DNA of 64,000 bases from Porphyromonas pogonae. GTDB lineage: Bacteria; Bacteroidota; Bacteroidia; Bacteroidales; Porphyromonadaceae. Positions 1 to 64,000 of this stretch are shown one piece after another. A program made the position numbers and the translations under genes. Each line of letters starts with the position of its first letter. The first letter of the stretch is position 1. The notes beneath the pieces were generated by a model. That model searched no databases, was not told where the DNA came from, and was given only the letters and a program-made list of their open reading frames with translations. The stretch covers positions 2,046,001 through 2,110,000 of the forward strand of contig NZ_CP143258.1 of the NCBI RefSeq assembly GCF_036320655.1, read 5' to 3'.

Positions 1-1
1 C

Positions 2-982
2 CAGAAGAAACAGCTGCGTAAAAAAATTGGATTTAATGAGAAAGAATCGTCTCGTTGGGCTGCATCGGCTAAAATGGCAAACGCGAATTTGCCAGAAAAT
101 TTACGTAAAACCATGGTGGGTGATCGTGAGAATGATATCTACACCGTCATGAGTAAGACGTTGGAAGAAGGATGTGATTTTCTGATTCGCTCCATTCACA
201 ATCGGCTTCTCGAGGGAGATTCAAAATCTAAAAAAGAACGTATCATCGAATGGTTGGATAAACAACCGGTTAGTTTCAGTTGCACATCCCAGATCACTAG
301 GCAAAATAGGCGTAAACCTCGCAAGGCGTTGTTCGACGTCAAATATGCACCAGTCACTTTCGGCAACACAGGTAATGGTAAAGACGATGTTTCAAAGAGT
401 ATTAGCTGCCACTACGTTCATGTCAGAGAAGATGCCGGTAGCGTTCCCGAGGGTGAAAAGCCTATCGAATGGCGTTTGCTCACCTCGCACGAAGTAAAGA
501 GTAAGGAAGATGCACTCCGGATTATACAGTGGTACAAGTATCGATGGCATATCGAAGAAGTCTTTAGATTAATGAAAACCAAAGGCTTGGGTATTACCTC
601 TGCCCAATTAGAAAACGGTATGGCGATGAAAAAGCTTATGGCAATGGGGTTCTATGTTGTGCTAAAGTGTATGACTCTAAAGAAAAAATATGACACTGCC
701 AATGAGAGCGTTTCATGTAATCGACTCTTTACAGAGGAAGAGTGCGAGATGCTGCATCTAGAGATGGAAATGCTACATAAAGAGTCTCCTCGATCAAAAG
801 ATGGGAATAATCCTTTTCGGGAAGATTCGTTAGCTTGGGCTTCGTGGATAATAGCCCGACTGGGATCATGGAAAGCTTATGTAAAATCTGGCGGACCTCC
901 AGGATATAATACCATGTGCAAAGGTCTAAAGGTTTTCCATGAGCACCTCACTGTACTATCTTTCATGAAACAAAAAAATTAA
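2..982 (+). CDS. IS4-family (Tn5-like) transposase, 5' end outside the window
   Basis: The reading frame is open from base 2, so the gene enters from the left and the Met at 74 is probably internal. The product is a DDE transposase that cuts and joins the ends of its insertion sequence. Counting from the Met at 74, residues 16-21 (GDREND) match the conserved block around the second catalytic Asp. Residues 154-168 fit the IS4 signature Y-x2-R-x3-E-x6-K exactly (Y154, R157, E161, K168), which carries the catalytic Glu. The C-terminal part is complete and ends in TAA. The right terminal repeat of the element could not be fixed without the left end. Whether the element is intact cannot be judged from this window. 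Confidence 0.85.
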   Translation, partial: QKKQLRKKIGFNEKESSRWAASAKMANANLPENLRKTMVGDRENDIYTVMSKTLEEGCDFLIRSIHNRLLEGDSKSKKERIIEWLDKQPVSFSCTSQITRQNRRKPRKALFDVKYAPVTFGNTGNGKDDVSKSISCHYVHVREDAGSVPEGEKPIEWRLLTSHEVKSKEDALRIIQWYKYRWHIEEVFRLMKTKGLGITSAQLENGMAMKKLMAMGFYVVLKCMTLKKKYDTANESVSCNRLFTEEECEMLHLEMEMLHKESPRSKDGNNPFREDSLAWASWIIARLGSWKAYVKSGGPPGYNTMCKGLKVFHEHLTVLSFMKQKN

Positions 983-1002
983 AAGATGTGTATAAAGATT
1001 AG

Positions 1003-1040
1003 CTTGGAGAAGGGGGCGGGGGGGGGGGATTGACCGCTTG
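1003..1040 (-). repeat. Partial inverted copy of the 120-bp dispersed repeat, with a G11 tract
   Basis: Read on the minus strand, this stretch repeats the core of the 120-bp repeat that starts at 1054 (CGGTCAATCCCC, a long C run, then CCCCTTCTCCAAG). Where the full copies have CCCCCTGCCCCC, this copy has a homopolymer: eleven G on the plus strand at 1018-1028. A tract of this length would be prone to slippage, but no gene start or promoter that it would switch is visible here. Confidence 0.6.
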
Positions 1041-1053
1041 TCTAATCTCCCCC

Positions 1054-1174
1054 TTTGCATCCATAAAAGCTCACCTTTTCATCAATCCCCTTTGGTATCT
1101 ACTTAGCTCTCTTCTCGTCAATCCCCCTGCCCCCTTCTCCAAGGGGGAGGCAAAGACATTGCTTACTTTTTGGG
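1054..1174. repeat. 120-bp dispersed repeat, copy A
   Basis: This stretch begins TTTGCATCCATAAAAGCT and ends TTGCTTACTTTTTGGG. It is nearly identical to 4080-4199, in the same orientation. The two copies bracket the HU gene, the reverse transcriptase and the template repeat. Part of the right half (CTTCTCCAAGGGGGAGGCA) recurs at 10672-10700. It lies between the transposase and HU genes and does not look coding. Confidence 0.8.
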
Positions 1175-1191
1175 GGGAGGGGAGAAGTATG

Positions 1192-1704
1192 TCACAAGCC
1201 TGAGCCAGGGTTTGGAGGCGTCCCACTGCCGGCATTATCTCCCGGTGTAACCCCACCCGCTCCAGGCTTAGCGGACTTGAGGACTTTGCGACGCCCCGTC
1301 TCAGCACTCACTCGCTCATAGGCGAGCCCTTGGCCACCTCGTGTGGTTGCACTAGCTTTGAGTTCCTTGGAAGGAGTAAAAAGTATCTTGGGCGTACGAA
1401 TCAACCCAGTGTTGAAATCGCCCTCCTTTTCTACAGCTTTGGAACCGAATGAGAGGCGGAAGGAGCCAAAGTCTTCCAGACGCACTATGCGCCCCTTGAC
1501 CAACTCCTCATTCATCACATACACCATGCGATCCAGCACCGCACGCACATCGGCACTCGTCATAGCAGAGTACTCTGCTATGCGAGTGCACAGCTCCTTG
1601 AAGTTCATGTCGTCGAGGTATACCGGCTGTGCCGTGTAGATGTTTTTACCTTTTTGGGGGCCAATATTGATCTTGCGCCCCACGAGTTTGAATTTGATAC
1701 TCAT
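1192..1704 (-). CDS. HU-family (HU-HIG type) DNA-binding protein
   Basis: This is a 170-residue protein of the long HU-like family common in Bacteroidales. Members bend and wrap DNA non-specifically, like HU/IHF. The N-terminal 35 residues form the extra strand-rich segment of this family. Residues about 35-90 hold the helical HU dimerisation core, with the family block GRIVRLEDFGSFRLSF, followed by a PSKEL segment. The C-terminal 40 residues are Gly/Pro-rich and look disordered (ending PPNPGSGL), as is usual in this family. It is the last gene of the minus-strand block, downstream of the DGR reverse transcriptase, with a 22-bp-period array just upstream. A direct role in DGR retrohoming is only a guess from position. 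Confidence 0.85.
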   Translation of the reverse strand: MSIKFKLVGRKINIGPQKGKNIYTAQPVYLDDMNFKELCTRIAEYSAMTSADVRAVLDRMVYVMNEELVKGRIVRLEDFGSFRLSFGSKAVEKEGDFNTGLIRTPKILFTPSKELKASATTRGGQGLAYERVSAETGRRKVLKSAKPGAGGVTPGDNAGSGTPPNPGSGL

Positions 1705-1785
1705 TGTCTTTGTTTTTTATTAGTTTAATATTCGTTTACGCCCATCCTCACTGGACAGGCCAATGCATCTGTCATAGGGTCACCG

Positions 1786-1916
1786 TAGCTACCTGTACTT
1801 CAGGTCATCGTTAGGTGTACTTGCAGCCATCGCTACACGTACAGGAGACACACCGTTACTTGTACGTGCAGCATCGACACCCTGTACAAATAGCGGTGAT
1901 AGCCTGTACATGCAAT
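1786..1916. repeat. Degenerate 22-bp tandem array centred on GTAC
   Basis: Six GTAC tetramers start at 1795, 1817, 1839, 1862, 1884 and 1906, with spacings of 22, 22, 23, 22 and 22. A second motif, CATCG or a close variant, recurs with the same period between them (about 1806, 1828, 1850 and 1872), so this is a true tandem repeat and not a chance series of GTAC. The array lies between the reverse transcriptase stop and the HU start, in the presumed upstream region of the HU gene. Twenty-two bp is two helical turns, so all GTAC cores face the same side of the DNA. Confidence 0.75.
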
Positions 1917-1990
1917 AGGGAGAGAGAGGTTTGTGTCTGGGATACCTTCGACCTTGTAGTTTCTTTTTTATTATTACCATCTTTTTTAGT

Positions 1991-3361
1991 CTATCGATTG
2001 CTTGTTTTCTTTTGGTGTTCTTTATCATAGAGGAGAGGAGATACTTTTGTTTCACCCGATGAGAGTCTCAGAGTGTTGCCACCTGCGTGTGTCTCTCTCT
2101 TATCAGGCAGTATCCCATGAGCATGAAGCACAAACTTGTGTAAGAAAGGTGTAGCATACGCTATCTCAAAAAGCGCACTATCTCGAAACATACGCTTACG
2201 CACGCCATATGATGCCGTGCCCGTTAGTATCCCCAAATACGAGTTAGCATGAGCCAGCATATACTCCCGGTATTTTCGTTGTTTTCTTATCTCCCCAGGC
2301 TGTGCAGCAACTTCCTCATTGAGCTTTGCTACTCTTTTGCATATGCGTTTTCGGGTGGCGTGGCTCAGGTATCTTCGGTAAGGCTTGAGGTGAATGCCCA
2401 GAAAGGTCACCCCCTTTTTCACCTCCTGTAGTTTTATCTTGTTCGGGTGCAGTTCCAGCCCCCAGACTTCACTGAGGCGGCGTGCCATAGGGGCTATCAG
2501 AGATTTGAGATACTCTGCATCCGTGTGTATGAGGTAGAAGTCATCCACATATCGTCCGTAGTGCCTGATATGGAAGTCGCTTTTGACCCACCGGTCAAAG
2601 TCGTTGAGGTATAGATTGCTAAAAAGCTGTGAGGTCAGGTTGCCTATAGGTAGTCCGCACATATCGGGTGAGTACAGCAAGCTTTTGGAAGGTGGCAAGC
2701 CTTTGCTCAAGGCAGGGTTGCCACGGTACACACAATTTCTGATAGGGTCATGGTATATCACTTTATGCAGTAGCTCAGTCACCAGTCTATGCTTGGGCAG
2801 CTCACGTAGTAGCTTGCCCGCAGGGTGGCGCTGCGAGCCTATCTTATCCATCAGAGTCATAGCCTTGCGGTAGAGTATATTCCGATCTATGTGCATGAAA
2901 TAGCCACGAATGTCGAGTTGCAGTACATAGGCAGGGCGAGTATACTGCTGTGAGCAGGAGAGGATGTGATGTTTCAGGCGCTCTACCCCAAAGTGAGTAC
3001 CCTTGCCCGTGCGGCATGAGTAGCAATCATGTATCAGCAGTCTCTCCAGCGTGGGGTTGAGATAAGCATGGATGTAGTGGTGTACTATGCGGTCACGGAA
3101 GTCTGCCGCTATCACCTCACGCAGTACCGGGGAGGTCACCATGAATCGGGTGCAAGGCCTGATCTCATAGCAGCCGTCCATAATGCTCCGAGCCAGATCC
3201 GTAAGCTCCTCCTCGAAGCGTAGCTCAAACTCCAGGCGTGGCTTGCTACTGCGTTTGTGCCGTGAGGCAGCAGTATATGCCACCAGCAGGTCAGCCATGA
3301 GTTCGTGGTATGTTTGTGTAGTGGCTATAGCGTTTGTACTCATTATATCACTGTATATCAT
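1991..3361 (-). CDS. DGR reverse transcriptase
   Basis: This enzyme copies the template-repeat RNA into adenine-mutated cDNA that replaces the variable repeat of the target gene. It has 456 residues; a start at the Met codon ending at 3343 (MSTNAIATTQ) is equally likely. Visible RT motifs are LQLDIRGYF with the first catalytic Asp at residue 150, LPIGNLTSQ at 237-245, and GRYVDDFYLIH with the catalytic Asp pair at 273-274. The IGxxxSQ form of motif 4, in place of the QGxxxSP of group II introns and retroviruses, is typical of DGR and retron enzymes. There is no maturase or endonuclease domain. The template repeat lies 157 bp upstream and avd beyond it, the classic VR-avd-TR-RT order. Confidence 0.95.
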   Translation of the reverse strand: MIYSDIMSTNAIATTQTYHELMADLLVAYTAASRHKRSSKPRLEFELRFEEELTDLARSIMDGCYEIRPCTRFMVTSPVLREVIAADFRDRIVHHYIHAYLNPTLERLLIHDCYSCRTGKGTHFGVERLKHHILSCSQQYTRPAYVLQLDIRGYFMHIDRNILYRKAMTLMDKIGSQRHPAGKLLRELPKHRLVTELLHKVIYHDPIRNCVYRGNPALSKGLPPSKSLLYSPDMCGLPIGNLTSQLFSNLYLNDFDRWVKSDFHIRHYGRYVDDFYLIHTDAEYLKSLIAPMARRLSEVWGLELHPNKIKLQEVKKGVTFLGIHLKPYRRYLSHATRKRICKRVAKLNEEVAAQPGEIRKQRKYREYMLAHANSYLGILTGTASYGVRKRMFRDSALFEIAYATPFLHKFVLHAHGILPDKRETHAGGNTLRLSSGETKVSPLLYDKEHQKKTSNR

Positions 3362-3517
3362 TGTTCATTTTCATATCTGCCGTAGCAGAGAGAGAGAGAT
3401 GAGAGGGGATCATAGCCTCTCATCTTACTTCATCTACCGTAGAGGAGAGAGAGCTTGTATGCATACACCCGGTGAGTGTGAGGTGGCGGTGAGATATAGA
3501 GCCAAGGCGGCAGGTTC

Positions 3518-3675
3518 CTCGGAGAACGGACGCACAGCCATCCCGTTGGTCTGGTTGTTGTTGTTCACGTTCGCGTTGCTATTGTTCACGTTCATGTTGT
3601 ACGCGTTGCTACTATTGTTCGCCGTGGCCGACCAGAAGTAGCCGTTCGAGCCACGGTTGTTAGGCGAAGCGGCAG
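3518..3675 (-). repeat. DGR template repeat (TR)
   Basis: This 158-bp stretch aligns without gaps to 5513-5670 at a constant offset of 1995. It differs at 20 positions: T on the plus strand (A on the coding strand) at 19 of them, and one other at 3636. Translated in the frame of the target gene it is rich in Asn AAC codons (for example NNSNANVNNNNQTNG). AAC is the usual DGR template codon, because changing its two A residues cannot make a stop codon. The 28 bp nearest the RT side (3518-3545) match the variable repeat exactly and are the likely initiation-of-mutagenic-homing segment. It does not itself lie in an open gene. Confidence 0.97.
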
Positions 3676-4079
3676 CACTATGTCACACAAAAAAGTAACC
3701 TCTGATACTATATCGAGGTGAGTACCGGGCATCTCTTCCTGATATTTCGGAGAGACCCGCACTCTCAGCGATACCCCTTTGCATTCGGGACATAACCGGA
3801 GGCGGGCAGTTGTGGGCAAGAAGCTCGCACGGGGCAGCAGCTATGCTGTGGTGACCATCCTGGAGCTATCTCTCACTCCTCCTCGCCTTGACGGTGGGTT
3901 ACCGAACCTACCATAATCCTCTCCTGCTCTGCACTATGACATAGGAGCAGGACTCTCATTACAATGCTTTTACATCGCACTTGGCCTTTTCTCACACGCA
4001 CCCCTCACACCATTTTGAGGTTGCACTCAGAGACACAGGGACGTTTATCTCTGTATGCTGTGCTTTTGTCAATGCTCGT
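3676..4079. other. Non-coding spacer between TR and avd
   Basis: No convincing gene lies here on either strand. In characterised DGRs the RNA upstream of TR is part of the functional template transcript. This spacer is the matching segment on the minus strand and probably belongs to the TR RNA. No secondary structure was resolved by eye. Confidence 0.5.
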
Positions 4080-4199
4080 TTTGCATCCATAAAAGCTGTT
4101 CCTTTTCCTCAATCCCCTTGCATCTACTTAGCTCTCTTCTCGTCAATCCCCCTGCCCCCTTCTCCAAGGGGGAAGCAAAGACATTGCTTACTTTTTGGG
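4080..4199. repeat. 120-bp dispersed repeat, copy B
   Basis: Second full copy of the repeat at 1054-1174, in the same orientation, with scattered substitutions and short indels mostly in its first 50 bp. The right half, from CTACTTAGCTCTCTTCTCGT onward, is almost unchanged. It sits between avd and the template repeat. Confidence 0.8.
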
Positions 4200-4277
4200 A
4201 GAGGCAGAGAGGCGTAGCATTCTTCCTATCGAAAAAACGCATCCGAGGGGGAGGCAGGAGAAGAGGCTGAGACACGC

Positions 4278-4652
4278 TCATCTCACATTAGCATCATGAG
4301 GGAGCTTCGTCACAGATGTCACATGCTTCTCCCATGCGGTGAGTTGCTTGGATATGTCAGCTATGCTTTCTGTGATCATCACACATTGCTTGAGAGAGAG
4401 TAGCTTCAGCTCTCGCATGAGCCTGAAATGCACTCGCACCCTCACCAGCTCCTGTCTGGCACGTGATATATGATCAGCTTTGTCACGCACTATATTCGCA
4501 CGGTATATCTCCATCAGTACTTCCTGTAAGGTGCGCTTCATCTCCTCTGCCAGCGTGTATCTGTACTCACGCTGTATCTTCACCGTGTATCTGTACACAT
4601 AGATTAGCAGGTCAAAGGTGGCTTTGTATACCGGTAGGTTTTCGTAGTTCAT
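4278..4652 (-). CDS. avd: Avd, DGR accessory variability determinant
   Basis: This is a small 124-residue, all-helical, basic protein. It opens NYENLPVYKATFDLLIYVYR and continues with three further amphipathic helices, fitting the four-helix bundle of bAvd and the related 23S rRNA intervening-sequence proteins. In known DGRs, Avd forms a pentameric barrel that binds the reverse transcriptase and the template RNA and is needed for cDNA synthesis. Its length matches the family. It lies between the MutS-like gene and the template repeat on the same strand as the target gene and RT, which supports the call independently of sequence. Confidence 0.9.
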   Translation of the reverse strand: MNYENLPVYKATFDLLIYVYRYTVKIQREYRYTLAEEMKRTLQEVLMEIYRANIVRDKADHISRARQELVRVRVHFRLMRELKLLSLKQCVMITESIADISKQLTAWEKHVTSVTKLPHDANVR

Positions 4653-4790
4653 GGCTGATTATTTCTTTGTCTATACATGTTGCGACATGGGATCTATGTC
4701 CGTATTTTCTCATGATATGCCCGGGAAGTAATGTAAGAGGAGTGAAAAACATAAATACCATCAGTAGCATACAAAATAGCAAGGTGATTC

Positions 4791-5384
4791 TTACCCTCTC
4801 TCACACCCATGCTCCGCCACCATCTGCCTCAGCTCTGCCACAAACAGCATACATCTCATGGGTGTAGCGGCTTCCAAGTGGAAGTTCTTCAGCTTTTCCA
4901 GTGCGGCTCTTTCTGCAGAGGTCACCGTAAAGGCTATGCTACGCATGCTATCATGGCATAGAGACTCATCTACCGGCACATCCTCAGTGAGCATACTCGG
5001 GGGGAATAGGGGTGTTTTGCGCACAGGAGGAGTATCCATGGGTATATTTTCTCTCCATGACCCGAAGTCCGCCTCCGGTGCTACCATGTCTTGGTTTATA
5101 GGTATCAGTATGACTTTACCTCCTGAGTTGGGCTCTTCCCGGGGCTTACAGCCTGCCGGTAGTTGCAGGGAGGCGAGTGTGCTGATGGGAAAACCCGTCG
5201 ATACTACATCACGATGCACTGATTTGTAATATTTGCGCTTGGCTCTGTAGCTCCTGATGTGGTGTACAAATAAGTAAGCCGAGTATTCGTAAGCTTTGTA
5301 GAATACGCCCTCAGCGTAGAGCCTGACAGTGGGTTCACTGTTGTGGTTAGATTCGGTTGCCAGTATATCTTTGATACATGTCAT
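4791..5384 (-). CDS. MutS-like DGR accessory protein (MSL type)
   Basis: The 197-residue protein has an N-terminal part, about residues 15-75 (LYAEGVFYKAYEYSAYLFV through VVSTGFP), that resembles the mismatch-recognition domain I of MutS. That domain also has a Phe-Tyr-rich block leading to a short strand. The rest is a Pro-rich linker and a C-terminal helix pair (ERAALEKLKNF, CMLFVAELRQMV). MutS-like genes have been reported as accessory genes in some DGRs, and the position here, between the target gene and avd, fits. No ATPase domain is present, so it cannot be a full MutS. Its function in diversification is unknown. Confidence 0.65.
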   Translation of the reverse strand: MTCIKDILATESNHNSEPTVRLYAEGVFYKAYEYSAYLFVHHIRSYRAKRKYYKSVHRDVVSTGFPISTLASLQLPAGCKPREEPNSGGKVILIPINQDMVAPEADFGSWRENIPMDTPPVRKTPLFPPSMLTEDVPVDESLCHDSMRSIAFTVTSAERAALEKLKNFHLEAATPMRCMLFVAELRQMVAEHGCERG

Positions 5385-5438
5385 GGTAGTGATCTTAAAA
5401 AAAAATTCGACCGCTTCGCGGTTCTTACTTCTTTTTGA

Positions 5439-5464
5439 CGCCTCCGCCTTTGAGGGCGGAGGCG
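5439..5464. promoter_or_regulatory. Perfect 10-bp hairpin downstream of the variable repeat
   Basis: Arms 5439-5448 (CGCCTCCGCC) and 5455-5464 (GGCGGAGGCG) are perfectly complementary around a 6-base loop. A small 4-bp hairpin (CCGC/GCGG) follows at 5411-5421. On the minus strand this hairpin is followed by A residues, not T, so it does not look like a terminator. Confidence 0.6.
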
Positions 5465-5485
5465 AAATAAAACAAATGAATCGAA

Positions 5486-5508
5486 TAAAACGGCAGTGCG
5501 CCGTTTTA
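5486..5508. promoter_or_regulatory. Perfect 9-bp hairpin directly after the target-gene stop codon
   Basis: Arms 5486-5494 (TAAAACGGC) and 5500-5508 (GCCGTTTTA) pair perfectly around a 5-base loop, one base beyond the stop codon at 5510-5512. In the Bordetella phage DGR a hairpin/cruciform just downstream of the variable repeat is needed for efficient retrohoming, and this one sits in the same place. On the minus strand the stem ends in TTTTATTCG, so it could also act as a weak terminator. Confidence 0.7.
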
Positions 5509-5509
5509 G

Positions 5510-7702
5510 TTACTCGGAGAACGGACGCACAGCCATCCCGTGGGCCTGGTAGCCGTTGTACACGAACGCGTAGCTATTGCCCACGCCCATGTAGTACGCG
5601 CTGCTACTATTGAACGCCGTGGCCGACCAGCAGTAGCCGTACGAGCCACGGTTGATAGGCGAAGCGGCAGACATACCGGCGGTACCGTTACTGTTATATC
5701 CATATGTAGGGAATATGCGAGTAACCGCTTCGGAGGCGTGATCGGACCACCACTGCTCGGATGCAAAGGTATTCACCGTACCGCTGAAGCCCTCGCCCAG
5801 ATACACGGCTTGTACCACGAGCATCTTACCACCACCGCCATGGGTGTTATCCTCATAGCTATAGCGCCATGCAGAGAGGCGGGTGTTGGTAGCATCCTTG
5901 TAGCGCAGAGCGTAGGTGATGAGCTTACCGCCCACATTGCCCATGTTCTTGTAGTCGCCACGGTAGGTAGCGGTCTGACCCGCAATCTCGATAGTCTCAG
6001 AGATATTCTCCTTCAAAGATGACTCAGAGTAACGGATAGCCGTACTTGCACTTCCCACATGATCGTTGAATATACCGTGACACTCATTGCGTGAGGGCAG
6101 GTGCCAGCCTTGGAGGGCAAGTGCTGTGCCGGAAGCAAAGATGGCTTTGGCGTCGGCCCAGTTGTAATAGCCGAAGTCGGCATCAGTGTTGCTGTGTGTA
6201 GTCACAAATCCGAGGCGTGAGGAGTTCACGGCGTACTCTGATACGTACTCGAGCGCCATCTTGGGGCGGCTCAGCTGTGATATGGTCACTGTGACTTTGT
6301 TCCCGGGCTTGAGCTTGTTGCGAAACTCTACCTTACCCACACGCGGTGTGCTACTGATCACGGGGTTGGCCTTGACTTCGAGTTGGAAATGCTGCTCCAT
6401 GCCGGCATAGGTGGTGATGTCTTTGAGTGATAGCCACTGGGCTCCCTCTATGACCACACCCTCACTCTGGGTGCTCTTGCCGGTAACATCGAGTAGCAGG
6501 TTGTAAGCCTCACCCGTGCGTATGGCTATGTCGGTGTTGGTAGCATTCGCTGTGTGCTTCACCTCATTAGCTGCCAGCGGAGCTGACCATGCGGTGTTGT
6601 ACCCGGTCACTTTGCTTACGGTAGGCGCATCCTCGTTCTTGTAGTCCTCCATGTAGCGGTAGTCTACCTTCCAGTCCTCTACGTCTACCTTGAAGGTAAT
6701 GCGGGGTGGGTTGATGGTAGGATCACCGGGCACAGTGTTGTCGTTGGGGTTGCGGTTGAGCTCCACGGTGTAGATGTGGTTGCGCAGTATAGCCAGGTCG
6801 GTAAACGGCACTGTCACCGTGCGCAGGGGCACATTGTTGAGAGCCAGCTGTACCTCCACGTGGGTATCAGCCGTCTTGCTGTTTTCGTACGTGTAGATGC
6901 TCTTCACGAATGGAGCTGAGGTATAGTCCTTGGTCTCGTCCGAGGTGAGATTGTCTGTCTTACCGCCCTTTTCGTAGAGGTAAGACTTGGTCTGGCGCTT
7001 CACCACCTTGACACTCGTGATGGAGAGCCCCTGATTCTTATTGCCGGGAGCTTCCCCCAGCTTCACATCGATGCGAGCCGAGAGGCGCTGCATGTCTATG
7101 GTACCGGTGTAGGCTTGGGCTATATTACGCTGGAGCTTCACACTGGCTACGGCACCGCCCTGAGGCTTGCCCAGCATCACAAACTGATTTTTGACATCGG
7201 ATGCCTGTGTGATGTGCAGCTCTTTCATATCGTCGAGCGTAAGATCCGTTACGGCTGCTTTGCTCTTAGCTGTGGCCAGAGCAGAGAGTGCCGATGCCAG
7301 ATCCGAGGTATTGAGGTTGCCCACGAGTACAAACTGGATGGTCTTGCCCTCTGCACCGTATTCCTTGCTGGCATCGAAGGTGGCTGTGCCCTTGGTATCG
7401 TGTGTGGCATCGCCTGCGGGCTGCACGTTGCTCACGGTGACGGGTTTGTTGCCGAGGTATTTGCCCCCGTCGTCGAAGATGAGCGCCTGAGTGCTTGTGA
7501 GTGCACTCTCGAATCCCTCTGCTGATACAACGGCGTAGGTAGCGGGCGTGGCCTGTGTGACGCCCCGCAGGGTAACTGATACGGGATAGTCGCCCGAGAG
7601 AGGGCCGGGTGCCGGCTTATCCACCGGGGCCTCGCTCGTACAGGCACTCATACCCAGGAGCAGAGCGGTCAGCGAAGCCATGTATAAATGTTTCTTCTTC
7701 AT
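5510..7702 (-). CDS. Fimbrillin-like tip adhesin lipoprotein, DGR target
   Basis: This 730-residue secreted lipoprotein is probably the fimbrial tip or a minor subunit. The signal peptide ends in LLLGMSAC (lipobox Cys21). Residues about 35-340 resemble FimA/Mfa1-type fimbrillins. Residues about 390-480 look like a BACON-type beta domain. The C-terminus, from about residue 495, is a C-type-lectin-like/Fibrobacter major-paralog fold with the landmarks GWHLPSRNE, YCWSAT and MAVRPFSE. The last 52 codons are the DGR variable repeat. Relative to the template, 15 residues differ (683, 688, 691, 697, 701, 704, 706, 708, 711, 713, 715, 717, 718, 720, 721), nearly all from Asn to Tyr, Phe, Gly, Ser, His or Ile. 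It follows a fimbrillin gene by 93 bp. Ligand unknown. Confidence 0.92.
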   Translation of the reverse strand: MKKKHLYMASLTALLLGMSACTSEAPVDKPAPGPLSGDYPVSVTLRGVTQATPATYAVVSAEGFESALTSTQALIFDDGGKYLGNKPVTVSNVQPAGDATHDTKGTATFDASKEYGAEGKTIQFVLVGNLNTSDLASALSALATAKSKAAVTDLTLDDMKELHITQASDVKNQFVMLGKPQGGAVASVKLQRNIAQAYTGTIDMQRLSARIDVKLGEAPGNKNQGLSITSVKVVKRQTKSYLYEKGGKTDNLTSDETKDYTSAPFVKSIYTYENSKTADTHVEVQLALNNVPLRTVTVPFTDLAILRNHIYTVELNRNPNDNTVPGDPTINPPRITFKVDVEDWKVDYRYMEDYKNEDAPTVSKVTGYNTAWSAPLAANEVKHTANATNTDIAIRTGEAYNLLLDVTGKSTQSEGVVIEGAQWLSLKDITTYAGMEQHFQLEVKANPVISSTPRVGKVEFRNKLKPGNKVTVTISQLSRPKMALEYVSEYAVNSSRLGFVTTHSNTDADFGYYNWADAKAIFASGTALALQGWHLPSRNECHGIFNDHVGSASTAIRYSESSLKENISETIEIAGQTATYRGDYKNMGNVGGKLITYALRYKDATNTRLSAWRYSYEDNTHGGGGKMLVVQAVYLGEGFSGTVNTFASEQWWSDHASEAVTRIFPTYGYNSNGTAGMSAASPINRGSYGYCWSATAFNSSSAYYMGVGNSYAFVYNGYQAHGMAVRPFSE
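5513..5670 (-). repeat. DGR variable repeat (VR) in the target gene
   Basis: This is the recipient of mutagenised cDNA, reaching exactly to the stop codon. Changes relative to TR lie at 5542, 5545, 5551, 5553, 5554, 5560, 5565, 5566, 5572, 5580, 5581, 5586, 5587, 5593, 5601, 5613, 5614, 5631, 5641 and 5655. All except 5631 are at template adenines. The last 28 bp (5513-5540) are unchanged and lead into the downstream hairpins. The pattern shows that diversification has occurred in this lineage. Confidence 0.97.
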
Positions 7703-7795
7703 TATCGTGATCTTTTTTGTTTACTTATTATTTATCTTTTGTTCTTTCTGCATGTACACTTATCCATATACACTTATCAAAGCGCATGTCCTTTA

Positions 7796-9241
7796 TTATT
7801 TCTTAGGCTGGATGATCTTCATGCTGTAGAGCTGATTGCCCTGCACGTCCTTGGCACTACGGAGCCAGATGATACCGGCACGCTCGGCACCCTCGTTGTT
7901 TTCCTTGACTGCGATGGTGATCTTACCCGCTGTAGGAGTCACGGTGATCCAGCTGTTGTTGGGGTCGGCCACACCGGCAGTACCGGGAGCAGTGATGGCT
8001 ACGAAGGTGGGGATGTCGTCCCCGGCATACTCGCTGGCTACCGTGAAGGCATCGGTGAGGGTCTTGGCATCGCCACTCTTGAGGGTCATCTCGTGCTTGG
8101 CGTTGTCATAAGTGAATTCTGCGGCAAGGGCCGTATTGGCCGTAAAGTTCAGGAGAGCCTTCAGGGGCTGGGTGATCTTGTGCTCGTCCTCCCACTTGAG
8201 TGTCATGATGTTGGCAGTAGCTTCGTAAGTATCGCCTTTGGGCTCCACACCCAGCACTATGGTGTAGAGGTAATTACGTGTGAGGTTGCGGTCGAAGGGA
8301 ATTTCGTAGCGCATCTTCACTGCCGCACCACCCGTAGCAGGCACATAGTCGGCACTGATATACACCGTGGGGGTACCCTTGGCGGTAAACTGCGACTGTG
8401 CACGCTCATAGAGGTAGAAGAGCTTTTTGTAGCGACTGGTGTACTGAGCCGTAGCCACAGCATCGAGGTGAGCAGTGAGTTCACCGGCACTCTTCACCTT
8501 GTAGCTCACGGAAGTCTCCGATGCAGGAGAGAGGTTGCCCGTTACAGGGAACAGGGACGTAAGCGAGGGGGCATTCCTGACCTCTACCTTGGTGATGGTG
8601 AGTGTCTCAGTACTCGTCTTGAGACGCTGAGCGATGTCGAGGCGAGCCACATCACGTGTGAGCATCACGATGTCGGATACCTGCTGGGTGAGATCCATAG
8701 GCGCACTACCATTGATGGTGACTTCCTTATTGCCGGTCATCACAAAGTCAGGCTTGATCTCGGCATCGGTGCTTGCCAAGGCCTTGGTAAGCTCGGCCTT
8801 GAAGGCATCCTTAGTAGTGGTTTGCAAGGGAAGGTCTCTCAGCTGCTTCTGCATCCAATTGTTTGTGGTCTTACCGAGATTGGCCACAAAGAGGAAGTCG
8901 TGCTTGCCCTTGGTACCCTTGTCCAGCTCTATCTGAGCCACCGTCTTGCGTGCTACGAAGTCCCCGTCGGGAGCGGCTGTGGTGGCAATGTCCTTGAAGA
9001 TTTTGACAAGCTTGCCGGCATCGTCAAACTCAAAGATGTCAAGACTATTGATAGCATACTCGTCCTGCTCGTGTACCTGAGCATAAGTCACAGGTTCTCC
9101 CGAGGGCAAGCCTATGGAGAACATCACACTATTGGCCGGCAATGCCGGGTCAGGCCCGACGGGGATCTGCTGCTCCTTGCTACATGCCGTGAGAAGTATG
9201 GCTGTGGCGCCGAGCATAGAGAAAATCATTTTCTTCTTCAT
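7796..9241 (-). CDS. Fimbrillin-family lipoprotein, probable major or adaptor subunit
   Basis: The 481-residue lipoprotein has a signal peptide ending LLTAC (Cys20), so it is carried to the outer membrane, where fimbrillins are trimmed and polymerised by strand exchange. The N-terminal two thirds show the Mfa1/FimA-like layout: an early strand with YAINSLDIFEFDDAGKLV, a KHDFLFVANLG strand, and a DVARLDIAQRL helix/strand. The last 90 residues form a separate beta domain of BACON type, ending SMKIIQPKK. It lies between the FimB/Mfa2-like gene and the DGR target gene, both on the same strand. Whether it is shaft or adaptor subunit cannot be told from the sequence. Confidence 0.8.
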   Translation of the reverse strand: MKKKMIFSMLGATAILLTACSKEQQIPVGPDPALPANSVMFSIGLPSGEPVTYAQVHEQDEYAINSLDIFEFDDAGKLVKIFKDIATTAAPDGDFVARKTVAQIELDKGTKGKHDFLFVANLGKTTNNWMQKQLRDLPLQTTTKDAFKAELTKALASTDAEIKPDFVMTGNKEVTINGSAPMDLTQQVSDIVMLTRDVARLDIAQRLKTSTETLTITKVEVRNAPSLTSLFPVTGNLSPASETSVSYKVKSAGELTAHLDAVATAQYTSRYKKLFYLYERAQSQFTAKGTPTVYISADYVPATGGAAVKMRYEIPFDRNLTRNYLYTIVLGVEPKGDTYEATANIMTLKWEDEHKITQPLKALLNFTANTALAAEFTYDNAKHEMTLKSGDAKTLTDAFTVASEYAGDDIPTFVAITAPGTAGVADPNNSWITVTPTAGKITIAVKENNEGAERAGIIWLRSAKDVQGNQLYSMKIIQPKK

Positions 9242-9496
9242 ACTACGTTCTTATTATTGATTAAACATAAAAGCAAATGCAGAAAACCATACCTCGAGAG
9301 AGGAGAGTATAGGATGAGCAAGCTCCCCTCCCCCGCCTTACGGTATTGATATGACTTCATGTCTATGCTTATTTCTTTTTTTATTATCCTATCTTAATAA
9401 TGTTGCCATATTTGTTGGAGTGTTCCGGTTATCAGCCTCTCTACACTCTCTCGATCTCTGTCTCTGTAGCACATGGTCCTTGACAAAACCTCCTTG

Positions 9497-10621
9497 TCAA
9501 AGATCATGTCCTATAGTACCCCCATCCTGCCAGTCGAGTACACTCAAATTGCCTGACGCTGTCACGGTGACAGATCCTGTAACCGGATCTATCTCTATGA
9601 TGAGGTGGAATATCTGCTCCGGTATCCGTGATGGCACCCACTTCATCTCCTCGAAGAATCGTTTGAGATTTATTTCCTTCATTAGTGGCACTCCGTCTTT
9701 GAGTACTCGGAATAGCGGTATGGAGTTGTCATCATAGCGCAAGGTCATAAACTGAGCATCCAGCATAGCCGATGAAATGGGGACATGTAGGCGGTGAGTG
9801 ACCGGATTGTCACCCAAGATGAGAGGAAAAGAGTGTACCACCTGAGTGACAGTACTTGTAAAAAGCGGTTCTTTGGGATCCGAAAAGGTATTCATCACAA
9901 TCTTGGGTACACGTGGGTGTAAGCTCATCCGATACGCACGAGGCACCTCTCGGAGTTGTAAGGTGTAGAGCCCGGGCTGTGAGGGTAGTTGCCTCTTCCA
10001 CTTCACGGTAATGCGCATCAGACAGTGTATATTGCTCATATCACATATGTAGTGAGCTGTACGGTTGCGAGTCATCTCAAAATCTTGGATGCCCCAGTAG
10101 AGCGCATCACCATTGGTATAATAAGCATCTGCGCTACCTTGCTCCCGGGTATTTATGCTCATGAGCATCTCCGAGAGGCGGGTCTTGCCCACTGTAAAAG
10201 GGAAGGCTGTCCTTGTACTTCTATTACCTACTACAAGTAGGGTGTACTTACCATAAGGAAGCACCGTGGGCTTGAAGTGCAACTCCTGGGGCTGTCGTGT
10301 GACAATCGTATGGGAGAACAGGATGCCGTGAGAGTCGAAGATGAAATGCTCCGAGTGATGTATATGGATGCGGTAACGATCTCCCTCGGCCACACGACGT
10401 ACGTAGCGAATACTGATATCAACACCTTCACAACACACATCACGATCATCATCTGTGGAGCACCCACCCAGGACAAAGATGGCTACGATAGCTCCGGCAA
10501 GCAATGCCAGCAGCATACCTCGCCGGCATCGCATAGCTCTGCGACGACGCCTCTGCGCTTTTTCTTGCTTGATGTCTGCCATAGTTCTTGGCTTGTAATC
10601 TTCCATATAGCTATTTCGCAT
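9497..10621 (-). CDS. FimB/Mfa2-family fimbrial anchor lipoprotein
   Basis: The 374-residue protein is of the family that anchors Bacteroidales fimbriae in the outer membrane and limits their length. The N-terminus is unusual: about 35 polar, Arg-rich residues precede a hydrophobic segment ending VLGGC (lipobox Cys54). The true start may therefore be a downstream Met such as MRCRRGMLLALL. After the lipobox come strands typical of the family (LPYGKYTLLVVGN, CLMRITVKWKR, FHLIIEIDPVTGSVTV), and the C-terminal SVLDWQDGG matches the W-x-D ending of Mfa2-like proteins. It sits between the DUF3868 and fimbrillin genes, where this role is expected. Confidence 0.8.
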   Translation of the reverse strand: MRNSYMEDYKPRTMADIKQEKAQRRRRRAMRCRRGMLLALLAGAIVAIFVLGGCSTDDDRDVCCEGVDISIRYVRRVAEGDRYRIHIHHSEHFIFDSHGILFSHTIVTRQPQELHFKPTVLPYGKYTLLVVGNRSTRTAFPFTVGKTRLSEMLMSINTREQGSADAYYTNGDALYWGIQDFEMTRNRTAHYICDMSNIHCLMRITVKWKRQLPSQPGLYTLQLREVPRAYRMSLHPRVPKIVMNTFSDPKEPLFTSTVTQVVHSFPLILGDNPVTHRLHVPISSAMLDAQFMTLRYDDNSIPLFRVLKDGVPLMKEINLKRFFEEMKWVPSRIPEQIFHLIIEIDPVTGSVTVTASGNLSVLDWQDGGTIGHDL

Positions 10622-10671
10622 CTCTTTGCCTCTAATTATTCATATTATAAAGTAGTAGTCCGATCCTCTAT

Positions 10672-10700
10672 CTTCTCCAAGGGGGAGGCAGAGACATTGC
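10672..10700. repeat. Partial copy C of the 120-bp dispersed repeat
   Basis: CTTCTCCAAGGGGGAGGCA followed by GAGACATTGC matches the right half of the repeats at 1054 and 4080, in the same orientation. It falls in the 86-bp gap between the DUF3868 and FimB-like genes. Confidence 0.65.
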
Positions 10701-10707
10701 ATTAATT

Positions 10708-12345
10708 TTATCGAAAAGAGCTATCTACCATACCACCTTTGTTTTGCAATGACTCCTCCAGTTGTTCCAAATTGTACTTTGCTCGAGACTCTTCGCCCTT
10801 GACCTTGAGGGCACGGCGGAAGTAATCACGTGCTCGAGACAGATCGCCTCGCATCCAATAGTAAACACCCAAATTATTGTAAGCCTCCGGTACGTTCTGC
10901 ACCTTGCCCAGATACTTCCATGCTCCATCCAGATCGCCTCGTACAAGGGCTGCAGAGGCAGCATTGATATTTGCAACGGCGTCATTGGGGAAGTATTTGG
11001 CAGCTACATCGTACTCACGACCATAATCCTTGGCAGCTCTCTGTGACTTATCGCCACTATTGCGCCGGCGTGCTACTTCGTAGATCTCCTCTTGTGATAA
11101 GTCCTGAGGTCTCTGCTTCAAGACCTCCTCGGCCTCGACGGTCTCGAAAGAGCGTACCGTGTAGCTAACCTCCATCTCCATACGTCTCAAAGGCGGATAG
11201 AGGTTGTAAAGCATATATTTGTAGGGTACTCCTCCTGCCAGATCCATGAGTAGCTTTTCACGCCCCTTGAAGATGTCTACTCCGTCTATAATGGTAAGGA
11301 CAGCATCTCGATACATCATGTCACTCTCTTCCACTGCAGCCCTGAGGCCTTCCCAATCCTCACCCATACCTGTGGCGGGGAACATACTGATATCGTAAAG
11401 GCCGTACTTACGGATGAGATATTGCTTGAAACCATCAGCACGACGTTGTGATAGCTTGAGGTTATAGTCATAAGGTGCTTCAGGTGATGCATATCCTTTG
11501 ATAGAAGCACTTCGGATACGATAGGTCTCACGACGGGATGACAAAGGCCTGAGCACATTGTCTACTTTGGCAAGTTCTTCGGCATTACTTGCGTAGTAAG
11601 GCAAGATATCATACCGATCCACAATATAGTTGATATGAAGTGAGAGATGCTCATTACGCTCCTTGACCACTTCTTTCTTAGGGCGTATGAATGTCACACT
11701 ACTCTCATATACGGGCGGGGTCACTGAAGGTTTGGATGATCGAGGCGCATCCGCCTGGGCTTGAGAGCCCTCAATATCAGAGGGCTGTACTCCCATTAGA
11801 TGCCAGTCGCAACAATCCTCTATAAGCTGATCGAATGTAAGCTTGCCACCCAAATTTATAGGTTTGGTCAACGGAAGTGATACCCGGTAAGAAACGGACT
11901 GAACGTCTCCGACACGGGTAGGAACAGATACCACGACATAGGGTTTTTGCTCCCAAAAGGCACTGTGTGAGAGCAAAGCCTGTTCACGACGGTAGTAGGC
12001 GGCCCGCCTCTTTCCGTTGACCAATACCTCAGGAAATCGAAGTTCCACACCACCTACACGATATACAGGAATGATGTGTAAAGCATCGCCGGAGTTAATG
12101 ATGGCTCCACGAATTACCAATTTGAAATTGATATGCAGTGAATCTCCCCGGAAATAATTGTGAACCTCCTGGAATCGGAGCTCGGGCATGGATGTCCGGG
12201 GTGATAATTCCCGGGTCTGTACTGCGGCTACAGGCTTGGGCGAGGGATTATAGAAATTACGCCCGGCTGTCTGAGCCTTAGCCCCTCCGACGATAACGAT
12301 ATAAAGCAGTAATATGTGTAAAATATTGTGTAGAGTATGTTTCAT
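10708..12345 (-). CDS. DUF3868 / OmpA-like / TPR fimbria-associated protein
   Basis: The 545-residue secreted protein has a signal peptide ending GGAKAQ. Residues 50-175 are the DUF3868 beta domain. Residues about 235-395 resemble an OmpA-like peptidoglycan-binding domain (IKGYASPEAPYDYNLKLSQR is the characteristic helix-forming block). Residues 455-540 form tetratricopeptide-type helices (YNNLGVYYWMRGDLSRARDY). Proteins of this architecture regularly accompany FimA/Mfa operons and are thought to assist fimbria assembly or anchoring in the periplasm. It starts 14 bp after the DUF3575 gene, so the two are co-transcribed. Confidence 0.8.
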   Translation of the reverse strand: MKHTLHNILHILLLYIVIVGGAKAQTAGRNFYNPSPKPVAAVQTRELSPRTSMPELRFQEVHNYFRGDSLHINFKLVIRGAIINSGDALHIIPVYRVGGVELRFPEVLVNGKRRAAYYRREQALLSHSAFWEQKPYVVVSVPTRVGDVQSVSYRVSLPLTKPINLGGKLTFDQLIEDCCDWHLMGVQPSDIEGSQAQADAPRSSKPSVTPPVYESSVTFIRPKKEVVKERNEHLSLHINYIVDRYDILPYYASNAEELAKVDNVLRPLSSRRETYRIRSASIKGYASPEAPYDYNLKLSQRRADGFKQYLIRKYGLYDISMFPATGMGEDWEGLRAAVEESDMMYRDAVLTIIDGVDIFKGREKLLMDLAGGVPYKYMLYNLYPPLRRMEMEVSYTVRSFETVEAEEVLKQRPQDLSQEEIYEVARRRNSGDKSQRAAKDYGREYDVAAKYFPNDAVANINAASAALVRGDLDGAWKYLGKVQNVPEAYNNLGVYYWMRGDLSRARDYFRRALKVKGEESRAKYNLEQLEESLQNKGGMVDSSFR

Positions 12346-12359
12346 ATGAGCATTGGTAT

Positions 12360-12944
12360 TTATTTGAGATAATAGATGAGTGATAATACTGCTTTTGTGG
12401 GACCGAAGTAATTTCGCTTGTACTCGCCAAGGAAATCACCACAATCGCCACAGTCATACTTCTTATAGTTTAACCTCAAGTACCCAACACCCAAAGAAGC
12501 TTCAACCCCCCAGCGGTCACCCAGTGCCCACTGGTACCCCATACTTACACCACCTCCATAGGCATTGCCCTGATAACGGTAATTTTTTAAATCCTTGATC
12601 AGCGAGATACCTCCTACATTATATTCACCGTATACCCCGTGAATACCCACATAACCACGCTCGAAAGCTTGACAAAACCAATATTTTACCTCAGGCATCA
12701 CCAACCAATGGCGTAACTTGGGATGCACACGCACCCCGTCAACCTTGGTATGCGACCCGAAGTTGAAAGGATTGTATCCCCCATGGAGACTAAGAGTAAA
12801 CTGATCACCAGTACGAAACTCAAGCCCAATATTAGGAGTAGTGGTACCCCAATAGAGCAAATTTGTTTTAACTCCGATGCGTTGTGCCCGTACCGTCATG
12901 AAAATGCTCATAAACAGAAGCAAAGTGAGAGAAATATGTTTCAT
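12360..12944 (-). CDS. DUF3575 outer-membrane beta-barrel-like protein
   Basis: The 194-residue protein has a signal peptide ending MTVRAQ. The mature part opens RIGVKTNLLYWGTTTPNIGL, the hallmark of DUF3575, and continues in short amphipathic strands rich in Gly and Tyr (GGGVSMGYQWALGDRWGVEA), ending in an aromatic strand (KAVLSLIYYLK) like an outer-membrane barrel. DUF3575 genes commonly precede DUF3868 and fimbrillin genes. It is the first gene of the minus-strand fimbrial/DGR block, so any promoter for the block should lie upstream of 12944. Confidence 0.8.
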   Translation of the reverse strand: MKHISLTLLLFMSIFMTVRAQRIGVKTNLLYWGTTTPNIGLEFRTGDQFTLSLHGGYNPFNFGSHTKVDGVRVHPKLRHWLVMPEVKYWFCQAFERGYVGIHGVYGEYNVGGISLIKDLKNYRYQGNAYGGGVSMGYQWALGDRWGVEASLGVGYLRLNYKKYDCGDCGDFLGEYKRNYFGPTKAVLSLIYYLK

Positions 12945-13677
12945 GCTGTGTATATTAGGATATATAAATAGTAGTTCATACCAAAAGTGACTTGCTTATT
13001 TACAAATAGAGGAAGCATTGACCAATGCTAAAGAATAATTCCGATCATATGATTCTTAATCATGCATGATGATAATTATGAAATGGATAAAATATTTACA
13101 CCCTTTCATCTGTGCAAATAAGCTTAAGTAGCCACTTAATATTGAAGTCCATACAATCTATTATTCTCATTATCATCTATCTTTCTACTCCGATCTTAGC
13201 GGAAATAGATCAATAGATATAGCTCTTTTGTATCCACAGGCAAAGGTAGAACGCTCTACTTTATGAGGCTCCGAAATATCACCGGCAAATTGTGCACATA
13301 AGTGTATTTAAAGTACACATTAAGTGACTTATTATAATAAAACAGGTATTAATTGGCTAAAAAACAGCACATTACGAGCAGAACTAAGAGGTGATTAGAT
13401 TTTTCCGAGAATAATAATAGAAGAGTATCCTACGGAAAACTTTCGGAGATATACCCTTGCAGGTAGTGAACATAAACAAGCTATCTCACTATTAATAAGC
13501 ATACTAAAGCTGATACAAATAGGGCTAATATGCACCACTGCTGATATATATCTTACTTATCGTTATCTTTACAGCAAATAGCCTTATGGCGACTACAATA
13601 ATTATTTACAATCAAGACCGGAACATGAATTGAAAAGAAAATATGACCGGACATAATCTAAAAACAGACTGAATGAG
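12945..13677. other. Divergent intergenic region between the fimbrial block and the PepSY gene
   Basis: This 733-bp AT-rich region should hold the promoters of both divergent units. No clean TAnnTTTG box was found for the minus-strand block. A TATCTTTA box near 13563-13570 could serve the PepSY gene. A 6-bp hairpin (AGCATT/AATGCT) lies at 13014-13029. I looked for a long inverted-repeat pair of the kind that flanks invertible promoters and did not see one. Confidence 0.4.
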
Positions 13678-14844
13678 ATGAGGGTGAATCTAAAGAAAAT
13701 AGTAAGAAAGTTGCATTTATGGCTGGGCATACCGGCTGGTATAGTGATCTTTGTAGTAGCTATTACAGGTGCCGTATACGCTTTCAGGGATGAAATAGAA
13801 GATATGCAACGACCATCGCTTGCTATACGCAATACTGATAATGAGATATTGATGTCTCCGTTGGAACTGAAAGAAATAGCGGAAGACGTGATCAGAAAAG
13901 AGAACCCTCAAGGCAAGTCCAAAGTAAAAGAGGTCACATACCAAGGCATTGAGCATGCAGCAAAACTTACTACCGGAGGTAAGAAAGGCGATAGGATAGA
14001 TGTTTACCTCAATCCATACTCAGGTAAAAGAATATATACGGAACAGGTGAAAGACGGCTTCTTCAAGTTTATTATCAAAGGACATCGGAGCTTGTGGCTA
14101 CCGAGAAATATAGGTAAGCCTGTGATAGGCTGGTCTGTAGTCATCTTTATAATAGTGACTATCACCGGAATTGTGATGTGGTACCCGGACATGAAAAACT
14201 CCAAGGCGGTGATGGCAGCTTTCACGATCAAAAAGAAAGCTCCATACAAGCGTAAGATTCTTGATTATCACAACATATTAGGCTTTTATACAGCTATATT
14301 TGCTCTTATTATGGCCGTTACAGGACTCAACTGGAGTTTCAAAAAGTTTGGTGAGGCATACTACGGGCTTATTACCGGGGGTAAAACATATGAGGGCTGG
14401 AATATGCCCGAATCAAAATATAACAGTGATGCTCCGGAGTATAATGCAGATGATTTATGGACACAGATCAAGGATGATTATATTATGGATGAGAAATGTT
14501 CTTTGAGGATCAGTTTCCCCTCTGACAAAACCGATAGCTATGCGGTAGCATATAACCCTGATGGCAACAATAAATATTATCGCAGGCATATGAGGTTCTT
14601 TGATCGGTATTCTTTAGACGAACTGAAAGGAGGTGGACTTTTTGGAATTAAATATGAAGATTGCTCATGGGGACAAAAACTGTATAGAATGAACTACGAC
14701 TTGCATACGGGTAGGATAGCCGGAATACCGGGTAGAATTATCGCTTTTCTGGCATGTGTGATCATCGCCTCATTGCCCATAACGGGTATACTTATCTTTA
14801 TCAACAAACGTTTTAAGAAAAGAAGAAAAAGTATTGGAAAATAA
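13678..14844 (+). CDS. PepSY-associated inner-membrane protein (XusC-like)
   Basis: The 388-residue protein has four clear membrane segments: about residues 14-38, 147-170, 200-222 and 358-380. Between the first and second is a PepSY-type domain (residues about 55-130) with the block VTYQGIEHAAKLTTGGKKGD, and a larger soluble region lies between the third and fourth. PepSY_TM proteins occur in iron-acquisition loci and are proposed to reduce or handle ferric siderophores at the inner membrane. XusC of Bacteroides thetaiotaomicron, which works with a TonB receptor and a DUF4374 lipoprotein, is of this type. Homologues of those partners lie 6-10 kb away in this window, on the other strand. Confidence 0.85.
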   Translation: MRVNLKKIVRKLHLWLGIPAGIVIFVVAITGAVYAFRDEIEDMQRPSLAIRNTDNEILMSPLELKEIAEDVIRKENPQGKSKVKEVTYQGIEHAAKLTTGGKKGDRIDVYLNPYSGKRIYTEQVKDGFFKFIIKGHRSLWLPRNIGKPVIGWSVVIFIIVTITGIVMWYPDMKNSKAVMAAFTIKKKAPYKRKILDYHNILGFYTAIFALIMAVTGLNWSFKKFGEAYYGLITGGKTYEGWNMPESKYNSDAPEYNADDLWTQIKDDYIMDEKCSLRISFPSDKTDSYAVAYNPDGNNKYYRRHMRFFDRYSLDELKGGGLFGIKYEDCSWGQKLYRMNYDLHTGRIAGIPGRIIAFLACVIIASLPITGILIFINKRFKKRRKSIGK

Positions 14845-14923
14845 CAAGTCTATGATAAGTATGGTGAGTATTCTACTTTAGGCTGCCCAATCCCAAAAAC
14901 TTCCGACCTACGAAATGAAAAAG

Positions 14924-14961
14924 AAAGAGACTGCCCATGGTTGAATCCAAGCAGTCTCTTT
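14924..14961. terminator. Bidirectional intrinsic terminator
   Basis: An 11-bp perfect stem (AAAGAGACTGC at 14924-14934, GCAGTCTCTTT at 14951-14961) lies between the convergent PepSY and DUF2834 genes, with T-rich sequence after it on the plus strand and A-rich before it. Confidence 0.85.
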
Positions 14962-14981
14962 TCTCTTGTATCAGATTATAT

Positions 14982-15371
14982 TTATACAGTACGACCACTC
15001 CTTAGCTTTCGTTCTCTGAAAAAAAGAAACAAAGGAAAAGCAAAAGCAATGGCGATAAGGAACGACATTATGACAAATAGCCATATATACTTCATTCTGA
15101 CACGCATACCTTCGATAATCATAAAAGCGATCGCAGTAAGAGCCACTACAATAAAGTCTGCCGAGATACTCCGGGCATACCAATCATTGATCCATGTACT
15201 GGATACAAAGTCTTTGACATTGAAACCGCCATATTCGCGGATACCTATATTCACGAGAACAAAGGCGGAAAGTCCCAGCACTGCCAATAAAAGGTATAAT
15301 AAACTTAAGTATGACATACCTTGCTTCCCTGTAAAGGATGCTTGTTGAGATTGTACATTCTTTTCCATCAT
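14982..15371 (-). CDS. Small membrane protein, DUF2834-like
   Basis: A small protein of 129 residues when started at the MMEKNVQS Met codon; upstream Met codons overlap miaB and give an unlikely N-terminus. It has three hydrophobic segments (about residues 20-42, 68-88 and 95-115), separated by a short loop with GIREYGGFNVKDFV, and ends in a basic tail. The length and layout resemble DUF2834 proteins, whose function is unknown. It starts 22 bp after miaB on the same strand and shares its transcript. The link to miaB is probably only operonic. Confidence 0.6.
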   Translation of the reverse strand: MMEKNVQSQQASFTGKQGMSYLSLLYLLLAVLGLSAFVLVNIGIREYGGFNVKDFVSSTWINDWYARSISADFIVVALTAIAFMIIEGMRVRMKYIWLFVIMSFLIAIAFAFPLFLFFRERKLRSGRTV

Positions 15372-15393
15372 GATAACATATAAACAATAATAA

Positions 15394-16779
15394 TCAAGGT
15401 TGTTTATCGGGTTCGTCAATAACGCCCAACAAGGTTGCGGATGATACATCAGTAATCTTGACATGTACATACTGCCCCACCCTGTATCCTTGCTTGTCAA
15501 AGATAACAACTTTATTCTGTTGTGTTCTACCAAACAACTGTTCTCTTGATCTCTTACTAAAACCTTCTATCAAAACTTCAAAAGTTTTGCCTATATCTCG
15601 TTTATTGCTTTCCAGGCTAAGTTTGTTTTGCAGATCAATCATGCGTGAGAGTCTGTCGAGCTTCACTTCTTCAGGGACATTATCATCCAAATGTCGAGCA
15701 GCAAATGTACCGGGCCGTTCAGAATACTTGAACATAAAAGAGGCATCGTAACCAACCTCTCGCATCAACTTGAGCGTATCCTGAAAATCTTCCTCAGACT
15801 CATCGTGAAATCCACAAAATAAGTCAGAACTAATAGCGCAATTGGGGATTGCTTTTCTTATAGCAGCCACTCTGTCCAGATACCACTCACGCGTATAATT
15901 TCGATTCATCAGTTTGAGTATCCTGTTGCTACCGGACTGAGCGGGAAAGTGGATGTGATTACATATATTAGGATATTTGGCCATCACCCCGATGGTTTCG
16001 TCATCCATATCCTTGGGATGCGGTGATGTAAAACGTATTCTCATGTCAGGCACTTCTTCTGCAACCCTACTGAGCAAAGTGGCAAAGTTATATACTCGGC
16101 CGCCATCGTTGTACATATATGAGTTGACGTTCTGTCCCAGAAGTGTCACTTCCCTGAAGTTCTTCTCTTTAAGATCACGTACCTCACGGAGAATGCTCTC
16201 TATCTCACGGCTTCTTTCTCTCCCTCGGGTATAAGGCACAATGCAGTAAGTACAAAAATTGTTACATCCCCTCATGATAGAGACAAAGCCTGATATATGC
16301 ACCCCGCCTATTTTAAGCGGAATAACATCTTTATAAGTTTCCTGTGTAGACAACTCTACATTGATAGCCTTTTCGCCATTCTCCACAGCTCCTACCAGAT
16401 TGGGCAGATCCATGTAGCTGTCAGGCCCCACAACCAAATCGACATGGTGCTTCTCGATAAGATCATCCTTGACACGCTCAGCCATACATCCCAGTACCCC
16501 CAGCGTAAGCCCTTTCTTCCTCTTTCTACGAAGAGAATTGTAATATTCCAAGCGATTGAGCACTTTCTGCTCTGCATTATCCCTCACCGAACATGTATTG
16601 AGGAAAATAGCATCTGCTTCCTCAGGATGCTCTGTAAGATGATAGCCATCCATCTGCATAATTGAGGCTACGACTTCACTATCAGCCACATTCATCTGGC
16701 AACCGTAAGTTTCTATAAAAAGGCTTTTTTCATCATGCATTACTTCGGATTTAGAGTCCGATCCTGCTTTTTTATCCAT
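15394..16779 (-). CDS. miaB: tRNA-2-methylthio-N6-dimethylallyladenosine synthase
   Basis: A 461-residue radical-SAM methylthiotransferase that adds the 2-methylthio group to i6A37 of tRNAs reading UNN codons. The N-terminal MTTase domain (residues about 18-135) holds the cluster cysteines in ETYGCQMN, LNTCSVR and GCMAE. The radical-SAM core follows, with CNNFCTYCIVPYTRGRERSR supplying the CxxxCxxC cluster. The C-terminal TRAM domain starts near residue 395 (RSREQLFGRTQQNKVVIFD). Full length and normal for the family. The promoter should lie just upstream of 16779, opposite the small-RNA candidate that starts about 80 bp away on the other strand. Confidence 0.97.
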   Translation of the reverse strand: MDKKAGSDSKSEVMHDEKSLFIETYGCQMNVADSEVVASIMQMDGYHLTEHPEEADAIFLNTCSVRDNAEQKVLNRLEYYNSLRRKRKKGLTLGVLGCMAERVKDDLIEKHHVDLVVGPDSYMDLPNLVGAVENGEKAINVELSTQETYKDVIPLKIGGVHISGFVSIMRGCNNFCTYCIVPYTRGRERSREIESILREVRDLKEKNFREVTLLGQNVNSYMYNDGGRVYNFATLLSRVAEEVPDMRIRFTSPHPKDMDDETIGVMAKYPNICNHIHFPAQSGSNRILKLMNRNYTREWYLDRVAAIRKAIPNCAISSDLFCGFHDESEEDFQDTLKLMREVGYDASFMFKYSERPGTFAARHLDDNVPEEVKLDRLSRMIDLQNKLSLESNKRDIGKTFEVLIEGFSKRSREQLFGRTQQNKVVIFDKQGYRVGQYVHVKITDVSSATLLGVIDEPDKQP

Positions 16780-16846
16780 AATTGTTTTTTTTGTAAAAAT
16801 TCTTGAGATTTTATGAGAATTTCTTTTTTAGAATAGATATAATTAC

Positions 16847-16854
16847 TATATTTG
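16847..16854 (+). promoter_or_regulatory. Bacteroidota -7 box (TATATTTG) for the small RNA
   Basis: TATATTTG matches the TAnnTTTG consensus of the main sigma factor in this phylum. A T-rich stretch, TTTCTTTTTT, lies about 20 bp upstream in place of the -33 element. Transcription would start near 16856-16861. Confidence 0.65.
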
Positions 16855-16855
16855 T

Positions 16856-16937
16856 CTATGAAAATGTAAGATTTTTCATAGTTAAGGTTTTGGTTAATAG
16901 GTTGGAGCAGACTGGGAAGTTTGCTCCGATTTTTTTA
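16856..16937 (+). ncRNA. Candidate small RNA of about 80 nt with intrinsic terminator
   Basis: Directly after a TATATTTG box comes a perfect 9-bp hairpin (CTATGAAAA at 16856-16864 with TTTTCATAG at 16873-16881). Then follows a single-stranded U/G-rich linker, then a 10-bp hairpin (16904-16913 with 16918-16927, one G-U pair) capped by a GGGA tetraloop, and seven T residues from 16930. No open frame of useful length fits inside. It is on the opposite strand to miaB and followed by 1.7 kb without genes, so it is not a leader of a nearby gene. I cannot match it to a known family from memory. Confidence 0.7.
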
Positions 16938-17851
16938 TAATCCTGATAATCAGACCGTTTAAAATCATAAATACTCATTTCTAACCTTACCTTAATAATT
17001 TATAGGTATCTGCTCTGCCATAGAACTTCACCCAAAAACGCTTGCAAAAGTAACGAAACTTCATGATATATAAAGAAAAAGCATTTTAGTCACAGAAAAA
17101 AGTCAAAATTATGATCATAAAATCGGTACATTCCGAAAAAAGAATGTTGGGAGAATCATCTTGATTTTGAGTATGTCTATTAAAAGGGATTCGCATAAAA
17201 TATTCAGTTTTATACTAAGCTTATCGACAGATCTTACCTGGTCTTACGTAAGAACACGTCAACAACCAAAATAGAGATATCTAACAAAATAATATACTGC
17301 CAATAAAGTATTTATAGCTGACATAGATCAGATCATTTGAGGAGAACTATAACCGAACTTACACATAGACAATAATGAAAGCTAACAACTATAAAACATA
17401 TCATTTCGTCAATATATTTAGAATATTTCAACCATTTTGATTTTTGACATCGTGTAGCTTTTCGTCCCATTGTAAACGAACTTGACAATGGGGGGTGAGA
17501 TGTTGTATCTTTACATTCAAGTCACCCATTCTACTTATCCCGTATATTATCGTTTATACACACTTACATGAAGAGAAACTCCTATATATCATTTATATCC
17601 AGAGAGGTTGCTATACCTTTCTCAAACAGCACAGGCATTTTACAGATGAAGCAGCCATGCCCAAGTATTACATTTTATTTTGCTGTACAATCTATCCCGA
17701 GGTTAGCTTTCATACATAGCCCCGTTGGCAAGACATTAAAAGATTCTTAAGACATTGCAGGATTACCGCAGTATATCTTGCAATTCCGATGACCCAAAGT
17801 CTGCTATCCCTTATATAAGGATGGTAGACTTTTTCTCATTTATATAAAATT
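16938..17851. other. AT-rich gene-poor stretch
   Basis: No supported gene. An 8-bp hairpin (CCCATTGT at 17466-17473, ACAATGGG at 17485-17492) is followed by TGTATCTTTACATTC, a possible weak promoter. The short frames downstream (17495-17750) lack any recognisable protein features. Confidence 0.5.
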
Positions 17852-17980
17852 CTATCTATAAGGATGTCCGTGTTTGCTATATAAAGCAACAGACTTATCA
17901 TACAAAGTCAGACGACCCATCATACACGGTCTGTGATCCGATCATATAAAGTCAACGAACCTATCATATAAGAAATTGTT
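17852..17980. repeat. Degenerate 22-bp tandem array (TATAAAG type)
   Basis: A core TATAAAG or variant (TATAAGG, TATAAAG, TACAAAG, TACACGG, TATAAAG, TATAAGA) starts at 17857, 17880, 17901, 17923, 17945 and 17967. Spacings are 23, 21, 22, 22 and 22. The last four units share ATCATA before the core. The units are too diverged for CRISPR repeats and there are no constant spacers. Confidence 0.65.
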
Positions 17981-18565
17981 GACTTAGATAAAAGAATAAA
18001 AAGCATAATTATTAGTTCATACATACTGCAATTATTGATTATCAAGCAACAACCCTCACATTATATTTAATTAGCCATTATTTCAGGGCTATATTTCCCC
18101 TACGAAAAAACTTTTTGCTTGGTTTTTTGCAAAAATAATTCTCCTTTTTTAACTAAGAAACTTCTATATCGAGAAGAATAACTGTGTTAACTAAATTTTT
18201 TAGTTGTCTAGAGTAGAGGCATTAATTAGAAAAAGGAGATCACTGCTTCATCTCACATCATTTGACAAAATGTCAAAAATAACCAAGCTATGATCATATC
18301 ATTTAAGACAACATCATATACTTTTATGCTTACAAAGCTCACTATGCTGTCGGACTAAGCAGACAAGCATGAGGGTAATGACTAATAAATCCCATAGATT
18401 GAGATATGATATGGGTGTCTTTGAGAAATGCAGACTGAGGATTATTGTCATTGAATATTATCAAAAAAGGGAATAATAAGTCTCTCTTGTGTAGAAATTA
18501 CTTGATTAGAAAAATAGAAATGACAAATCAAGAGAAAACAAAGCCTAACGAGCAATAATTTTATA
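17981..18565. other. Non-coding upstream region of the CoA-transferase gene
   Basis: AT-rich, with no supported gene on either strand. Nothing recognisable was seen except the promoter box that follows at 18566. Confidence 0.5.
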
Positions 18566-18573
18566 TACATTTG
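18566..18573 (+). promoter_or_regulatory. Putative -7 box (TACATTTG) of the CoA-transferase gene
   Basis: TACATTTG fits TAnnTTTG and lies 72 bp upstream of the ATG at 18646. No good -33 element is visible. Confidence 0.5.
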
Positions 18574-18645
18574 TAGAAAAATATACCCATTTGAAAAAGA
18601 TATATTGAATAAACACAATAATTCATAATCATTCTAATCATTATT

Positions 18646-20139
18646 ATGGCTTTAAATTTTATTACGGCTGACGAAGCTGCGGCATTAGTTCAGCATAATG
18701 ACAACGTAGGCTTTAGCGGATTCACCCCCGCAGGTTGTCCCAAAGTAGTACCTGCAGCTATAGCACGCAGAGCAAATCAGGAACATGAGCAAGGCAGACC
18801 TTTCAAAATCGGTATGTTTACAGGTGCCAGTACGGGCGATAGATTAGACGGAGAGCTGGCCAGAGCTAACGCCGTCAAATTCCGTACTCCATACCAATCT
18901 AATAAAGACATGAGGACAGCTATCAATAATGGGGATGCCCCTTATTTCGATATGCACCTCTCATGTGAAGCACAGGAATTGAGATATGGTTTCCTTGGGA
19001 AAGTAGATGTTGCTATAGTGGAAGCAGCCGATATTACCGAAGATGGCGAGATAGTACCAACCAGCGGAGTGGGAATATTGCCCACAATATGCCGTATGGC
19101 TGACAAAATCATCATCGAACTCAATGATAAGCACCCCAAGGAAATCCGAGGTATGCATGATATTGCTGAGCCACTGGATCCTCCTCACCGTAGAGAACTA
19201 CCTGTATACAAGCCGGACGACAGAGTGGGCCTCCCTTTTGTAAAGGTGGATCCTGCAAAGATAGTAGGTGTGGTGAGAACCAGTGAACCTAATGATGACG
19301 GAGGTTTTGCTCCTTTGGACGATGTAACGAAAGCCATCGGAAACAACGTTGCAAAATTCCTTGTAGAAGAAATGAAAGCCGGCAGAATCCCTGCAGAGTT
19401 TCTTCCCTTGCAGAGCGGTGTGGGTAATGTAGCCAATGCAGTATTGGGAGCATTGGGGTCTAACCATGACATTCCCGCTTTTAATGTATACACTGAGGTA
19501 ATACAAGACGCAGTGATACAGCTGATGAAAGAAGGTCGAGTAAAGTTTGCCAGCGGATGTTCGCTGTCAGTAAGCCGATCTGTAATAAAAGAGATATACG
19601 GTAATTTGGATTTTTTCAAGGACAAACTCCTTCTCCGTCCGCAAGAATACTCCAATAACCCGGAAATAGTGCGCCGACTGGGAATTATCACCATCAACAC
19701 CGCTCTGGAGGCTGATATATTCGGCAATATCAACTCCACACACGTAAACGGCGTGAGAATGATGAATGGCATAGGAGGATCAGGCGACTTTACACGTAGC
19801 GGATATCTATCCATTTTTACCACACCATCTACAGCAAAGGACGGTAAGATCAGCGCATTTGTTCCTATGGTATCACACCTTGACCACAGCGAACACTCTG
19901 TGAAAATCATCGTGACTGAATACGGAGTCGCTGACCTCAGAGGTAAAAGCCCCAGACAACGTGCAGAGGAAATCATAGAGAAGTGTGCACATCCCGACTA
20001 CAGACCTCTCCTGAGAGAATATCTCAACCTCGGAGTGAAAGGACAAACGGCTCAACACCTCGATGCTTGTTTTGCTTTCCATAAAGAAATAATGAAGAGT
20101 GGAGATATGCGTAATGTAAACTGGGAAGAGTACAAGTAA
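18646..20139 (+). CDS. Acetyl-CoA hydrolase/transferase family (succinyl-CoA:acetate CoA-transferase type)
   Basis: The 497-residue enzyme moves CoA between acyl-CoA and acetate or succinate, probably in acetate or propionate formation from succinyl-CoA in this fermentative lineage. The family block FNVYTEVIQDAV carries the presumed catalytic Glu. The glycine-rich block GIGGSGDFTRSGYLSIF, near residue 377, forms the oxyanion/CoA pocket. HSEHSVKIIVTEYGVADLRG is the conserved C-terminal motif. Length is that of the 500-residue bacterial members. It stands alone, with a promoter box upstream and a strong terminator after it. Exact acyl specificity cannot be read. Confidence 0.9.
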   Translation: MALNFITADEAAALVQHNDNVGFSGFTPAGCPKVVPAAIARRANQEHEQGRPFKIGMFTGASTGDRLDGELARANAVKFRTPYQSNKDMRTAINNGDAPYFDMHLSCEAQELRYGFLGKVDVAIVEAADITEDGEIVPTSGVGILPTICRMADKIIIELNDKHPKEIRGMHDIAEPLDPPHRRELPVYKPDDRVGLPFVKVDPAKIVGVVRTSEPNDDGGFAPLDDVTKAIGNNVAKFLVEEMKAGRIPAEFLPLQSGVGNVANAVLGALGSNHDIPAFNVYTEVIQDAVIQLMKEGRVKFASGCSLSVSRSVIKEIYGNLDFFKDKLLLRPQEYSNNPEIVRRLGIITINTALEADIFGNINSTHVNGVRMMNGIGGSGDFTRSGYLSIFTTPSTAKDGKISAFVPMVSHLDHSEHSVKIIVTEYGVADLRGKSPRQRAEEIIEKCAHPDYRPLLREYLNLGVKGQTAQHLDACFAFHKEIMKSGDMRNVNWEEYK

Positions 20140-20175
20140 TCTCATTACCAATCATTAGAAAATTACTTATAAAAC

Positions 20176-20217
20176 AAAGTCTCAGACCTCTCTCCATGTG
20201 AGAAAGTCTGAGACTTT
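20176..20217. terminator. Bidirectional intrinsic terminator
   Basis: A perfect 12-bp stem (AAAGTCTCAGAC at 20176-20187, GTCTGAGACTTT at 20206-20217), followed by TATTTT on the plus strand and TTTTATAAG on the minus strand. It separates the convergent CoA-transferase and DUF4374 genes. Confidence 0.9.
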
Positions 20218-20267
20218 TATTTTGAGTGATATAATGTGGCTACAAGGCCTTTACAACTATCAAGGAA

Positions 20268-21491
20268 TTACTTCCACGAAGCCATACTAATAATAGTACC
20301 CGGTATCTCCACCACAGGTTTTTCATCACATTTGCCCGTTTTCAGGTTATAAGTATAAATACCTGACGGTTTGCCTTTAGGAGAGAGACCGAAGAGGATT
20401 TGATCCCCATATCTTGAGATAGCTGTACTATACATGTTAGAATGAGGGAGAGGTAATACTTCCAATGTTTTTTTAGCCAAGTCACCTTTCATGCAATAAA
20501 GCACTTTGTCTTCAAAAGCATCCGGCTTATTAGGGTTTGCAGATAGGCCGTAATTGGCTCCATACGTAAATATTTGTCCATTTCCACCATAGAATACAGT
20601 TATTGTATAGTTTAGTTTACCCCCCAAAACATCTTTGATATTCATATCACTCATGTTGAAACAATAATCAGGATCAAACGACTTCTCACCTTTCTTAATC
20701 CTAAGTATTCCAAACTTCTGCTCGGGATCGTAGCCATATGACCCCCAACAAGTTACATAAACATCACCTTTCTCATCCTTAAACATACCACAAGGGAAAA
20801 TCGAAGCTGAGGACAATCGTTGATCCTCGAACATCTTGCCCGGCAAGTCTGTCTTGGTATCAATAGGTATAACATAAGCTCCCTTGGCAGTCTTAGGTAC
20901 TTGAGTAAACTGTCCGGTACCTACGTATAATATACCCTCATTAATAATTAATCCGATGGGAGAGGGAGCCGGCTTTTCTTTATTTACACTAAATTCCTTT
21001 TTTGCCAAATTTATTTCACCGGTCTTTGTCATAGTAGTAGGATCAAAAATTACAATCTTCTGATCCATCATTGAGGAAGCATATGCTTTGTGCTCATTGA
21101 GTATGGCTATACTGCCTATACCGGGGCCCGCAAAAGCTACTTGCAAACGGCCTCGTTCTATAATCTTACCATCGTCACTACGACCGTATTTGATGATACT
21201 GTTATCATTGATACCCGGGCTATAGAAAAAATCATCACCAAAAGGAATAGCATAAGGTGTGATCTTTGTTTCCACCGCACCTGATAGATTACTCCCTGTA
21301 ACAGATTTCACATTAAGATCGGAGAGAGGAATAAGATAGCCATTCTGGGCCAAGGGCTGCATATTGACACCTACAATGAGGGTTGCTTTCTTACCGGTGT
21401 GTGGATCCGGAACATCATTGTTGTTCTTATCACAGGCCGCAAACAAAGTGCAGCAGGCTGCAAGTACCAAAAACATTTTTTTTGTTTTCAT
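20268..21491 (-). CDS. DUF4374 lipoprotein (XusB-like siderophore-binding)
   Basis: The 407-residue lipoprotein has a signal peptide ending TLFAAC (Cys20). The mature part is a series of beta blades with recurrent hydrophobic strands and GxGxxG turns (AFAGPGIGSIAILNEHKAYA, EGILYVGTGQFTQ, TVFYGGNGQIFTYG), consistent with a seven-bladed propeller. DUF4374 proteins include XusB of Bacteroides thetaiotaomicron, a surface lipoprotein that captures ferric enterobactin for the TonB receptor XusA. Here the gene follows a TonB receptor of that type by 32 bp on the same strand, so the pair forms an operon. The substrate is inferred from the family only. Confidence 0.85.
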   Translation of the reverse strand: MKTKKMFLVLAACCTLFAACDKNNNDVPDPHTGKKATLIVGVNMQPLAQNGYLIPLSDLNVKSVTGSNLSGAVETKITPYAIPFGDDFFYSPGINDNSIIKYGRSDDGKIIERGRLQVAFAGPGIGSIAILNEHKAYASSMMDQKIVIFDPTTMTKTGEINLAKKEFSVNKEKPAPSPIGLIINEGILYVGTGQFTQVPKTAKGAYVIPIDTKTDLPGKMFEDQRLSSASIFPCGMFKDEKGDVYVTCWGSYGYDPEQKFGILRIKKGEKSFDPDYCFNMSDMNIKDVLGGKLNYTITVFYGGNGQIFTYGANYGLSANPNKPDAFEDKVLYCMKGDLAKKTLEVLPLPHSNMYSTAISRYGDQILFGLSPKGKPSGIYTYNLKTGKCDEKPVVEIPGTIISMASWK

Positions 21492-21523
21492 TGCTTATTA
21501 AAATTTAAACTATTGATAAATAA

Positions 21524-23911
21524 TTATTTTAGCGTAGTAAATCGGACTTTGAGCATAAGTGTACGTCCCGGGAGAGGATAATTGAAATTTGTAAGTTCAC
21601 GGGAATCAAATAAGTTGCGACATTCGCATCCGACGAGTATCTTACGATTCATAAATCCCCACTCAGCACCTACACTATGTATAGTGGCAGCAGGGATAGT
21701 AAATTGTTGCTGGCTGCTTAGTTTGAATCCATAATAATACGTATCAGTAAAACCACCTTCATAATAAAAACGGGCATACTGCCCATGTAATCCCCATGGA
21801 TTTTGGGTGCGGTAGTCTGCGGTCCAATTGACAAAAAACACAGGAATATGTGGCAGCTGTTTGTGGTAGGTAATACTATGTGAAGAAGTACCGGGCTGAA
21901 ACCTCTCGTCGTCAAGACTTTTCTGCCAGGTAATATTAGACGAAACAAACCAATTTTGATTAATATCCCACTTTACCTCAGCATCAAATCCATACAAAAC
22001 AGCTTTACCCAGATTCTTATACAGGATATATCCGACATAATCTGAGGGATAAATCATATTCTTAATCTTGGAGAAATAGGTATTGGCATCGAACTGAATA
22101 CGAGAAGATGCAGCATAATACTTATCGAACATAAGTCCGAGGTTAAAATTGAAAGCACTCTCAGGCTTAAGGCCCAAAGAAGTCAAAGTAGTCATCCTAT
22201 CACCCAAGGCCTCTTCATAACGTGGCAGTCGATAGTTGAATTCCAATGCGGTTTTGAGTAACCAATGGTTCGTAAAACTATACTTCATGGCATAACTACC
22301 TCCCCAATAGCTTCCGTTTGTACTAATGTATTGAGGCTTAGCCTCACCCATAAAAGCAAGATCTATTGTATTGCCCTCCAATGCATAGTAATAATGTCGC
22401 CCCGTAAGAATTGTAGAAAACTTCCTGTCGAACCAATTATTCTCAAGAGATAGAGAGGTGATAATATCATAAATATCGGATTTCAATCCGCTATAATTAG
22501 CATTGAGAAAACGGTCTGCTACAGTATCTTGAGACACAGTATGTACGGTACGGAAGCCATTATTGAGATTGAGAAACATTTTTTCCGGTATAATCTCATA
22601 CTTAAGATTAAGATTGTAGCGCCAATCATATAGCTTGTCATGAGAGTCATTGGGTATCATTCCTACCTCTCCGGCATAAGCCCCGGGAATATGATGTCCG
22701 TGGAAGTCCGTAATGTACTTGGCTGTATCTATTTGCCCTAAATTACTGTAAGCTGCTAAACCATAAAGCTTGAGATTCAATCCGTTGATCAAGAAATTAC
22801 TCTTTTCTAATTTAGGATTTAGCCCTATTCCCACTCCCCAAGATTTGGCATGACGAATATTCTGGAGTACTCCCTGGATCTGTTTATCACTGATATAAAA
22901 GAAATTTTCCAACTCTAACTGATCAAAATAAAGATCTTTGGACTTTAGTGTCAATGCTCCTTCAATCATCTTAAGCCTGTCATGATCACGCTTGATTACC
23001 AGGCCTTTTTCAATGGGTGATTCCATCTTATAATTATTCAGAGCATATTTCCCTCCCAGAAATGCTGAAATATATGATTTCAACGGTTTGTAATAATGAT
23101 TCAGCGTAATATTTCCGGCATAATCGCCATAAGATGCTACAGAACTTGCAAAGTCGACATATCCATCTTTGGGATCTATCGTAACTACATTGACAGCACT
23201 ACCCAAACCATCACCTCCAAATTCAGGGGGAACAATGCCTTTGTAAATCTCAATGCGATCAATAAACTGTAACGGAATATCATTTATGTTAAAACCTCCG
23301 TCATTGGTATTGAGTGCATATCCGTCTATATAGACTTGTACTCGCTTGCCTTCCAATCCCCTGATATTGATTTTAGCAGACGATCCTACTCCTCCCGTAC
23401 GTCTGATCTTTACTCCCGTTTGGGTATTTAAGACCTGCTCTATAGTAGTGCCGCGTGCAGCAAGTAATCTGCCATCAATGACTGAAACAGGAATTCCACT
23501 CTTTTTTACGGCACGTATTTCTTCACGCTCTCTTTCCTTGGCATAAATAGTTACTTCATTCAATGCATTGAAATTCTGTATCAATAAGAAATCATGGTTT
23601 ATATCCTGGGTATCTGATAATTTGGGTGTAAAAGTCTGTGATTGATACCCCATTGAACTCACCATAACCTTTGGTTCGGCATGAGTCAACCTCAAAGTAT
23701 ACTCGCCCTTTTCATTGGTTACGCATCCCAGATTGGTCCCAATGATCTTTACACTCGCCCCAATAATAGCTTCAGAAGTCTTAGCATCTTTGACTTTACC
23801 CATAAGGATACGTTGTTGAGCCATAAGGGACATACCAAGACTATTTCCTAGCATCAAAGCAATAACAATCACAATAAAATTTTTCTTCCTACACATAAGT
23901 TTATATATCAT
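21524..23911 (-). CDS. TonB-dependent outer-membrane receptor (XusA-like)
   Basis: The 795-residue receptor may start five codons later at MCRKKNF. It has a signal peptide ending SLMAQQ, then a carboxypeptidase-like regulatory domain (residues about 33-115, with ASVKIIGTNLGCVTNEKGEY). The plug domain follows at about 130-250 (GVGSSAKINIRGLEGKRVQV, then FGGDGLGSAVNV), then a 22-strand barrel ending in Leu-Lys. The plug block GGVGSSAKINIRGLEGKR and the INDIPLQFIDRIEIYKG strand resemble XusA and other siderophore receptors of Bacteroidales more than the SusC group, and no SusD partner is present. It is co-transcribed with the DUF4374 gene. Confidence 0.9.
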   Translation of the reverse strand: MIYKLMCRKKNFIVIVIALMLGNSLGMSLMAQQRILMGKVKDAKTSEAIIGASVKIIGTNLGCVTNEKGEYTLRLTHAEPKVMVSSMGYQSQTFTPKLSDTQDINHDFLLIQNFNALNEVTIYAKEREREEIRAVKKSGIPVSVIDGRLLAARGTTIEQVLNTQTGVKIRRTGGVGSSAKINIRGLEGKRVQVYIDGYALNTNDGGFNINDIPLQFIDRIEIYKGIVPPEFGGDGLGSAVNVVTIDPKDGYVDFASSVASYGDYAGNITLNHYYKPLKSYISAFLGGKYALNNYKMESPIEKGLVIKRDHDRLKMIEGALTLKSKDLYFDQLELENFFYISDKQIQGVLQNIRHAKSWGVGIGLNPKLEKSNFLINGLNLKLYGLAAYSNLGQIDTAKYITDFHGHHIPGAYAGEVGMIPNDSHDKLYDWRYNLNLKYEIIPEKMFLNLNNGFRTVHTVSQDTVADRFLNANYSGLKSDIYDIITSLSLENNWFDRKFSTILTGRHYYYALEGNTIDLAFMGEAKPQYISTNGSYWGGSYAMKYSFTNHWLLKTALEFNYRLPRYEEALGDRMTTLTSLGLKPESAFNFNLGLMFDKYYAASSRIQFDANTYFSKIKNMIYPSDYVGYILYKNLGKAVLYGFDAEVKWDINQNWFVSSNITWQKSLDDERFQPGTSSHSITYHKQLPHIPVFFVNWTADYRTQNPWGLHGQYARFYYEGGFTDTYYYGFKLSSQQQFTIPAATIHSVGAEWGFMNRKILVGCECRNLFDSRELTNFNYPLPGRTLMLKVRFTTLK

Positions 23912-23950
23912 TTTTTATTTCTCTGACCATTCCTTAATTTTGGTCAATAA

Positions 23951-23978
23951 AAAAGCTCAACATTACTGCTGAGCTTTT
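23951..23978 (-). terminator. Intrinsic terminator of the TetR gene
   Basis: A 9-bp stem (AAAAGCTCA at 23951-23959, TGAGCTTTT at 23970-23978) overlaps the end of the TetR gene and is followed on the minus strand by TTTATTG. It largely separates the regulator transcript from the TonB receptor gene. Confidence 0.7.
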
Positions 23979-24606
23979 ATAGCGATGATTTCATAAGGCT
24001 TTCCCATCCTCCAGAACTATATATCATGTATTCTTTGATAAAACGCCGCCTCTCCTCAATAGGTATATCAGGATGCATAGCAAGGTCGCACAACAATGTG
24101 TACCACCTGGATGCATTGAATCTATTGAATAAAGGGGTAAAATCAGTATTAAGAGAGGGGTATTTTGCTTTCATAGCTTCTAAAAACATATTTCCAACTT
24201 TCTCTCCACGTGAAATGTACCGTTCACCGAAGTTTTCATACTGAGATCCCTGAGATTTGTAAATCAGAAGGTTGAGCTCTGCCGGATAAGTTTCTACTAA
24301 ATGCAACATTTCTTTGAGCATGTACAGATTAAGATCATGGAATATTTTATCATCGATTCTAATCTCATCATTGAAGCGATGGAGATAGTCATCAAGCTCT
24401 TTGAGCAATGACTTCATTATTTCCGCATATACCATATCCTTATTTTGGAAATAATTATAGATATTCCCATGCGTCATACCCAACTTCTCGGCAATCATAC
24501 GCATAGAAACTCCTTTGTATCCGAATTGGATAAACAACTCACGAGATACTTCAAGGATACGCTCTCTTTGATTTAGATTTATATTACCCATCATAAAACA
24601 GAGCAA
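23977..24606 (-). CDS. TetR/AcrR-family transcriptional regulator
   Basis: The 209-residue repressor-type regulator could also start at the second or third Met (MMGN/MGN), four or five codons in. The N-terminal helix-turn-helix (residues about 15-60) is textbook: RERILEVSRELFIQFGYKGV, then MRMIAEKLGMTHGNIYNYF, then KDMVYAEIM. The remaining 145 residues are the helical ligand-binding and dimerisation domain. It lies 65 bp upstream of the TonB receptor gene on the same strand, with a terminator between. It may control the receptor-DUF4374 operon, but no palindromic operator was identified. Confidence 0.9.
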   Translation of the reverse strand: MLCFMMGNINLNQRERILEVSRELFIQFGYKGVSMRMIAEKLGMTHGNIYNYFQNKDMVYAEIMKSLLKELDDYLHRFNDEIRIDDKIFHDLNLYMLKEMLHLVETYPAELNLLIYKSQGSQYENFGERYISRGEKVGNMFLEAMKAKYPSLNTDFTPLFNRFNASRWYTLLCDLAMHPDIPIEERRRFIKEYMIYSSGGWESLMKSSL

Positions 24607-24711
24607 AAATAAATAATAGGGATGTAAGGAAATATACCCTATTATAGGTTATTTGAGCGTTAGAAATCATCATAAATAGGTAGGATGGAAATAATATAAC
24701 TGTAAAACAAT

Positions 24712-24739
24712 GCCGGCTTTATAATTACATAAAGCCGGC
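24712..24739. terminator. Hairpin terminator after the second TonB receptor gene
   Basis: A perfect 11-bp GC-containing stem (GCCGGCTTTAT at 24712-24722, ATAAAGCCGGC at 24729-24739) around a 6-base loop, downstream of the receptor stop and upstream of the TetR start. The T run is weak, so termination may be moderate. Confidence 0.65.
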
Positions 24740-24792
24740 TATGTCTATTGATATTATACGGTACTGACTAAACTTTCCGTAGAAATAATGCC

Positions 24793-27348
24793 TTAGAAAG
24801 TATACTTGATTCCGGCATAACCTGAGCGAGGAGTAGTAGGGCCGTAGATATATGCACTATCACGATCCGGTCCAAAATCATAATCCTTTTGGAAAGAATT
24901 GAAGATATTGGTAAGACCGAAGTAAAGCTGAAGAGTAGATGTATTGAAGATCTTAAAATCATAAGACATCTTAGCTCCTAAGTCAAAGAATTTAGGCGTT
25001 TTCTTCAACTCATCGATACGAGGAGCATTGTCTTCCTCATCAACTGTTGCCACACGAGTTCCGGCAGCTATAGCATTGCGGTCGTCAACAGCTGCACCCA
25101 CTCCATAACCAATTACATGAGGAGCATACATAGAGCCTGTATAAGTACCTGTAAGAGACAGGTTGAGAGGTTTCACCGGGTTATAGCCTAAAGTAAAGTA
25201 TCCGTAAACTGAGGGTGTTCTGGTGATCTTTTTATCAACCATAATCTCATTTTTGTATACTTGCTTTTTGTCCTCATTCAACTCTGTTACAAATTTACCA
25301 TCTTTACCTACTTCCGTGCGAGTCCCCCACTCCTGCGCAACATCATACTTATTAGAGCTGAAAGTAACCCCCCCCTGAAGTTGGAAGTTTTTATATACAA
25401 TGCGACCTTCGATATTCATACCAAGCACTTTGGCTCCATCACCGTTGGTACGCGTAAAACGCATGATACCATCATTGAGTGTAGGTTGTTCATTGTTGGT
25501 AAATACATCAAGAATACGAGTGTAGAAACCTTCGACAAGCAGGTTGGTCTGTACTTCGTCAAAATTGAAATACATATCAGAACTCAAGCTGAAAGCATGA
25601 GACACTTCGGGCTTTAGGTCATCAGCATTGAATACCTTTTGGGCTTCACCATTAACTACTCCGACATGAAGATCCTCATCAAATACTTGAGGTGCACGGA
25701 AGCCTTTGGCATAAGTGGCTCTAAGGTTGATACCTTTGACGGGATTGTATCGTAATGTAGCACGAGGGCTAAGCACAGGCTTGTCCAAAACACTGACTTC
25801 ATCCAAGCGTGCACCTAAAAGGAAAGAGAAAGCTTCGTTCTTCCATTCGATCTGAGCTAATTGGCTCCATGTACGGATATTTTGCTTGAGTTCAGGGAAT
25901 TTAGATTGTATCTTTCCATCTTTATCCTTGTATGACTCCCAAGTTCTGATAGGCATCTTATCTCTAAGATTATCATAGGTATATTCTATACCACCAAGTA
26001 ACTGTGCCGGCATAAAAAGGAAATGATCGAAGTCATAATTGTACTGTATACCCATGTTATAAGTTTGCCCTTTGGTTACTCCGTAGTTATCGCCATACTT
26101 ATCCTTGGGAATAGGTAAACCGATTTTACCTGCAATTTCGTTGTTGATCTCGATTTCACCGATACCCCCATAGAAACTATTACGCTTAACATATTGTCCT
26201 GAAAAATAGGATTGGAAGTGGTGTTTATAGTCATTAGAAAATATATCATACTTAACATTTCCGCTATATACCGAGTGACGTACATGCTCTGATACACCTG
26301 CAACATGATCAGGCCAATCCATATGATCACCACCACGACGATCTTCACTCAAAGTGTGAAGTTCCGTAGATAATTTACTGAAATCGGTAGGTTTGATATA
26401 TACGCTTGCACCTAAAGAACGAGAATCAAGACGTCCGATTTCGGAATAACCGTCATCATTCTGATCCCAAGGATTTCGATAACGAGCTTGACCGAATACG
26501 GAAGCTCCGGACTTTGAATCAGCGCTAACCATTGAGCCATTAAAGCTGATATTATTGTCAAGATTTTTGAAACCGGTCAGAGTTGCAGATTCATTGAATG
26601 ACATAGAGTTGAATGCAGGTTCTTTTGTGATAATATTGACAACACCCGCAATTGCAGAAGAACCGAAAAGAGCTGACCCGCCACCACGAACTACTTCAAC
26701 ACGATCTATCATATTAGCAGGGATTTGCTCCAAGCCATATACACCGGCCAATGAGCTCATCACAGGACGACTATCGATCAATATTTGAGTGTATCTACCA
26801 TCAAGACCGTTGATACGCACCTGATTGAATCCACAGTTTTGACAGTCATTTTCTACACGAACTCCGGGCTGGAATATTAATCCTTGAGAAAGATTATTTA
26901 CATTGGCCTTCTGAAATAATTTGTCATCTACCACGTTTACCAATGTAGGAGCCAAACGACGCAGTGTTTCCTGACGGTTGGATGATACAACCACTTCGTC
27001 AAGCATCACATTGTCTTGAATAGCATCAAAGTTAACTTCAATAGTTTTGTCTTTTACAATACTTACAGTTCGTTCTTGGCTAACGTAACCAAGCCCCCTC
27101 ATTACCAATGTAATTTTACCGGGTTTGAGATTACGTAAAAAATAATGACCTGAAGCATCTGTAGACGTTCCATAGTTCGTACCCTTGATACCTATGGTGA
27201 TACCTACAAGGTGCTCGCCTGTCTTGGCGTCCTTGACGTGGCCAACAATATTGGCATCACTGGGATCAGGTAATGGAGAATTACCGGTAGCGAAGGCATA
27301 ACTACAAGCCATACACATAGCTACAATGAAATAGAAAACTCTTTTCAT
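24793..27348 (-). CDS. TonB-dependent receptor with carboxypeptidase-like domain
   Basis: The 851-residue outer-membrane receptor has a signal peptide ending SYAFAT. Residues about 33-110 form the carboxypeptidase-like domain (GTNYGTSTDASGHYFLRNL). The plug spans about 125-240, with QVRINGLDGRYTQILIDSR and GSSAIAGVVNI. The rest is the barrel, ending GYAGIKYTF with the usual terminal Phe. A Cys pair (ENDCQNCGF) in the plug and an FRAP box (KGFRAPQVFDEDLH) in the barrel recall haem and cobalamin/siderophore receptors rather than glycan receptors. There is no SusD or binding lipoprotein next to it, so the ligand is unknown. It is monocistronic, with terminators on both sides. Confidence 0.88.
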   Translation of the reverse strand: MKRVFYFIVAMCMACSYAFATGNSPLPDPSDANIVGHVKDAKTGEHLVGITIGIKGTNYGTSTDASGHYFLRNLKPGKITLVMRGLGYVSQERTVSIVKDKTIEVNFDAIQDNVMLDEVVVSSNRQETLRRLAPTLVNVVDDKLFQKANVNNLSQGLIFQPGVRVENDCQNCGFNQVRINGLDGRYTQILIDSRPVMSSLAGVYGLEQIPANMIDRVEVVRGGGSALFGSSAIAGVVNIITKEPAFNSMSFNESATLTGFKNLDNNISFNGSMVSADSKSGASVFGQARYRNPWDQNDDGYSEIGRLDSRSLGASVYIKPTDFSKLSTELHTLSEDRRGGDHMDWPDHVAGVSEHVRHSVYSGNVKYDIFSNDYKHHFQSYFSGQYVKRNSFYGGIGEIEINNEIAGKIGLPIPKDKYGDNYGVTKGQTYNMGIQYNYDFDHFLFMPAQLLGGIEYTYDNLRDKMPIRTWESYKDKDGKIQSKFPELKQNIRTWSQLAQIEWKNEAFSFLLGARLDEVSVLDKPVLSPRATLRYNPVKGINLRATYAKGFRAPQVFDEDLHVGVVNGEAQKVFNADDLKPEVSHAFSLSSDMYFNFDEVQTNLLVEGFYTRILDVFTNNEQPTLNDGIMRFTRTNGDGAKVLGMNIEGRIVYKNFQLQGGVTFSSNKYDVAQEWGTRTEVGKDGKFVTELNEDKKQVYKNEIMVDKKITRTPSVYGYFTLGYNPVKPLNLSLTGTYTGSMYAPHVIGYGVGAAVDDRNAIAAGTRVATVDEEDNAPRIDELKKTPKFFDLGAKMSYDFKIFNTSTLQLYFGLTNIFNSFQKDYDFGPDRDSAYIYGPTTPRSGYAGIKYTF

Positions 27349-27418
27349 AATTTACTTTATAATATTATTATAGAAAATAATCCTCATTAATAATTGCCGG
27401 TGCGAAATTAGAAAGAAA

Positions 27419-27488
27419 TATCCCTATAGCCGTGTATATGCCACTCTTTTGGAGCGCAAAGGTGCAAAAATACACAAATATAGGGATA
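27419..27488 (-). promoter_or_regulatory. Promoter and inverted repeat in the leader of the second TonB receptor gene
   Basis: On the minus strand, TATATTTG (27482-27475) and TATTTTTG (27472-27465) both fit the -7 consensus, 120 bp upstream of the ATG. A 10-bp inverted repeat (TATCCCTATA at 27419-27428, TATAGGGATA at 27479-27488) has one arm on the first box and the other about 50 bp downstream. It could be an operator pair or a leader stem. Confidence 0.45.
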
Positions 27489-27491
27489 CAA

Positions 27492-27533
27492 AAAGGAGTG
27501 CGTGTACCTATAAGTAGGTACACGCACTCCTTT
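27492..27533. terminator. Very strong intrinsic terminator, 19-bp stem
   Basis: A perfect 19-bp stem (27492-27510 with 27515-27533) around the tetraloop TAAG, followed on the minus strand by five T. It ends the pyrB-pyrI-flavin reductase-lemA-TPM transcript. Confidence 0.92.
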
Positions 27534-27555
27534 ATATTAATACTATAATAAGCTA

Positions 27556-28899
27556 TTACCAACCGCTTGTGGCTCCACCTCCACCGGAAGATCCACCACC
27601 AAAGCCTCCACCGCCAAATCCTCCGCCGAATCCACCACCAAACCCTCCGCTTCTGCGCCCACCACTCAAGAGAGCTCCTAGAATCATACCTTGTAAGGCT
27701 GCGTTTTCTTCAGAGTCATCACGACGATCTTCATGATGATTGTTTCCACAATACAAGCAACGATATTCGTTTCTGATATATCGCCTGCGATGAGCATCAT
27801 ATACGTACTCCGACTTGATATACTGTAGAGCCTTGGTTCCACAATGCTTACAAACTTTGTATTTGGATCCACTCACGTCCTGTGATACAACCTCCTTATA
27901 ATTACAAAAAGAGCAAGTATAAACATCATGCTGGCGCGAACCTAACTTCTCTTCCAATTGCTGTGGAGAAGTCATAAGAGCTAACGCTGCTCCGGAATCT
28001 GTAACTTTGTGCATGCCGTCTTTACCGCAATTGGGACATAGGCTCATAATTTTCTCAATGGCTTTCTTTCGGATCAAATACCAAAACCAAATCAAAACTC
28101 CTCCCGGAGGAAATAAAAACAACAAAACAAGAGCTGATGCTCTACCTTTTCTATTGAACGTCGTATAAGCTTGTAAGGGTGTTCTATTACCCGAAATAGA
28201 AGACTCGGTATTTAACTGGAAGAATGTCCAGCCTGTAATAAATAACATAAAAATAGCATAAAAGGTAATAATACCTTTCAATGGTATTTGCTGTGGTGAG
28301 TTTGTCCTCCGAGGGTTTTTAGTAACAACATTTTTATAGCCGCTGCCTTCAAGTTGTCTTTCCACAGCTTGAACACCGGCAATGAACCCCTCTCCATACA
28401 TTCCCTTTTTTATATAAGGGAGCATATCGTTTTGCTGGATCATATATACAGCAGCGTCGGGTAGATCGCCTTCCATACCATATCCTGTTTCAAAACGAAT
28501 TTTCTTTTGATCCATAACCATGAGTAATAGAAGTCCATTGTTCTCTTTTTTGTCACCAAGTCCCCACAATCTAAACAGATCAGTAGAAAAAGACTCAATA
28601 TCAATATCACCTATAGAAGGTAAGACGACAACCACAAACTCTACTCCACGTCTCTCCCTAAAGTCAGAGAGCATGCTATTGAGCCGGTTCTTCTCATCAT
28701 TAGAAATCACACCCGAGGGATCCGATACATACTGCCTAGCATCTTCAATCTGAACATTGGGTACAGTTTTCGGAGTATATACAGTCTGGGCATTAATATC
28801 ATTGTGAAAATTGCATAGTATAGCTACCAATGAGCAAAGCATGATACGTAAGAGCATCATGCTTGCACGAGGTTTACTATATTGCAAAAAATGCATCAT
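27556..28899 (-). CDS. TPM-domain membrane protein with Gly-rich tail
   Basis: The 447-residue protein starts with a signal/anchor and a TPM domain at about residues 50-190 (VISNDEKNRLNSMLSDFRER, KIRFETGYGMEGDLPD, GMYGEGFIAGV). Then come two membrane segments near 210-235 and 250-275. Two zinc-finger-like parts with CPNC, CSFC, CKHC and CLYC pairs follow. The last 35 residues are almost only Gly, Phe and Ser and end in TSGW, a common finish in this family. TPM proteins pair with LemA proteins, as here with a 13-bp gap. Biochemical function is not established; a membrane-associated phosphatase or photosystem-repair-like activity is known only for distant plant members. Confidence 0.85.
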   Translation of the reverse strand: MMHFLQYSKPRASMMLLRIMLCSLVAILCNFHNDINAQTVYTPKTVPNVQIEDARQYVSDPSGVISNDEKNRLNSMLSDFRERRGVEFVVVVLPSIGDIDIESFSTDLFRLWGLGDKKENNGLLLLMVMDQKKIRFETGYGMEGDLPDAAVYMIQQNDMLPYIKKGMYGEGFIAGVQAVERQLEGSGYKNVVTKNPRRTNSPQQIPLKGIITFYAIFMLFITGWTFFQLNTESSISGNRTPLQAYTTFNRKGRASALVLLFLFPPGGVLIWFWYLIRKKAIEKIMSLCPNCGKDGMHKVTDSGAALALMTSPQQLEEKLGSRQHDVYTCSFCNYKEVVSQDVSGSKYKVCKHCGTKALQYIKSEYVYDAHRRRYIRNEYRCLYCGNNHHEDRRDDSEENAALQGMILGALLSGGRRSGGFGGGFGGGFGGGGFGGGSSGGGGATSGW

Positions 28900-28912
28900 A
28901 ATAACAGAAATA

Positions 28913-29506
28913 TTAGAACTTCACTTGAGGAGCGACATCAGCACCCTGGCGGGCTTCGAAGTAAGGACGTTTCTTAAAGCCCGTGACCCCTGCTACAATG
29001 TTAGTGGGGAAATTCCTAACAGACGTATTATAAACACGTGCTGTGTCGTTGAAATCTTTTCGAGCTACAGCAATACGATTTTCCGTACCCTCAAGCTGAG
29101 CCTGTAATTGTTTGAAGTTTTCGTTGGCTTTCAAATCCGGATATCTCTCAACTACAACCATGAGGCGAGATAAAGCACTGGAGAGAGCATCCTGTGATTG
29201 CTGAAATTTTGCCATCGCAGCTTCATCAAGGTTATTGGCATCTATATTGGTAGAGGTAGCCTTACTTCTTGCTTCTATAACACCTTCCAACGTTTCACGT
29301 TCATGAGTTGCATAGCCTTTGACTGTCTCTACAAGGTTAGGTATAAGATCAGCTCTCCTCTGGTACTGGTTCTCAACCTGGCTCCAAGAATTATTTACTT
29401 GTTCTTGTTTGTTTACCAATCCATTGTATACGCCTACTCCCCAAAAAATGCCTATCAAAAGTACTGCTACAACAACGACGATAGTAATTAATGATCCTTT
29501 TTTCAT
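28913..29506 (-). CDS. LemA-family membrane protein
   Basis: The protein has about 197 residues when started at MKKGSLITIV (an upstream Met would add three residues). One N-terminal membrane helix (residues about 5-25) is followed by the conserved LemA block VNKQEQVNNSWSQVENQYQR and RADLIPNLVETVKGYA. The helical body has PDLKANENFKQLQ, and the conserved end has ENRIAVARKDFNDTARVYN. Members present a helical bundle outside the membrane; no enzyme activity is known. It lies between the flavin reductase and TPM genes, with short gaps on each side. Confidence 0.93.
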   Translation of the reverse strand: MKKGSLITIVVVVAVLLIGIFWGVGVYNGLVNKQEQVNNSWSQVENQYQRRADLIPNLVETVKGYATHERETLEGVIEARSKATSTNIDANNLDEAAMAKFQQSQDALSSALSRLMVVVERYPDLKANENFKQLQAQLEGTENRIAVARKDFNDTARVYNTSVRNFPTNIVAGVTGFKKRPYFEARQGADVAPQVKF

Positions 29507-29525
29507 TTTTATCATTTGATTAGTT

Positions 29526-30113
29526 TTACTTTCTTCTCTTAATTTCTTTTCCCGACTTTTTCACAGACCATCCAAAATAACCTATAAAATCGCCCAATCC
29601 AAAATACTCTCCATGTGAATATGCCAAAAGATCTGCTTTCATCATATCAAAGCGCCCGGTATCAGGATCAAGGTATTGCTCATCAGCTTTTACATTTACG
29701 ACATCAGCAATAAACATATCATGAGAGCCAAGAGAGATAATCTCCCTAACCTTACATTCTAAACTTAAAGGGCTTTCTTTTACTAAAGGAACCGAAATTA
29801 ACTTGGAATGTTCAATAGTCAACCCCGTGTGCTCAAACTTATTATACCGTCTTCCACTATTGACTCCGCACCAGTCTGTTTCTTTGGCCATCGATACTGT
29901 AGTAAGGTTGAGCCCAAACTGCATTGTTTCCTTAATGATAGCGTGAGAATGGCGCGAAGGTCTAATGCTCACGTAACACATGGGAGGATTGGTACAAATA
30001 GTACCTACCCATGAAGCTGTAAATAGATTATAATCACCGGGGGAAATGCCACAACTCACTAATATAGCTGGTAACGGATATATCAATGTCCCGGGTTTCC
30101 AGTCCTGCCTCAT
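29526..30113 (-). CDS. Flavin reductase-like FMN-binding protein
   Basis: The 195-residue protein has the split-barrel FMN-binding fold of the flavin reductase-like family. The block VGTICTNPPMCYVSIRPSRH corresponds to the FMN phosphate-binding strand-turn. HDMFIADVVNVKADEQYLD is the typical later strand. Members reduce free FMN/FAD with NAD(P)H or bind FMN without known activity, and the C-terminal KKSGKEIKRRK tail is variable. The start overlaps the pyrI stop by 4 bp (ATGA), so it is translationally coupled to pyrimidine genes. No role in pyrimidine synthesis is known for this family. Confidence 0.85.
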   Translation of the reverse strand: MRQDWKPGTLIYPLPAILVSCGISPGDYNLFTASWVGTICTNPPMCYVSIRPSRHSHAIIKETMQFGLNLTTVSMAKETDWCGVNSGRRYNKFEHTGLTIEHSKLISVPLVKESPLSLECKVREIISLGSHDMFIADVVNVKADEQYLDPDTGRFDMMKADLLAYSHGEYFGLGDFIGYFGWSVKKSGKEIKRRK

Positions 30114-30589
30114 AGAAGTTCTACCTGGTCGCTCGTTATCTTACGACCACAATATTTACATTCGAGTATTTCTTGCGTTATATCAATTGTCGTAAATATA
30201 GTTTTCATAGGTTCATGATTGGTAATACACTTGGGATTTGTACACTTTACAATACCTGCGAATTCATCGGGCAAGCTAACCTGTTTTTTTTCTACCACCT
30301 CGTAATCTCTGATGATATTGAGATGTACATTGGGAGCAATCAATGCAATTTTATTAAGTTCATTCTCTGTAAAAAAGCGGCCGGAAATCTTAATTACACC
30401 TTTATGACCAAATCTGGAACTTTTGAGATTATTTCCTATAGTAATAGGATTATCAATCTGTTCCAGATCCAGAATATGAGCTATTTTGAAAAGCTTCGAT
30501 GAAGGTATATGGTCTATAACAGTGCCATCTTGTATGGTCGCCACCAGCATTTGTTCTTTATTCATCTCTTTCTGTTGTTTATTTGACAT
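30110..30589 (-). CDS. pyrI: Aspartate carbamoyltransferase regulatory chain
   Basis: The 159-residue regulatory subunit binds the nucleotide effectors CTP and ATP and joins catalytic trimers into the dodecamer. The N-terminal allosteric domain spans about residues 10-105 ([38 protein letters not shown]). The C-terminal zinc domain has the four ligands as CTNPKC and CKYC. It overlaps the pyrB stop by 11 bp, the usual pyrBI arrangement. Length is normal. Confidence 0.97.
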
Positions 30590-31514
30590 CCAAACCTAAT
30601 ACTTCACATATTATAGACTGTCGGGTGTAGAGACCGTTTTGAGCCTGTTGTACGAAATAAGCTTTGGGATTATCATCTACATCATAAGCAATTTCATTGA
30701 CTCGTGGCAAAGGATGCAATACTCGTAACGTATCTTTTGAGTTTTGGAGCATTTCCGAGTTGAGGACATATACATTTTTCACTCTCTCATACTCTTCCAT
30801 ATCTGTGAATCTCTCACGCTGCACACGTGTCATGTAAAGAATATCTGACTGATTGATAACGTCTTCATCAAAGACATGAGTCTCTGTAAACTTAATATTG
30901 TTCTGCCTACAATACTCCTTGTATTCATCCGGCATTGCCAGTTCATTTGGCGACACAAATATAAAATTAGGATTGAAATGTGACATTCCTTGTATAAGCG
31001 AATGTACAGTACGTCCATATTTGAGATCGCCAACCAAGGCAATGGTAAGATTATGGAGGCTGCCCTGTGTTTTGCGGATGGAATACATATCCAGTAAAGT
31101 CTGTGATGGATGTTGATTGGCTCCGTCTCCGGCATTTACAATGGGGACTTTGCTTACTTCCGAAGCATATTGAGCAGCTCCTTCAAGGAAATGTCGCATA
31201 ATAATAAGGTCGGCATAATTGCCGACCATAGAGATAGTGTCTTTTAAAGACTCGCCTTTTGACGAACTAGAGGTAGATGCATCGGAAAAACCGATAATCC
31301 TCCCCCCCAGCCTATTTACAGCAGTCTCGAAACTAAGACGTGTTCTAGTGGAAGGCTCAAAAAAGAGGGTTGCTATAACTTTACCTGAAAGGAGAAGACG
31401 ATTGGGACATTGCTCGAACAGCTGCGCTCGGTCAAGAATTCTGATGATATCGTCCTCTGTCAATTGATTAATTGATACTAAATGATTCATTGGGTATTTT
31501 AAGAGGTACTTCAC
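30579..31514 (-). CDS. pyrB: Aspartate carbamoyltransferase catalytic chain
   Basis: The 311-residue enzyme carries out the first committed step of pyrimidine synthesis (carbamoyl phosphate plus aspartate). The carbamoyl-phosphate loop is [15 protein letters not shown] at residues 53-67. The 80s loop carries [21 protein letters not shown] and [16 protein letters not shown] are the aspartate-binding segments. All catalytic residues are present and the length is normal. It is the first gene of the five-gene minus-strand operon. The upstream 297 bp (31515-31811) hold no gene and no recognised attenuator. Confidence 0.98.
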
Positions 31515-31811
31515 AAAGTTAAACTAAAAAACTTATAAAAATATCATTTAGCTCACTTTTTTTGCCATTCAATGTACAATTATAAATATGAATCAAAGAA
31601 ATACTTCATTTAAGATATTTGGGGGTAATGCATAATTTGAGACAAATCATATCTATACCATCAGTTATCATAAATAAGCTATCTCATTTATCTACACTCT
31701 GATTCATTAATTCATAAGGGAGGGCTGAACTTCACCATCCAACCCTACAATCTACTAATCCCACACTAATAACAAAAATCATATTAAAACGATTTATTAT
31801 AATGCTGTATA

Positions 31812-33044
31812 TTATTTCTTCCCTGAGGGCAACTGCCAAAAATAATGAGCATCGTGAGTAAAGTATTCATTTGAAGTAAGTTGTTTTTCAAACTCTGGAG
31901 GGACTAAATTTATATATTTACTTTTATTATTTCTGTATCGGCTTTCAGGATTGAAACGACTAAAGTCAGGACAACTAAACCAGTACAGATTCTTTGCCAT
32001 ATAATTGTATAAATATTCCTCCTTTGTTTGCTTAATTTGGTTGTTCCAGTTGGCATCTTCATTCAATACAATCGGTTCGCTTTTTATTAGCTTCTCCCGC
32101 ACTTCTGCAATACTCAATAGGTTTCCCTTATCATCCTTGACATAAGCATTGAAAGTAGGATCTATCCATATCCATTTTTTCAACTGTGAGGAGTACACAC
32201 TATTGATGACATGACAATCTGTATCCGTTGTATCCCGGGGAATACAGGTGATATAGCGCGAGTAAATACCCATAGACAGATACATCTCGTTCAGTGCTAT
32301 TGCCAGATGTCTGCAATTTACGCCCATACCTGTAGCTTTGTGATAATTGTATATGTCTATAGCATCAAACTCACAAAGGGCATAGTTTCCGCCATCATGC
32401 CTAATGGTATTATGGACATATTTCATGAGATTCATGATCTTGGACAATTCATCTCCATTACCTGCTACTGAATCCAATTTAAAATACGTCCGTACAGATT
32501 TAAGATTCGAGGCGTCATGGGTTTGATAAGTAAATTGAGGGCGAGAAGAGCTATTAGCCCTCATATATGGTCTGGATTTCTGCAAGACATAAAGATTGTC
32601 AAATTGTTTTATAGACTCATGAAGATCTATAAAGCTCTTTTCCGTTCTGATATTATCAAGATCTGTATCATTCAAAATATGTCTGTAATCTTTGTATCCG
32701 TAATGGATAGCAGAGTCCAAAATACTGATCGCTTTATTCACATCCCCTTTCAATGAATAGGCACAAGCCATGTTATAGTAAACATTACTTTTGAATTTAA
32801 TCAAATTATCATGAAACTCTTCCTTCTCTTGCTCTGAGAGTTTTATATTATCTATCAACCCCAACATCTGTATTGATATGCTTTCCGTTTCGCTGTACAG
32901 TTTGTTTTTGTATTCTTCTTGATATTTATTGTTCAAATCAACAAACTGAGCCATGAAGGCATTAAAAGCAGGGGATTTTGTTTGTCCCATCAGAATAAAC
33001 GGGAACAAAATAAATAGAAGAAGAAAGCCCTTTTTCTTATCCAT
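31812..33044 (-). CDS. Secreted transglutaminase-like cysteine peptidase/amidase domain protein
   Basis: The 410-residue protein has a signal peptide ending PFILMGQ. The N-terminal half is helical, with a TPR-like pair (YYNMACAYSLKGDVNKAISI). The transglutaminase-like core lies at about residues 205-315, with the triad visible as GMGVNCRHLAIALNEMYL (Cys), DCHVINSVY (His) and WIDPTFNAYV (Asp). Such proteins in Bacteroidota are periplasmic or surface hydrolases of unknown substrate. It appears monocistronic. A MITE lies 120 bp upstream of its start. Confidence 0.8.
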   Translation of the reverse strand: MDKKKGFLLLFILFPFILMGQTKSPAFNAFMAQFVDLNNKYQEEYKNKLYSETESISIQMLGLIDNIKLSEQEKEEFHDNLIKFKSNVYYNMACAYSLKGDVNKAISILDSAIHYGYKDYRHILNDTDLDNIRTEKSFIDLHESIKQFDNLYVLQKSRPYMRANSSSRPQFTYQTHDASNLKSVRTYFKLDSVAGNGDELSKIMNLMKYVHNTIRHDGGNYALCEFDAIDIYNYHKATGMGVNCRHLAIALNEMYLSMGIYSRYITCIPRDTTDTDCHVINSVYSSQLKKWIWIDPTFNAYVKDDKGNLLSIAEVREKLIKSEPIVLNEDANWNNQIKQTKEEYLYNYMAKNLYWFSCPDFSRFNPESRYRNNKSKYINLVPPEFEKQLTSNEYFTHDAHYFWQLPSGKK

Positions 33045-33165
33045 GTTTTTACAGTATTTAATTATTCAAGTCTCTAACATTTATATTAATACTCCCGATA
33101 AATACCTCGAGTTATTTGATTGAATAGTCAAGCATAAACCTCAAAAAGAGGTACAATGCTTTATT

Positions 33166-33352
33166 GAGACCGTTGCATAGCAGGCAAATTGCTTCGTTGC
33201 TTGCGAGATTCGCGCTTGGTCATTTACCTGAAGTAAACTCCCTGTGCTCTCACTCTTAGCGCCTTGCACTTTACCCTCTCTGTCCGGTCGAAGTGTCTTT
33301 TGTCGGCTTTGCCTCCAAAATCCACGAGACTGTTGACTTTTGCAACAGTCTC
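33166..33352. mobile_element. 187-bp MITE, copy 1
   Basis: The ends GAGACCGTTGCAT and (reversed) GAGACTGTTGCAA form terminal inverted repeats. TTATT is duplicated directly on both sides (33161-33165 and 33353-33357), so the target duplication is 5 bp. It has the same length as the copy at 53612-53798 and differs at about 6 positions. The right end folds into its own hairpin. No gene is encoded, so movement must depend on a transposase elsewhere. Confidence 0.92.
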
Positions 33353-33361
33353 TTATTGATA

Positions 33362-34939
33362 TTATGAAGCACTTACCCAAGCAGCCGCAGCTTCCATACA
33401 GTTTTGCCCATCAATGGCAGCTGATACGATACCTCCGGCATACCCGGCACCTTCGCCTGCCGGGTATAAGCCTTTTATTGTAATATGATTGTACAGCATA
33501 GGCTCTCGAGGTATTCTTACAGGGGACGAAGTGCGACTTTCTACACCGATCAGCTGTGCTTCATTGGTCAAAAAACCTTTGGTCACTTTATCAAAAGCCT
33601 TAAAGCCTTGAGCCAAAGACTCAGTAATAAGTGCTGGCATCCAATCATATAAGTTGGAAGATGTCAAATCTAAGGGATAAGACGATGAAGGTAAATTCGC
33701 TGATTGTTTACGATTTACAAAGTCTGTCATTCTCTGAGCAGGGGCATGTAATGAACAATTGGCTGCGTGGTAGCTCTTTCGTTCAAAGTCTTCACACCAA
33801 TAGAGAAGATTCATAGGAGATCGAGGATCTTCTACTTTAAATCCTAATGCCTTGATATCCTCAGGGCGTATCTCAACCACCATGCCCGAATTTGCCCATT
33901 TGGAGCCTCTGTTGGCAGGAGACATCCCATTGACTACCGTTTCATTAGGCGCTGTCGAGGCCGGGACTACAAATCCTCCTGGACACATACAGAAACTGTA
34001 GACTCCGCGATCCATGACTTGTGTTTTATAAACATATTCGGCAGCAGGTAAATATTCACCTCTGCCTTTAGGGTTATGATATCTTATAGCATCAATGATC
34101 TGTTGCGGGTGTTCCAGTCTTACACCTACAGCAATGCTTTTACTCTCAAGCAATATTCCGGCCACATGTAAGTAGCGGTAAACATCGCGCGCGGAATGAC
34201 CGGTGGCAAGAATTACAGGACCTATAAGCTCTAATCCATCGGACGTACGTATGCCTCGCACTTCTTGCTTCTCGAGAATGAGAGAATCCATGCGTGTATT
34301 GAAATACACTTCGCCTCCGTGACTAAGTATAGTCTCACGCATTTTCTTGATGACCATGGGCAATCGATCTGTACCAATGTGGGGATGTGCATCTATAAGA
34401 ATAGATGTTTGAGCACCATGTTTACAAAATGTTCTGAGCACTTTATCTACGCTGCCTCGCTTCTTGCTTCGTGTGTAAAGCTTGCCATCCGAGAATGCGC
34501 CGGCACCACCCTCACCGTAACCATAATTCGATTCCGGCAATACGATGCCTGTTTTAGCAATATCCGCAACGTCCCTACGACGTGAAATCACATCTTTACC
34601 ACGCTCTACGACAATTGGTTTCACCCCGAGCTCTAAAGCCCTCAAAGCAGCAAAGAGCCCTGCAGGACCGGCACCTACTATAATAATAGATTTGGCACCG
34701 GATACGTCCTGATATATAATATCATCAAAAGTATCCTCCGTATATTGCTCACCTTTGAGATAAACATCTACAGTGAGATTGACATATATCTGCCTTTGAC
34801 GAGCATCGACCGATCGCTTGCGTACAATGACCCGGTCTATATCAGATGAAGTCAATGATAGTTTACGAGAAGTAACTTTAGTGATATTTTCTTCCGATGA
34901 GGCTTCTACTGGAGTTACTCTTAATTGGATAGTTTGCAT
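33362..34939 (-). CDS. FAD-dependent NAD(P)-type oxidoreductase
   Basis: This 525-residue flavoprotein belongs to the large family annotated as NAD(FAD)-utilizing dehydrogenase, whose physiological substrate is mostly unknown. An N-terminal alpha/beta domain of about 85 residues precedes the Rossmann FAD site IIVGAGPAGLFAALRALELG at about residues 86-105, followed by VVERG with the ribose-binding Glu. GYGEGGAGAFSDGKLYTR and LYPAGEGAGYAGGIVSAAID are the conserved later blocks. The start lies 3 bp after the radA stop, so it belongs to the amidinohydrolase-radA operon. Confidence 0.85.
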   Translation of the reverse strand: MQTIQLRVTPVEASSEENITKVTSRKLSLTSSDIDRVIVRKRSVDARQRQIYVNLTVDVYLKGEQYTEDTFDDIIYQDVSGAKSIIIVGAGPAGLFAALRALELGVKPIVVERGKDVISRRRDVADIAKTGIVLPESNYGYGEGGAGAFSDGKLYTRSKKRGSVDKVLRTFCKHGAQTSILIDAHPHIGTDRLPMVIKKMRETILSHGGEVYFNTRMDSLILEKQEVRGIRTSDGLELIGPVILATGHSARDVYRYLHVAGILLESKSIAVGVRLEHPQQIIDAIRYHNPKGRGEYLPAAEYVYKTQVMDRGVYSFCMCPGGFVVPASTAPNETVVNGMSPANRGSKWANSGMVVEIRPEDIKALGFKVEDPRSPMNLLYWCEDFERKSYHAANCSLHAPAQRMTDFVNRKQSANLPSSSYPLDLTSSNLYDWMPALITESLAQGFKAFDKVTKGFLTNEAQLIGVESRTSSPVRIPREPMLYNHITIKGLYPAGEGAGYAGGIVSAAIDGQNCMEAAAAWVSAS

Positions 34940-34942
34940 GAA

Positions 34943-36328
34943 CTAGTTATGATTTCTAAAGAGAGTAGAGAATGCATCCTCTACCCTCTTTACGGGTATG
35001 ACTTGTATTTTTTTGTTTTGAGATATCTCCTGAGTGTAATTGGCATAGGGAATAATAATCCTATTAAAGCCTAATCGCTCAGCCTCTCTGATACGCTGTA
35101 AAATACGAGTTACGGGTCGGACCTCTCCGGACAAACCAACCTCTCCGCTCATACATGTATGAAGAGGGACACCTATGTCCAAGCTCGATGACAATACCGC
35201 TGTAATGATAGCAAGATCCGAAGCAGGATCAGATATTCGTATTCCTCCTGCGATATTGAGGAAAACATCCTTTTGGATTAATTTAAAGCCGGCTCGTTTC
35301 TCCAGCACAGCCAACAGCATATTCATTCTTTTGGTATCATAACCCGTGGCAGAGCGTTGAGGATTAGCATATATGGCAGAGCTCACCAGAGCTTGTGTTT
35401 CTATGAGTATAGGACGTACACCCTCCATAGCCACGGCTATAGTGATACCACTAAGTTCATCCCTATTCCTATCTATAAGGTGCTCGGAAGGATTGTCTAC
35501 AATACGCAATCCCTCATTTTGCATCTCATATATACCCAACTCACTAGTACTGCCAAAACGATTCTTTTGACTTCTTAGGATACGATACATATAATGTTTG
35601 TCTCCGTCGAACTGCAACACTACATCCACCGTATGCTCCAAAACTTTAGGCCCTGCTATGGAGCCCTCTTTATTGATATGCCCGATGAGGATGACGGGAA
35701 CATTGTGTGTTTTGGAATATTGTAATAATTGGTTGGCGCTCTCACGTATCTGAGCAATACTACCGGGCGAAGAGTCTGAATTTTCTGTATGAATAGTCTG
35801 AATGGAATCTATTACTAAAACATCCGGCTCGATTTCCTCGCATGTAGTAAGAATAGTATCGAGAGAGGTCTCACAGTAGATGAGACAGTTTTCATTATCA
35901 GAGCCCAAACGTTGCGCACGCATCTTGAGCTGCCCTGCACTCTCTTCACCGGATACATAGAGCGTAACAATGTCGGGAAGACGCATCACAGTCTGAAGTA
36001 TAAGGGTACTCTTACCTATACCCGGCTCCCCTCCCAGTAATACAAACGATCCTTTGACCAATCCCCCGCCAAGCACACGATTAAACTCTTGATCATGAAG
36101 ATCTATCCTTATTTCGTCTTGAAATGTTATTTCATTCAGCCGTAGAGGCTTGGTCAGCTTTGAAGTTTTATATTGCAATGAAGATGATGTTGCGGATTGC
36201 TTGCGGTCTATAACAACCACTTCCTCCTCTATGGAGTTCCAAGCACCGCACACGTTACATTGTCCCTGCCACTTGGGGTACTGTGCACCACATTCATTAC
36301 AACTGTATATCTTTTTCTGTTTAGGCAT
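34943..36328 (-). CDS. radA: DNA repair protein RadA
   Basis: The 461-residue RecA-like helicase promotes branch migration in recombination. The N-terminal zinc finger is CNECGAQYPKWQGQCNVCG. Walker A is GGEPGIGKST at about residue 90. The RadA-specific motif KNRFGS follows near residue 250. The C-terminal Lon-protease-like domain carries GYDTKRMNMLLAVLEKRAGF and SGEVGLSGEVRPV. All parts are present at normal length. It is the middle gene of a three-gene operon. Confidence 0.98.
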   Translation of the reverse strand: MPKQKKIYSCNECGAQYPKWQGQCNVCGAWNSIEEEVVVIDRKQSATSSSLQYKTSKLTKPLRLNEITFQDEIRIDLHDQEFNRVLGGGLVKGSFVLLGGEPGIGKSTLILQTVMRLPDIVTLYVSGEESAGQLKMRAQRLGSDNENCLIYCETSLDTILTTCEEIEPDVLVIDSIQTIHTENSDSSPGSIAQIRESANQLLQYSKTHNVPVILIGHINKEGSIAGPKVLEHTVDVVLQFDGDKHYMYRILRSQKNRFGSTSELGIYEMQNEGLRIVDNPSEHLIDRNRDELSGITIAVAMEGVRPILIETQALVSSAIYANPQRSATGYDTKRMNMLLAVLEKRAGFKLIQKDVFLNIAGGIRISDPASDLAIITAVLSSSLDIGVPLHTCMSGEVGLSGEVRPVTRILQRIREAERLGFNRIIIPYANYTQEISQNKKIQVIPVKRVEDAFSTLFRNHN

Positions 36329-36342
36329 TCAATGCTTATTTA

Positions 36343-37266
36343 TTAATATCTCTCAAGAGGCATTGTGGAGCATCGTAGCAACCCTCCCATCTTAGAAATT
36401 TCTCTGTACGGTATCGCGTGCACTTTTATACCCCACACCTCTGACAAGAACTTATTCATACGCACAAATTGCTTCTCACTCACAACAATCTCCGGTGATA
36501 TGGAGAATATATTCGTATTCATATAATAAGCCTCTTCTGGAGTTACGTCAAAGATATTCTCTTTTCCGAATATATCTTCTATGACTCCGACATCTTTTTT
36601 ATTTAATAAGCCCTCTCTATAAAACAAAGCCTTATCAGTATTGACCGGCTGGAATGCACAGTCGAGATGCAAGACGGATTTATATGGGTTATGATCATCT
36701 TTTCTAAGTTCTATAGGCACAATGGTTTTCTTACCAAAACGCTCCTTGAAAAAATCGATGGCATAGCAGTTGGTTCTCGCTGTTTTGAAAGATGGGTAAT
36801 CCTTTCCCATATAACATCCCACAAAAAGGATATCATTATATAGGATTACATCTCCACCCTCAGTATGCACTTTCTCCGGCAGTCTCTCAAGATGCCCGTC
36901 AGCAACTGATTCAAAAATATTTTTGAAAGCACCGGTTTCCAATTCACGATCAGGAATAAGATTGGAAACGAACAAGGTGTCGTCGATTACAAAAGAAACG
37001 TCACGAGCAAAGACTTGATTATAATTGTCAAGATGTTCCGGCCTTAGCACTTGCACATGATTGTCTTCGAGTACAGACAAAAATGCCTTCATTTCGGCAA
37101 TTACATCTATTTCTTTGGGGAAAATTCCTTTTTGTACAGACTCATAGCTCTTGGCATCATAAGTTTGATCAAGCGTAGGTACCTCGCCAAGACTCTCTGG
37201 CAGTCCCAGCACTACAGTTTTTAGTTTGGCTGTTTCATTTAAAACATGCGGAGTAATTTTTCTCAT
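36343..37266 (-). CDS. Amidinotransferase/dimethylarginine dimethylaminohydrolase-like enzyme
   Basis: The 307-residue guanidine-modifying enzyme has the five-bladed alpha/beta propeller fold. Catalytic landmarks are visible: FARDVSFVI (substrate-binding Asp), HTEGGDVIL (Glu-Gly-Gly-Asp), VLHLDCAFQPV (catalytic His) and GGLLRCSTMPLER (nucleophilic Cys near the C-terminus). The product from arginine or a methylated arginine would be citrulline or a transferred amidino group; which one cannot be read. The length is closer to DDAH and related hydrolases than to arginine deiminases of about 410 residues. First gene of the operon with radA. Confidence 0.8.
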   Translation of the reverse strand: MRKITPHVLNETAKLKTVVLGLPESLGEVPTLDQTYDAKSYESVQKGIFPKEIDVIAEMKAFLSVLEDNHVQVLRPEHLDNYNQVFARDVSFVIDDTLFVSNLIPDRELETGAFKNIFESVADGHLERLPEKVHTEGGDVILYNDILFVGCYMGKDYPSFKTARTNCYAIDFFKERFGKKTIVPIELRKDDHNPYKSVLHLDCAFQPVNTDKALFYREGLLNKKDVGVIEDIFGKENIFDVTPEEAYYMNTNIFSISPEIVVSEKQFVRMNKFLSEVWGIKVHAIPYREISKMGGLLRCSTMPLERY

Positions 37267-37725
37267 AAATTCGTTATTTCTTGTTTAGATTAAGGGTAAT
37301 AATCATCAATGATCATTTAATTAGTAAGAGTAGTAACATATATTAAGAATATTTGTGATGGAATTGCCTCTTGGTATTCTCCATATCAAATCATCTGCAA
37401 TGATATATATGTGACCTGATTAATAAATACGAATACAGAAACTGCATATTGACACAACGTCCTTTTGTATCCGAAGATTCATCATATCACAAAAATAGCG
37501 ATTTATCCGTATTCTTAAAAGAAATAATCCGTTCCGTACTCTTTTCTTATTTTTAAACTGAATATTGAATATAAAATCAGGATCAGAACCAATCAACAAT
37601 GTTTACAATTAGGACATGATACTGTGTCAAATACATTAAAGAAAAGATGCATTCTGATCAAGTTGAATATTGCACATCAAGGATTTCCCATTTTCGGGCA
37701 GTGAGAACTTATTATTTTCTTAGTT
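37267..37725. other. Non-coding region left of the IS982 element
   Basis: AT-rich, with no gene and no recognised RNA. It should contain the promoter of the amidinohydrolase operon near 37280-37340, but no clean box was found. AGTT at 37722-37725 is the probable left target duplication of the insertion sequence. Confidence 0.4.
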
Positions 37726-38804
37726 AACGTGAGTTCGGTCTAAGCGTGGTGTACTAAGTGGGTTGATGGATTGTGTATGATTTCGAGGTTTAATTCCGGC
37801 TTTTTGGGTAGCAGATTGTAGGCAATTATGCCGGCAATCAAATTAATGGCGAAATTATTGACGCTTCTATGTCGTGTATGCTCTATTTGACAAACGTTTT
37901 TGAGTAGATCATTAACGGTTTCCACAAGTGCTCTTTTTCTGAGTAATATCCTATCATACAGGCTCATCAGAGTGTTTTTCATGTTTTTCTTTATCTTCGT
38001 AATCATGTGTATGTCGTCAATGAAGAGCTTATCGAAAAGACTTTGTGAGATGTATCCTCTGTCGGCAACAAGTTTGCCGAATAGTTTCTTCGTGAAGGTT
38101 CCGCCTTTAAGTGGAGCACGGTCATCCGTATTCCCCGGTGTGATTTGATATTGAATGATTTCACCCCGGTCGTTAATCACAATATGTAGTTTGAAACCAT
38201 AGAACCATCCCATACTGCATTTGCCCTTTTGGGCCCATCCTTTCATGGTCTTATGCCCGTGTGCCCGCTTGATATGGCAGGTGCGTAAAGGTGTGGAATC
38301 AATGAATGAGATACCGGTGCATTCGCCCAGACAACACATATTGAGAAATGAAATTAGTTTGAATGCCACCTTGCTTTGTAATTCCACAAAACGATTGTAA
38401 GAGACCAACGAAGGAAAATCCGAATGACATTGTTGCGTAATATATTGAAGATAAAAGGACTTAAAATCGCGATACCTCGAATGATGGAAAAGAATCAGAA
38501 TAGTCATGATTTCAGCATCGGACATCCTAAACTTGCGATTTCTTCGCTTTTTGTTTCCTTCGCAAAGGGTTCTTTGCTGAATCAAGGTATCGAAAAGTTT
38601 GGAAAAATCATCGGTAAGACAGAAAATTTCAACTATATTTGTTTTCATAAAGTGGTGTTTTGTTTGTTTATATCTTATTGATTGTCAACTACTAAGATAC
38701 AAATAATTCACCACTTTTGCAATGAAATACATAAGAAATTACACTGATTTACAACACCTTGTAAACTCTATTATTCCTATTATCCCTTATATCGAACTCA
38801 CGTT
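37726..38804. mobile_element. Complete IS982-family insertion sequence
   Basis: Inverted ends AACGTGAGTTCG plus GTCTAAG on the left, and the same core with ATATAAG on the right when reversed, match at 17 of 19 positions. The element is about 1079 bp and holds one transposase gene. AGTT flanks it on both sides (37722-37725, 38805-38808) as a possible 4-bp target duplication. Confidence 0.85.
37740..38648 (-). CDS. IS982-family transposase
   Basis: The 302-residue DDE transposase covers nearly all of its element. The catalytic triad is visible as FIDSTPLRTCH (Asp), LVADRGYISQSLFDKL (Asp) and RALVETVNDLLKNVCQIEHT (Glu). The N-terminal segment RMSDAEIMTILILFHHSRYR is characteristic of IS982. The frame is complete, so the element may be active. 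Confidence 0.93.
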   Translation of the reverse strand: MKTNIVEIFCLTDDFSKLFDTLIQQRTLCEGNKKRRNRKFRMSDAEIMTILILFHHSRYRDFKSFYLQYITQQCHSDFPSLVSYNRFVELQSKVAFKLISFLNMCCLGECTGISFIDSTPLRTCHIKRAHGHKTMKGWAQKGKCSMGWFYGFKLHIVINDRGEIIQYQITPGNTDDRAPLKGGTFTKKLFGKLVADRGYISQSLFDKLFIDDIHMITKIKKNMKNTLMSLYDRILLRKRALVETVNDLLKNVCQIEHTRHRSVNNFAINLIAGIIAYNLLPKKPELNLEIIHNPSTHLVHHA

Positions 38805-38897
38805 AGTTAGGTTTCATTATTTTTCTAACTACGTAACAGATATTTCCTAACTGAGCTACAAGAATTTTCTAGTTAGAAAAATAATGAAACCTAACTA
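38804..38897. repeat. Perfect 28-bp inverted repeat abutting the IS982 right end
   Basis: Arms 38804-38831 and 38870-38897 are exact reverse complements (TTAGGTTTCATTATTTTTCT in the left arm) around a 38-base loop. The left arm begins at the last base of the insertion sequence. Part of the loop (CTACAAGAAT) recurs just to the right at 38919-38928. The 300 bp beyond, to the next gene end, hold no recognised feature. Confidence 0.85.
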
Positions 38898-39196
38898 GAA
38901 AAAAAATCACTATCTAACTACAAGAATGGTAGGCTTACTAAAGTTTTAGATAATTGACTTTTTCAATTTGATTTTGGTTCAATCGTCAATGGATAGATTG
39001 TGAGATGATCTAATATTTTAGTTCTATGGACTTCACATTATAATAGTCTTATAGAATAAAAAAGAGGATATCTCAAAATCAAGTGAAGCCCGAAAGTTAG
39101 ATAAAAACCTTCTAAAGTCACTTTATTTTGATACATCCTCTGGTAAAATCTGATTATGAACACCTTCAGCAATCTCAATATCGTCTTCTTATGATG

Positions 39197-40261
39197 TCAA
39201 AAGAAATATTTCATCTTTGATTTATCAGCATGTTTATATGCTTTGAGAGGCTCGCTTCTACTCAGAAGGTTTTTGGTTCTTAAACCCTTGAGTAATGTGT
39301 TTCTTACTTGAGATAGGAATTTTTGTTTTTCTGCGAGCTGTTCAAAATAATCCTCAAGAGAATACTTGCGGAAGCTGAGTATATCATTGAGAACATAACC
39401 ATCCGCAAAATATCCACCTATGCCGTTACGCGTAGAAAAACTCTTATTAGGAAATCTTATATCCTTGAGCCCCAGTATCGAGAGCATCCTTCTAAGATAA
39501 GATTTGTAAATTATACGATTGTTTTCGCCTCCGCCTACATTGAATATTTGTCCCCACAGCATATTTTTATTTTCATAGCACCCAATCAGTGCTCCTGCAA
39601 GATCTTCTATGTGGATAAACTCAATATGCGTTTGGAGAGGGATGTTGAATATAGAGCTACCCAGAGACACATGGCTACTATTGAGTATAATAGCCGGGCG
39701 CAGTATAGTCCACTCTAAGTTACTATCCTGAATAAGCTTTTCGGCCTGAAGCTTTGTAAGGGCATCATAATCACCCATGCAAGGGGCTACAGCATTTTCC
39801 ACACTTATCATAGGACTTTTGAGCCTGTCACCATATACTCCCACAGTGGATAAATATACCAAATATGCTCCTTGCGAATAGGTCTCTAAGTTCTCAAGAA
39901 GATATCTTGTACCCTGTACATTCACATCCTCAGCGACAGTAATTCTTTTGTTGCTTAATTCCGGACTCAAAGAAAGAAGGTGAATTACAAAATCCTGATT
40001 GCGGCAAGCATCTATACTAGATCTTGGATCAGACAAATCTCCATAAAACACTTTTATCTGGTCCTTGTATCTCTCAAAAAAAGCCATGTTTTTGCCTCTT
40101 TTGTAATCAAATACCGTAATATCGTAATCATCGATTTTACTAATCAACTGATTCAATACTTGTCTACCAATCTTACTGCCTGCTCCCGTAACTAAAACCT
40201 TTGTTTTCCGAGGCATCGTATAGTGTGTATTCAGCTCCTCTGGAGATTTGACCGCATTCAT
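39197..40261 (-). CDS. NAD(P)-dependent epimerase/dehydratase-like protein
   Basis: The protein has 354 residues; a start at MPRKTKVLVTGAG, 15 codons in, would place the Rossmann strand at the usual position. It is an extended short-chain dehydrogenase fold. VTGAGSKIGRQVLNQL is the dinucleotide loop, VFYGDLSDPRS the adenine pocket, and VYLSTVGVYGD plus DALTKLQAEK supply a YxxxK-like motif in which the Tyr is replaced (DALTK). GGGENNRI sits in the C-terminal half. The altered YxxxK suggests a divergent catalytic role, or substrate binding without the classic chemistry. Monocistronic, substrate unknown. Confidence 0.7.
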   Translation of the reverse strand: MNAVKSPEELNTHYTMPRKTKVLVTGAGSKIGRQVLNQLISKIDDYDITVFDYKRGKNMAFFERYKDQIKVFYGDLSDPRSSIDACRNQDFVIHLLSLSPELSNKRITVAEDVNVQGTRYLLENLETYSQGAYLVYLSTVGVYGDRLKSPMISVENAVAPCMGDYDALTKLQAEKLIQDSNLEWTILRPAIILNSSHVSLGSSIFNIPLQTHIEFIHIEDLAGALIGCYENKNMLWGQIFNVGGGENNRIIYKSYLRRMLSILGLKDIRFPNKSFSTRNGIGGYFADGYVLNDILSFRKYSLEDYFEQLAEKQKFLSQVRNTLLKGLRTKNLLSRSEPLKAYKHADKSKMKYFF

Positions 40262-40578
40262 AAAATAAAGTATTTGTCTCAGTAAGTAATGCGTTTAACC
40301 ACACACATGAGTAGTATGCTTAACCACGACTTACCAAGAAAGTTTGTAATAGGTTCCCTTTTTTATCGATCTCCCCGTAACCGGGAGAGACACCTTCAAT
40401 ATATTTATTGTATATATTTAACAAATATAGATTTTTTATTGTTTAAGACATCTTTGTTTTGACAGTGTTTTCACCTATTTCTTATAACATATAACTCTAA
40501 AAACGCTTTGTTATTTTTTAATTATAGAATTTTATATGTAAATATCAAAAATAAATAGGATAATGATTGGAAAAAGAT
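40262..40578. other. Intergenic region before nqrA
   Basis: Divergent spacer with no gene. A 6-bp hairpin (TCTCCC/GGGAGA) lies at about 40368-40387. Confidence 0.4.
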
Positions 40579-40586
40579 TATTTTTG
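40579..40586 (+). promoter_or_regulatory. Putative -7 box (TATTTTTG) of the nqr operon
   Basis: TATTTTTG fits TAnnTTTG and lies 37 bp upstream of the nqrA ATG, giving a leader of about 30 nt. Confidence 0.6.
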
Positions 40587-40623
40587 CCACACTTAATTCA
40601 CAGTAAAATTTCAGTCTTGTGTT

Positions 40624-41979
40624 ATGGCAAAAGTTATATCAATAAAAAAAGGCCTTACACTTAACCTCAAAGGGAAAGCACCCAAAGAGATGCTAAAGTC
40701 TCCGGCTCCGGCATCTTCTTATGCGGTGGTTCCTGATGATTTTGTGGGTGTAATTCCTAAGGTTATAGTACATCCGGGCGATAAAGTTCTGGCTGGACAA
40801 CCACTTATGTATCACAAAAGATTCCCTTCTATTCAGCTTACCTCTCCGGTGAGTGGTGAAGTAGTGGCGGTAAACAGGGGTGCAAAGAGAAAAGTATTGA
40901 ATGTAGAGGTAAAGCCTGACGGGAATCAGGAATACAAATCTTTTGATGTTGCTAACATCAGCTCGAAAGATAGAGGCTCTATCATGTCTTTGCTCTTGGA
41001 AAGTGGCCTGTTTGCTTTTTTCAAGCAACGCCCTTATGACATCGTTCCCAATCCGGATTTTGCGCCCAGAGATATATTTATTACAGCAAACTTTACTGCT
41101 CCTCTGGCTCCGGATTTCGATTTTCTTGCTGAAGGATATGAAAATTATATTCAATTAGCTTTGGATGCTCTGTCAAAACTGACCGATGGAAAAGTATTTT
41201 TGGGTGTTAATGGAAAAACTCTGATTGATATCCGAGGGGTAGAACGAGTGGAAATCAACGGGCCACATCCTGCAGGACTTGTAGGAGTGCTTATCAACAA
41301 AACTAAACCTGTCAATAAAGATGAAGTCGTTTGGACACTCAAAGCTTCAGATCTTATAGTGATTGGAAAATTCCTTACAACAGGTAAAGTAGATTATACC
41401 CGCACATTGGCAATGACCGGGTCAGATGCTATGGAACATGGCTATGTATCTATGCTCCCCGGAGCAAAGATAGAGGAGTCTTTCAGTGGTAGGCTGTGTG
41501 TAAAACCCTCTCATGAACGTATTATAGACGGCAATGTGCTTACAGGCAAAAAGGTTTGGGAAGAAGATCCTTTTATGAGTTTGCAGTGTGACCAAATCAC
41601 AGTAATACCGGAAGGAGACGATGTGCACGACATGTTTGGGTGGGCTACCCTCGGATTCGATAAGTTCAGTACCAGCCGCTCCTATTTTTCTTGGCTCGCT
41701 CCCAAATCCAAAGAATACGTTATGGATGCTCGTGTCAAGGGTGGAGTAAGAGCTATGATTCTGAGTAATCAGTTTTCTGAAGTTTTCCCTATGGATATCA
41801 TGCCGGAGTTTCTACTCAAATCTATCATTGTGTTTAACATCAATGATATGGAAAATAGAGGGGTGTACGAAGTCGCACCAGAAGACTTTGCCTTGTGTGA
41901 GTTTGTAGATGCTTCCAAAATGCCATTGCAAAAGATTGTAAGGGATGGATTGGACAATCTATATAAGGAAATGATTTGA
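40624..41979 (+). CDS. nqrA: Na+-translocating NADH:quinone reductase subunit A
   Basis: The 451-residue peripheral subunit of the sodium-pumping NQR complex accepts electrons near the quinone site. It opens ISIKKGLTLNLKGKAPKEML, the family start, followed by a biotinyl-like hybrid domain (VHPGDKVLAGQPLMYHKRFP, SPVSGEVVAVNRGAKRKVL). NGPHPAGLVGVLI is the conserved middle block. No cofactor is bound covalently. It is the first gene of a six-gene plus-strand operon in canonical order. Confidence 0.96.
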   Translation: MAKVISIKKGLTLNLKGKAPKEMLKSPAPASSYAVVPDDFVGVIPKVIVHPGDKVLAGQPLMYHKRFPSIQLTSPVSGEVVAVNRGAKRKVLNVEVKPDGNQEYKSFDVANISSKDRGSIMSLLLESGLFAFFKQRPYDIVPNPDFAPRDIFITANFTAPLAPDFDFLAEGYENYIQLALDALSKLTDGKVFLGVNGKTLIDIRGVERVEINGPHPAGLVGVLINKTKPVNKDEVVWTLKASDLIVIGKFLTTGKVDYTRTLAMTGSDAMEHGYVSMLPGAKIEESFSGRLCVKPSHERIIDGNVLTGKKVWEEDPFMSLQCDQITVIPEGDDVHDMFGWATLGFDKFSTSRSYFSWLAPKSKEYVMDARVKGGVRAMILSNQFSEVFPMDIMPEFLLKSIIVFNINDMENRGVYEVAPEDFALCEFVDASKMPLQKIVRDGLDNLYKEMI

Positions 41980-42007
41980 TTGTATAACATTATATAGTAT
42001 AAATACA

Positions 42008-43219
42008 TTGAACGCTTTAAGAAAAAAACTCGATAAGATGAAACCCGCTTTCTCGGAAGGCGGTAAGTTCGCCGGGCTTCATTCTGTCTTCGAAGGCTTT
42101 GAGACCTTCATGTTCGTTCCCAATACGACATCGAAAAGTGGTGTACACGTACACGATGCTATCGATAGTAAACGAACCATGACTGTGGTAATCATTGCCC
42201 TTTTGCCCGCACTACTCTTTGGTATGTACAATGTGGGACTACAGCATTATATTTCCATAGGAGCTGTAGCTACAACAGATTTTTGGACATCTTTTTGGTA
42301 TGGTTTCCTAGCTGTTCTTCCTAAAATTATAGTTTCTTATGTAGTAGGATTGGGTATTGAATTTGCTATTGCCCAAAAGAAACATGAAGAAATCCAGGAA
42401 GGTTTCCTTGTATCAGGGATCCTTATACCTATGATCGTACCAGTGGAGACACCTCTTTGGATGATAGCCGTAGCAACAGCTTTTGCCGTAGTATTTGCTA
42501 AAGAAGTTTTTGGTGGTACCGGTTATAATGTTTTCAACGTTGCCTTGGTGACACGCGCATTCCTTTTCTTCTCATATCCTGCAGCTATGAGTGGAGATTA
42601 TGTGTGGGTGCGTACTGGATCTACATTTGGATTGGGCTCAGGTAATATTACCGATGCTTTCTCAGGAGCTACACCTTTGGGGCAGATAGCTACAGCTAAA
42701 GACGGCATTCCTCAGATTCACGACACACTAGGCAATCCCTCTCATCTATTGGATGCTTTTTACGGATTTATTCCCGGATCTATAGGAGAGACTTCTACGC
42801 TGGCTATTCTTATCGGTGCAGTGATCCTTATATGGACAGGTATTGCTAGCTGGAAGATTATGGTATCCGGGGTATTAGGTGCTGTGATCATGGCCCTTGG
42901 ATTCAATGCCATAGGCTCTACACCTTCTATGATGGTTACACCTATACAACACTTGGTTTATGGAGGATTTGCCTTCGGACTTGTATTTATGGCTACAGAC
43001 CCAGTTACGGCAGCAAGAACAGAAACGGGAAAATGGATTTACGGCTTCCTGATCGGAGTCATGGCCATATTCATCCGTGTTCTCAATGCAGGTTACCCTG
43101 AAGGTATGATGCTTGCCATACTTCTATTGAATGCCTTTGCTCCGTTGATCGATTACTTTGTGGTTGATGCCAACGTTAAGAAACGTCTTGCAAGAGCAAC
43201 TAAAATGCAAAAAGCTTAA
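42008..43219 (+). CDS. nqrB: NQR complex subunit B
   Basis: The 403-residue membrane subunit has about ten helices, carries covalent FMN and takes part in sodium transfer. The FMN attachment motif is seen as FSGATPLGQ, with the Thr as the attachment residue. The start chosen is TTG at 42008, because MNALRKKLDKMKP matches the family N-terminus; the next ATG (42038) would remove it. It follows nqrA by 28 bp. Confidence 0.95.
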   Translation: MNALRKKLDKMKPAFSEGGKFAGLHSVFEGFETFMFVPNTTSKSGVHVHDAIDSKRTMTVVIIALLPALLFGMYNVGLQHYISIGAVATTDFWTSFWYGFLAVLPKIIVSYVVGLGIEFAIAQKKHEEIQEGFLVSGILIPMIVPVETPLWMIAVATAFAVVFAKEVFGGTGYNVFNVALVTRAFLFFSYPAAMSGDYVWVRTGSTFGLGSGNITDAFSGATPLGQIATAKDGIPQIHDTLGNPSHLLDAFYGFIPGSIGETSTLAILIGAVILIWTGIASWKIMVSGVLGAVIMALGFNAIGSTPSMMVTPIQHLVYGGFAFGLVFMATDPVTAARTETGKWIYGFLIGVMAIFIRVLNAGYPEGMMLAILLLNAFAPLIDYFVVDANVKKRLARATKMQKA

Positions 43220-43231
43220 ACATACAAGACA

Positions 43232-43984
43232 ATGAATAGAGATAAAAATTCATATACGATTATATATGCCTCAGTGATGGTAATCATTGTGGCGGTGTTA
43301 TTGGCTTTTACTTCTACTGCACTCAAAAGTCGTCAGCAGTCCAATGAGCAAATAGATAAGATGCAGCAGATGCTTCGCTCTATCAACTCTGATACACCTA
43401 ATAAAGCTGATGTAAAGACCAACTACCGTAAGTTGATAAAGAAAGAGCTTCTGATCACCAATGACGGCTCTGTGGTAAAAGAATTTACCGGAGACCAGAT
43501 CGGAAATAATGAAGCCTTCAGCATGAGTACCGATCTTGAATTTAAAAAGATATTACATGCGGAGGAGTTTAAGCAAGACTATAAGTATCAATTACCTGTG
43601 TACGTAGCAGAAATGGACGGGAAAGAGTATTATATACTACCTCTCAATGGAAATGGTCTTTGGGATAAAATATGGGGCTTTCTTTCTTTGGATGCTACTG
43701 ACTGCTCTACAGTATTTGGGGGTGACTTTGGTAACAAAGGTGAGACTCCGGGTCTGGGTGCGGAAATTTCTAAGAAAGATTTCTCAGACAGATTCAAAGG
43801 CAAACATATCTTCATGGACAATCAGTTCAAAAGCATTGCCGTAGTGAAACCCGGCAAGAAAGCTGACGGACAAGATTATGTCGATGGTATTTCCGGCGGA
43901 ACACTTACCAGTAATGGGGTGGACAAGATGTTACAAACATCTCTTAAGCCATATGTAGAATTCCTTAACAAGAATAAAAAATAA
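43232..43984 (+). CDS. nqrC: NQR complex subunit C
   Basis: The 250-residue subunit has one N-terminal membrane helix (about residues 10-28) and a periplasmic FMN-binding domain. The covalent FMN site is ISGGTLTSNGVD, matching S-G-A-T-x-T with Gly in place of Ala and the attachment Thr kept. Starts 12 bp after nqrB. Confidence 0.95.
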   Translation: MNRDKNSYTIIYASVMVIIVAVLLAFTSTALKSRQQSNEQIDKMQQMLRSINSDTPNKADVKTNYRKLIKKELLITNDGSVVKEFTGDQIGNNEAFSMSTDLEFKKILHAEEFKQDYKYQLPVYVAEMDGKEYYILPLNGNGLWDKIWGFLSLDATDCSTVFGGDFGNKGETPGLGAEISKKDFSDRFKGKHIFMDNQFKSIAVVKPGKKADGQDYVDGISGGTLTSNGVDKMLQTSLKPYVEFLNKNKK

Positions 43985-43989
43985 TTGCA

Positions 43990-44631
43990 ATGGCACTTTG
44001 GAATAAAAAGAATAAAGAAGTATTAATAAACCCGCTGGGCAAGAACAATCCTGTTATTGTGCAGATGTTGGGTATCTGTTCTGCTCTTGCAGTAACAGCC
44101 AAGCTTGAGCCGGCTTTAGTAATGGCTATTTCGGTGACGGTAGTAGTGGCCTTTGCAAATGTTATTATCTCTTTGCTAAGAAATACTATTCCCAATCGTA
44201 TCCGTATCATTGTACAGCTGGTAGTAGTAGCTGCATTGGTAACCATTGTAAGCGAGACTCTCAAAGCTTTTGCATACGATGTGAGCAAACAGCTTTCTGT
44301 TTTCGTGGGTCTCATTATTACCAACTGTATCCTTATGGGACGTCTCGAAGCGTTTGCTTTGGCAAATGGTCCATGGGAGTCTTTTCTCGATGGTATCGGT
44401 AATGGTGCGGGTTATGGTATAATTCTGGTTATCGTAGGTTTCTTCCGTGAACTTTTAGGATCAGGAACTCTCTTTGGGGTGCAACTCATCCCTCAGTCTT
44501 TATATGCAGCGGATGGAATCCATGGATATGTAAACAATGGTTTGATGATCCTTCCCCCTATGGCTCTTATTTTAGTTGCCGTGATTATATGGGTCCATCG
44601 TTCGTACGACAAAGATTTACAAGAAAAATAA
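43990..44631 (+). CDS. nqrD: NQR complex subunit D
   Basis: The 213-residue protein has six membrane segments. It contains the family block NNPVIVQMLGICSALAVTA with the conserved Cys and, further on, LIITNCILMGRLEAFA, whose Cys helps ligate the intramembrane iron centre shared with NqrE. It follows nqrC by 5 bp. Confidence 0.96.
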   Translation: MALWNKKNKEVLINPLGKNNPVIVQMLGICSALAVTAKLEPALVMAISVTVVVAFANVIISLLRNTIPNRIRIIVQLVVVAALVTIVSETLKAFAYDVSKQLSVFVGLIITNCILMGRLEAFALANGPWESFLDGIGNGAGYGIILVIVGFFRELLGSGTLFGVQLIPQSLYAADGIHGYVNNGLMILPPMALILVAVIIWVHRSYDKDLQEK

Positions 44632-44663
44632 TAGTCAAACTCTAAATAATATATTAGAAATAT

Positions 44664-45278
44664 ATGGAATATTTAAGCACGTTTTTCCGTTCCATTTTTG
44701 TTGATAATATGATCTTTGCGTATTACTTGGGAATGTGCTCCTTTTTGGCCGTTTCTAAGAATGTAAAGACGTCTATCGGTTTAGGGATGGCTGTTACTTT
44801 TATTCTCACTTGTACCCTACCTATCAACTATTTATTGGAAAATTACATATTCAAGTCCGGTGCGCTCAAATGGCTAGGTGAGCAATATGCCTCTGTAGAT
44901 TTAAGTTTCCTTTCTCTGATCGTTTTCATCGCTATTATAGCCTCTTTCACTCAGTTAGTAGAGATGGTAGTAGAGCGTTTTAGCCCTTCACTATACGCTT
45001 CATTAGGTATCTTCTTGCCACTAATTGCTGTAAACTGTGCCATCCTTGGTGGTTCACTATTTATGCAGCAGAAAGAGTTTGTAAACACAGGTATGGCTAC
45101 GACATACGGCTTTGGCTCCGGTATCGGCTGGACTTTGGCTATTGTGGGTATGGCTGCAATCCGTGAAAAGATACAATACTCGGATATTCCTAAACCTCTC
45201 AGAGGTTTGGGTATCACATTTATCATCACGGCATTGATGGGAATGGCCTTCCTGAGTTTTTCAGGTGTGAAAATATAA
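44664..45278 (+). CDS. nqrE: NQR complex subunit E
   Basis: The 204-residue protein has six membrane segments and forms a pseudosymmetric pair with NqrD. Conserved blocks are MIFAYYLGMCSFLAVSK and PLIAVNCAILGGSLFMQQ, each carrying one of the Cys residues that hold the membrane iron centre. Normal length. Confidence 0.96.
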   Translation: MEYLSTFFRSIFVDNMIFAYYLGMCSFLAVSKNVKTSIGLGMAVTFILTCTLPINYLLENYIFKSGALKWLGEQYASVDLSFLSLIVFIAIIASFTQLVEMVVERFSPSLYASLGIFLPLIAVNCAILGGSLFMQQKEFVNTGMATTYGFGSGIGWTLAIVGMAAIREKIQYSDIPKPLRGLGITFIITALMGMAFLSFSGVKI

Positions 45279-45317
45279 TAACAGAGTAAGAACTATTAAA
45301 CAGACACCAATAAGAAA

Positions 45318-46553
45318 ATGAATATAATCTTAATCAGTGTGATTGTGTTCCTACTCATCACACTTATACTGGTAGTAGCTTTGCTCTTTGCAAAGTCCAA
45401 ACTTATCCCGTCGGGTAATGTCAAACTCGTTATCAACAACGAGAAAGAGTTTGAAGTGCCTATGGGAGGTACACTTCTCAATACTTTACAGAGTAAGAAT
45501 ATCTTCTTGTCATCCGCTTGTGGCGGTAGCGGAAGTTGTGGTCAGTGCAGATGTCGCGTGCCTGAAGGAGGAGGAGAAATTCTCCCAACCGAAACAGGAT
45601 TTTTCTCTCGCAAAGAGATCAAAGACCATTGGAGACTTTCATGCCAGACCAAGGTCAAGGCTGATATGGAAGTTCTGATACCGGAGTCTGTATTCGGTGT
45701 TAAGGAATGGGAATGCGAAGTACTCTCGAACAGAAATGTATCTACCTTTATCAAAGAGTTTGTGGTAAAGTTGCCTGAAGGCGAACACATGAATTTTGAA
45801 AGTGGTAGCTACGCTCAGATCAAGATTCCTAAATATAACATCAAATATTCGGATTATCTTATTGAAGATAAATTCCGTGAAGATTGGGATAAATTCGATA
45901 TGTGGAGCCTTACCGTGAAAAACGAAGAGGAAACAGTGCGCGCTTATTCCATGGCCAACTATCCTGCAGAGGGTAATATCATCACTCTTAACGTGCGTAT
46001 CGCTACTCCTCCGATGGATAGAAATACACACAAGTGGGTTCCGGGTATTAAGCCTGGGATATCATCATCTTATATCTTTAGCCTCAAAGCCGGAGATAAA
46101 GTAACTATGAGTGGCCCTTACGGAGACTTCCATATACAACCTACCGATGCAGAAATGCTTTATATCGGAGGTGGCGCAGGTATGGCTCCCCTTCGTGCAC
46201 AGATACTCCATCTATTCCGTACACACAAAACAACCCGTAAGGTTACATATTGGTACGGAGCTCGCTCCAAGAAGGAAATATTCTATGAAGAAGACTTCCG
46301 TGAGATCGAAAGAGAATTCCCGAACTTCAAGTTCAACATTGCTCTTTCTGATCCTCAACCTGAAGACAACTGGACAGGTTACGTAGGATTCATACATCAG
46401 GTTATTTACGACCATTATCTTAAAGATCATGATGCACCTGAAGATATTGAATACTACATGTGTGGACCGGGTCCTATGGCAAATGCGGTTAAGACAATGT
46501 TGGATAATTTAGGGGTTGAGCGTAGCCAGTTGTATTTTGATGATTTCGGATAA
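45318..46553 (+). CDS. nqrF: NQR complex subunit F
   Basis: The 411-residue NADH-oxidising subunit has one N-terminal membrane helix and a 2Fe-2S ferredoxin domain with ligands in SACGGSGSCGQCRC plus RLSCQTKV. The FAD domain has RAYSMANYP and the NADH domain has GGGAGMAPLRAQI. It ends YFDDFG. Electrons pass from NADH to FAD, to 2Fe-2S, and on to the membrane subunits. Last gene of the operon, followed by a terminator. Confidence 0.97.
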   Translation: MNIILISVIVFLLITLILVVALLFAKSKLIPSGNVKLVINNEKEFEVPMGGTLLNTLQSKNIFLSSACGGSGSCGQCRCRVPEGGGEILPTETGFFSRKEIKDHWRLSCQTKVKADMEVLIPESVFGVKEWECEVLSNRNVSTFIKEFVVKLPEGEHMNFESGSYAQIKIPKYNIKYSDYLIEDKFREDWDKFDMWSLTVKNEEETVRAYSMANYPAEGNIITLNVRIATPPMDRNTHKWVPGIKPGISSSYIFSLKAGDKVTMSGPYGDFHIQPTDAEMLYIGGGAGMAPLRAQILHLFRTHKTTRKVTYWYGARSKKEIFYEEDFREIEREFPNFKFNIALSDPQPEDNWTGYVGFIHQVIYDHYLKDHDAPEDIEYYMCGPGPMANAVKTMLDNLGVERSQLYFDDFG

Positions 46554-46584
46554 TATAAAAAATACATCTCTATCATTCTAATCT

Positions 46585-46621
46585 AAACGGAGAATTACCT
46601 AAAAACGGTTTTTCTCCGTTT
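46585..46621 (+). terminator. Intrinsic terminator of the nqr operon
   Basis: A 10-bp stem (AAACGGAGAA at 46585-46594, TTCTCCGTTT at 46612-46621) followed by TT, 31 bp after the nqrF stop. Confidence 0.85.
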
Positions 46622-46874
46622 TTGCTTGTATCTGGTTTCTTGTTTTTCATTATCGACCAGTAAAATGGCAATCAAATAAATGAGAGTTCTTCCTGTTTAA
46701 TTTTAAGAGGAAAGCGAAAAAGATTTCGTCATTAGGTTAGGTTTATTATCCTTTAGGCAATAATAATACCTTAAGGGAAAGCATCTGTTTTATTCGTAGG
46801 TTGATCTTAGAGAACCATTATAATCAAATGAAAAATATTCCCATTTATTTATGTATAATCAGATTTTTAATTCT

Positions 46875-46882
46875 TATATTTG
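46875..46882 (+). promoter_or_regulatory. -7 box (TATATTTG) upstream of the leader and pepP
   Basis: A perfect TAnnTTTG match, 19 bp upstream of a 23-codon frame and 229 bp upstream of the aminopeptidase start, leaving a long leader. The region 46622-46874 before it shows nothing recognisable. Confidence 0.6.
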
Positions 46883-46901
46883 ATGCGAATATTAAATCAC
46901 T

Positions 46902-46973
46902 ATGTTAAAGAACACTATACAGCGTTTGTATCACAACAACGGCAAATGTCTTTTTGCATGCTGGCTATGTTGA
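46902..46973 (+). CDS. Possible 23-residue leader peptide
   Basis: ATG to TGA gives MLKNTIQRLYHNNGKCLFAC followed by WLC. It begins at the expected distance behind a promoter box and ends in a Cys/Trp-rich tail (C-x4-C-W-L-C). Four bases after its stop is an 8-bp hairpin (GAATGATT/AATCATTC, 46978-46997), the layout of a translational or transcriptional attenuator. No initiation signal beyond the ATG is seen. Both the peptide and its regulatory role are tentative. Confidence 0.35.
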   Translation: MLKNTIQRLYHNNGKCLFACWLC

Positions 46974-47111
46974 TTTAGAATGATTGAGAAATCATTCAGC
47001 ATATTTATTGTGTTTCTTTTAATCACTACACTTCTTTATCCTTCGCTTTCTCTTCTTTAAAGTTTTATGTATCTGCGTGTGCAAAATCACGCATTAATAC
47101 CACTTATCCTC

Positions 47112-48500
47112 ATGTTTAATACAGAGACTTACAAAGCTCGCCGTGAGCATTTGAGAAATACCTTGAAAAAAGGTATCATCCTTTTTGTCGGCAATGACGA
47201 AACAGGAGCGAATTATGAAGACAACACCTACAATTTTCGTCAGGATAGTTGTTTCTTATATTACTTTGGAGTAAACAGACCAGGCTTGTTCGCTCTTATG
47301 GATATTGATGGTGGTAAGGACTACATATTCGGCGATAATGCTACCATAGATCTGATTGTCTGGACAGGAAGTCAACCTTCAATTTCCGACCTTGCCACTC
47401 AATATGGAGTGGAAAATACAGGTTCATTGAGCGACCTGAGGAATAAACTCAATGGCATAGACAAGAATGAAGTGATGTATCTGCCTCCATATCGCCCCGA
47501 GCATTTGTTAAAAATTCATGAATACTTGGGTATCTCATTTGATAAGATCAAACAACACAAATTCGTTGATCTCATTATGGCTATAGGTAATCAACGCAAC
47601 ATCAAGTCAGAAGAGGAAATAGAAGAGATAGAACATGCTGTAAATGCTACTGTAAAGATGCATCAGGCTGCAATGCGTTATGCGCTTCCCGGAATGAAAG
47701 AGTATGAAGTAGCAGCCAAAGTACACGAAGCAGCGTTAGCTGCCGGAGGAGGTCTTTCATTTCCGATTATTGCTACTATAAATGGCCAGTTCCTTCACAA
47801 TCATTATCATGGCAATACGATCAGATCAGGACAATTGTTTCTTCTTGATGCCGGCTATGAGTCCCCTCTCGGTTATGCAGGAGACATGAGTAGCACCTTC
47901 CCTGTTGATAGAATATTTACAGACAGACAGAAAAAAATATATGAAATTGCTCTAAAAGCCCATAATACCGCCATTGATATGCTACGGCCAGGACTAAATT
48001 ACAAAGAAGTTCATTTGGCAGTGGGGCGTATTATTTTTGACCAACTCAAAGAGCTGGGACTTACTCGTGGGAATACAGAAGATGCCGTTACCTGCGGAGC
48101 CTATGCTTTATTTTTTCCATGTGGTACAGGTCACTTGATGGGATTGGATGTGCATGATATGGAAAACTTGGGTGAGCAATATATAGGATATGGTAATACA
48201 CCGAAAAGTACTCAGTTTGGAATTAAATCACTCAGATTGGGACGAGAGTTGCAACCCGGTTATGTACTCACTGTAGAACCCGGCATTTATTTCATCCCCG
48301 AACTTATTGATTATTGGCAAAAGAAAGGCATCAATAAGGAGTTTATCAACTTTGAAGCGGTCAATAAATATCGTGATTTCGGTGGCATTCGCAACGAAGA
48401 AGATATCTTGATTACAGAAAATGGTCATCGCATTCTTGGAGACCCCCTCGCTAAGAGTGTTGAAGACGTAGAGAACGAAAGAGCAAAAGCTTTCTCTTGA
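47112..48500 (+). CDS. pepP: Xaa-Pro aminopeptidase (aminopeptidase P)
   Basis: The enzyme has 462 residues from the MFNTETYKARREHL start; an upstream in-frame Met adds 15 atypical residues. This metallopeptidase removes the residue before an N-terminal Pro or Hyp. The creatinase-like N-domain ends near residue 170, and the pita-bread catalytic domain follows. Metal ligands are visible as LLDAGYE (Asp) and GYAGDMSSTFP (Asp), GTGHLMGLDVHD (His), TVEPGIYF (Glu) and GGIRNEEDILI (Glu). It has no signal peptide, so it is cytoplasmic. It is followed by a secreted serine peptidase and a glycyl-radical enzyme. Confidence 0.95.
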   Translation: MFNTETYKARREHLRNTLKKGIILFVGNDETGANYEDNTYNFRQDSCFLYYFGVNRPGLFALMDIDGGKDYIFGDNATIDLIVWTGSQPSISDLATQYGVENTGSLSDLRNKLNGIDKNEVMYLPPYRPEHLLKIHEYLGISFDKIKQHKFVDLIMAIGNQRNIKSEEEIEEIEHAVNATVKMHQAAMRYALPGMKEYEVAAKVHEAALAAGGGLSFPIIATINGQFLHNHYHGNTIRSGQLFLLDAGYESPLGYAGDMSSTFPVDRIFTDRQKKIYEIALKAHNTAIDMLRPGLNYKEVHLAVGRIIFDQLKELGLTRGNTEDAVTCGAYALFFPCGTGHLMGLDVHDMENLGEQYIGYGNTPKSTQFGIKSLRLGRELQPGYVLTVEPGIYFIPELIDYWQKKGINKEFINFEAVNKYRDFGGIRNEEDILITENGHRILGDPLAKSVEDVENERAKAFS

Positions 48501-48528
48501 TTGTTTTTTATTAATCTATAATTATATT

Positions 48529-49866
48529 ATGAAAAGAATAGTCAAGCTAAGAATTCTATCAGTTTTTTTGTTTTCAATGTTCTTTTTGTCAAGCTTTGTT
48601 CCTGTACCCCAAGTACAGGGACATAAGCTTGCCCACACCACTCCTGAGGAGATATTGAGATCAATCTCTTTGATAGACAGCTTTAAGGAGATAAAGAATG
48701 ATAGTTTCTTCATATCTACATACGAAGTCTGGTTTAGGATGCCCATGGATCATCAGCATCCTGAGCGAGGTTATTTCCCCCTTAGAGTATATTATTCACA
48801 TAAGGACTTCTCCTCACCTATGTTGATGATTTTAGATGGTTACACAATGTATACATCTCATTCACATGAACTATCTCACATACTCAATTCTAATCAGATA
48901 ACTATAGAACATCGCTTCTTCTCACATAGTCGCCCTACCGATTCTATTCCATGGGAATATCTCAACATTCGGCAGGCTGCTGCTGACCAACATGCAGTAA
49001 TACAAGCTTTCAAACCTTTTTATACTCACAAGTGGGTATCTACAGGCATTAGTAAAAGTGGACAAACCACAATATTTCATAGAAGGTTTTACCCCCAAGA
49101 TGTAAATGTAAGTGTGCCGTACGTAGCTCCACTTAATTTTTCCAATGCGGATCCTCGCATCCATCGCTTTCTTTCGTCAGTGGGTACACCCAAGTGCCGT
49201 GAGAAATTGAGAAAATTTCAGTATTTACTTTTCGAACGAAAACAAAGCCTATTCCCTATTTTCAAAGAACTGGTAAAAGCAAAAGGCTGGAAGTTTTCTA
49301 TGGGACTTGAAAGAGCATATGATCTAAGCGTATTGGAGTCTGAGTTTTCTTTTTGGCAATGGGGAGGTGATTGCAATACAATTCCTGATGCGAAAGCCAA
49401 TGATAAACAAATTTTTGATTACTGGAAGTCTCTCAATGCATTTACTTTTTTTGAAGAAAAAGCCATAGATCGTGTTCGACCCTTTTTCTACCAAGCCATG
49501 AATCAAATAGGAATGTATAGCTATGATGTAAAACCTTTTAGGAAGTATCTCAAGGACACTCGGGATATCACGTTCGACTTCACTATGCCTACCGGGCACA
49601 AGGTTAGTTATGACCCCAAAGCGATGCAGGATATACATCACTGGTTAGACATAAACGGTAATTATATGCTTTATATATATGGAGGCAATGACCCATGGAC
49701 AGCTACCTCTGTAGTAACATCTCGCGCAACGAATGCAGTGAAGATGGTCAACCCGGGAGGTAGCCACGCTACACGAATCAAAAGTTTTCCCCTGGCTATG
49801 CAAGACAGTATCTATAAAGTATTGGGTAGTTGGTTGGAAATGAATTTGCCAGTGAATCGCCCTTGA
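48529..49866 (+). CDS. Secreted S37/S28-like serine peptidase
   Basis: The 445-residue alpha/beta-hydrolase peptidase has a signal peptide ending PQVQG. The nucleophile elbow is STGISKSGQTTIFHRRFYP (Ser in KSGQT). Asp lies in GGNDPWTATSV and His in GGSHATRI, a full triad. The layout fits S37 tripeptidyl aminopeptidases, which take proline-containing peptides, and the related S28 prolyl peptidases. It starts 28 bp after pepP. Secretion suggests it trims peptides in the periplasm or outside for later uptake. Confidence 0.8.
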   Translation: MKRIVKLRILSVFLFSMFFLSSFVPVPQVQGHKLAHTTPEEILRSISLIDSFKEIKNDSFFISTYEVWFRMPMDHQHPERGYFPLRVYYSHKDFSSPMLMILDGYTMYTSHSHELSHILNSNQITIEHRFFSHSRPTDSIPWEYLNIRQAAADQHAVIQAFKPFYTHKWVSTGISKSGQTTIFHRRFYPQDVNVSVPYVAPLNFSNADPRIHRFLSSVGTPKCREKLRKFQYLLFERKQSLFPIFKELVKAKGWKFSMGLERAYDLSVLESEFSFWQWGGDCNTIPDAKANDKQIFDYWKSLNAFTFFEEKAIDRVRPFFYQAMNQIGMYSYDVKPFRKYLKDTRDITFDFTMPTGHKVSYDPKAMQDIHHWLDINGNYMLYIYGGNDPWTATSVVTSRATNAVKMVNPGGSHATRIKSFPLAMQDSIYKVLGSWLEMNLPVNRP

Positions 49867-49952
49867 TTGATGGCCTCTCTGATTGGGATGCTGCTAAAGC
49901 TTTTCATGAACTATCATACAGTAAACACAACAAAACACAATCTTTGTTTTTT

Positions 49953-52415
49953 ATGAGTGGCAAAATGGTTACAGAGCCGGACAATATGAACTGTCCGGCT
50001 CAATCAGAAAAGATAATAGATAAAACAGGATTATTGGGTAGTAATACTCGGATACAAAGGCTACGTAAGTTGAGTGTGGACATGCCTGTAACTCTTTCTA
50101 TAGAACGAGCAATTATCGAGACAGCTTTTTACAAGGAAAATTACGGAAAGTATTCCATTCCCATGATGCGTGCTCTCAATCTCTATGAAATCTGTAAACG
50201 CAAGACCATCTACATCGGAGATGACGAACTTATAGTAGGAGAAAGAGGTGAGAAGCCCAAAGCTGTTCCTACATTTCCGGAACTAACATGTCATTCTGTC
50301 GATGATCTTCGTGTCCTTAATAGCCGGGAATTACAACCTTATCTCATTAGTGAAGAAGACATAGCTATCTATGAACGTGATATAATTCCTTACTGGAAAG
50401 GTCGTAGTCAAAGGGACAGAATCTTTAACCATGTGCCGGATGCTTGGAAAAAGGCTTATGATGCAGCTCTTTTTACTGAATTTATGGAACAGAGGGCTCC
50501 AGGACATACAGCTCTCGATGGTAAGATCTACAGACTTGGAATGAATGACTTTAAGTCACTTATTAAAAATGAAATAGACTGTCTAGATTTCATTAATGAT
50601 CCTATTGCTACTGATAGGAAAGATCAACTGGAAGCCATGAAAATATCTTGCGATGCTATTATACTTTTTGCATCACGACATGCCCTACTCGCAGAGCAAA
50701 TGGCGCAGCACATAGAACAGAGTTTTCCTGAAGATAAACAAAGAATAGCTGAACTCCATGAGATAGCTCATGTTTGCAAGCGTGTACCAGCTTATGCTCC
50801 TACATCATTTAGAGAAGCTATTCAGATGTATTGGTTTGTACATCTAGCTACTATCATGGAACTCAATGGTTGGGATGCCATGAATCCCGGGCACTTCGAT
50901 CAGCATCTCACACCTTTTTATGAAAAGGAAATTGCTGATGGAACTCTTACCCGAGAAGAAGCTAAAGAGTTGATATCATGCCTATGGATAAAGATTAATA
51001 ATCACCCGGCACCGCCAAAAGTAGGAGTTACGGCCAAAGAAAGCAGGACTTATAATGATTTCACCAATATAAATTTAGGGGGCATCAAAAAAGATGGATC
51101 TTGTGGAGTAAGTGAAGTTTCATACATAATGCTTGAGGTACAAGACGAATTACATATGTTGCAACCCGGATGTTCTATACACATTGCATCCAATACTCCT
51201 GAAGATTTCTTACTTGCGGGATGTAAAGTAATACGTCATGGTTATGGTTATCCATCAATTTTTAATCCGGATATTTACATCCATGAGATGATGCGCCAAG
51301 GTAAAACAGCTGAAGACGCCTGTGAAGGAGGGTGTAGCGGTTGTATAGAAGTTGGAGCTTTCGGCAAAGAAGCTTATTTGTTGACAGGTTATCTCAATGT
51401 CCCCAAGATACTCGAGATTACTTTACACAATGGTATTAACCCTCTTAGTGGTATTAGGGTCGGTATAGAGACAGGTGCTAACGGAGATTTCAATACTTTT
51501 AATAAAGTTTATCAAGCTTTCCTACTCCAATTACGCTACATTGTTCAGCTCAAAGCCTCAGTCAATAACTACATTGATAGGATGTTTGCAAAATATACTC
51601 CTGCGACATTCTTATCTGTTGTTATTGATGATTGTATATCCATGGGGAGGGATTATTACGATTGTGGTCCCCGGTACAATACCTCCTATATTCAGTGTAC
51701 AGGCCTCGGGACTATTACAGATTCTTTATCTGTAATAAAAAAGCATGTTTATGATGAAGCAAAATATACATTGAAGGAGTTAATTGCCATGATGGATGCC
51801 AACTTTGATGGTTATGAACCTCAAAGACAGTATATCCTAAATCATACACCTTTCTTTGGAAATGACGATGATAAAGCTGATGATATTGCTGTAATGGTAT
51901 ATAAGGCGCTTTTTGATTGTATAGACGGCATACCTAATACAAAAGGAGAAGTATATAGACTCAATATGTTGTCTACCACTTGTCATGTATATTTTGGTAA
52001 AATGTTAGGAGCAACTCCTGATGGCAGACTTGCCGGTAAAGCAATCTCTGATGGGACATCCCCTTCGCATGGTGCAGATACTCATGGCCCCACAGCTGTG
52101 ATAAAATCTTTGAGCAAGCTCGACCAAAGCCTCTCGGGAGGAACCTTGCTCAATCAAAGGCTTATGCCTTCTCTTCTGAAAAGCGATGAGGATCTGAGTA
52201 AGCTTGGACAACTGGTACGTGCTTATTTCTCCTTAGGTGGACATCATATTCAGTTCAATATTGTAGATAGTGCTACGCTCTATAAAGCACAAGAACAACC
52301 TGAAGAATTTAGAGATCTGTTGGTGAGAGTAGCCGGATATAGCGATTATTTCAATGATATGAATCCGGAACTTCAGCAGGATATTATCGAACGAACAGAA
52401 AATGAGCACTTCTAA
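49953..52415 (+). CDS. hypD: Glycyl-radical dehydratase, trans-4-hydroxy-L-proline dehydratase type
   Basis: The enzyme has about 820 residues from the MSGKMVTEPDN start (starts at 49965 or 49986 are possible). It converts trans-4-hydroxyproline to pyrroline-5-carboxylate. The thiyl site is GGCSGCIEVGAFG, with Cys464 and Glu466 giving the C-x-E signature of the dehydratase branch, unlike the C-C of pyruvate formate-lyase. The glycyl-radical loop is VRVAGYSDYF with Gly795. The Cys-to-Gly distance of 331 residues is the same as I recall for Clostridioides difficile HypD (C434, G765). Propanediol or glycerol dehydratase is the main alternative. The activase gene overlaps its end. Confidence 0.82.
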   Translation: MSGKMVTEPDNMNCPAQSEKIIDKTGLLGSNTRIQRLRKLSVDMPVTLSIERAIIETAFYKENYGKYSIPMMRALNLYEICKRKTIYIGDDELIVGERGEKPKAVPTFPELTCHSVDDLRVLNSRELQPYLISEEDIAIYERDIIPYWKGRSQRDRIFNHVPDAWKKAYDAALFTEFMEQRAPGHTALDGKIYRLGMNDFKSLIKNEIDCLDFINDPIATDRKDQLEAMKISCDAIILFASRHALLAEQMAQHIEQSFPEDKQRIAELHEIAHVCKRVPAYAPTSFREAIQMYWFVHLATIMELNGWDAMNPGHFDQHLTPFYEKEIADGTLTREEAKELISCLWIKINNHPAPPKVGVTAKESRTYNDFTNINLGGIKKDGSCGVSEVSYIMLEVQDELHMLQPGCSIHIASNTPEDFLLAGCKVIRHGYGYPSIFNPDIYIHEMMRQGKTAEDACEGGCSGCIEVGAFGKEAYLLTGYLNVPKILEITLHNGINPLSGIRVGIETGANGDFNTFNKVYQAFLLQLRYIVQLKASVNNYIDRMFAKYTPATFLSVVIDDCISMGRDYYDCGPRYNTSYIQCTGLGTITDSLSVIKKHVYDEAKYTLKELIAMMDANFDGYEPQRQYILNHTPFFGNDDDKADDIAVMVYKALFDCIDGIPNTKGEVYRLNMLSTTCHVYFGKMLGATPDGRLAGKAISDGTSPSHGADTHGPTAVIKSLSKLDQSLSGGTLLNQRLMPSLLKSDEDLSKLGQLVRAYFSLGGHHIQFNIVDSATLYKAQEQPEEFRDLLVRVAGYSDYFNDMNPELQQDIIERTENEHF

Positions 52416-53313
52416 TCATTATATATTCGATATTAAGCGCTACAGCATACATGATGGGCCGGGCGTTAGGATGACAGTCTTTTTCAAAGGTTGCCCTCTG
52501 CGTTGCATATGGTGCCATAATCCTGAAGGACTATCACAGGAAAGACAAATGATGTATACTGCTAAGCGATGCATTGGATGTGGTGAATGTCTTGAAGGAT
52601 GTAGAAAAAAAGCCCTTCATTTAGGAGCTCATGGTATAGAACGAGATACTACTCGTTGTATTGTTTGTGGCAATTGTTCGGATAGATGCCCCACAAAAGC
52701 ACTAGAGATCTCGGGGGACAGTCTAAATATTGATGAGATTATGTGCGAAGTAGATAAGCAACTATTTATCATCGGCAAAGGAGGAGGTATCAGTTTTTGC
52801 GGAGGTGAACCTCTTGCCCATACCTCTGTCTTGATCCCATTATTAAGTAAATGTAAAAGTAAAAATATACATACTTTGGTAGATACTTCTTTTCATATTC
52901 CTGAGCACACTATAAAAGAGGTTATGCCTCTTACAGACTTATTTTTCGTTGATATTAAACATATGGATAGTGCTAAACATGCTCTTTATACAGGAGTTCC
53001 CAATAATCTTATACTTCATAATATTCGTATGGTAGCAGACTCGGGTAAGGCTTTTTATATAAGGATACCTTTGATTGAAGGAATAAATGCTGATGAAAAA
53101 AATATTTCCGAAACAGCTCGCTTTCTCTCTTCATTACCTTGGCAAACAAATCACGTAGATCTGTTACCATATCATGAGATAGGCAAATCAAAAGCAGAGA
53201 AACTAGGGATGAAATATAATCCTGATAATTTTGAGATGAGTACACCGACACCCCAAACAATAGACCGCTGTATAAGTATTTTTCGCTCATATGGTATTAA
53301 TACGTATTGTTGA
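52402..53313 (+). CDS. Glycyl-radical enzyme activase (radical SAM)
   Basis: The 303-residue activase abstracts H from the Gly of its partner enzyme. It opens YIFDIKRYSIHDGPGVRMTV, then FKGCPLRCIWCHNPEG gives the radical-SAM CxxxCxxC cluster. An inserted ferredoxin-like part with CIGCGECLEGC and CIVCGNCSDRCP binds two further 4Fe-4S clusters, as in activases of the dehydratase branch. ISFCGGEPL is the SAM-binding GGE motif. The start overlaps the hypD-like stop by 14 bp, so translation is coupled and the pairing is certain. Confidence 0.93.
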   Translation: MSTSNHYIFDIKRYSIHDGPGVRMTVFFKGCPLRCIWCHNPEGLSQERQMMYTAKRCIGCGECLEGCRKKALHLGAHGIERDTTRCIVCGNCSDRCPTKALEISGDSLNIDEIMCEVDKQLFIIGKGGGISFCGGEPLAHTSVLIPLLSKCKSKNIHTLVDTSFHIPEHTIKEVMPLTDLFFVDIKHMDSAKHALYTGVPNNLILHNIRMVADSGKAFYIRIPLIEGINADEKNISETARFLSSLPWQTNHVDLLPYHEIGKSKAEKLGMKYNPDNFEMSTPTPQTIDRCISIFRSYGINTYC

Positions 53314-53464
53314 AGTAATTAGAAACGACACTTAGCATTTTTTAAGATAGATTTAAATTCTCTTTTCACATGATATATGAGATACTACATTCTATCCTTA
53401 TTTGTTTAGTTCATGCTGAGAAGCACAACCCCGATCAGTTAGTTTTTTATGATGTTTGATGAGT

Positions 53465-53502
53465 GAAATGGAGATAACGCCCCCAAAGCGTATCTCCATT
53501 TC
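53465..53502 (+). terminator. Intrinsic terminator of the hydroxyproline gene set
   Basis: A 12-bp stem (GAAATGGAGATA at 53465-53476, TATCTCCATTTC at 53491-53502) followed by TTTTCT. The 150 bp between the activase stop and this hairpin show nothing recognisable. Confidence 0.85.
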
Positions 53503-53611
53503 TTTTCTCTATTTACGTATCCAATATAAGTCTAATATGCCACAAGATATTGACATGGTTCATAGAAAATGATTACTACAAAAAGATGTATTTTGAGCAT
53601 ACTTTTCTCTA

Positions 53612-53798
53612 GAGACCGTTGCATAGCAGGCCAATTGCTTCGTTGCTTGCGAGATTCGCGCTTGGTCATTTACCGGAAGTAAACTCCCTGTGCACTCACT
53701 CTTAGCGCCTTGCACTTTACCCTCTCTGCCCGGTCAAAGTGTCTTTTGTCGGCTTTCCCTCCAAAATCCACGAGACTGTTGACTTTTGCAACAGTCTC
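53612..53798. mobile_element. 187-bp MITE, copy 2
   Basis: Same length and ends as the copy at 33166-33352, with about 6 substitutions. It is flanked by its own 5-bp duplication, CTCTA (53607-53611 and 53799-53803), which differs from that of copy 1 and so proves independent insertion. It lies 64 bp upstream of the potassium-transport promoter. Confidence 0.92.
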
Positions 53799-53861
53799 CT
53801 CTAGGGCAAACTCTTTATAAAAAAATAATTTATTATATAGAAGTTATTTGGATTTATACCG

Positions 53862-53869
53862 TATATTTG
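53862..53869 (+). promoter_or_regulatory. -7 box (TATATTTG) of the trkH-trkA operon
   Basis: A perfect TAnnTTTG match, 23 bp upstream of the ATG at 53893, giving a very short leader. The nearby MITE might influence it. Confidence 0.6.
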
Positions 53870-53892
53870 CTTCCACTTTTTTAGAAGATACT

Positions 53893-55617
53893 ATGCCTGT
53901 CAACAAACGTGTCGTACATATACTGAGCAATCTATCTCTCTATATATCTATCTCCGGCATCCTGATCTTTCTCTATGAGATAGGATATGGCAAGTACAAT
54001 GCCACCGAAGTAGCATATCCCGCAATTTATATCATTGTAGGAGTACTTGGTATCACTACCCTGGTTTGCCGTATGGCTAATACTCGTTTTAGAGAAATAA
54101 TAAGTCATAGCGTAATGATTTCAGATATAATAATGAGCTTATTATTCATCATTTTTATATTTTGGTCATTAAAGTTTCATGACTTTTTCGGTATTTATCT
54201 TATTCCTGTCATGGTATTTGTGAGGGAAGCATCTGTCCATCTACCCTCTTTCAACCGCAAGCACATCAATCCCGCCAAAATATTTGTAGCCAGTTTTCTT
54301 CTCATGATATTATTAGGGGCTGTACTTCTGGAGATGCCCAATGCTACACCCCAAGGTATTACCTTTGTTGATGCTCTCTTTACCTCAGCAAGTGCTGTGT
54401 GCGTTACCGGACTCAATACATTGAGTACACATAGTGACTTCACTGTTATAGGTCGAAGTATCATACTTTTGTTAATTCAGATAGGCGGTCTTGGTATCAT
54501 GACGATAGCTGTTTATTTCGCCCGTTTTTTCAGAGGAAAAACAACATATGAAAATAGAATAATCATAGGACAAGTAACGGGTGTAAATCGTCTTGCAGAA
54601 GTTACCCTTCTCATTAGGCGTATTATTCTTATCACATTCACTATCGAACTGATGGGAGCTATCGCCATTTTCCTTTGCCTTCCACAGCAATTGGGTCTTG
54701 ATCTCAGGCATCGATTATTTTTCTCTGTTTTCCACTCGATCTCGGCTTTTTGCAATGCGGGCTTCTCTACCTTAGATACGGGTCTGGCAGGACCTATATT
54801 ACATACAGCTTATAGTATTCACTGGATCATAGCACTACTTATTATATTAGGGGGAATTGGATTTTTTGTAATAGATGATGTAAGGGAGCATACTATCAAA
54901 ACAATAAAATACAAACGCGAGATATTCATAAATACTCCTATAAAACGTATATCCAATACATCGCGTATTGTACTTATTACTACAGGAGCATTACTTGCCT
55001 TCGGGACTATCATGCTACTGTTGATGGAATGGAACGGAGTTTTGAGTGATCTGCCATGGGAAGGTAAAATAACGGCAGCATTTTTTCAATCTACCACCTG
55101 CCGTACTGCAGGATTCAATACAATTGATATTACACAGCTTTCTATACCAGGGATCTTACTCATGCTCTTTCTCATGTGGGTAGGAGCTTCCCCTGCATCA
55201 ACCGGTGGAGGAATCAAGACTACAGCTATTGCAGTAGCTATGCTGACAATTTATAATGTACTCAGAGGACGTGATAGAGTTGAAGTTTTTCATCGTAAAC
55301 TAACTCGACACACCATATACAGAGCTTTCAGTGTGGTAATATTATCTATCATGACGATAATCGTAAATACTTGCCTCCTGAGTATTACAGAGCCACGATT
55401 TACTCTCACCCAACTTTTATTCGAAACGACATCAGCTTACGGCACAGTAGGACTTAGTCTGGGTGTAACACCCCTGCTCAGTGAAGCAGGTAAATATATT
55501 GTTATCTTCACTATGTTTACAGGTCGCGTCACAATGCTTACCTTACTGATGAGTCTTGTACCACCGGCAAAAATACAACAATACAAATGTCCCAAAGAGG
55601 AAATAACAATAAGCTAA
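53893..55617 (+). CDS. trkH: TrkH/KtrB-type potassium transporter
   Basis: The protein has 574 residues from MPVNKRVVHI; an upstream in-frame TTG would start before the promoter box. It is a membrane channel subunit with four pore-loop repeats, each with the selectivity Gly visible: SAVCVTGLNTL, SAFCNAGFSTLD, TTCRTAGFNTID and SAYGTVGLSLG. About ten membrane helices in total, the first few being an N-terminal extension often seen in this phylum. Takes up K+ (or K+/Na+) together with the TrkA-type regulator encoded 10 bp downstream. Confidence 0.92.
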   Translation: MPVNKRVVHILSNLSLYISISGILIFLYEIGYGKYNATEVAYPAIYIIVGVLGITTLVCRMANTRFREIISHSVMISDIIMSLLFIIFIFWSLKFHDFFGIYLIPVMVFVREASVHLPSFNRKHINPAKIFVASFLLMILLGAVLLEMPNATPQGITFVDALFTSASAVCVTGLNTLSTHSDFTVIGRSIILLLIQIGGLGIMTIAVYFARFFRGKTTYENRIIIGQVTGVNRLAEVTLLIRRIILITFTIELMGAIAIFLCLPQQLGLDLRHRLFFSVFHSISAFCNAGFSTLDTGLAGPILHTAYSIHWIIALLIILGGIGFFVIDDVREHTIKTIKYKREIFINTPIKRISNTSRIVLITTGALLAFGTIMLLLMEWNGVLSDLPWEGKITAAFFQSTTCRTAGFNTIDITQLSIPGILLMLFLMWVGASPASTGGGIKTTAIAVAMLTIYNVLRGRDRVEVFHRKLTRHTIYRAFSVVILSIMTIIVNTCLLSITEPRFTLTQLLFETTSAYGTVGLSLGVTPLLSEAGKYIVIFTMFTGRVTMLTLLMSLVPPAKIQQYKCPKEEITIS

Positions 55618-55627
55618 CAAATATTTT

Positions 55628-56302
55628 ATGAAGTTTATCGTAATAGGACTGGGGCTCTTTGGCTCCAGTATTGCAAGAGAATTACAAGGCAACGGCAATG
55701 AAGTTATAGGAGTAGATCGTGAGATGGCTCTGATAGAAGAGATCAAAGATGATATAACGTATGCACTATGCCTCGATTGTGAACGTGAAAGTGAAGCTCG
55801 CTCCCTTCCTCTTGAAGATGCTGACTGGATCATCGTTGCCATAGGGGGCAATAGTGGTAGTAATCTGCTTGTATCAGCATTGATGAAGCGTATCAGTTCG
55901 GCACGTATAGCTTGCCGTATCATACAGCCTTTGCAGGAAGAGATATTACGAGCTATAGGTGTAGATATTGTGATACGTCCGGAGCTGGAATCAGCTATAA
56001 GATGGTCCAAAAAGTTTTCTTATAAATCACTGTTGGATTATATGAATCCCAATGAGCATTTCAGTATTATGCGTATCGCTGTACCCGATTCATTTGTAGG
56101 AAAAACCATAAGTCAGCTAAACGTTAACAAACACTACGAAATCATATTCTTAAATGTGGAAAAGAGCAATAGTAATAATAATTCAAATAAGTTACAGATA
56201 GAACTTGCCCGAGCAGATACCAAACTGGAGGGAGGGGACATCATCACAGTATATGGAAACAATCAGGATATGCGCAAGTTACTAAAAACATTTGACGAAT
56301 AA
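55628..56302 (+). CDS. trkA: TrkA/KtrA-type potassium channel regulator
   Basis: The 224-residue cytoplasmic gating ring subunit has an N-terminal RCK Rossmann domain with FIVIGLGLFGSSIARELQGNG and VDRE, which bind NAD(H) or ATP. The C-terminal TrkA_C domain starts at about residue 140 (SIMRIAVPDSFVGKTISQLN) and ends GDIITVYGN. A single RCK unit of this length matches KtrA rather than the double-length TrkA of E. coli. It forms an operon with trkH. Confidence 0.93.
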   Translation: MKFIVIGLGLFGSSIARELQGNGNEVIGVDREMALIEEIKDDITYALCLDCERESEARSLPLEDADWIIVAIGGNSGSNLLVSALMKRISSARIACRIIQPLQEEILRAIGVDIVIRPELESAIRWSKKFSYKSLLDYMNPNEHFSIMRIAVPDSFVGKTISQLNVNKHYEIIFLNVEKSNSNNNSNKLQIELARADTKLEGGDIITVYGNNQDMRKLLKTFDE

Positions 56303-56463
56303 AGAAGGTCCGTTCTTCACTCTACATCAGCACTATAATTTATATAAAAAAGGCTTCATCCGATACCATATTTTAACATGATTCCGTGAAGGCTATTTTT
56401 TCTTGCAAATACCGTTGTTTTATTACTATTTATAATTATTTTAGCCATTCCTAAAAACCATTT

Positions 56464-57129
56464 ATGATAAGAAGATTTAAAAGGCTTGGTCAGATATTCA
56501 CACGTTTCCGTATACGATTGAAAAGATACCTTTTCAATCGCAAGGGGCACCACGTACATTCGCCTTATGCCTATCATATGCTTACTGAGATTATCGATAG
56601 CAATGAACAGTATGATGTTTATCCCAACCTATGGGGCAATGTGATAGGTAATCTTGATATGCAACCCTATAAACAAATCAATATTTTCAAGAGCAGAAGA
56701 CAATTGGAGCTTATCTTTAGGCTTGCGTTAAATTCGACTACGCAAGAATGCACCATTATCAATGCAGAAAAAAAGTCTTTTGTACAATACTATATCAATG
56801 CTGCCAAGCCTGACATCCCTGTAGATATCATCTCAGGAGAAACTTTTCTTGACAGGATTTATAAGAAACCCACCCTTATCATCGTTGAAAGGATAGACGA
56901 GCAAAGTCTGGCACAATGGATAGCCGAACTATTTAGCTATGACGGGCGTTTTTGTGATAAATGCCTCATTATTTTCAATCTGAACAAAAGAGATATCAAC
57001 CTTATTTATAAAATATGGAAAGAAGTAGAGGCTTTTGCAGAGAAAAACGTTGTCATAGACCTTTATGACATGGGATTGCTAAAGATAGACAAGACTTTGA
57101 CTCCTGGGAAATATAGAGGTTACATATAA
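56464..57129 (+). CDS. Degenerate methyltransferase-like protein of Bacteroidota
   Basis: The 221-residue protein has a basic N-terminal helix (RRFKRLGQIFTRFRIRLKRY), then HHVHSPYAYHMLTEII. That block is typical of a Bacteroidota family of predicted class-I methyltransferases. The end (DMGLLKIDKTLTPGKYRGY) also matches that family. However, the SAM-binding glycine motif expected around residues 75-110 is missing, and the segment reads KQINIFKSRRQLELIF. It is likely a non-enzymatic relative. No operon partner beyond the downstream adenosyltransferase (15-bp gap). Confidence 0.55.
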   Translation: MIRRFKRLGQIFTRFRIRLKRYLFNRKGHHVHSPYAYHMLTEIIDSNEQYDVYPNLWGNVIGNLDMQPYKQINIFKSRRQLELIFRLALNSTTQECTIINAEKKSFVQYYINAAKPDIPVDIISGETFLDRIYKKPTLIIVERIDEQSLAQWIAELFSYDGRFCDKCLIIFNLNKRDINLIYKIWKEVEAFAEKNVVIDLYDMGLLKIDKTLTPGKYRGYI

Positions 57130-57144
57130 TTACAGTTTTTGATC

Positions 57145-57711
57145 ATGGATAAAAAAAGCAATTTATATACCAAAACCGGTGATACCGGCAAAACAAGTCT
57201 GGTAGGAGGACAACGAGTGGATAAGTTTGATCTCAGACTTGAATGCTATGGAACTGTAGATGAGCTTAACTCCTTTATCGGACTACTTATGGCTTTTGAT
57301 CTGGAAGATAAAGATCATGAGATGCTCACTTGGTTACAGCATAAACTTTTCACCATAGGATCATATTTAGCTACAGATGTAAATGAAACTCAAATTAAGG
57401 TAGAGAGTCGAGTATTTGACTCCACAATCGAAAGAATCGAGAAAGAAATTGACCGTTTGGATAGCTTAGTACCCAAGATGAAGGCATTCATATTACCTTC
57501 AGGCGGCAAGTCAGTAGCTACAGCCCACATATGCCGTACTGTATGCCGCAGAGCAGAGAGACTTATTTACAAACTTAATACACAAACCCCACTCGAGCCA
57601 CAAGTGCTGAAATTCATAAACAGACTTAGCGATTATCTTTTTGCTGTGGCTCGTAAAGAAACTTTTAGAATCAATGGAAGAGAAATAGTGTGGGAATATA
57701 CAGCTGATTGA
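57145..57711 (+). CDS. Corrinoid adenosyltransferase, PduO type
   Basis: The 188-residue enzyme transfers the adenosyl group of ATP to Co(I) of cob(I)alamin or cobyrinate. The start is the ATG of MDKKSNLYTKTGDTGKT, two codons inside a possible TTG start. The ATP-binding N-terminus is YTKTGDTGKTSLVGGQR, then YGTVDELNSFIGL. The conserved C-terminal block is AHICRTVCRRAERL and RLSDYLFAVAR. All features of the family are kept. No B12-dependent enzyme is adjacent. Confidence 0.94.
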   Translation: MDKKSNLYTKTGDTGKTSLVGGQRVDKFDLRLECYGTVDELNSFIGLLMAFDLEDKDHEMLTWLQHKLFTIGSYLATDVNETQIKVESRVFDSTIERIEKEIDRLDSLVPKMKAFILPSGGKSVATAHICRTVCRRAERLIYKLNTQTPLEPQVLKFINRLSDYLFAVARKETFRINGREIVWEYTAD

Positions 57712-57722
57712 GAATATTATTA

Positions 57723-57730
57723 TATTTTTG
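57723..57730 (+). promoter_or_regulatory. Putative -7 box (TATTTTTG) of the DUF2795 gene
   Basis: Fits TAnnTTTG and lies 61 bp before the ATG at 57792. Confidence 0.55.
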
Positions 57731-57791
57731 CGCTAATTTGATTTTGAGAGAACTCTTCAACCGAAGTTAAAATATTAAAACAAGTAACGAA

Positions 57792-58013
57792 ATGTATTGG
57801 ACTTTAGAATTAGCCTCTAAGATTGAGGACGCTCCTTGGCCCGCTACTAAGGATGAGCTTATCGACTATGCTCAAAGATCCGGTGCCCCTCTTGAAGTAA
57901 TTGAAAATTTGCAAGAAATGGAGGATGAAGGCGAATTATATGAATCTATCGAAGATATTTGGCCTGATTACCCAAGTAAAGAAGATTTTTTCTTTGACGA
58001 AGAGGAATACTAA
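57792..58013 (+). CDS. Small acidic DUF2795 protein
   Basis: The 73-residue, strongly acidic protein opens MYWTLELASKIEDAPWPATK, the conserved start of this Bacteroidota family. A helix (IDYAQRSGAPLEVIENLQEM) and a tail rich in Asp, Glu and Phe follow. Nearly invariant in related genomes, from memory, but of unknown function. It has its own promoter box and a following hairpin, so it is probably expressed alone. Confidence 0.9.
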   Translation: MYWTLELASKIEDAPWPATKDELIDYAQRSGAPLEVIENLQEMEDEGELYESIEDIWPDYPSKEDFFFDEEEY

Positions 58014-58052
58014 TACAAGAACTCACGTCTTGAAATGAATTGAGAAACCGGG

Positions 58053-58088
58053 GCGATAAGGAGGGTTATATAAAACTTCCTTTATCGC
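58053..58088 (+). terminator. Probable terminator after the DUF2795 gene
   Basis: GCGATAAGGA at 58053 pairs with TCCTTTATCGC ending at 58088, with one bulged base. It is followed by TCTTCGAGTTTAT, a weak T run. Confidence 0.5.
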
Positions 58089-58155
58089 TCTTCGAGTTTA
58101 TACACATCAAATAATCATTAGACTATACTTTAGTCAAACTTTTGAGACCAAATCT

Positions 58156-59274
58156 ATGAATATTGCATTCGACGCCAAAAGGATTACCAATAACGCTACC
58201 GGACTTGGTAATTACAGCCGTTTTATAGTCGACTCTTTGGCTACGTATTATCCCTCCAATAATTATATGATGTGTTCCCCTTCGCGAGGGAATAAACTGT
58301 ATTATGAGCATATTCTTAAACACAAAACTGCACGCCTCTTGACTCCCGACTCTTCCAAAGTGGGGAGTTTATGGAGAAATTTCGGAGTAGTCAAAGCCTT
58401 GAAAGAGTTCAAGACAGATGTATATCATGGTCTGAGCAATGAACTTCCGTTGGGTATATATTCCCAATCTATCCCCACGGTTGTTACCATTCATGATCTC
58501 ATTTTCCTTCGTTATCCTCAATACTATAAGCATATCGATAGGTGGTTATATGCCAAGAAATATGGTCTGGCATCAAGGAAAGCCGACAAAGTCATTGCTA
58601 TAAGTGAAACAACCAAAAGAGACATTATTGATTTCTTCAATGTTCCTGAAGAGCGCATTGATGTAGTGTACCAAGGCTGCGCACCTGATTTTGCAAAAGC
58701 AACTCTCCAAGATATTGTTGTAGTAAAGCAGAAGTACAAACTTCCGGAGAGATACATCCTATATGTAGGAAGCATTGAGTCTCGTAAAAATCTTGACCTT
58801 GTTGTGAGATCTTTAGCCCTTCTCAAGGATAAGGACATCTGTCTGATAGCAATAGGTAAAAAGACTCCTTATACAGACATAGTAAGCGAAACAATCATAC
58901 TTAATAAACTCCAGCAACGTGTCCAATTGCTACACCAGGTCCCATTTGCAGATTTACCTGCATTATACAAAGATGCAGAAGTATTTGTATATCCATCAAA
59001 GTTCGAAGGATTCGGCATACCTATCATAGAAGCCATATCAGCCGGGATCCCTGTAATAGGAGCCACAGGATCATGTTTGGAAGAAGCCGGTGGTGACGGG
59101 TGCCTCTATACAGATCCTAATAATGCTGAAATGCTGGCAGATATGCTACAGAATGTATTGAATGACAATGATCTAAGAAACAGGATGGTATCAAGTAGCC
59201 AAAAATATATCGAACGGTTTGCTCCTGCCCAAATAGCCTCTGATCTCATGAATGTTTACAACTCCGTGTTATAA
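58156..59274 (+). CDS. Glycosyltransferase family 4
   Basis: The 372-residue GT-B fold enzyme opens NIAFDAKRITNNATGLGNYS, typical of GT4 mannosyltransferase-like enzymes. The C-domain has ILYVGSIESRKNLDLVV and VYPSKFEGFGIPIIEAISAG, the E-x7-E motif that binds the donor nucleotide-sugar. Acts at the cytoplasmic face in surface-polysaccharide or glycan synthesis. It begins the glycan gene cluster and is convergent with the gtrA-type gene. Confidence 0.92.
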   Translation: MNIAFDAKRITNNATGLGNYSRFIVDSLATYYPSNNYMMCSPSRGNKLYYEHILKHKTARLLTPDSSKVGSLWRNFGVVKALKEFKTDVYHGLSNELPLGIYSQSIPTVVTIHDLIFLRYPQYYKHIDRWLYAKKYGLASRKADKVIAISETTKRDIIDFFNVPEERIDVVYQGCAPDFAKATLQDIVVVKQKYKLPERYILYVGSIESRKNLDLVVRSLALLKDKDICLIAIGKKTPYTDIVSETIILNKLQQRVQLLHQVPFADLPALYKDAEVFVYPSKFEGFGIPIIEAISAGIPVIGATGSCLEEAGGDGCLYTDPNNAEMLADMLQNVLNDNDLRNRMVSSSQKYIERFAPAQIASDLMNVYNSVL

Positions 59275-59349
59275 GACCAAGAACTTATACCTCAATATCT
59301 ACTAAGAGGCATTTCAAAGCATGTAGCAAGCCATACCTTTTACAGAATA

Positions 59350-59763
59350 TTACACTTGCCCTTTCTTACAACTTCTTTTTCTGCCCACAAACACAAATCG
59401 CAACAGCACATAGTTCAGGGGTACTACAAAACAAAGCACCAATAAGGGTGCAATAAGTTTGCTCACCCCCAGAATCAAAAACATATTGAGGAGTACCATA
59501 TGCAATATGTAGTTGATGAAATGGCTACCTCCAAACCCTACAAGCTTGCGCCATGAAGGTTTAGCATGAAAAGTAAAATAAGAAGTGAGATAAAAGTTGA
59601 TTACAAAACTTATGACATAGCCTATTGTATACGCTATGTTCACAGCGAGCCACTGCTGCACTATAATATAAACTCCATAATGAATAGCAGCAGCTACTAC
59701 ACCCACCAATACATACCTTAACAAGCTACCTCGCTTCTGTATTATATCTACCAGACTCATCAA
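59350..59763 (-). CDS. GtrA-family membrane protein
   Basis: The 137-residue protein has four membrane helices, with the family features LLRYVLVGVVAAAIHYGVY, NFYLTSYFTF and the basic end. GtrA is thought to flip undecaprenyl-phosphate-linked sugars across the inner membrane. Its start overlaps the stop of the membrane glycosyltransferase gene by 4 bp. Confidence 0.9.
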   Translation of the reverse strand: MMSLVDIIQKRGSLLRYVLVGVVAAAIHYGVYIIVQQWLAVNIAYTIGYVISFVINFYLTSYFTFHAKPSWRKLVGFGGSHFINYILHMVLLNMFLILGVSKLIAPLLVLCFVVPLNYVLLRFVFVGRKRSCKKGQV

Positions 59764-60956
59764 GATTCTCCCAAAGATTTATAATCCCGTGTCATCATTT
59801 CATAGCAAAGTTTGAGCCATACTATGGTGCAAGGCAAAGCTTTGAGTGCGTAAGGTGCGATGAAGCCTTTGTAGATAGACCGAGGTATAATACCGGATGA
59901 CGAAAAGCTGCTTATCAATAATACAAACACCAATAAGGCTACGTCCCATTTAGATCGTTTCCATGGCACAGCTACATACCAGATAGCAACACCGGTAAGA
60001 GCATAAACATATCCACTGGTTTCACTTCCGGTACTGAAAAGAATCACAAACATCAAGACAGATGCCAAAAACATGATCCTAAACGCCGGATATTTGTATT
60101 GTGAAAAACGAGTGTAAGGCATTACAAACAATATTATAGCAGGAACTATAAACCACAAATCCGAATATGAAGAAGAACCACTGATTTTACGTACTATTCC
60201 CAGAAAAGAGATATTCTGGTGCCATGCAAAGTAATTAGCTTTATTCTTATATGCCAAACGCTGGAACCACTCTGCATACTGATCCATGATATAGCCTGGA
60301 GAAGTTATTATCATAGGAGCTAAAAACGCCACTATGCCCCAAAACAAGATTGACAAGACCAGTTTACCTTTATGCTTTGAGAACAAAAAGAAAGCCAATC
60401 CGACTATGCCGTATATTTTAATGAATGCTCCTGCAACAATACAGAGTGCAGCCCAAAAATCTTTTTCCCTTTCAATACAACTGTAAGTCAAGATTATCAT
60501 GGCTGCTATCGCAACGTTGAACTGTTGCATCAGCAGAGCATTGATGAGATCATTGGCTGCAATCCAAAATATAGCAACTTTTTGTAGATGCTTCAGGGGC
60601 AAGTTTCGCACAGCATAACAGTAAAACACAGAAAGTGCTACTTGCCAAAACAAAAAGCCCACATAATGTGGCAACAAGGAAAAAGGGGCTATCACAAGAC
60701 TGAAAAGTGGTCCGTAATAATTGGTATCAAAATACTCATTAGGATACTCCGCATATAATGACACTCCTTCATAAGCATGCCAGAACACACCTCTGAAGAT
60801 CAAATAATTGTTGTGATGCGGTAATCTGCAGAGAAATGTGATAATAGGGATAATGACCGATAATGCTAATAAAAAACTCCTATCACTGAAAATCGGTTTT
60901 CTAAAAAACAGACACACCTTGTCCGTCAAGCCCAAATAAGCTCTTTGTGCATTCAT
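59760..60956 (-). CDS. Polytopic membrane glycosyltransferase (GT87/DUF2029-like)
   Basis: The 398-residue protein has about ten membrane helices and resembles the GT-C group that uses polyprenyl-phosphate sugars. After the first helix the loop has NEYFDTNYYGPLFSLVIAPF, with acidic residues expected at the catalytic position of GT87 enzymes. ALLMQQFNVAIAAMIIL holds the characteristic Q-x-N block. Between the GtrB- and GtrA-type genes it fills the role of the specific third component that adds the flipped sugar outside. Confidence 0.75.
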   Translation of the reverse strand: MNAQRAYLGLTDKVCLFFRKPIFSDRSFLLALSVIIPIITFLCRLPHHNNYLIFRGVFWHAYEGVSLYAEYPNEYFDTNYYGPLFSLVIAPFSLLPHYVGFLFWQVALSVFYCYAVRNLPLKHLQKVAIFWIAANDLINALLMQQFNVAIAAMIILTYSCIEREKDFWAALCIVAGAFIKIYGIVGLAFFLFSKHKGKLVLSILFWGIVAFLAPMIITSPGYIMDQYAEWFQRLAYKNKANYFAWHQNISFLGIVRKISGSSSYSDLWFIVPAIILFVMPYTRFSQYKYPAFRIMFLASVLMFVILFSTGSETSGYVYALTGVAIWYVAVPWKRSKWDVALLVFVLLISSFSSSGIIPRSIYKGFIAPYALKALPCTIVWLKLCYEMMTRDYKSLGES

Positions 60957-60980
60957 ATTAATTACGATATACCTTTTAAA

Positions 60981-61934
60981 TTACGATTTCTTTGTCAATT
61001 TTTCTGCGACATAATAGCGAGGCCTTCCTTTGACCTCAAGATAAGTTTTACCAACATAAATCCCGATGACCCCCAGTGAGAATAAAATCATACTACCCAA
61101 GAACCATATGGATATAACTATGGAAGTCCACCCACGTACAGCCCAATGTGCAAAATAAGAAATCATAGAGTAAATAAACATCAGGAAGCTCATCACTACT
61201 CCCATAGCACCTATGCCCAAAATAAAATACATGGGGCGTATAGTCAACGAGGTTATACCATCAACGGCAACCCTCATCAAAGCAGAAATATTGTATTTTG
61301 ATTGTCCGGCGACACGCTCTTTGATTACCTCTTCCACTTGTCCCGAAGGAAGCCCTAACATGGGCACAAGTCCCCTGAGATAGAGGCTCCTTTCGGAAAA
61401 TTGAGCCAATCCGTCAAGAGCATTCTTACTCATCAACCGGAAGTTGGTATGATTGTATATAATCTTCGCTCCCATGTAACGCTGCATCTTGTAGAAGGTT
61501 TGAGCAGTATGGCGCTTGAAAAATGAATCAGCTTTGCGAGAAGTCTTCACTCCATACACTACATCCAAGTGCTCATTATAGTACTTGTCTATCATTTCTT
61601 CTACAGCATTGAGATCATCCTGTAAGTCTGCATCAATTGTAATAGCTACATCACACTCATCCTTGACATTCATCATGCCGGCAAAGAGAGCAGCCTCCGA
61701 TCCTACATTAAACACCAGGTTGAGTCCGCATACATAAGAGTTAGTAAGATTCAGCTCTTTGATTACATCCCATGTTTTATCAGCACTACCATCATTGACA
61801 AACATGATATAACTGTCAGGAGATATCTTACGTTTATCAATCAAGTCAATCAACATTTTGGTTAGTTGTTGTGCTGACGAGGGTAAAGCTTCCTCTTCAT
61901 TGTAACAAGGCGAAACGATAGCTAATCGTATCAT
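60981..61934 (-). CDS. GtrB/DPM-like polyprenyl-phosphate glycosyltransferase
   Basis: The 317-residue GT2 enzyme has VSPCYNEEEALPSSAQQL at the start, DADLQDD (the metal-binding DxD region) near residue 100, and two C-terminal membrane helices (about 235-260 and 268-292). It ends KTYLEVKGRPRYYV, the usual GtrB close. It loads a sugar onto undecaprenyl phosphate at the cytoplasmic face. It is 24 bp upstream of the GT87-like gene. Confidence 0.93.
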   Translation of the reverse strand: MIRLAIVSPCYNEEEALPSSAQQLTKMLIDLIDKRKISPDSYIMFVNDGSADKTWDVIKELNLTNSYVCGLNLVFNVGSEAALFAGMMNVKDECDVAITIDADLQDDLNAVEEMIDKYYNEHLDVVYGVKTSRKADSFFKRHTAQTFYKMQRYMGAKIIYNHTNFRLMSKNALDGLAQFSERSLYLRGLVPMLGLPSGQVEEVIKERVAGQSKYNISALMRVAVDGITSLTIRPMYFILGIGAMGVVMSFLMFIYSMISYFAHWAVRGWTSIVISIWFLGSMILFSLGVIGIYVGKTYLEVKGRPRYYVAEKLTKKS

Positions 61935-61967
61935 AAATCAGTTTTTATTGTGGTTTTGGTAAGAACT

Positions 61968-62744
61968 TCACTTCATTTCTCGTATAAACTCGCTATAAGT
62001 CCCAAATACTGCATTCTCTTGTTTGAATGCACCTATTATTTGAGCCAGCTTTTTGCACATTGGTTCACCGGAGTTGTGGCGAACAATGAAAGGGAGTTTC
62101 CATTCTGGATTTTTGTTCAAGTCAACAAACTCCCACGGATGGAAATAAACCGTGTAATAGCCATAGTGGCGATAGGCATATTTACAAAGACTCAGATAAA
62201 GAGACATAGGTAAGTTGTGGCACGACAGCCAAAACAATGGAAACCTCACATACGGCACTACCGATACAGGTATCTGCCATACACCACTCTTTAAATAAGG
62301 AGTACACTTTTCCCTAAAATTCATATACCTACCGGGGATGAAAGTCGGATTGATAGAAGAATTATAAGTGTATCCTGCTGCACAAATTTCATTCTCATCC
62401 ACCGGCATCATACGAGCCTGCCGATACCCCGTAACAGGCTTTCCTGTTATCTCTTCCAACTTCTCTTTAGATTCTCTCAGATGCTGTACCTCGAAATAGC
62501 TGTGATAATAACCGTGTGATGCCACTTCATGGCCACCGCTCACGATTCTTTGCATGAGATCAGGAGAATTTGATGCAAAATTTGCTGTACAAAAAAAAGT
62601 TGCTGTGACTTTTTCTTTCTCCAGCACATCTAATATTCTGCCCAAGCCTATCCCCGAGATTTTCATTTGTTCAGGCATTGACAAGTCCACGCTATGCTCC
62701 AAAGGCACATCGAACTCTTCAGTATCAAAACTTAATAACACCAT
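61968..62744 (-). CDS. Polysaccharide deacetylase (NodB-like)
   Basis: The 258-residue carbohydrate esterase family 4 protein has motif 1 as LLSFDTEEFD (Asp-Glu in place of Asp-Asp) and motif 2 as GGHEVASHGYYHSYF (the two His metal ligands). Motif 3 is TGYRQARMMP. The C-terminal YTVYFHPWEFVDL contains the motif-5 His. No signal peptide, so it probably acts on a cytoplasmic lipid-linked sugar. It is the first gene of the minus-strand glycan operon. Confidence 0.85.
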   Translation of the reverse strand: MVLLSFDTEEFDVPLEHSVDLSMPEQMKISGIGLGRILDVLEKEKVTATFFCTANFASNSPDLMQRIVSGGHEVASHGYYHSYFEVQHLRESKEKLEEITGKPVTGYRQARMMPVDENEICAAGYTYNSSINPTFIPGRYMNFREKCTPYLKSGVWQIPVSVVPYVRFPLFWLSCHNLPMSLYLSLCKYAYRHYGYYTVYFHPWEFVDLNKNPEWKLPFIVRHNSGEPMCKKLAQIIGAFKQENAVFGTYSEFIREMK

Positions 62745-63009
62745 ACTTCTTATTGAAAAATCAAAATCACATAATCGAGAGTCTTGTATTCTACTATAAA
62801 ATTATAATCAAGAGACATACAGCTAATAGAATCCTTATTATGTTGAAAGACATTACTTGTTTATACGGCTACAAAATTAACTAAAATTTAAGTATTCTGA
62901 TAATGAAATAACACTAAATAAGGTATTTGAAAAGCTCTGTAGCATTTGTGAGAAACTATTGACAAAAAATTAGTTTTTTTAAGATAGTATCCATAATCAA
63001 CATTTATAT
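62745..63009. other. Divergent intergenic region in the glycan cluster
   Basis: AT-rich, no gene seen. It should hold the promoters of the deacetylase operon and of the GT2 gene. Confidence 0.4.
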
Positions 63010-63017
63010 TACTTTTG
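63010..63017 (+). promoter_or_regulatory. Putative -7 box (TACTTTTG) of the GT2 gene
   Basis: Fits TAnnTTTG, 30 bp upstream of the ATG at 63048. Confidence 0.55.
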
Positions 63018-63047
63018 TCTCGAACCATTTATGCTATGTTTTTTTGA

Positions 63048-63860
63048 ATGAAAACCTCTTTGATCATTTCGACTTATAACAGACCCGATGCCCTTCGTGT
63101 ATGTCTTGACAGCATCAGGCTTCAAACAATCTTACCGGACGAAATAGTAATAGGCGACGATGGTTCTATCAACGAAACCAAAGATACTATTGATGCCATG
63201 AGGGTTGATTTAGGGATTCCAATCAAGCATGTATGGCATGAGGATAAAGGATTTCAACTAGCGCAAATGCGCAATAAATCTTTCGATGCCGCATCTGGAG
63301 ACTATATTATAGAGATAGATGGAGATATCATGATGAATAAACATTTCATCGAGGATCATCTCTATGCAGCCCAACCCGGATTTTACGTCAAAGGCGGACG
63401 GGTAAATCTAGGCAAAAGACTATCTGAGCAAATTTGCAGAGAAGGGCGGTCTCGTAAAATCACTCCTCTATCTCCGGGCATTGAGTCCAAGAGGGAAAAC
63501 GGATTCAGACTAAAAGCTTTGGCTCTGTATTTACAACGGAGGTACCGCAAATATTCGTCTGTGGGATTGGGTTGCAACATGTCTTTTTTCAAAAAAGACT
63601 GTATTGCCATCAATGGCTATGACAATGATTATGAAGGTTGGGGGGGAGAAGATATAGATTTTGCACGTCGCTTACAATCTTATGGCCTCAAAAAGAAGTA
63701 CCTTAAATTCTCCGGTATTGTTTATCATCTCTGGCATGAGGATAAATATATGCACAACAAAGAAAAGAACTTCTCTCGTATGAGGGAGTCTCAGGATCAG
63801 AAACTGATCCGTGTACCCAATGGCTTTGAGGAAGTGCGAGGCGACTATAAAATTCTATAA
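63048..63860 (+). CDS. Glycosyltransferase family 2 with galactosyltransferase-like C-domain
   Basis: The 270-residue GT-A enzyme opens TSLIISTYNRPDALRVCL and has IGDDGS (nucleotide binding), EIDGDIMM (DxD metal site) and GWGGEDIDFARRLQSYG, the Glu-Asp motif of the Glyco_transf_7C domain. This domain set is typical of chondroitin-synthase-like and capsule or LPS glycosyltransferases. No membrane segment. Divergent from the deacetylase operon; the remaining 140 bp to the window end hold no recognised gene. Confidence 0.9.
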   Translation: MKTSLIISTYNRPDALRVCLDSIRLQTILPDEIVIGDDGSINETKDTIDAMRVDLGIPIKHVWHEDKGFQLAQMRNKSFDAASGDYIIEIDGDIMMNKHFIEDHLYAAQPGFYVKGGRVNLGKRLSEQICREGRSRKITPLSPGIESKRENGFRLKALALYLQRRYRKYSSVGLGCNMSFFKKDCIAINGYDNDYEGWGGEDIDFARRLQSYGLKKKYLKFSGIVYHLWHEDKYMHNKEKNFSRMRESQDQKLIRVPNGFEEVRGDYKIL

Positions 63861-64000
63861 TATCAATAAATTCTCTCTGTAATCAGCCAGTGCATTCTTA
63901 TCGAGGAATAGCTCATATATTTCAGCTTAAAACCTTTACTTTACAATTATATTAGTATACATCACAATGAATCATAAAGGAAGACAAAATAAATCTTACA

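Follow-up and report, generated by a model that had tools for sequence, protein, structure and literature searches.

A DGR predicted to diversify the last gene product of a type V pilus operon in Porphyromonas pogonae

Organization of the locus

The window, the whole stretch of 64,000 nucleotides of the Porphyromonas pogonae genome that was analysed (NZ_CP143258.1, positions 2,046,001 to 2,110,000), carries a five-gene operon followed by genes for an MSL protein and Avd, a template repeat (TR) and a reverse transcriptase (RT) gene, all in one direction on the minus strand. The first gene of the operon encodes a DUF3575 outer-membrane protein (12360..12944). It is followed by genes assigned by family matches to a DUF3868/OmpA/TPR protein of type V pilus operons (10708..12345), an Mfa2-family anchor pilin (9497..10621) and a FimA/Mfa1-family pilin, stalk or adaptor (7796..9241). 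The matches to Mfa2 and P_gingi_FimA lie above the cut-off, and DUF3868 and DUF3575 proteins are also encoded alongside the last gene of the operon, the target of the diversity-generating retroelement (DGR; 5510..7702). The latter encodes a putative tip pilin or adhesin lipoprotein of 730 aa with the lipobox LLLGMSAC and a C-terminal FISUMP/Lcl_C-like domain. An invertible promoter was considered in the region 12900-13750 and rejected, as only weak AT-rich inverted repeats and no good inverton were found there; the Bacteroides promoter pattern does not occur above chance in the window.

The RT (1991..3361, 456 aa) contains the motifs IGNLTSQ and YVDD pointed out in the initial annotation, embedded in GLPIGNLTSQ and GRYVDD. 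Both are intact and correspond to the DGR-type (I/V/L)GxxxSQ and the catalytic YxDD, which are common to 67 and 71, respectively, of the 73 scored relatives from genome contigs. The group II-like RTs that were read from the same genus have a QGxxLSP motif in place of the DGR-type motif. Avd, the accessory variability determinant (4278..4652), matches Pfam bAvd above the cut-off (5e-14) and the PHROG family "Avd protein of DGR" (2e-20), as the initial annotation had it. The MSL gene (4791..5384) encodes a DGR-associated MutS domain I-like protein of 197 aa, whose relatives adjoin DGRs across Bacteroidales. Its earlier description as MutS-like holds at the family level, with MutS_I matched by 9 of the 15 aligned MSL relatives (best 4e-4), but not for the window protein alone, which matches MutS_I weakly (E = 0.18); a PDB sequence search with MSL returned nothing. 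To our knowledge, the DGR of Bordetella phage BPP-1 has no MSL gene.

Several other elements lie close to this cassette. Just downstream of the RT gene, on the same strand, is a gene for an HU-HIG family DNA-binding protein (1192-1704); as a candidate part of the DGR, this gene (1704-1192) was rejected, since it has no relative beside the other fetched DGRs. The C-terminal part of an IS4-family transposase (74-982; ORF of 449 aa with its start upstream of the window) adjoins the DGR end. An 89-bp intergenic repeat, 93% identical between 1097-1185 and 4122-4210 and present also at 10672-10709, flanks the RT-Avd side, and the genome also holds two copies that are partial and shorter. It may be a small repeat, mobile or involved in recombination, and could mark the cassette borders. 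A phage origin of the DGR was rejected, with all phage RT matches below 60% identity and no phage genes adjoining among the ORFs listed. A search of window positions 1-16000 against Rfam returned nothing.

The template and variable repeats

The TR (3518..3675, minus strand) is a non-coding sequence of 158 bp between avd and the RT gene, and the variable repeat (VR; 5513..5670, minus strand) forms the last 52 codons of the target gene. The only long direct repeat found (3514-3675 vs 5509-5670, 87% identity) contains this pair, and no third copy is present in the whole genome, a single contig of 2.92 Mb. The exact VR/TR pattern was also sought in viral contigs, and none was found. The initial annotation had counted 20 differences over the ungapped 158 bp, 19 of them at TR adenines, and 14 codons changed through adenine substitution, 13 of them AAC; every one of these counts was reproduced exactly. 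From TR to VR, ten adenines are changed to T, eight to G and one to C. The only non-A difference in the core, TTC to TGC, means either a slight drift of TR and VR since the last event or an incomplete VR replacement, and the extension to 162 bp adds one further difference, G to T, which creates the VR stop codon. Over the 162-bp block, 19 of the 21 mismatches fall on the 47 TR adenines (hypergeometric p = 4e-10). No mismatch falls on a VR adenine, and the direction is therefore from TR to VR.

In the frame of the VR, the TR contains 15 AAC codons, and of its 45 core adenines 24 are at codon position 1, 21 at position 2 and none at position 3. Not one of the 52 template codons can mutate to a stop codon via adenine substitution, and the template could encode about 10^26 protein variants.

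A perfect hairpin with a 9-bp stem and a 5-nt loop (5486..5508, minus strand), of the target-recognition type, lies 4 nt behind the VR end; this gap consists of the stop codon and one base. A second, GC-rich hairpin is found further behind the VR (5439-5464). The 87-nt VR flank folds far better than shuffled sequences (z = -6.4), whereas behind the TR there is no hairpin and the flank does not fold better than shuffles. Among 40 TR/VR pairs, the VR flank reached p < 0.05 in a simple test in eight, including those of loci L029 (Prevotella) and L031. Thus, the VR-flank hairpin is real in the window DGR and not universal among its relatives. A target hairpin of comparable kind has been described for the DGR of Bordetella phage BPP-1 (PMC3240598), which shares with the window an RT, Avd, adenine-specific change between TR and VR and a hairpin behind the VR. 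It differs in its target, a phage tail protein, and in the hairpin loop, which follows GRNA there and is GCACT in the window.

The target protein

The C-terminal domain of the target matches FISUMP (5e-4) and Lcl_C (0.013), both below the curated cut-offs, and its N-terminal part has no match in Pfam, NCBIfam or PDB sequences. Searches of PDB sequences with the full target and with the C-terminal domain returned nothing. The structure models are weak for both the full-length protein (pLDDT 34) and the C-terminal domain (pLDDT 58). The latter model gave no match at E <= 0.001 with Foldseek against the PDB, and a second fold comparison with the same weak model gave mainly PAS-like partial overlaps, with the C-terminal domain of Bdellovibrio Bd2740 first (Z 7.1 over 74 residues). 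In the same genome, a 439-aa paralogue of the C-terminal domain is encoded at G000:C1:1125821-1126192 (L121:7279-8598), with no DGR parts nearby.

Tip proteins of type V pili combine a large N-terminal part with a C-terminal ligand-type domain (PMC12632263), and VR regions are systematically tied to C-type lectin folds (Roux et al., PMC8144416). Among the 36 DGR targets scanned here, 24 match Fib_succ_major and 21 match Lcl_C. The best reading of the target, given the operon context, the domain order and the relatives, is a putative tip adhesin or pilin of a type V pilus. The weak FISUMP/Lcl_C matches and the homology to other DGR targets suggest that its C-terminal domain has a C-type lectin fold, and we infer a role of the target in binding. 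The initial annotation had proposed a fimbrial tip adhesin diversified by a DGR; a DGR aimed at a lipoprotein of a fimbrial operon is strongly supported, while the tip position and the lectin fold are kept here as putative.

Related DGRs in other Bacteroidales

When genome contigs were scanned with the RT sequence alone, no relative came up, whereas an alignment-based scan yielded 80 DGR loci whose organisms are named. With a search written for the purpose, which looks for A-biased repeats, TR/VR pairs were recovered in most of the loci examined. The window RT falls into one clade with the RTs of two Prevotella DGRs from goat abomasum, L029 and L030 (support 100/99), which are also its closest relatives (51-53% identity). 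These loci have the same order of target, MSL, Avd, TR and RT as the window, and their targets have an Mfa_like_1 fimbrillin domain. They differ in their neighbors, which are Mfa_like_1/Big_2 lipoproteins, with no relatives of DUF3575, DUF3868 or Mfa2 in the fetched stretch.

Pilin genes are found beside further DGRs: Mfa1-family (over the cut-off) and Fimbrillin_C in Bacteroides reticulotermitis (L071), FimA, Mfa2 and a clostripain-family protease in Massilibacteroides (L032), and Mfa2 in Alistipes (L035). In Alistipes, no TR/VR pair was resolved by the A-biased repeat search, and its putative target was therefore assigned from position. A different arrangement is seen in L033, L034, L037 and L043 (Alistipes, Rikenella and related), where the RT lies downstream of the MSL-Avd pair, separated from it by several kb of other sequence. 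The A-biased repeat search gave no convincing TR/VR pair for these four loci; they may represent DGRs whose target is remote, or that have more than one.

DGRs directed at pilins of Bacteroidales have been published, in accord with the caution in the initial annotation that the class may not be wholly new. A DGR target from a human stool metagenome reported in 2014, SRS014459.31157, is a lipoprotein with Mfa2 and Fib_succ_major domains (PMC4159848). Like the window target, it is a fimbrillin-family lipoprotein with a terminal FISUMP-type domain; it differs in being a metagenomic protein and in its Mfa2 domain, which was not detected in the window target. According to passages of a 2025 review (PMC12632263) that cite Macadangdang et al. 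2025 (Science 390:eadv2111), a study cited also in PMC12875486, DGRs are widespread among Bacteroides, where tip pilins are diversified by them. As these passages describe them, the Bacteroides DGRs resemble that of the window in being aimed at a type V tip pilin of Bacteroidales. The genus of the window lies outside the Bacteroides loci examined, and its RT is distant (about 42% identity to that of B. reticulotermitis). The window locus thus belongs to an already known class, to which the orphan tips of a sister species, described below, add a modest new point.

Distribution in the genus and the sister-species locus

The host species is represented by one genome. The window RT has no counterpart in the genomes of the 25 other species of the genus or in 12 genomes of another genus of the family, so that this DGR was found in 1 of the 26 species of the genus. 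Relatives of the target C-terminal domain without any DGR are present in many of these genomes.

In a sister species, G021 (L117:6852-11671), the orthologous pilus operon has two tandem tip genes whose ends differ in DGR style. In the last 50 codons of these genes, 31 differing sites are at codon positions 1-2 and one at position 3, compared with 11 and 14, respectively, in the preceding 100 codons (Fisher p = 7e-6). The differing codons tend to coincide with Asn codons in the window TR (11 of 15 vs 6 of 29, p = 0.001). Inverted repeats lie behind both tip stop codons, and the second tip gene is succeeded by a relative of MSL. The G021 genome is a single contig with a listed completeness of 99%, and neither a DGR RT nor Avd nor a further TR-like copy was found in it; of its five RVT_1 matches, which have identical scores and lengths, the one that was read is of the group II type (QGGNLSP).

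The simplest reading of this sequence pattern is that G021 probably lost its DGR after two variants had been made, leaving frozen tips. Diversifying selection on a duplicated gene may also have produced the pattern, or the DGR may reside on an unseen replicon. A small literature search found no description of orphan VR-like tips such as these. For the genus, the odds seem even to us that the pilus-tip DGR is gained and lost, with one species keeping it running and a sister having duplicated the tip, lost RT, Avd and TR and fixed two variants. The DGR would then serve for a time to generate adhesins that persist as a stable repertoire.

Discussion

From its sequence, we conclude with a probability of roughly 0.88 that this chromosomal DGR, linked to the operon of a type V pilus, is complete and probably functional. 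In the predicted mechanism, the TR RNA would be copied by the RT with Avd, random bases would be inserted opposite the template adenines, and the cDNA would replace the 3' end of the last operon gene. Homing would be guided by the GC-rich 3' end, which is identical in TR and VR, and by the hairpin that follows the VR. As many as 45 bases, spread over 52 codons, could be changed without any stop codon, so that each event would give the C-terminal domain of the predicted pilus adhesin a different surface.

The DGR is presumably active at present. That it is instead silent, intact in sequence but with a VR left frozen by earlier events, as may hold for the sister species, is an unlikely alternative: the G021 locus retains two variants of the tip and a relative of MSL without a DGR RT, Avd or TR, and one non-A difference has accumulated in the window repeat. 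The open RT, Avd and MSL genes with their conserved motifs, together with the otherwise complete identity of TR and VR outside adenines, which extends to the 3' end required for homing, argue against silence.

A second alternative concerns the place of the target, which could be a lipoprotein standing free on the surface or a minor accessory subunit, expressed along with the pilus. In favor of this, the NCBIfam FimD-tip model best matches the neighboring 481-aa pilin, not the target. We nevertheless consider this improbable, since the target gene is the last of a complete anchor/stalk operon, its N-terminal part and ligand-type C-terminal domain follow the type V tip layout (PMC12632263), and the same gene order, with two such genes, recurs in the sister species. 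Finally, the notion that TR and VR arose when the end of a gene was simply duplicated and then diverged by chance or selection, with which the single non-A difference would agree, can be dismissed, being already refuted by the concentration of 19 of the 20 core differences at TR adenines and countered by the lack of adenine changes at codon position 3 and the adjoining RT, Avd and MSL genes.

A DGR-diversified pilus adhesin is the preferred reading, and the locus adds a compact, complete and stop-proof DGR with a putative pilus-tip target to a class that was described in gut Bacteroides, a group to which its host does not belong. The G021 locus offers a testable case of the remnants of DGR loss, and of which adhesin variants selection keeps after mutation ends.
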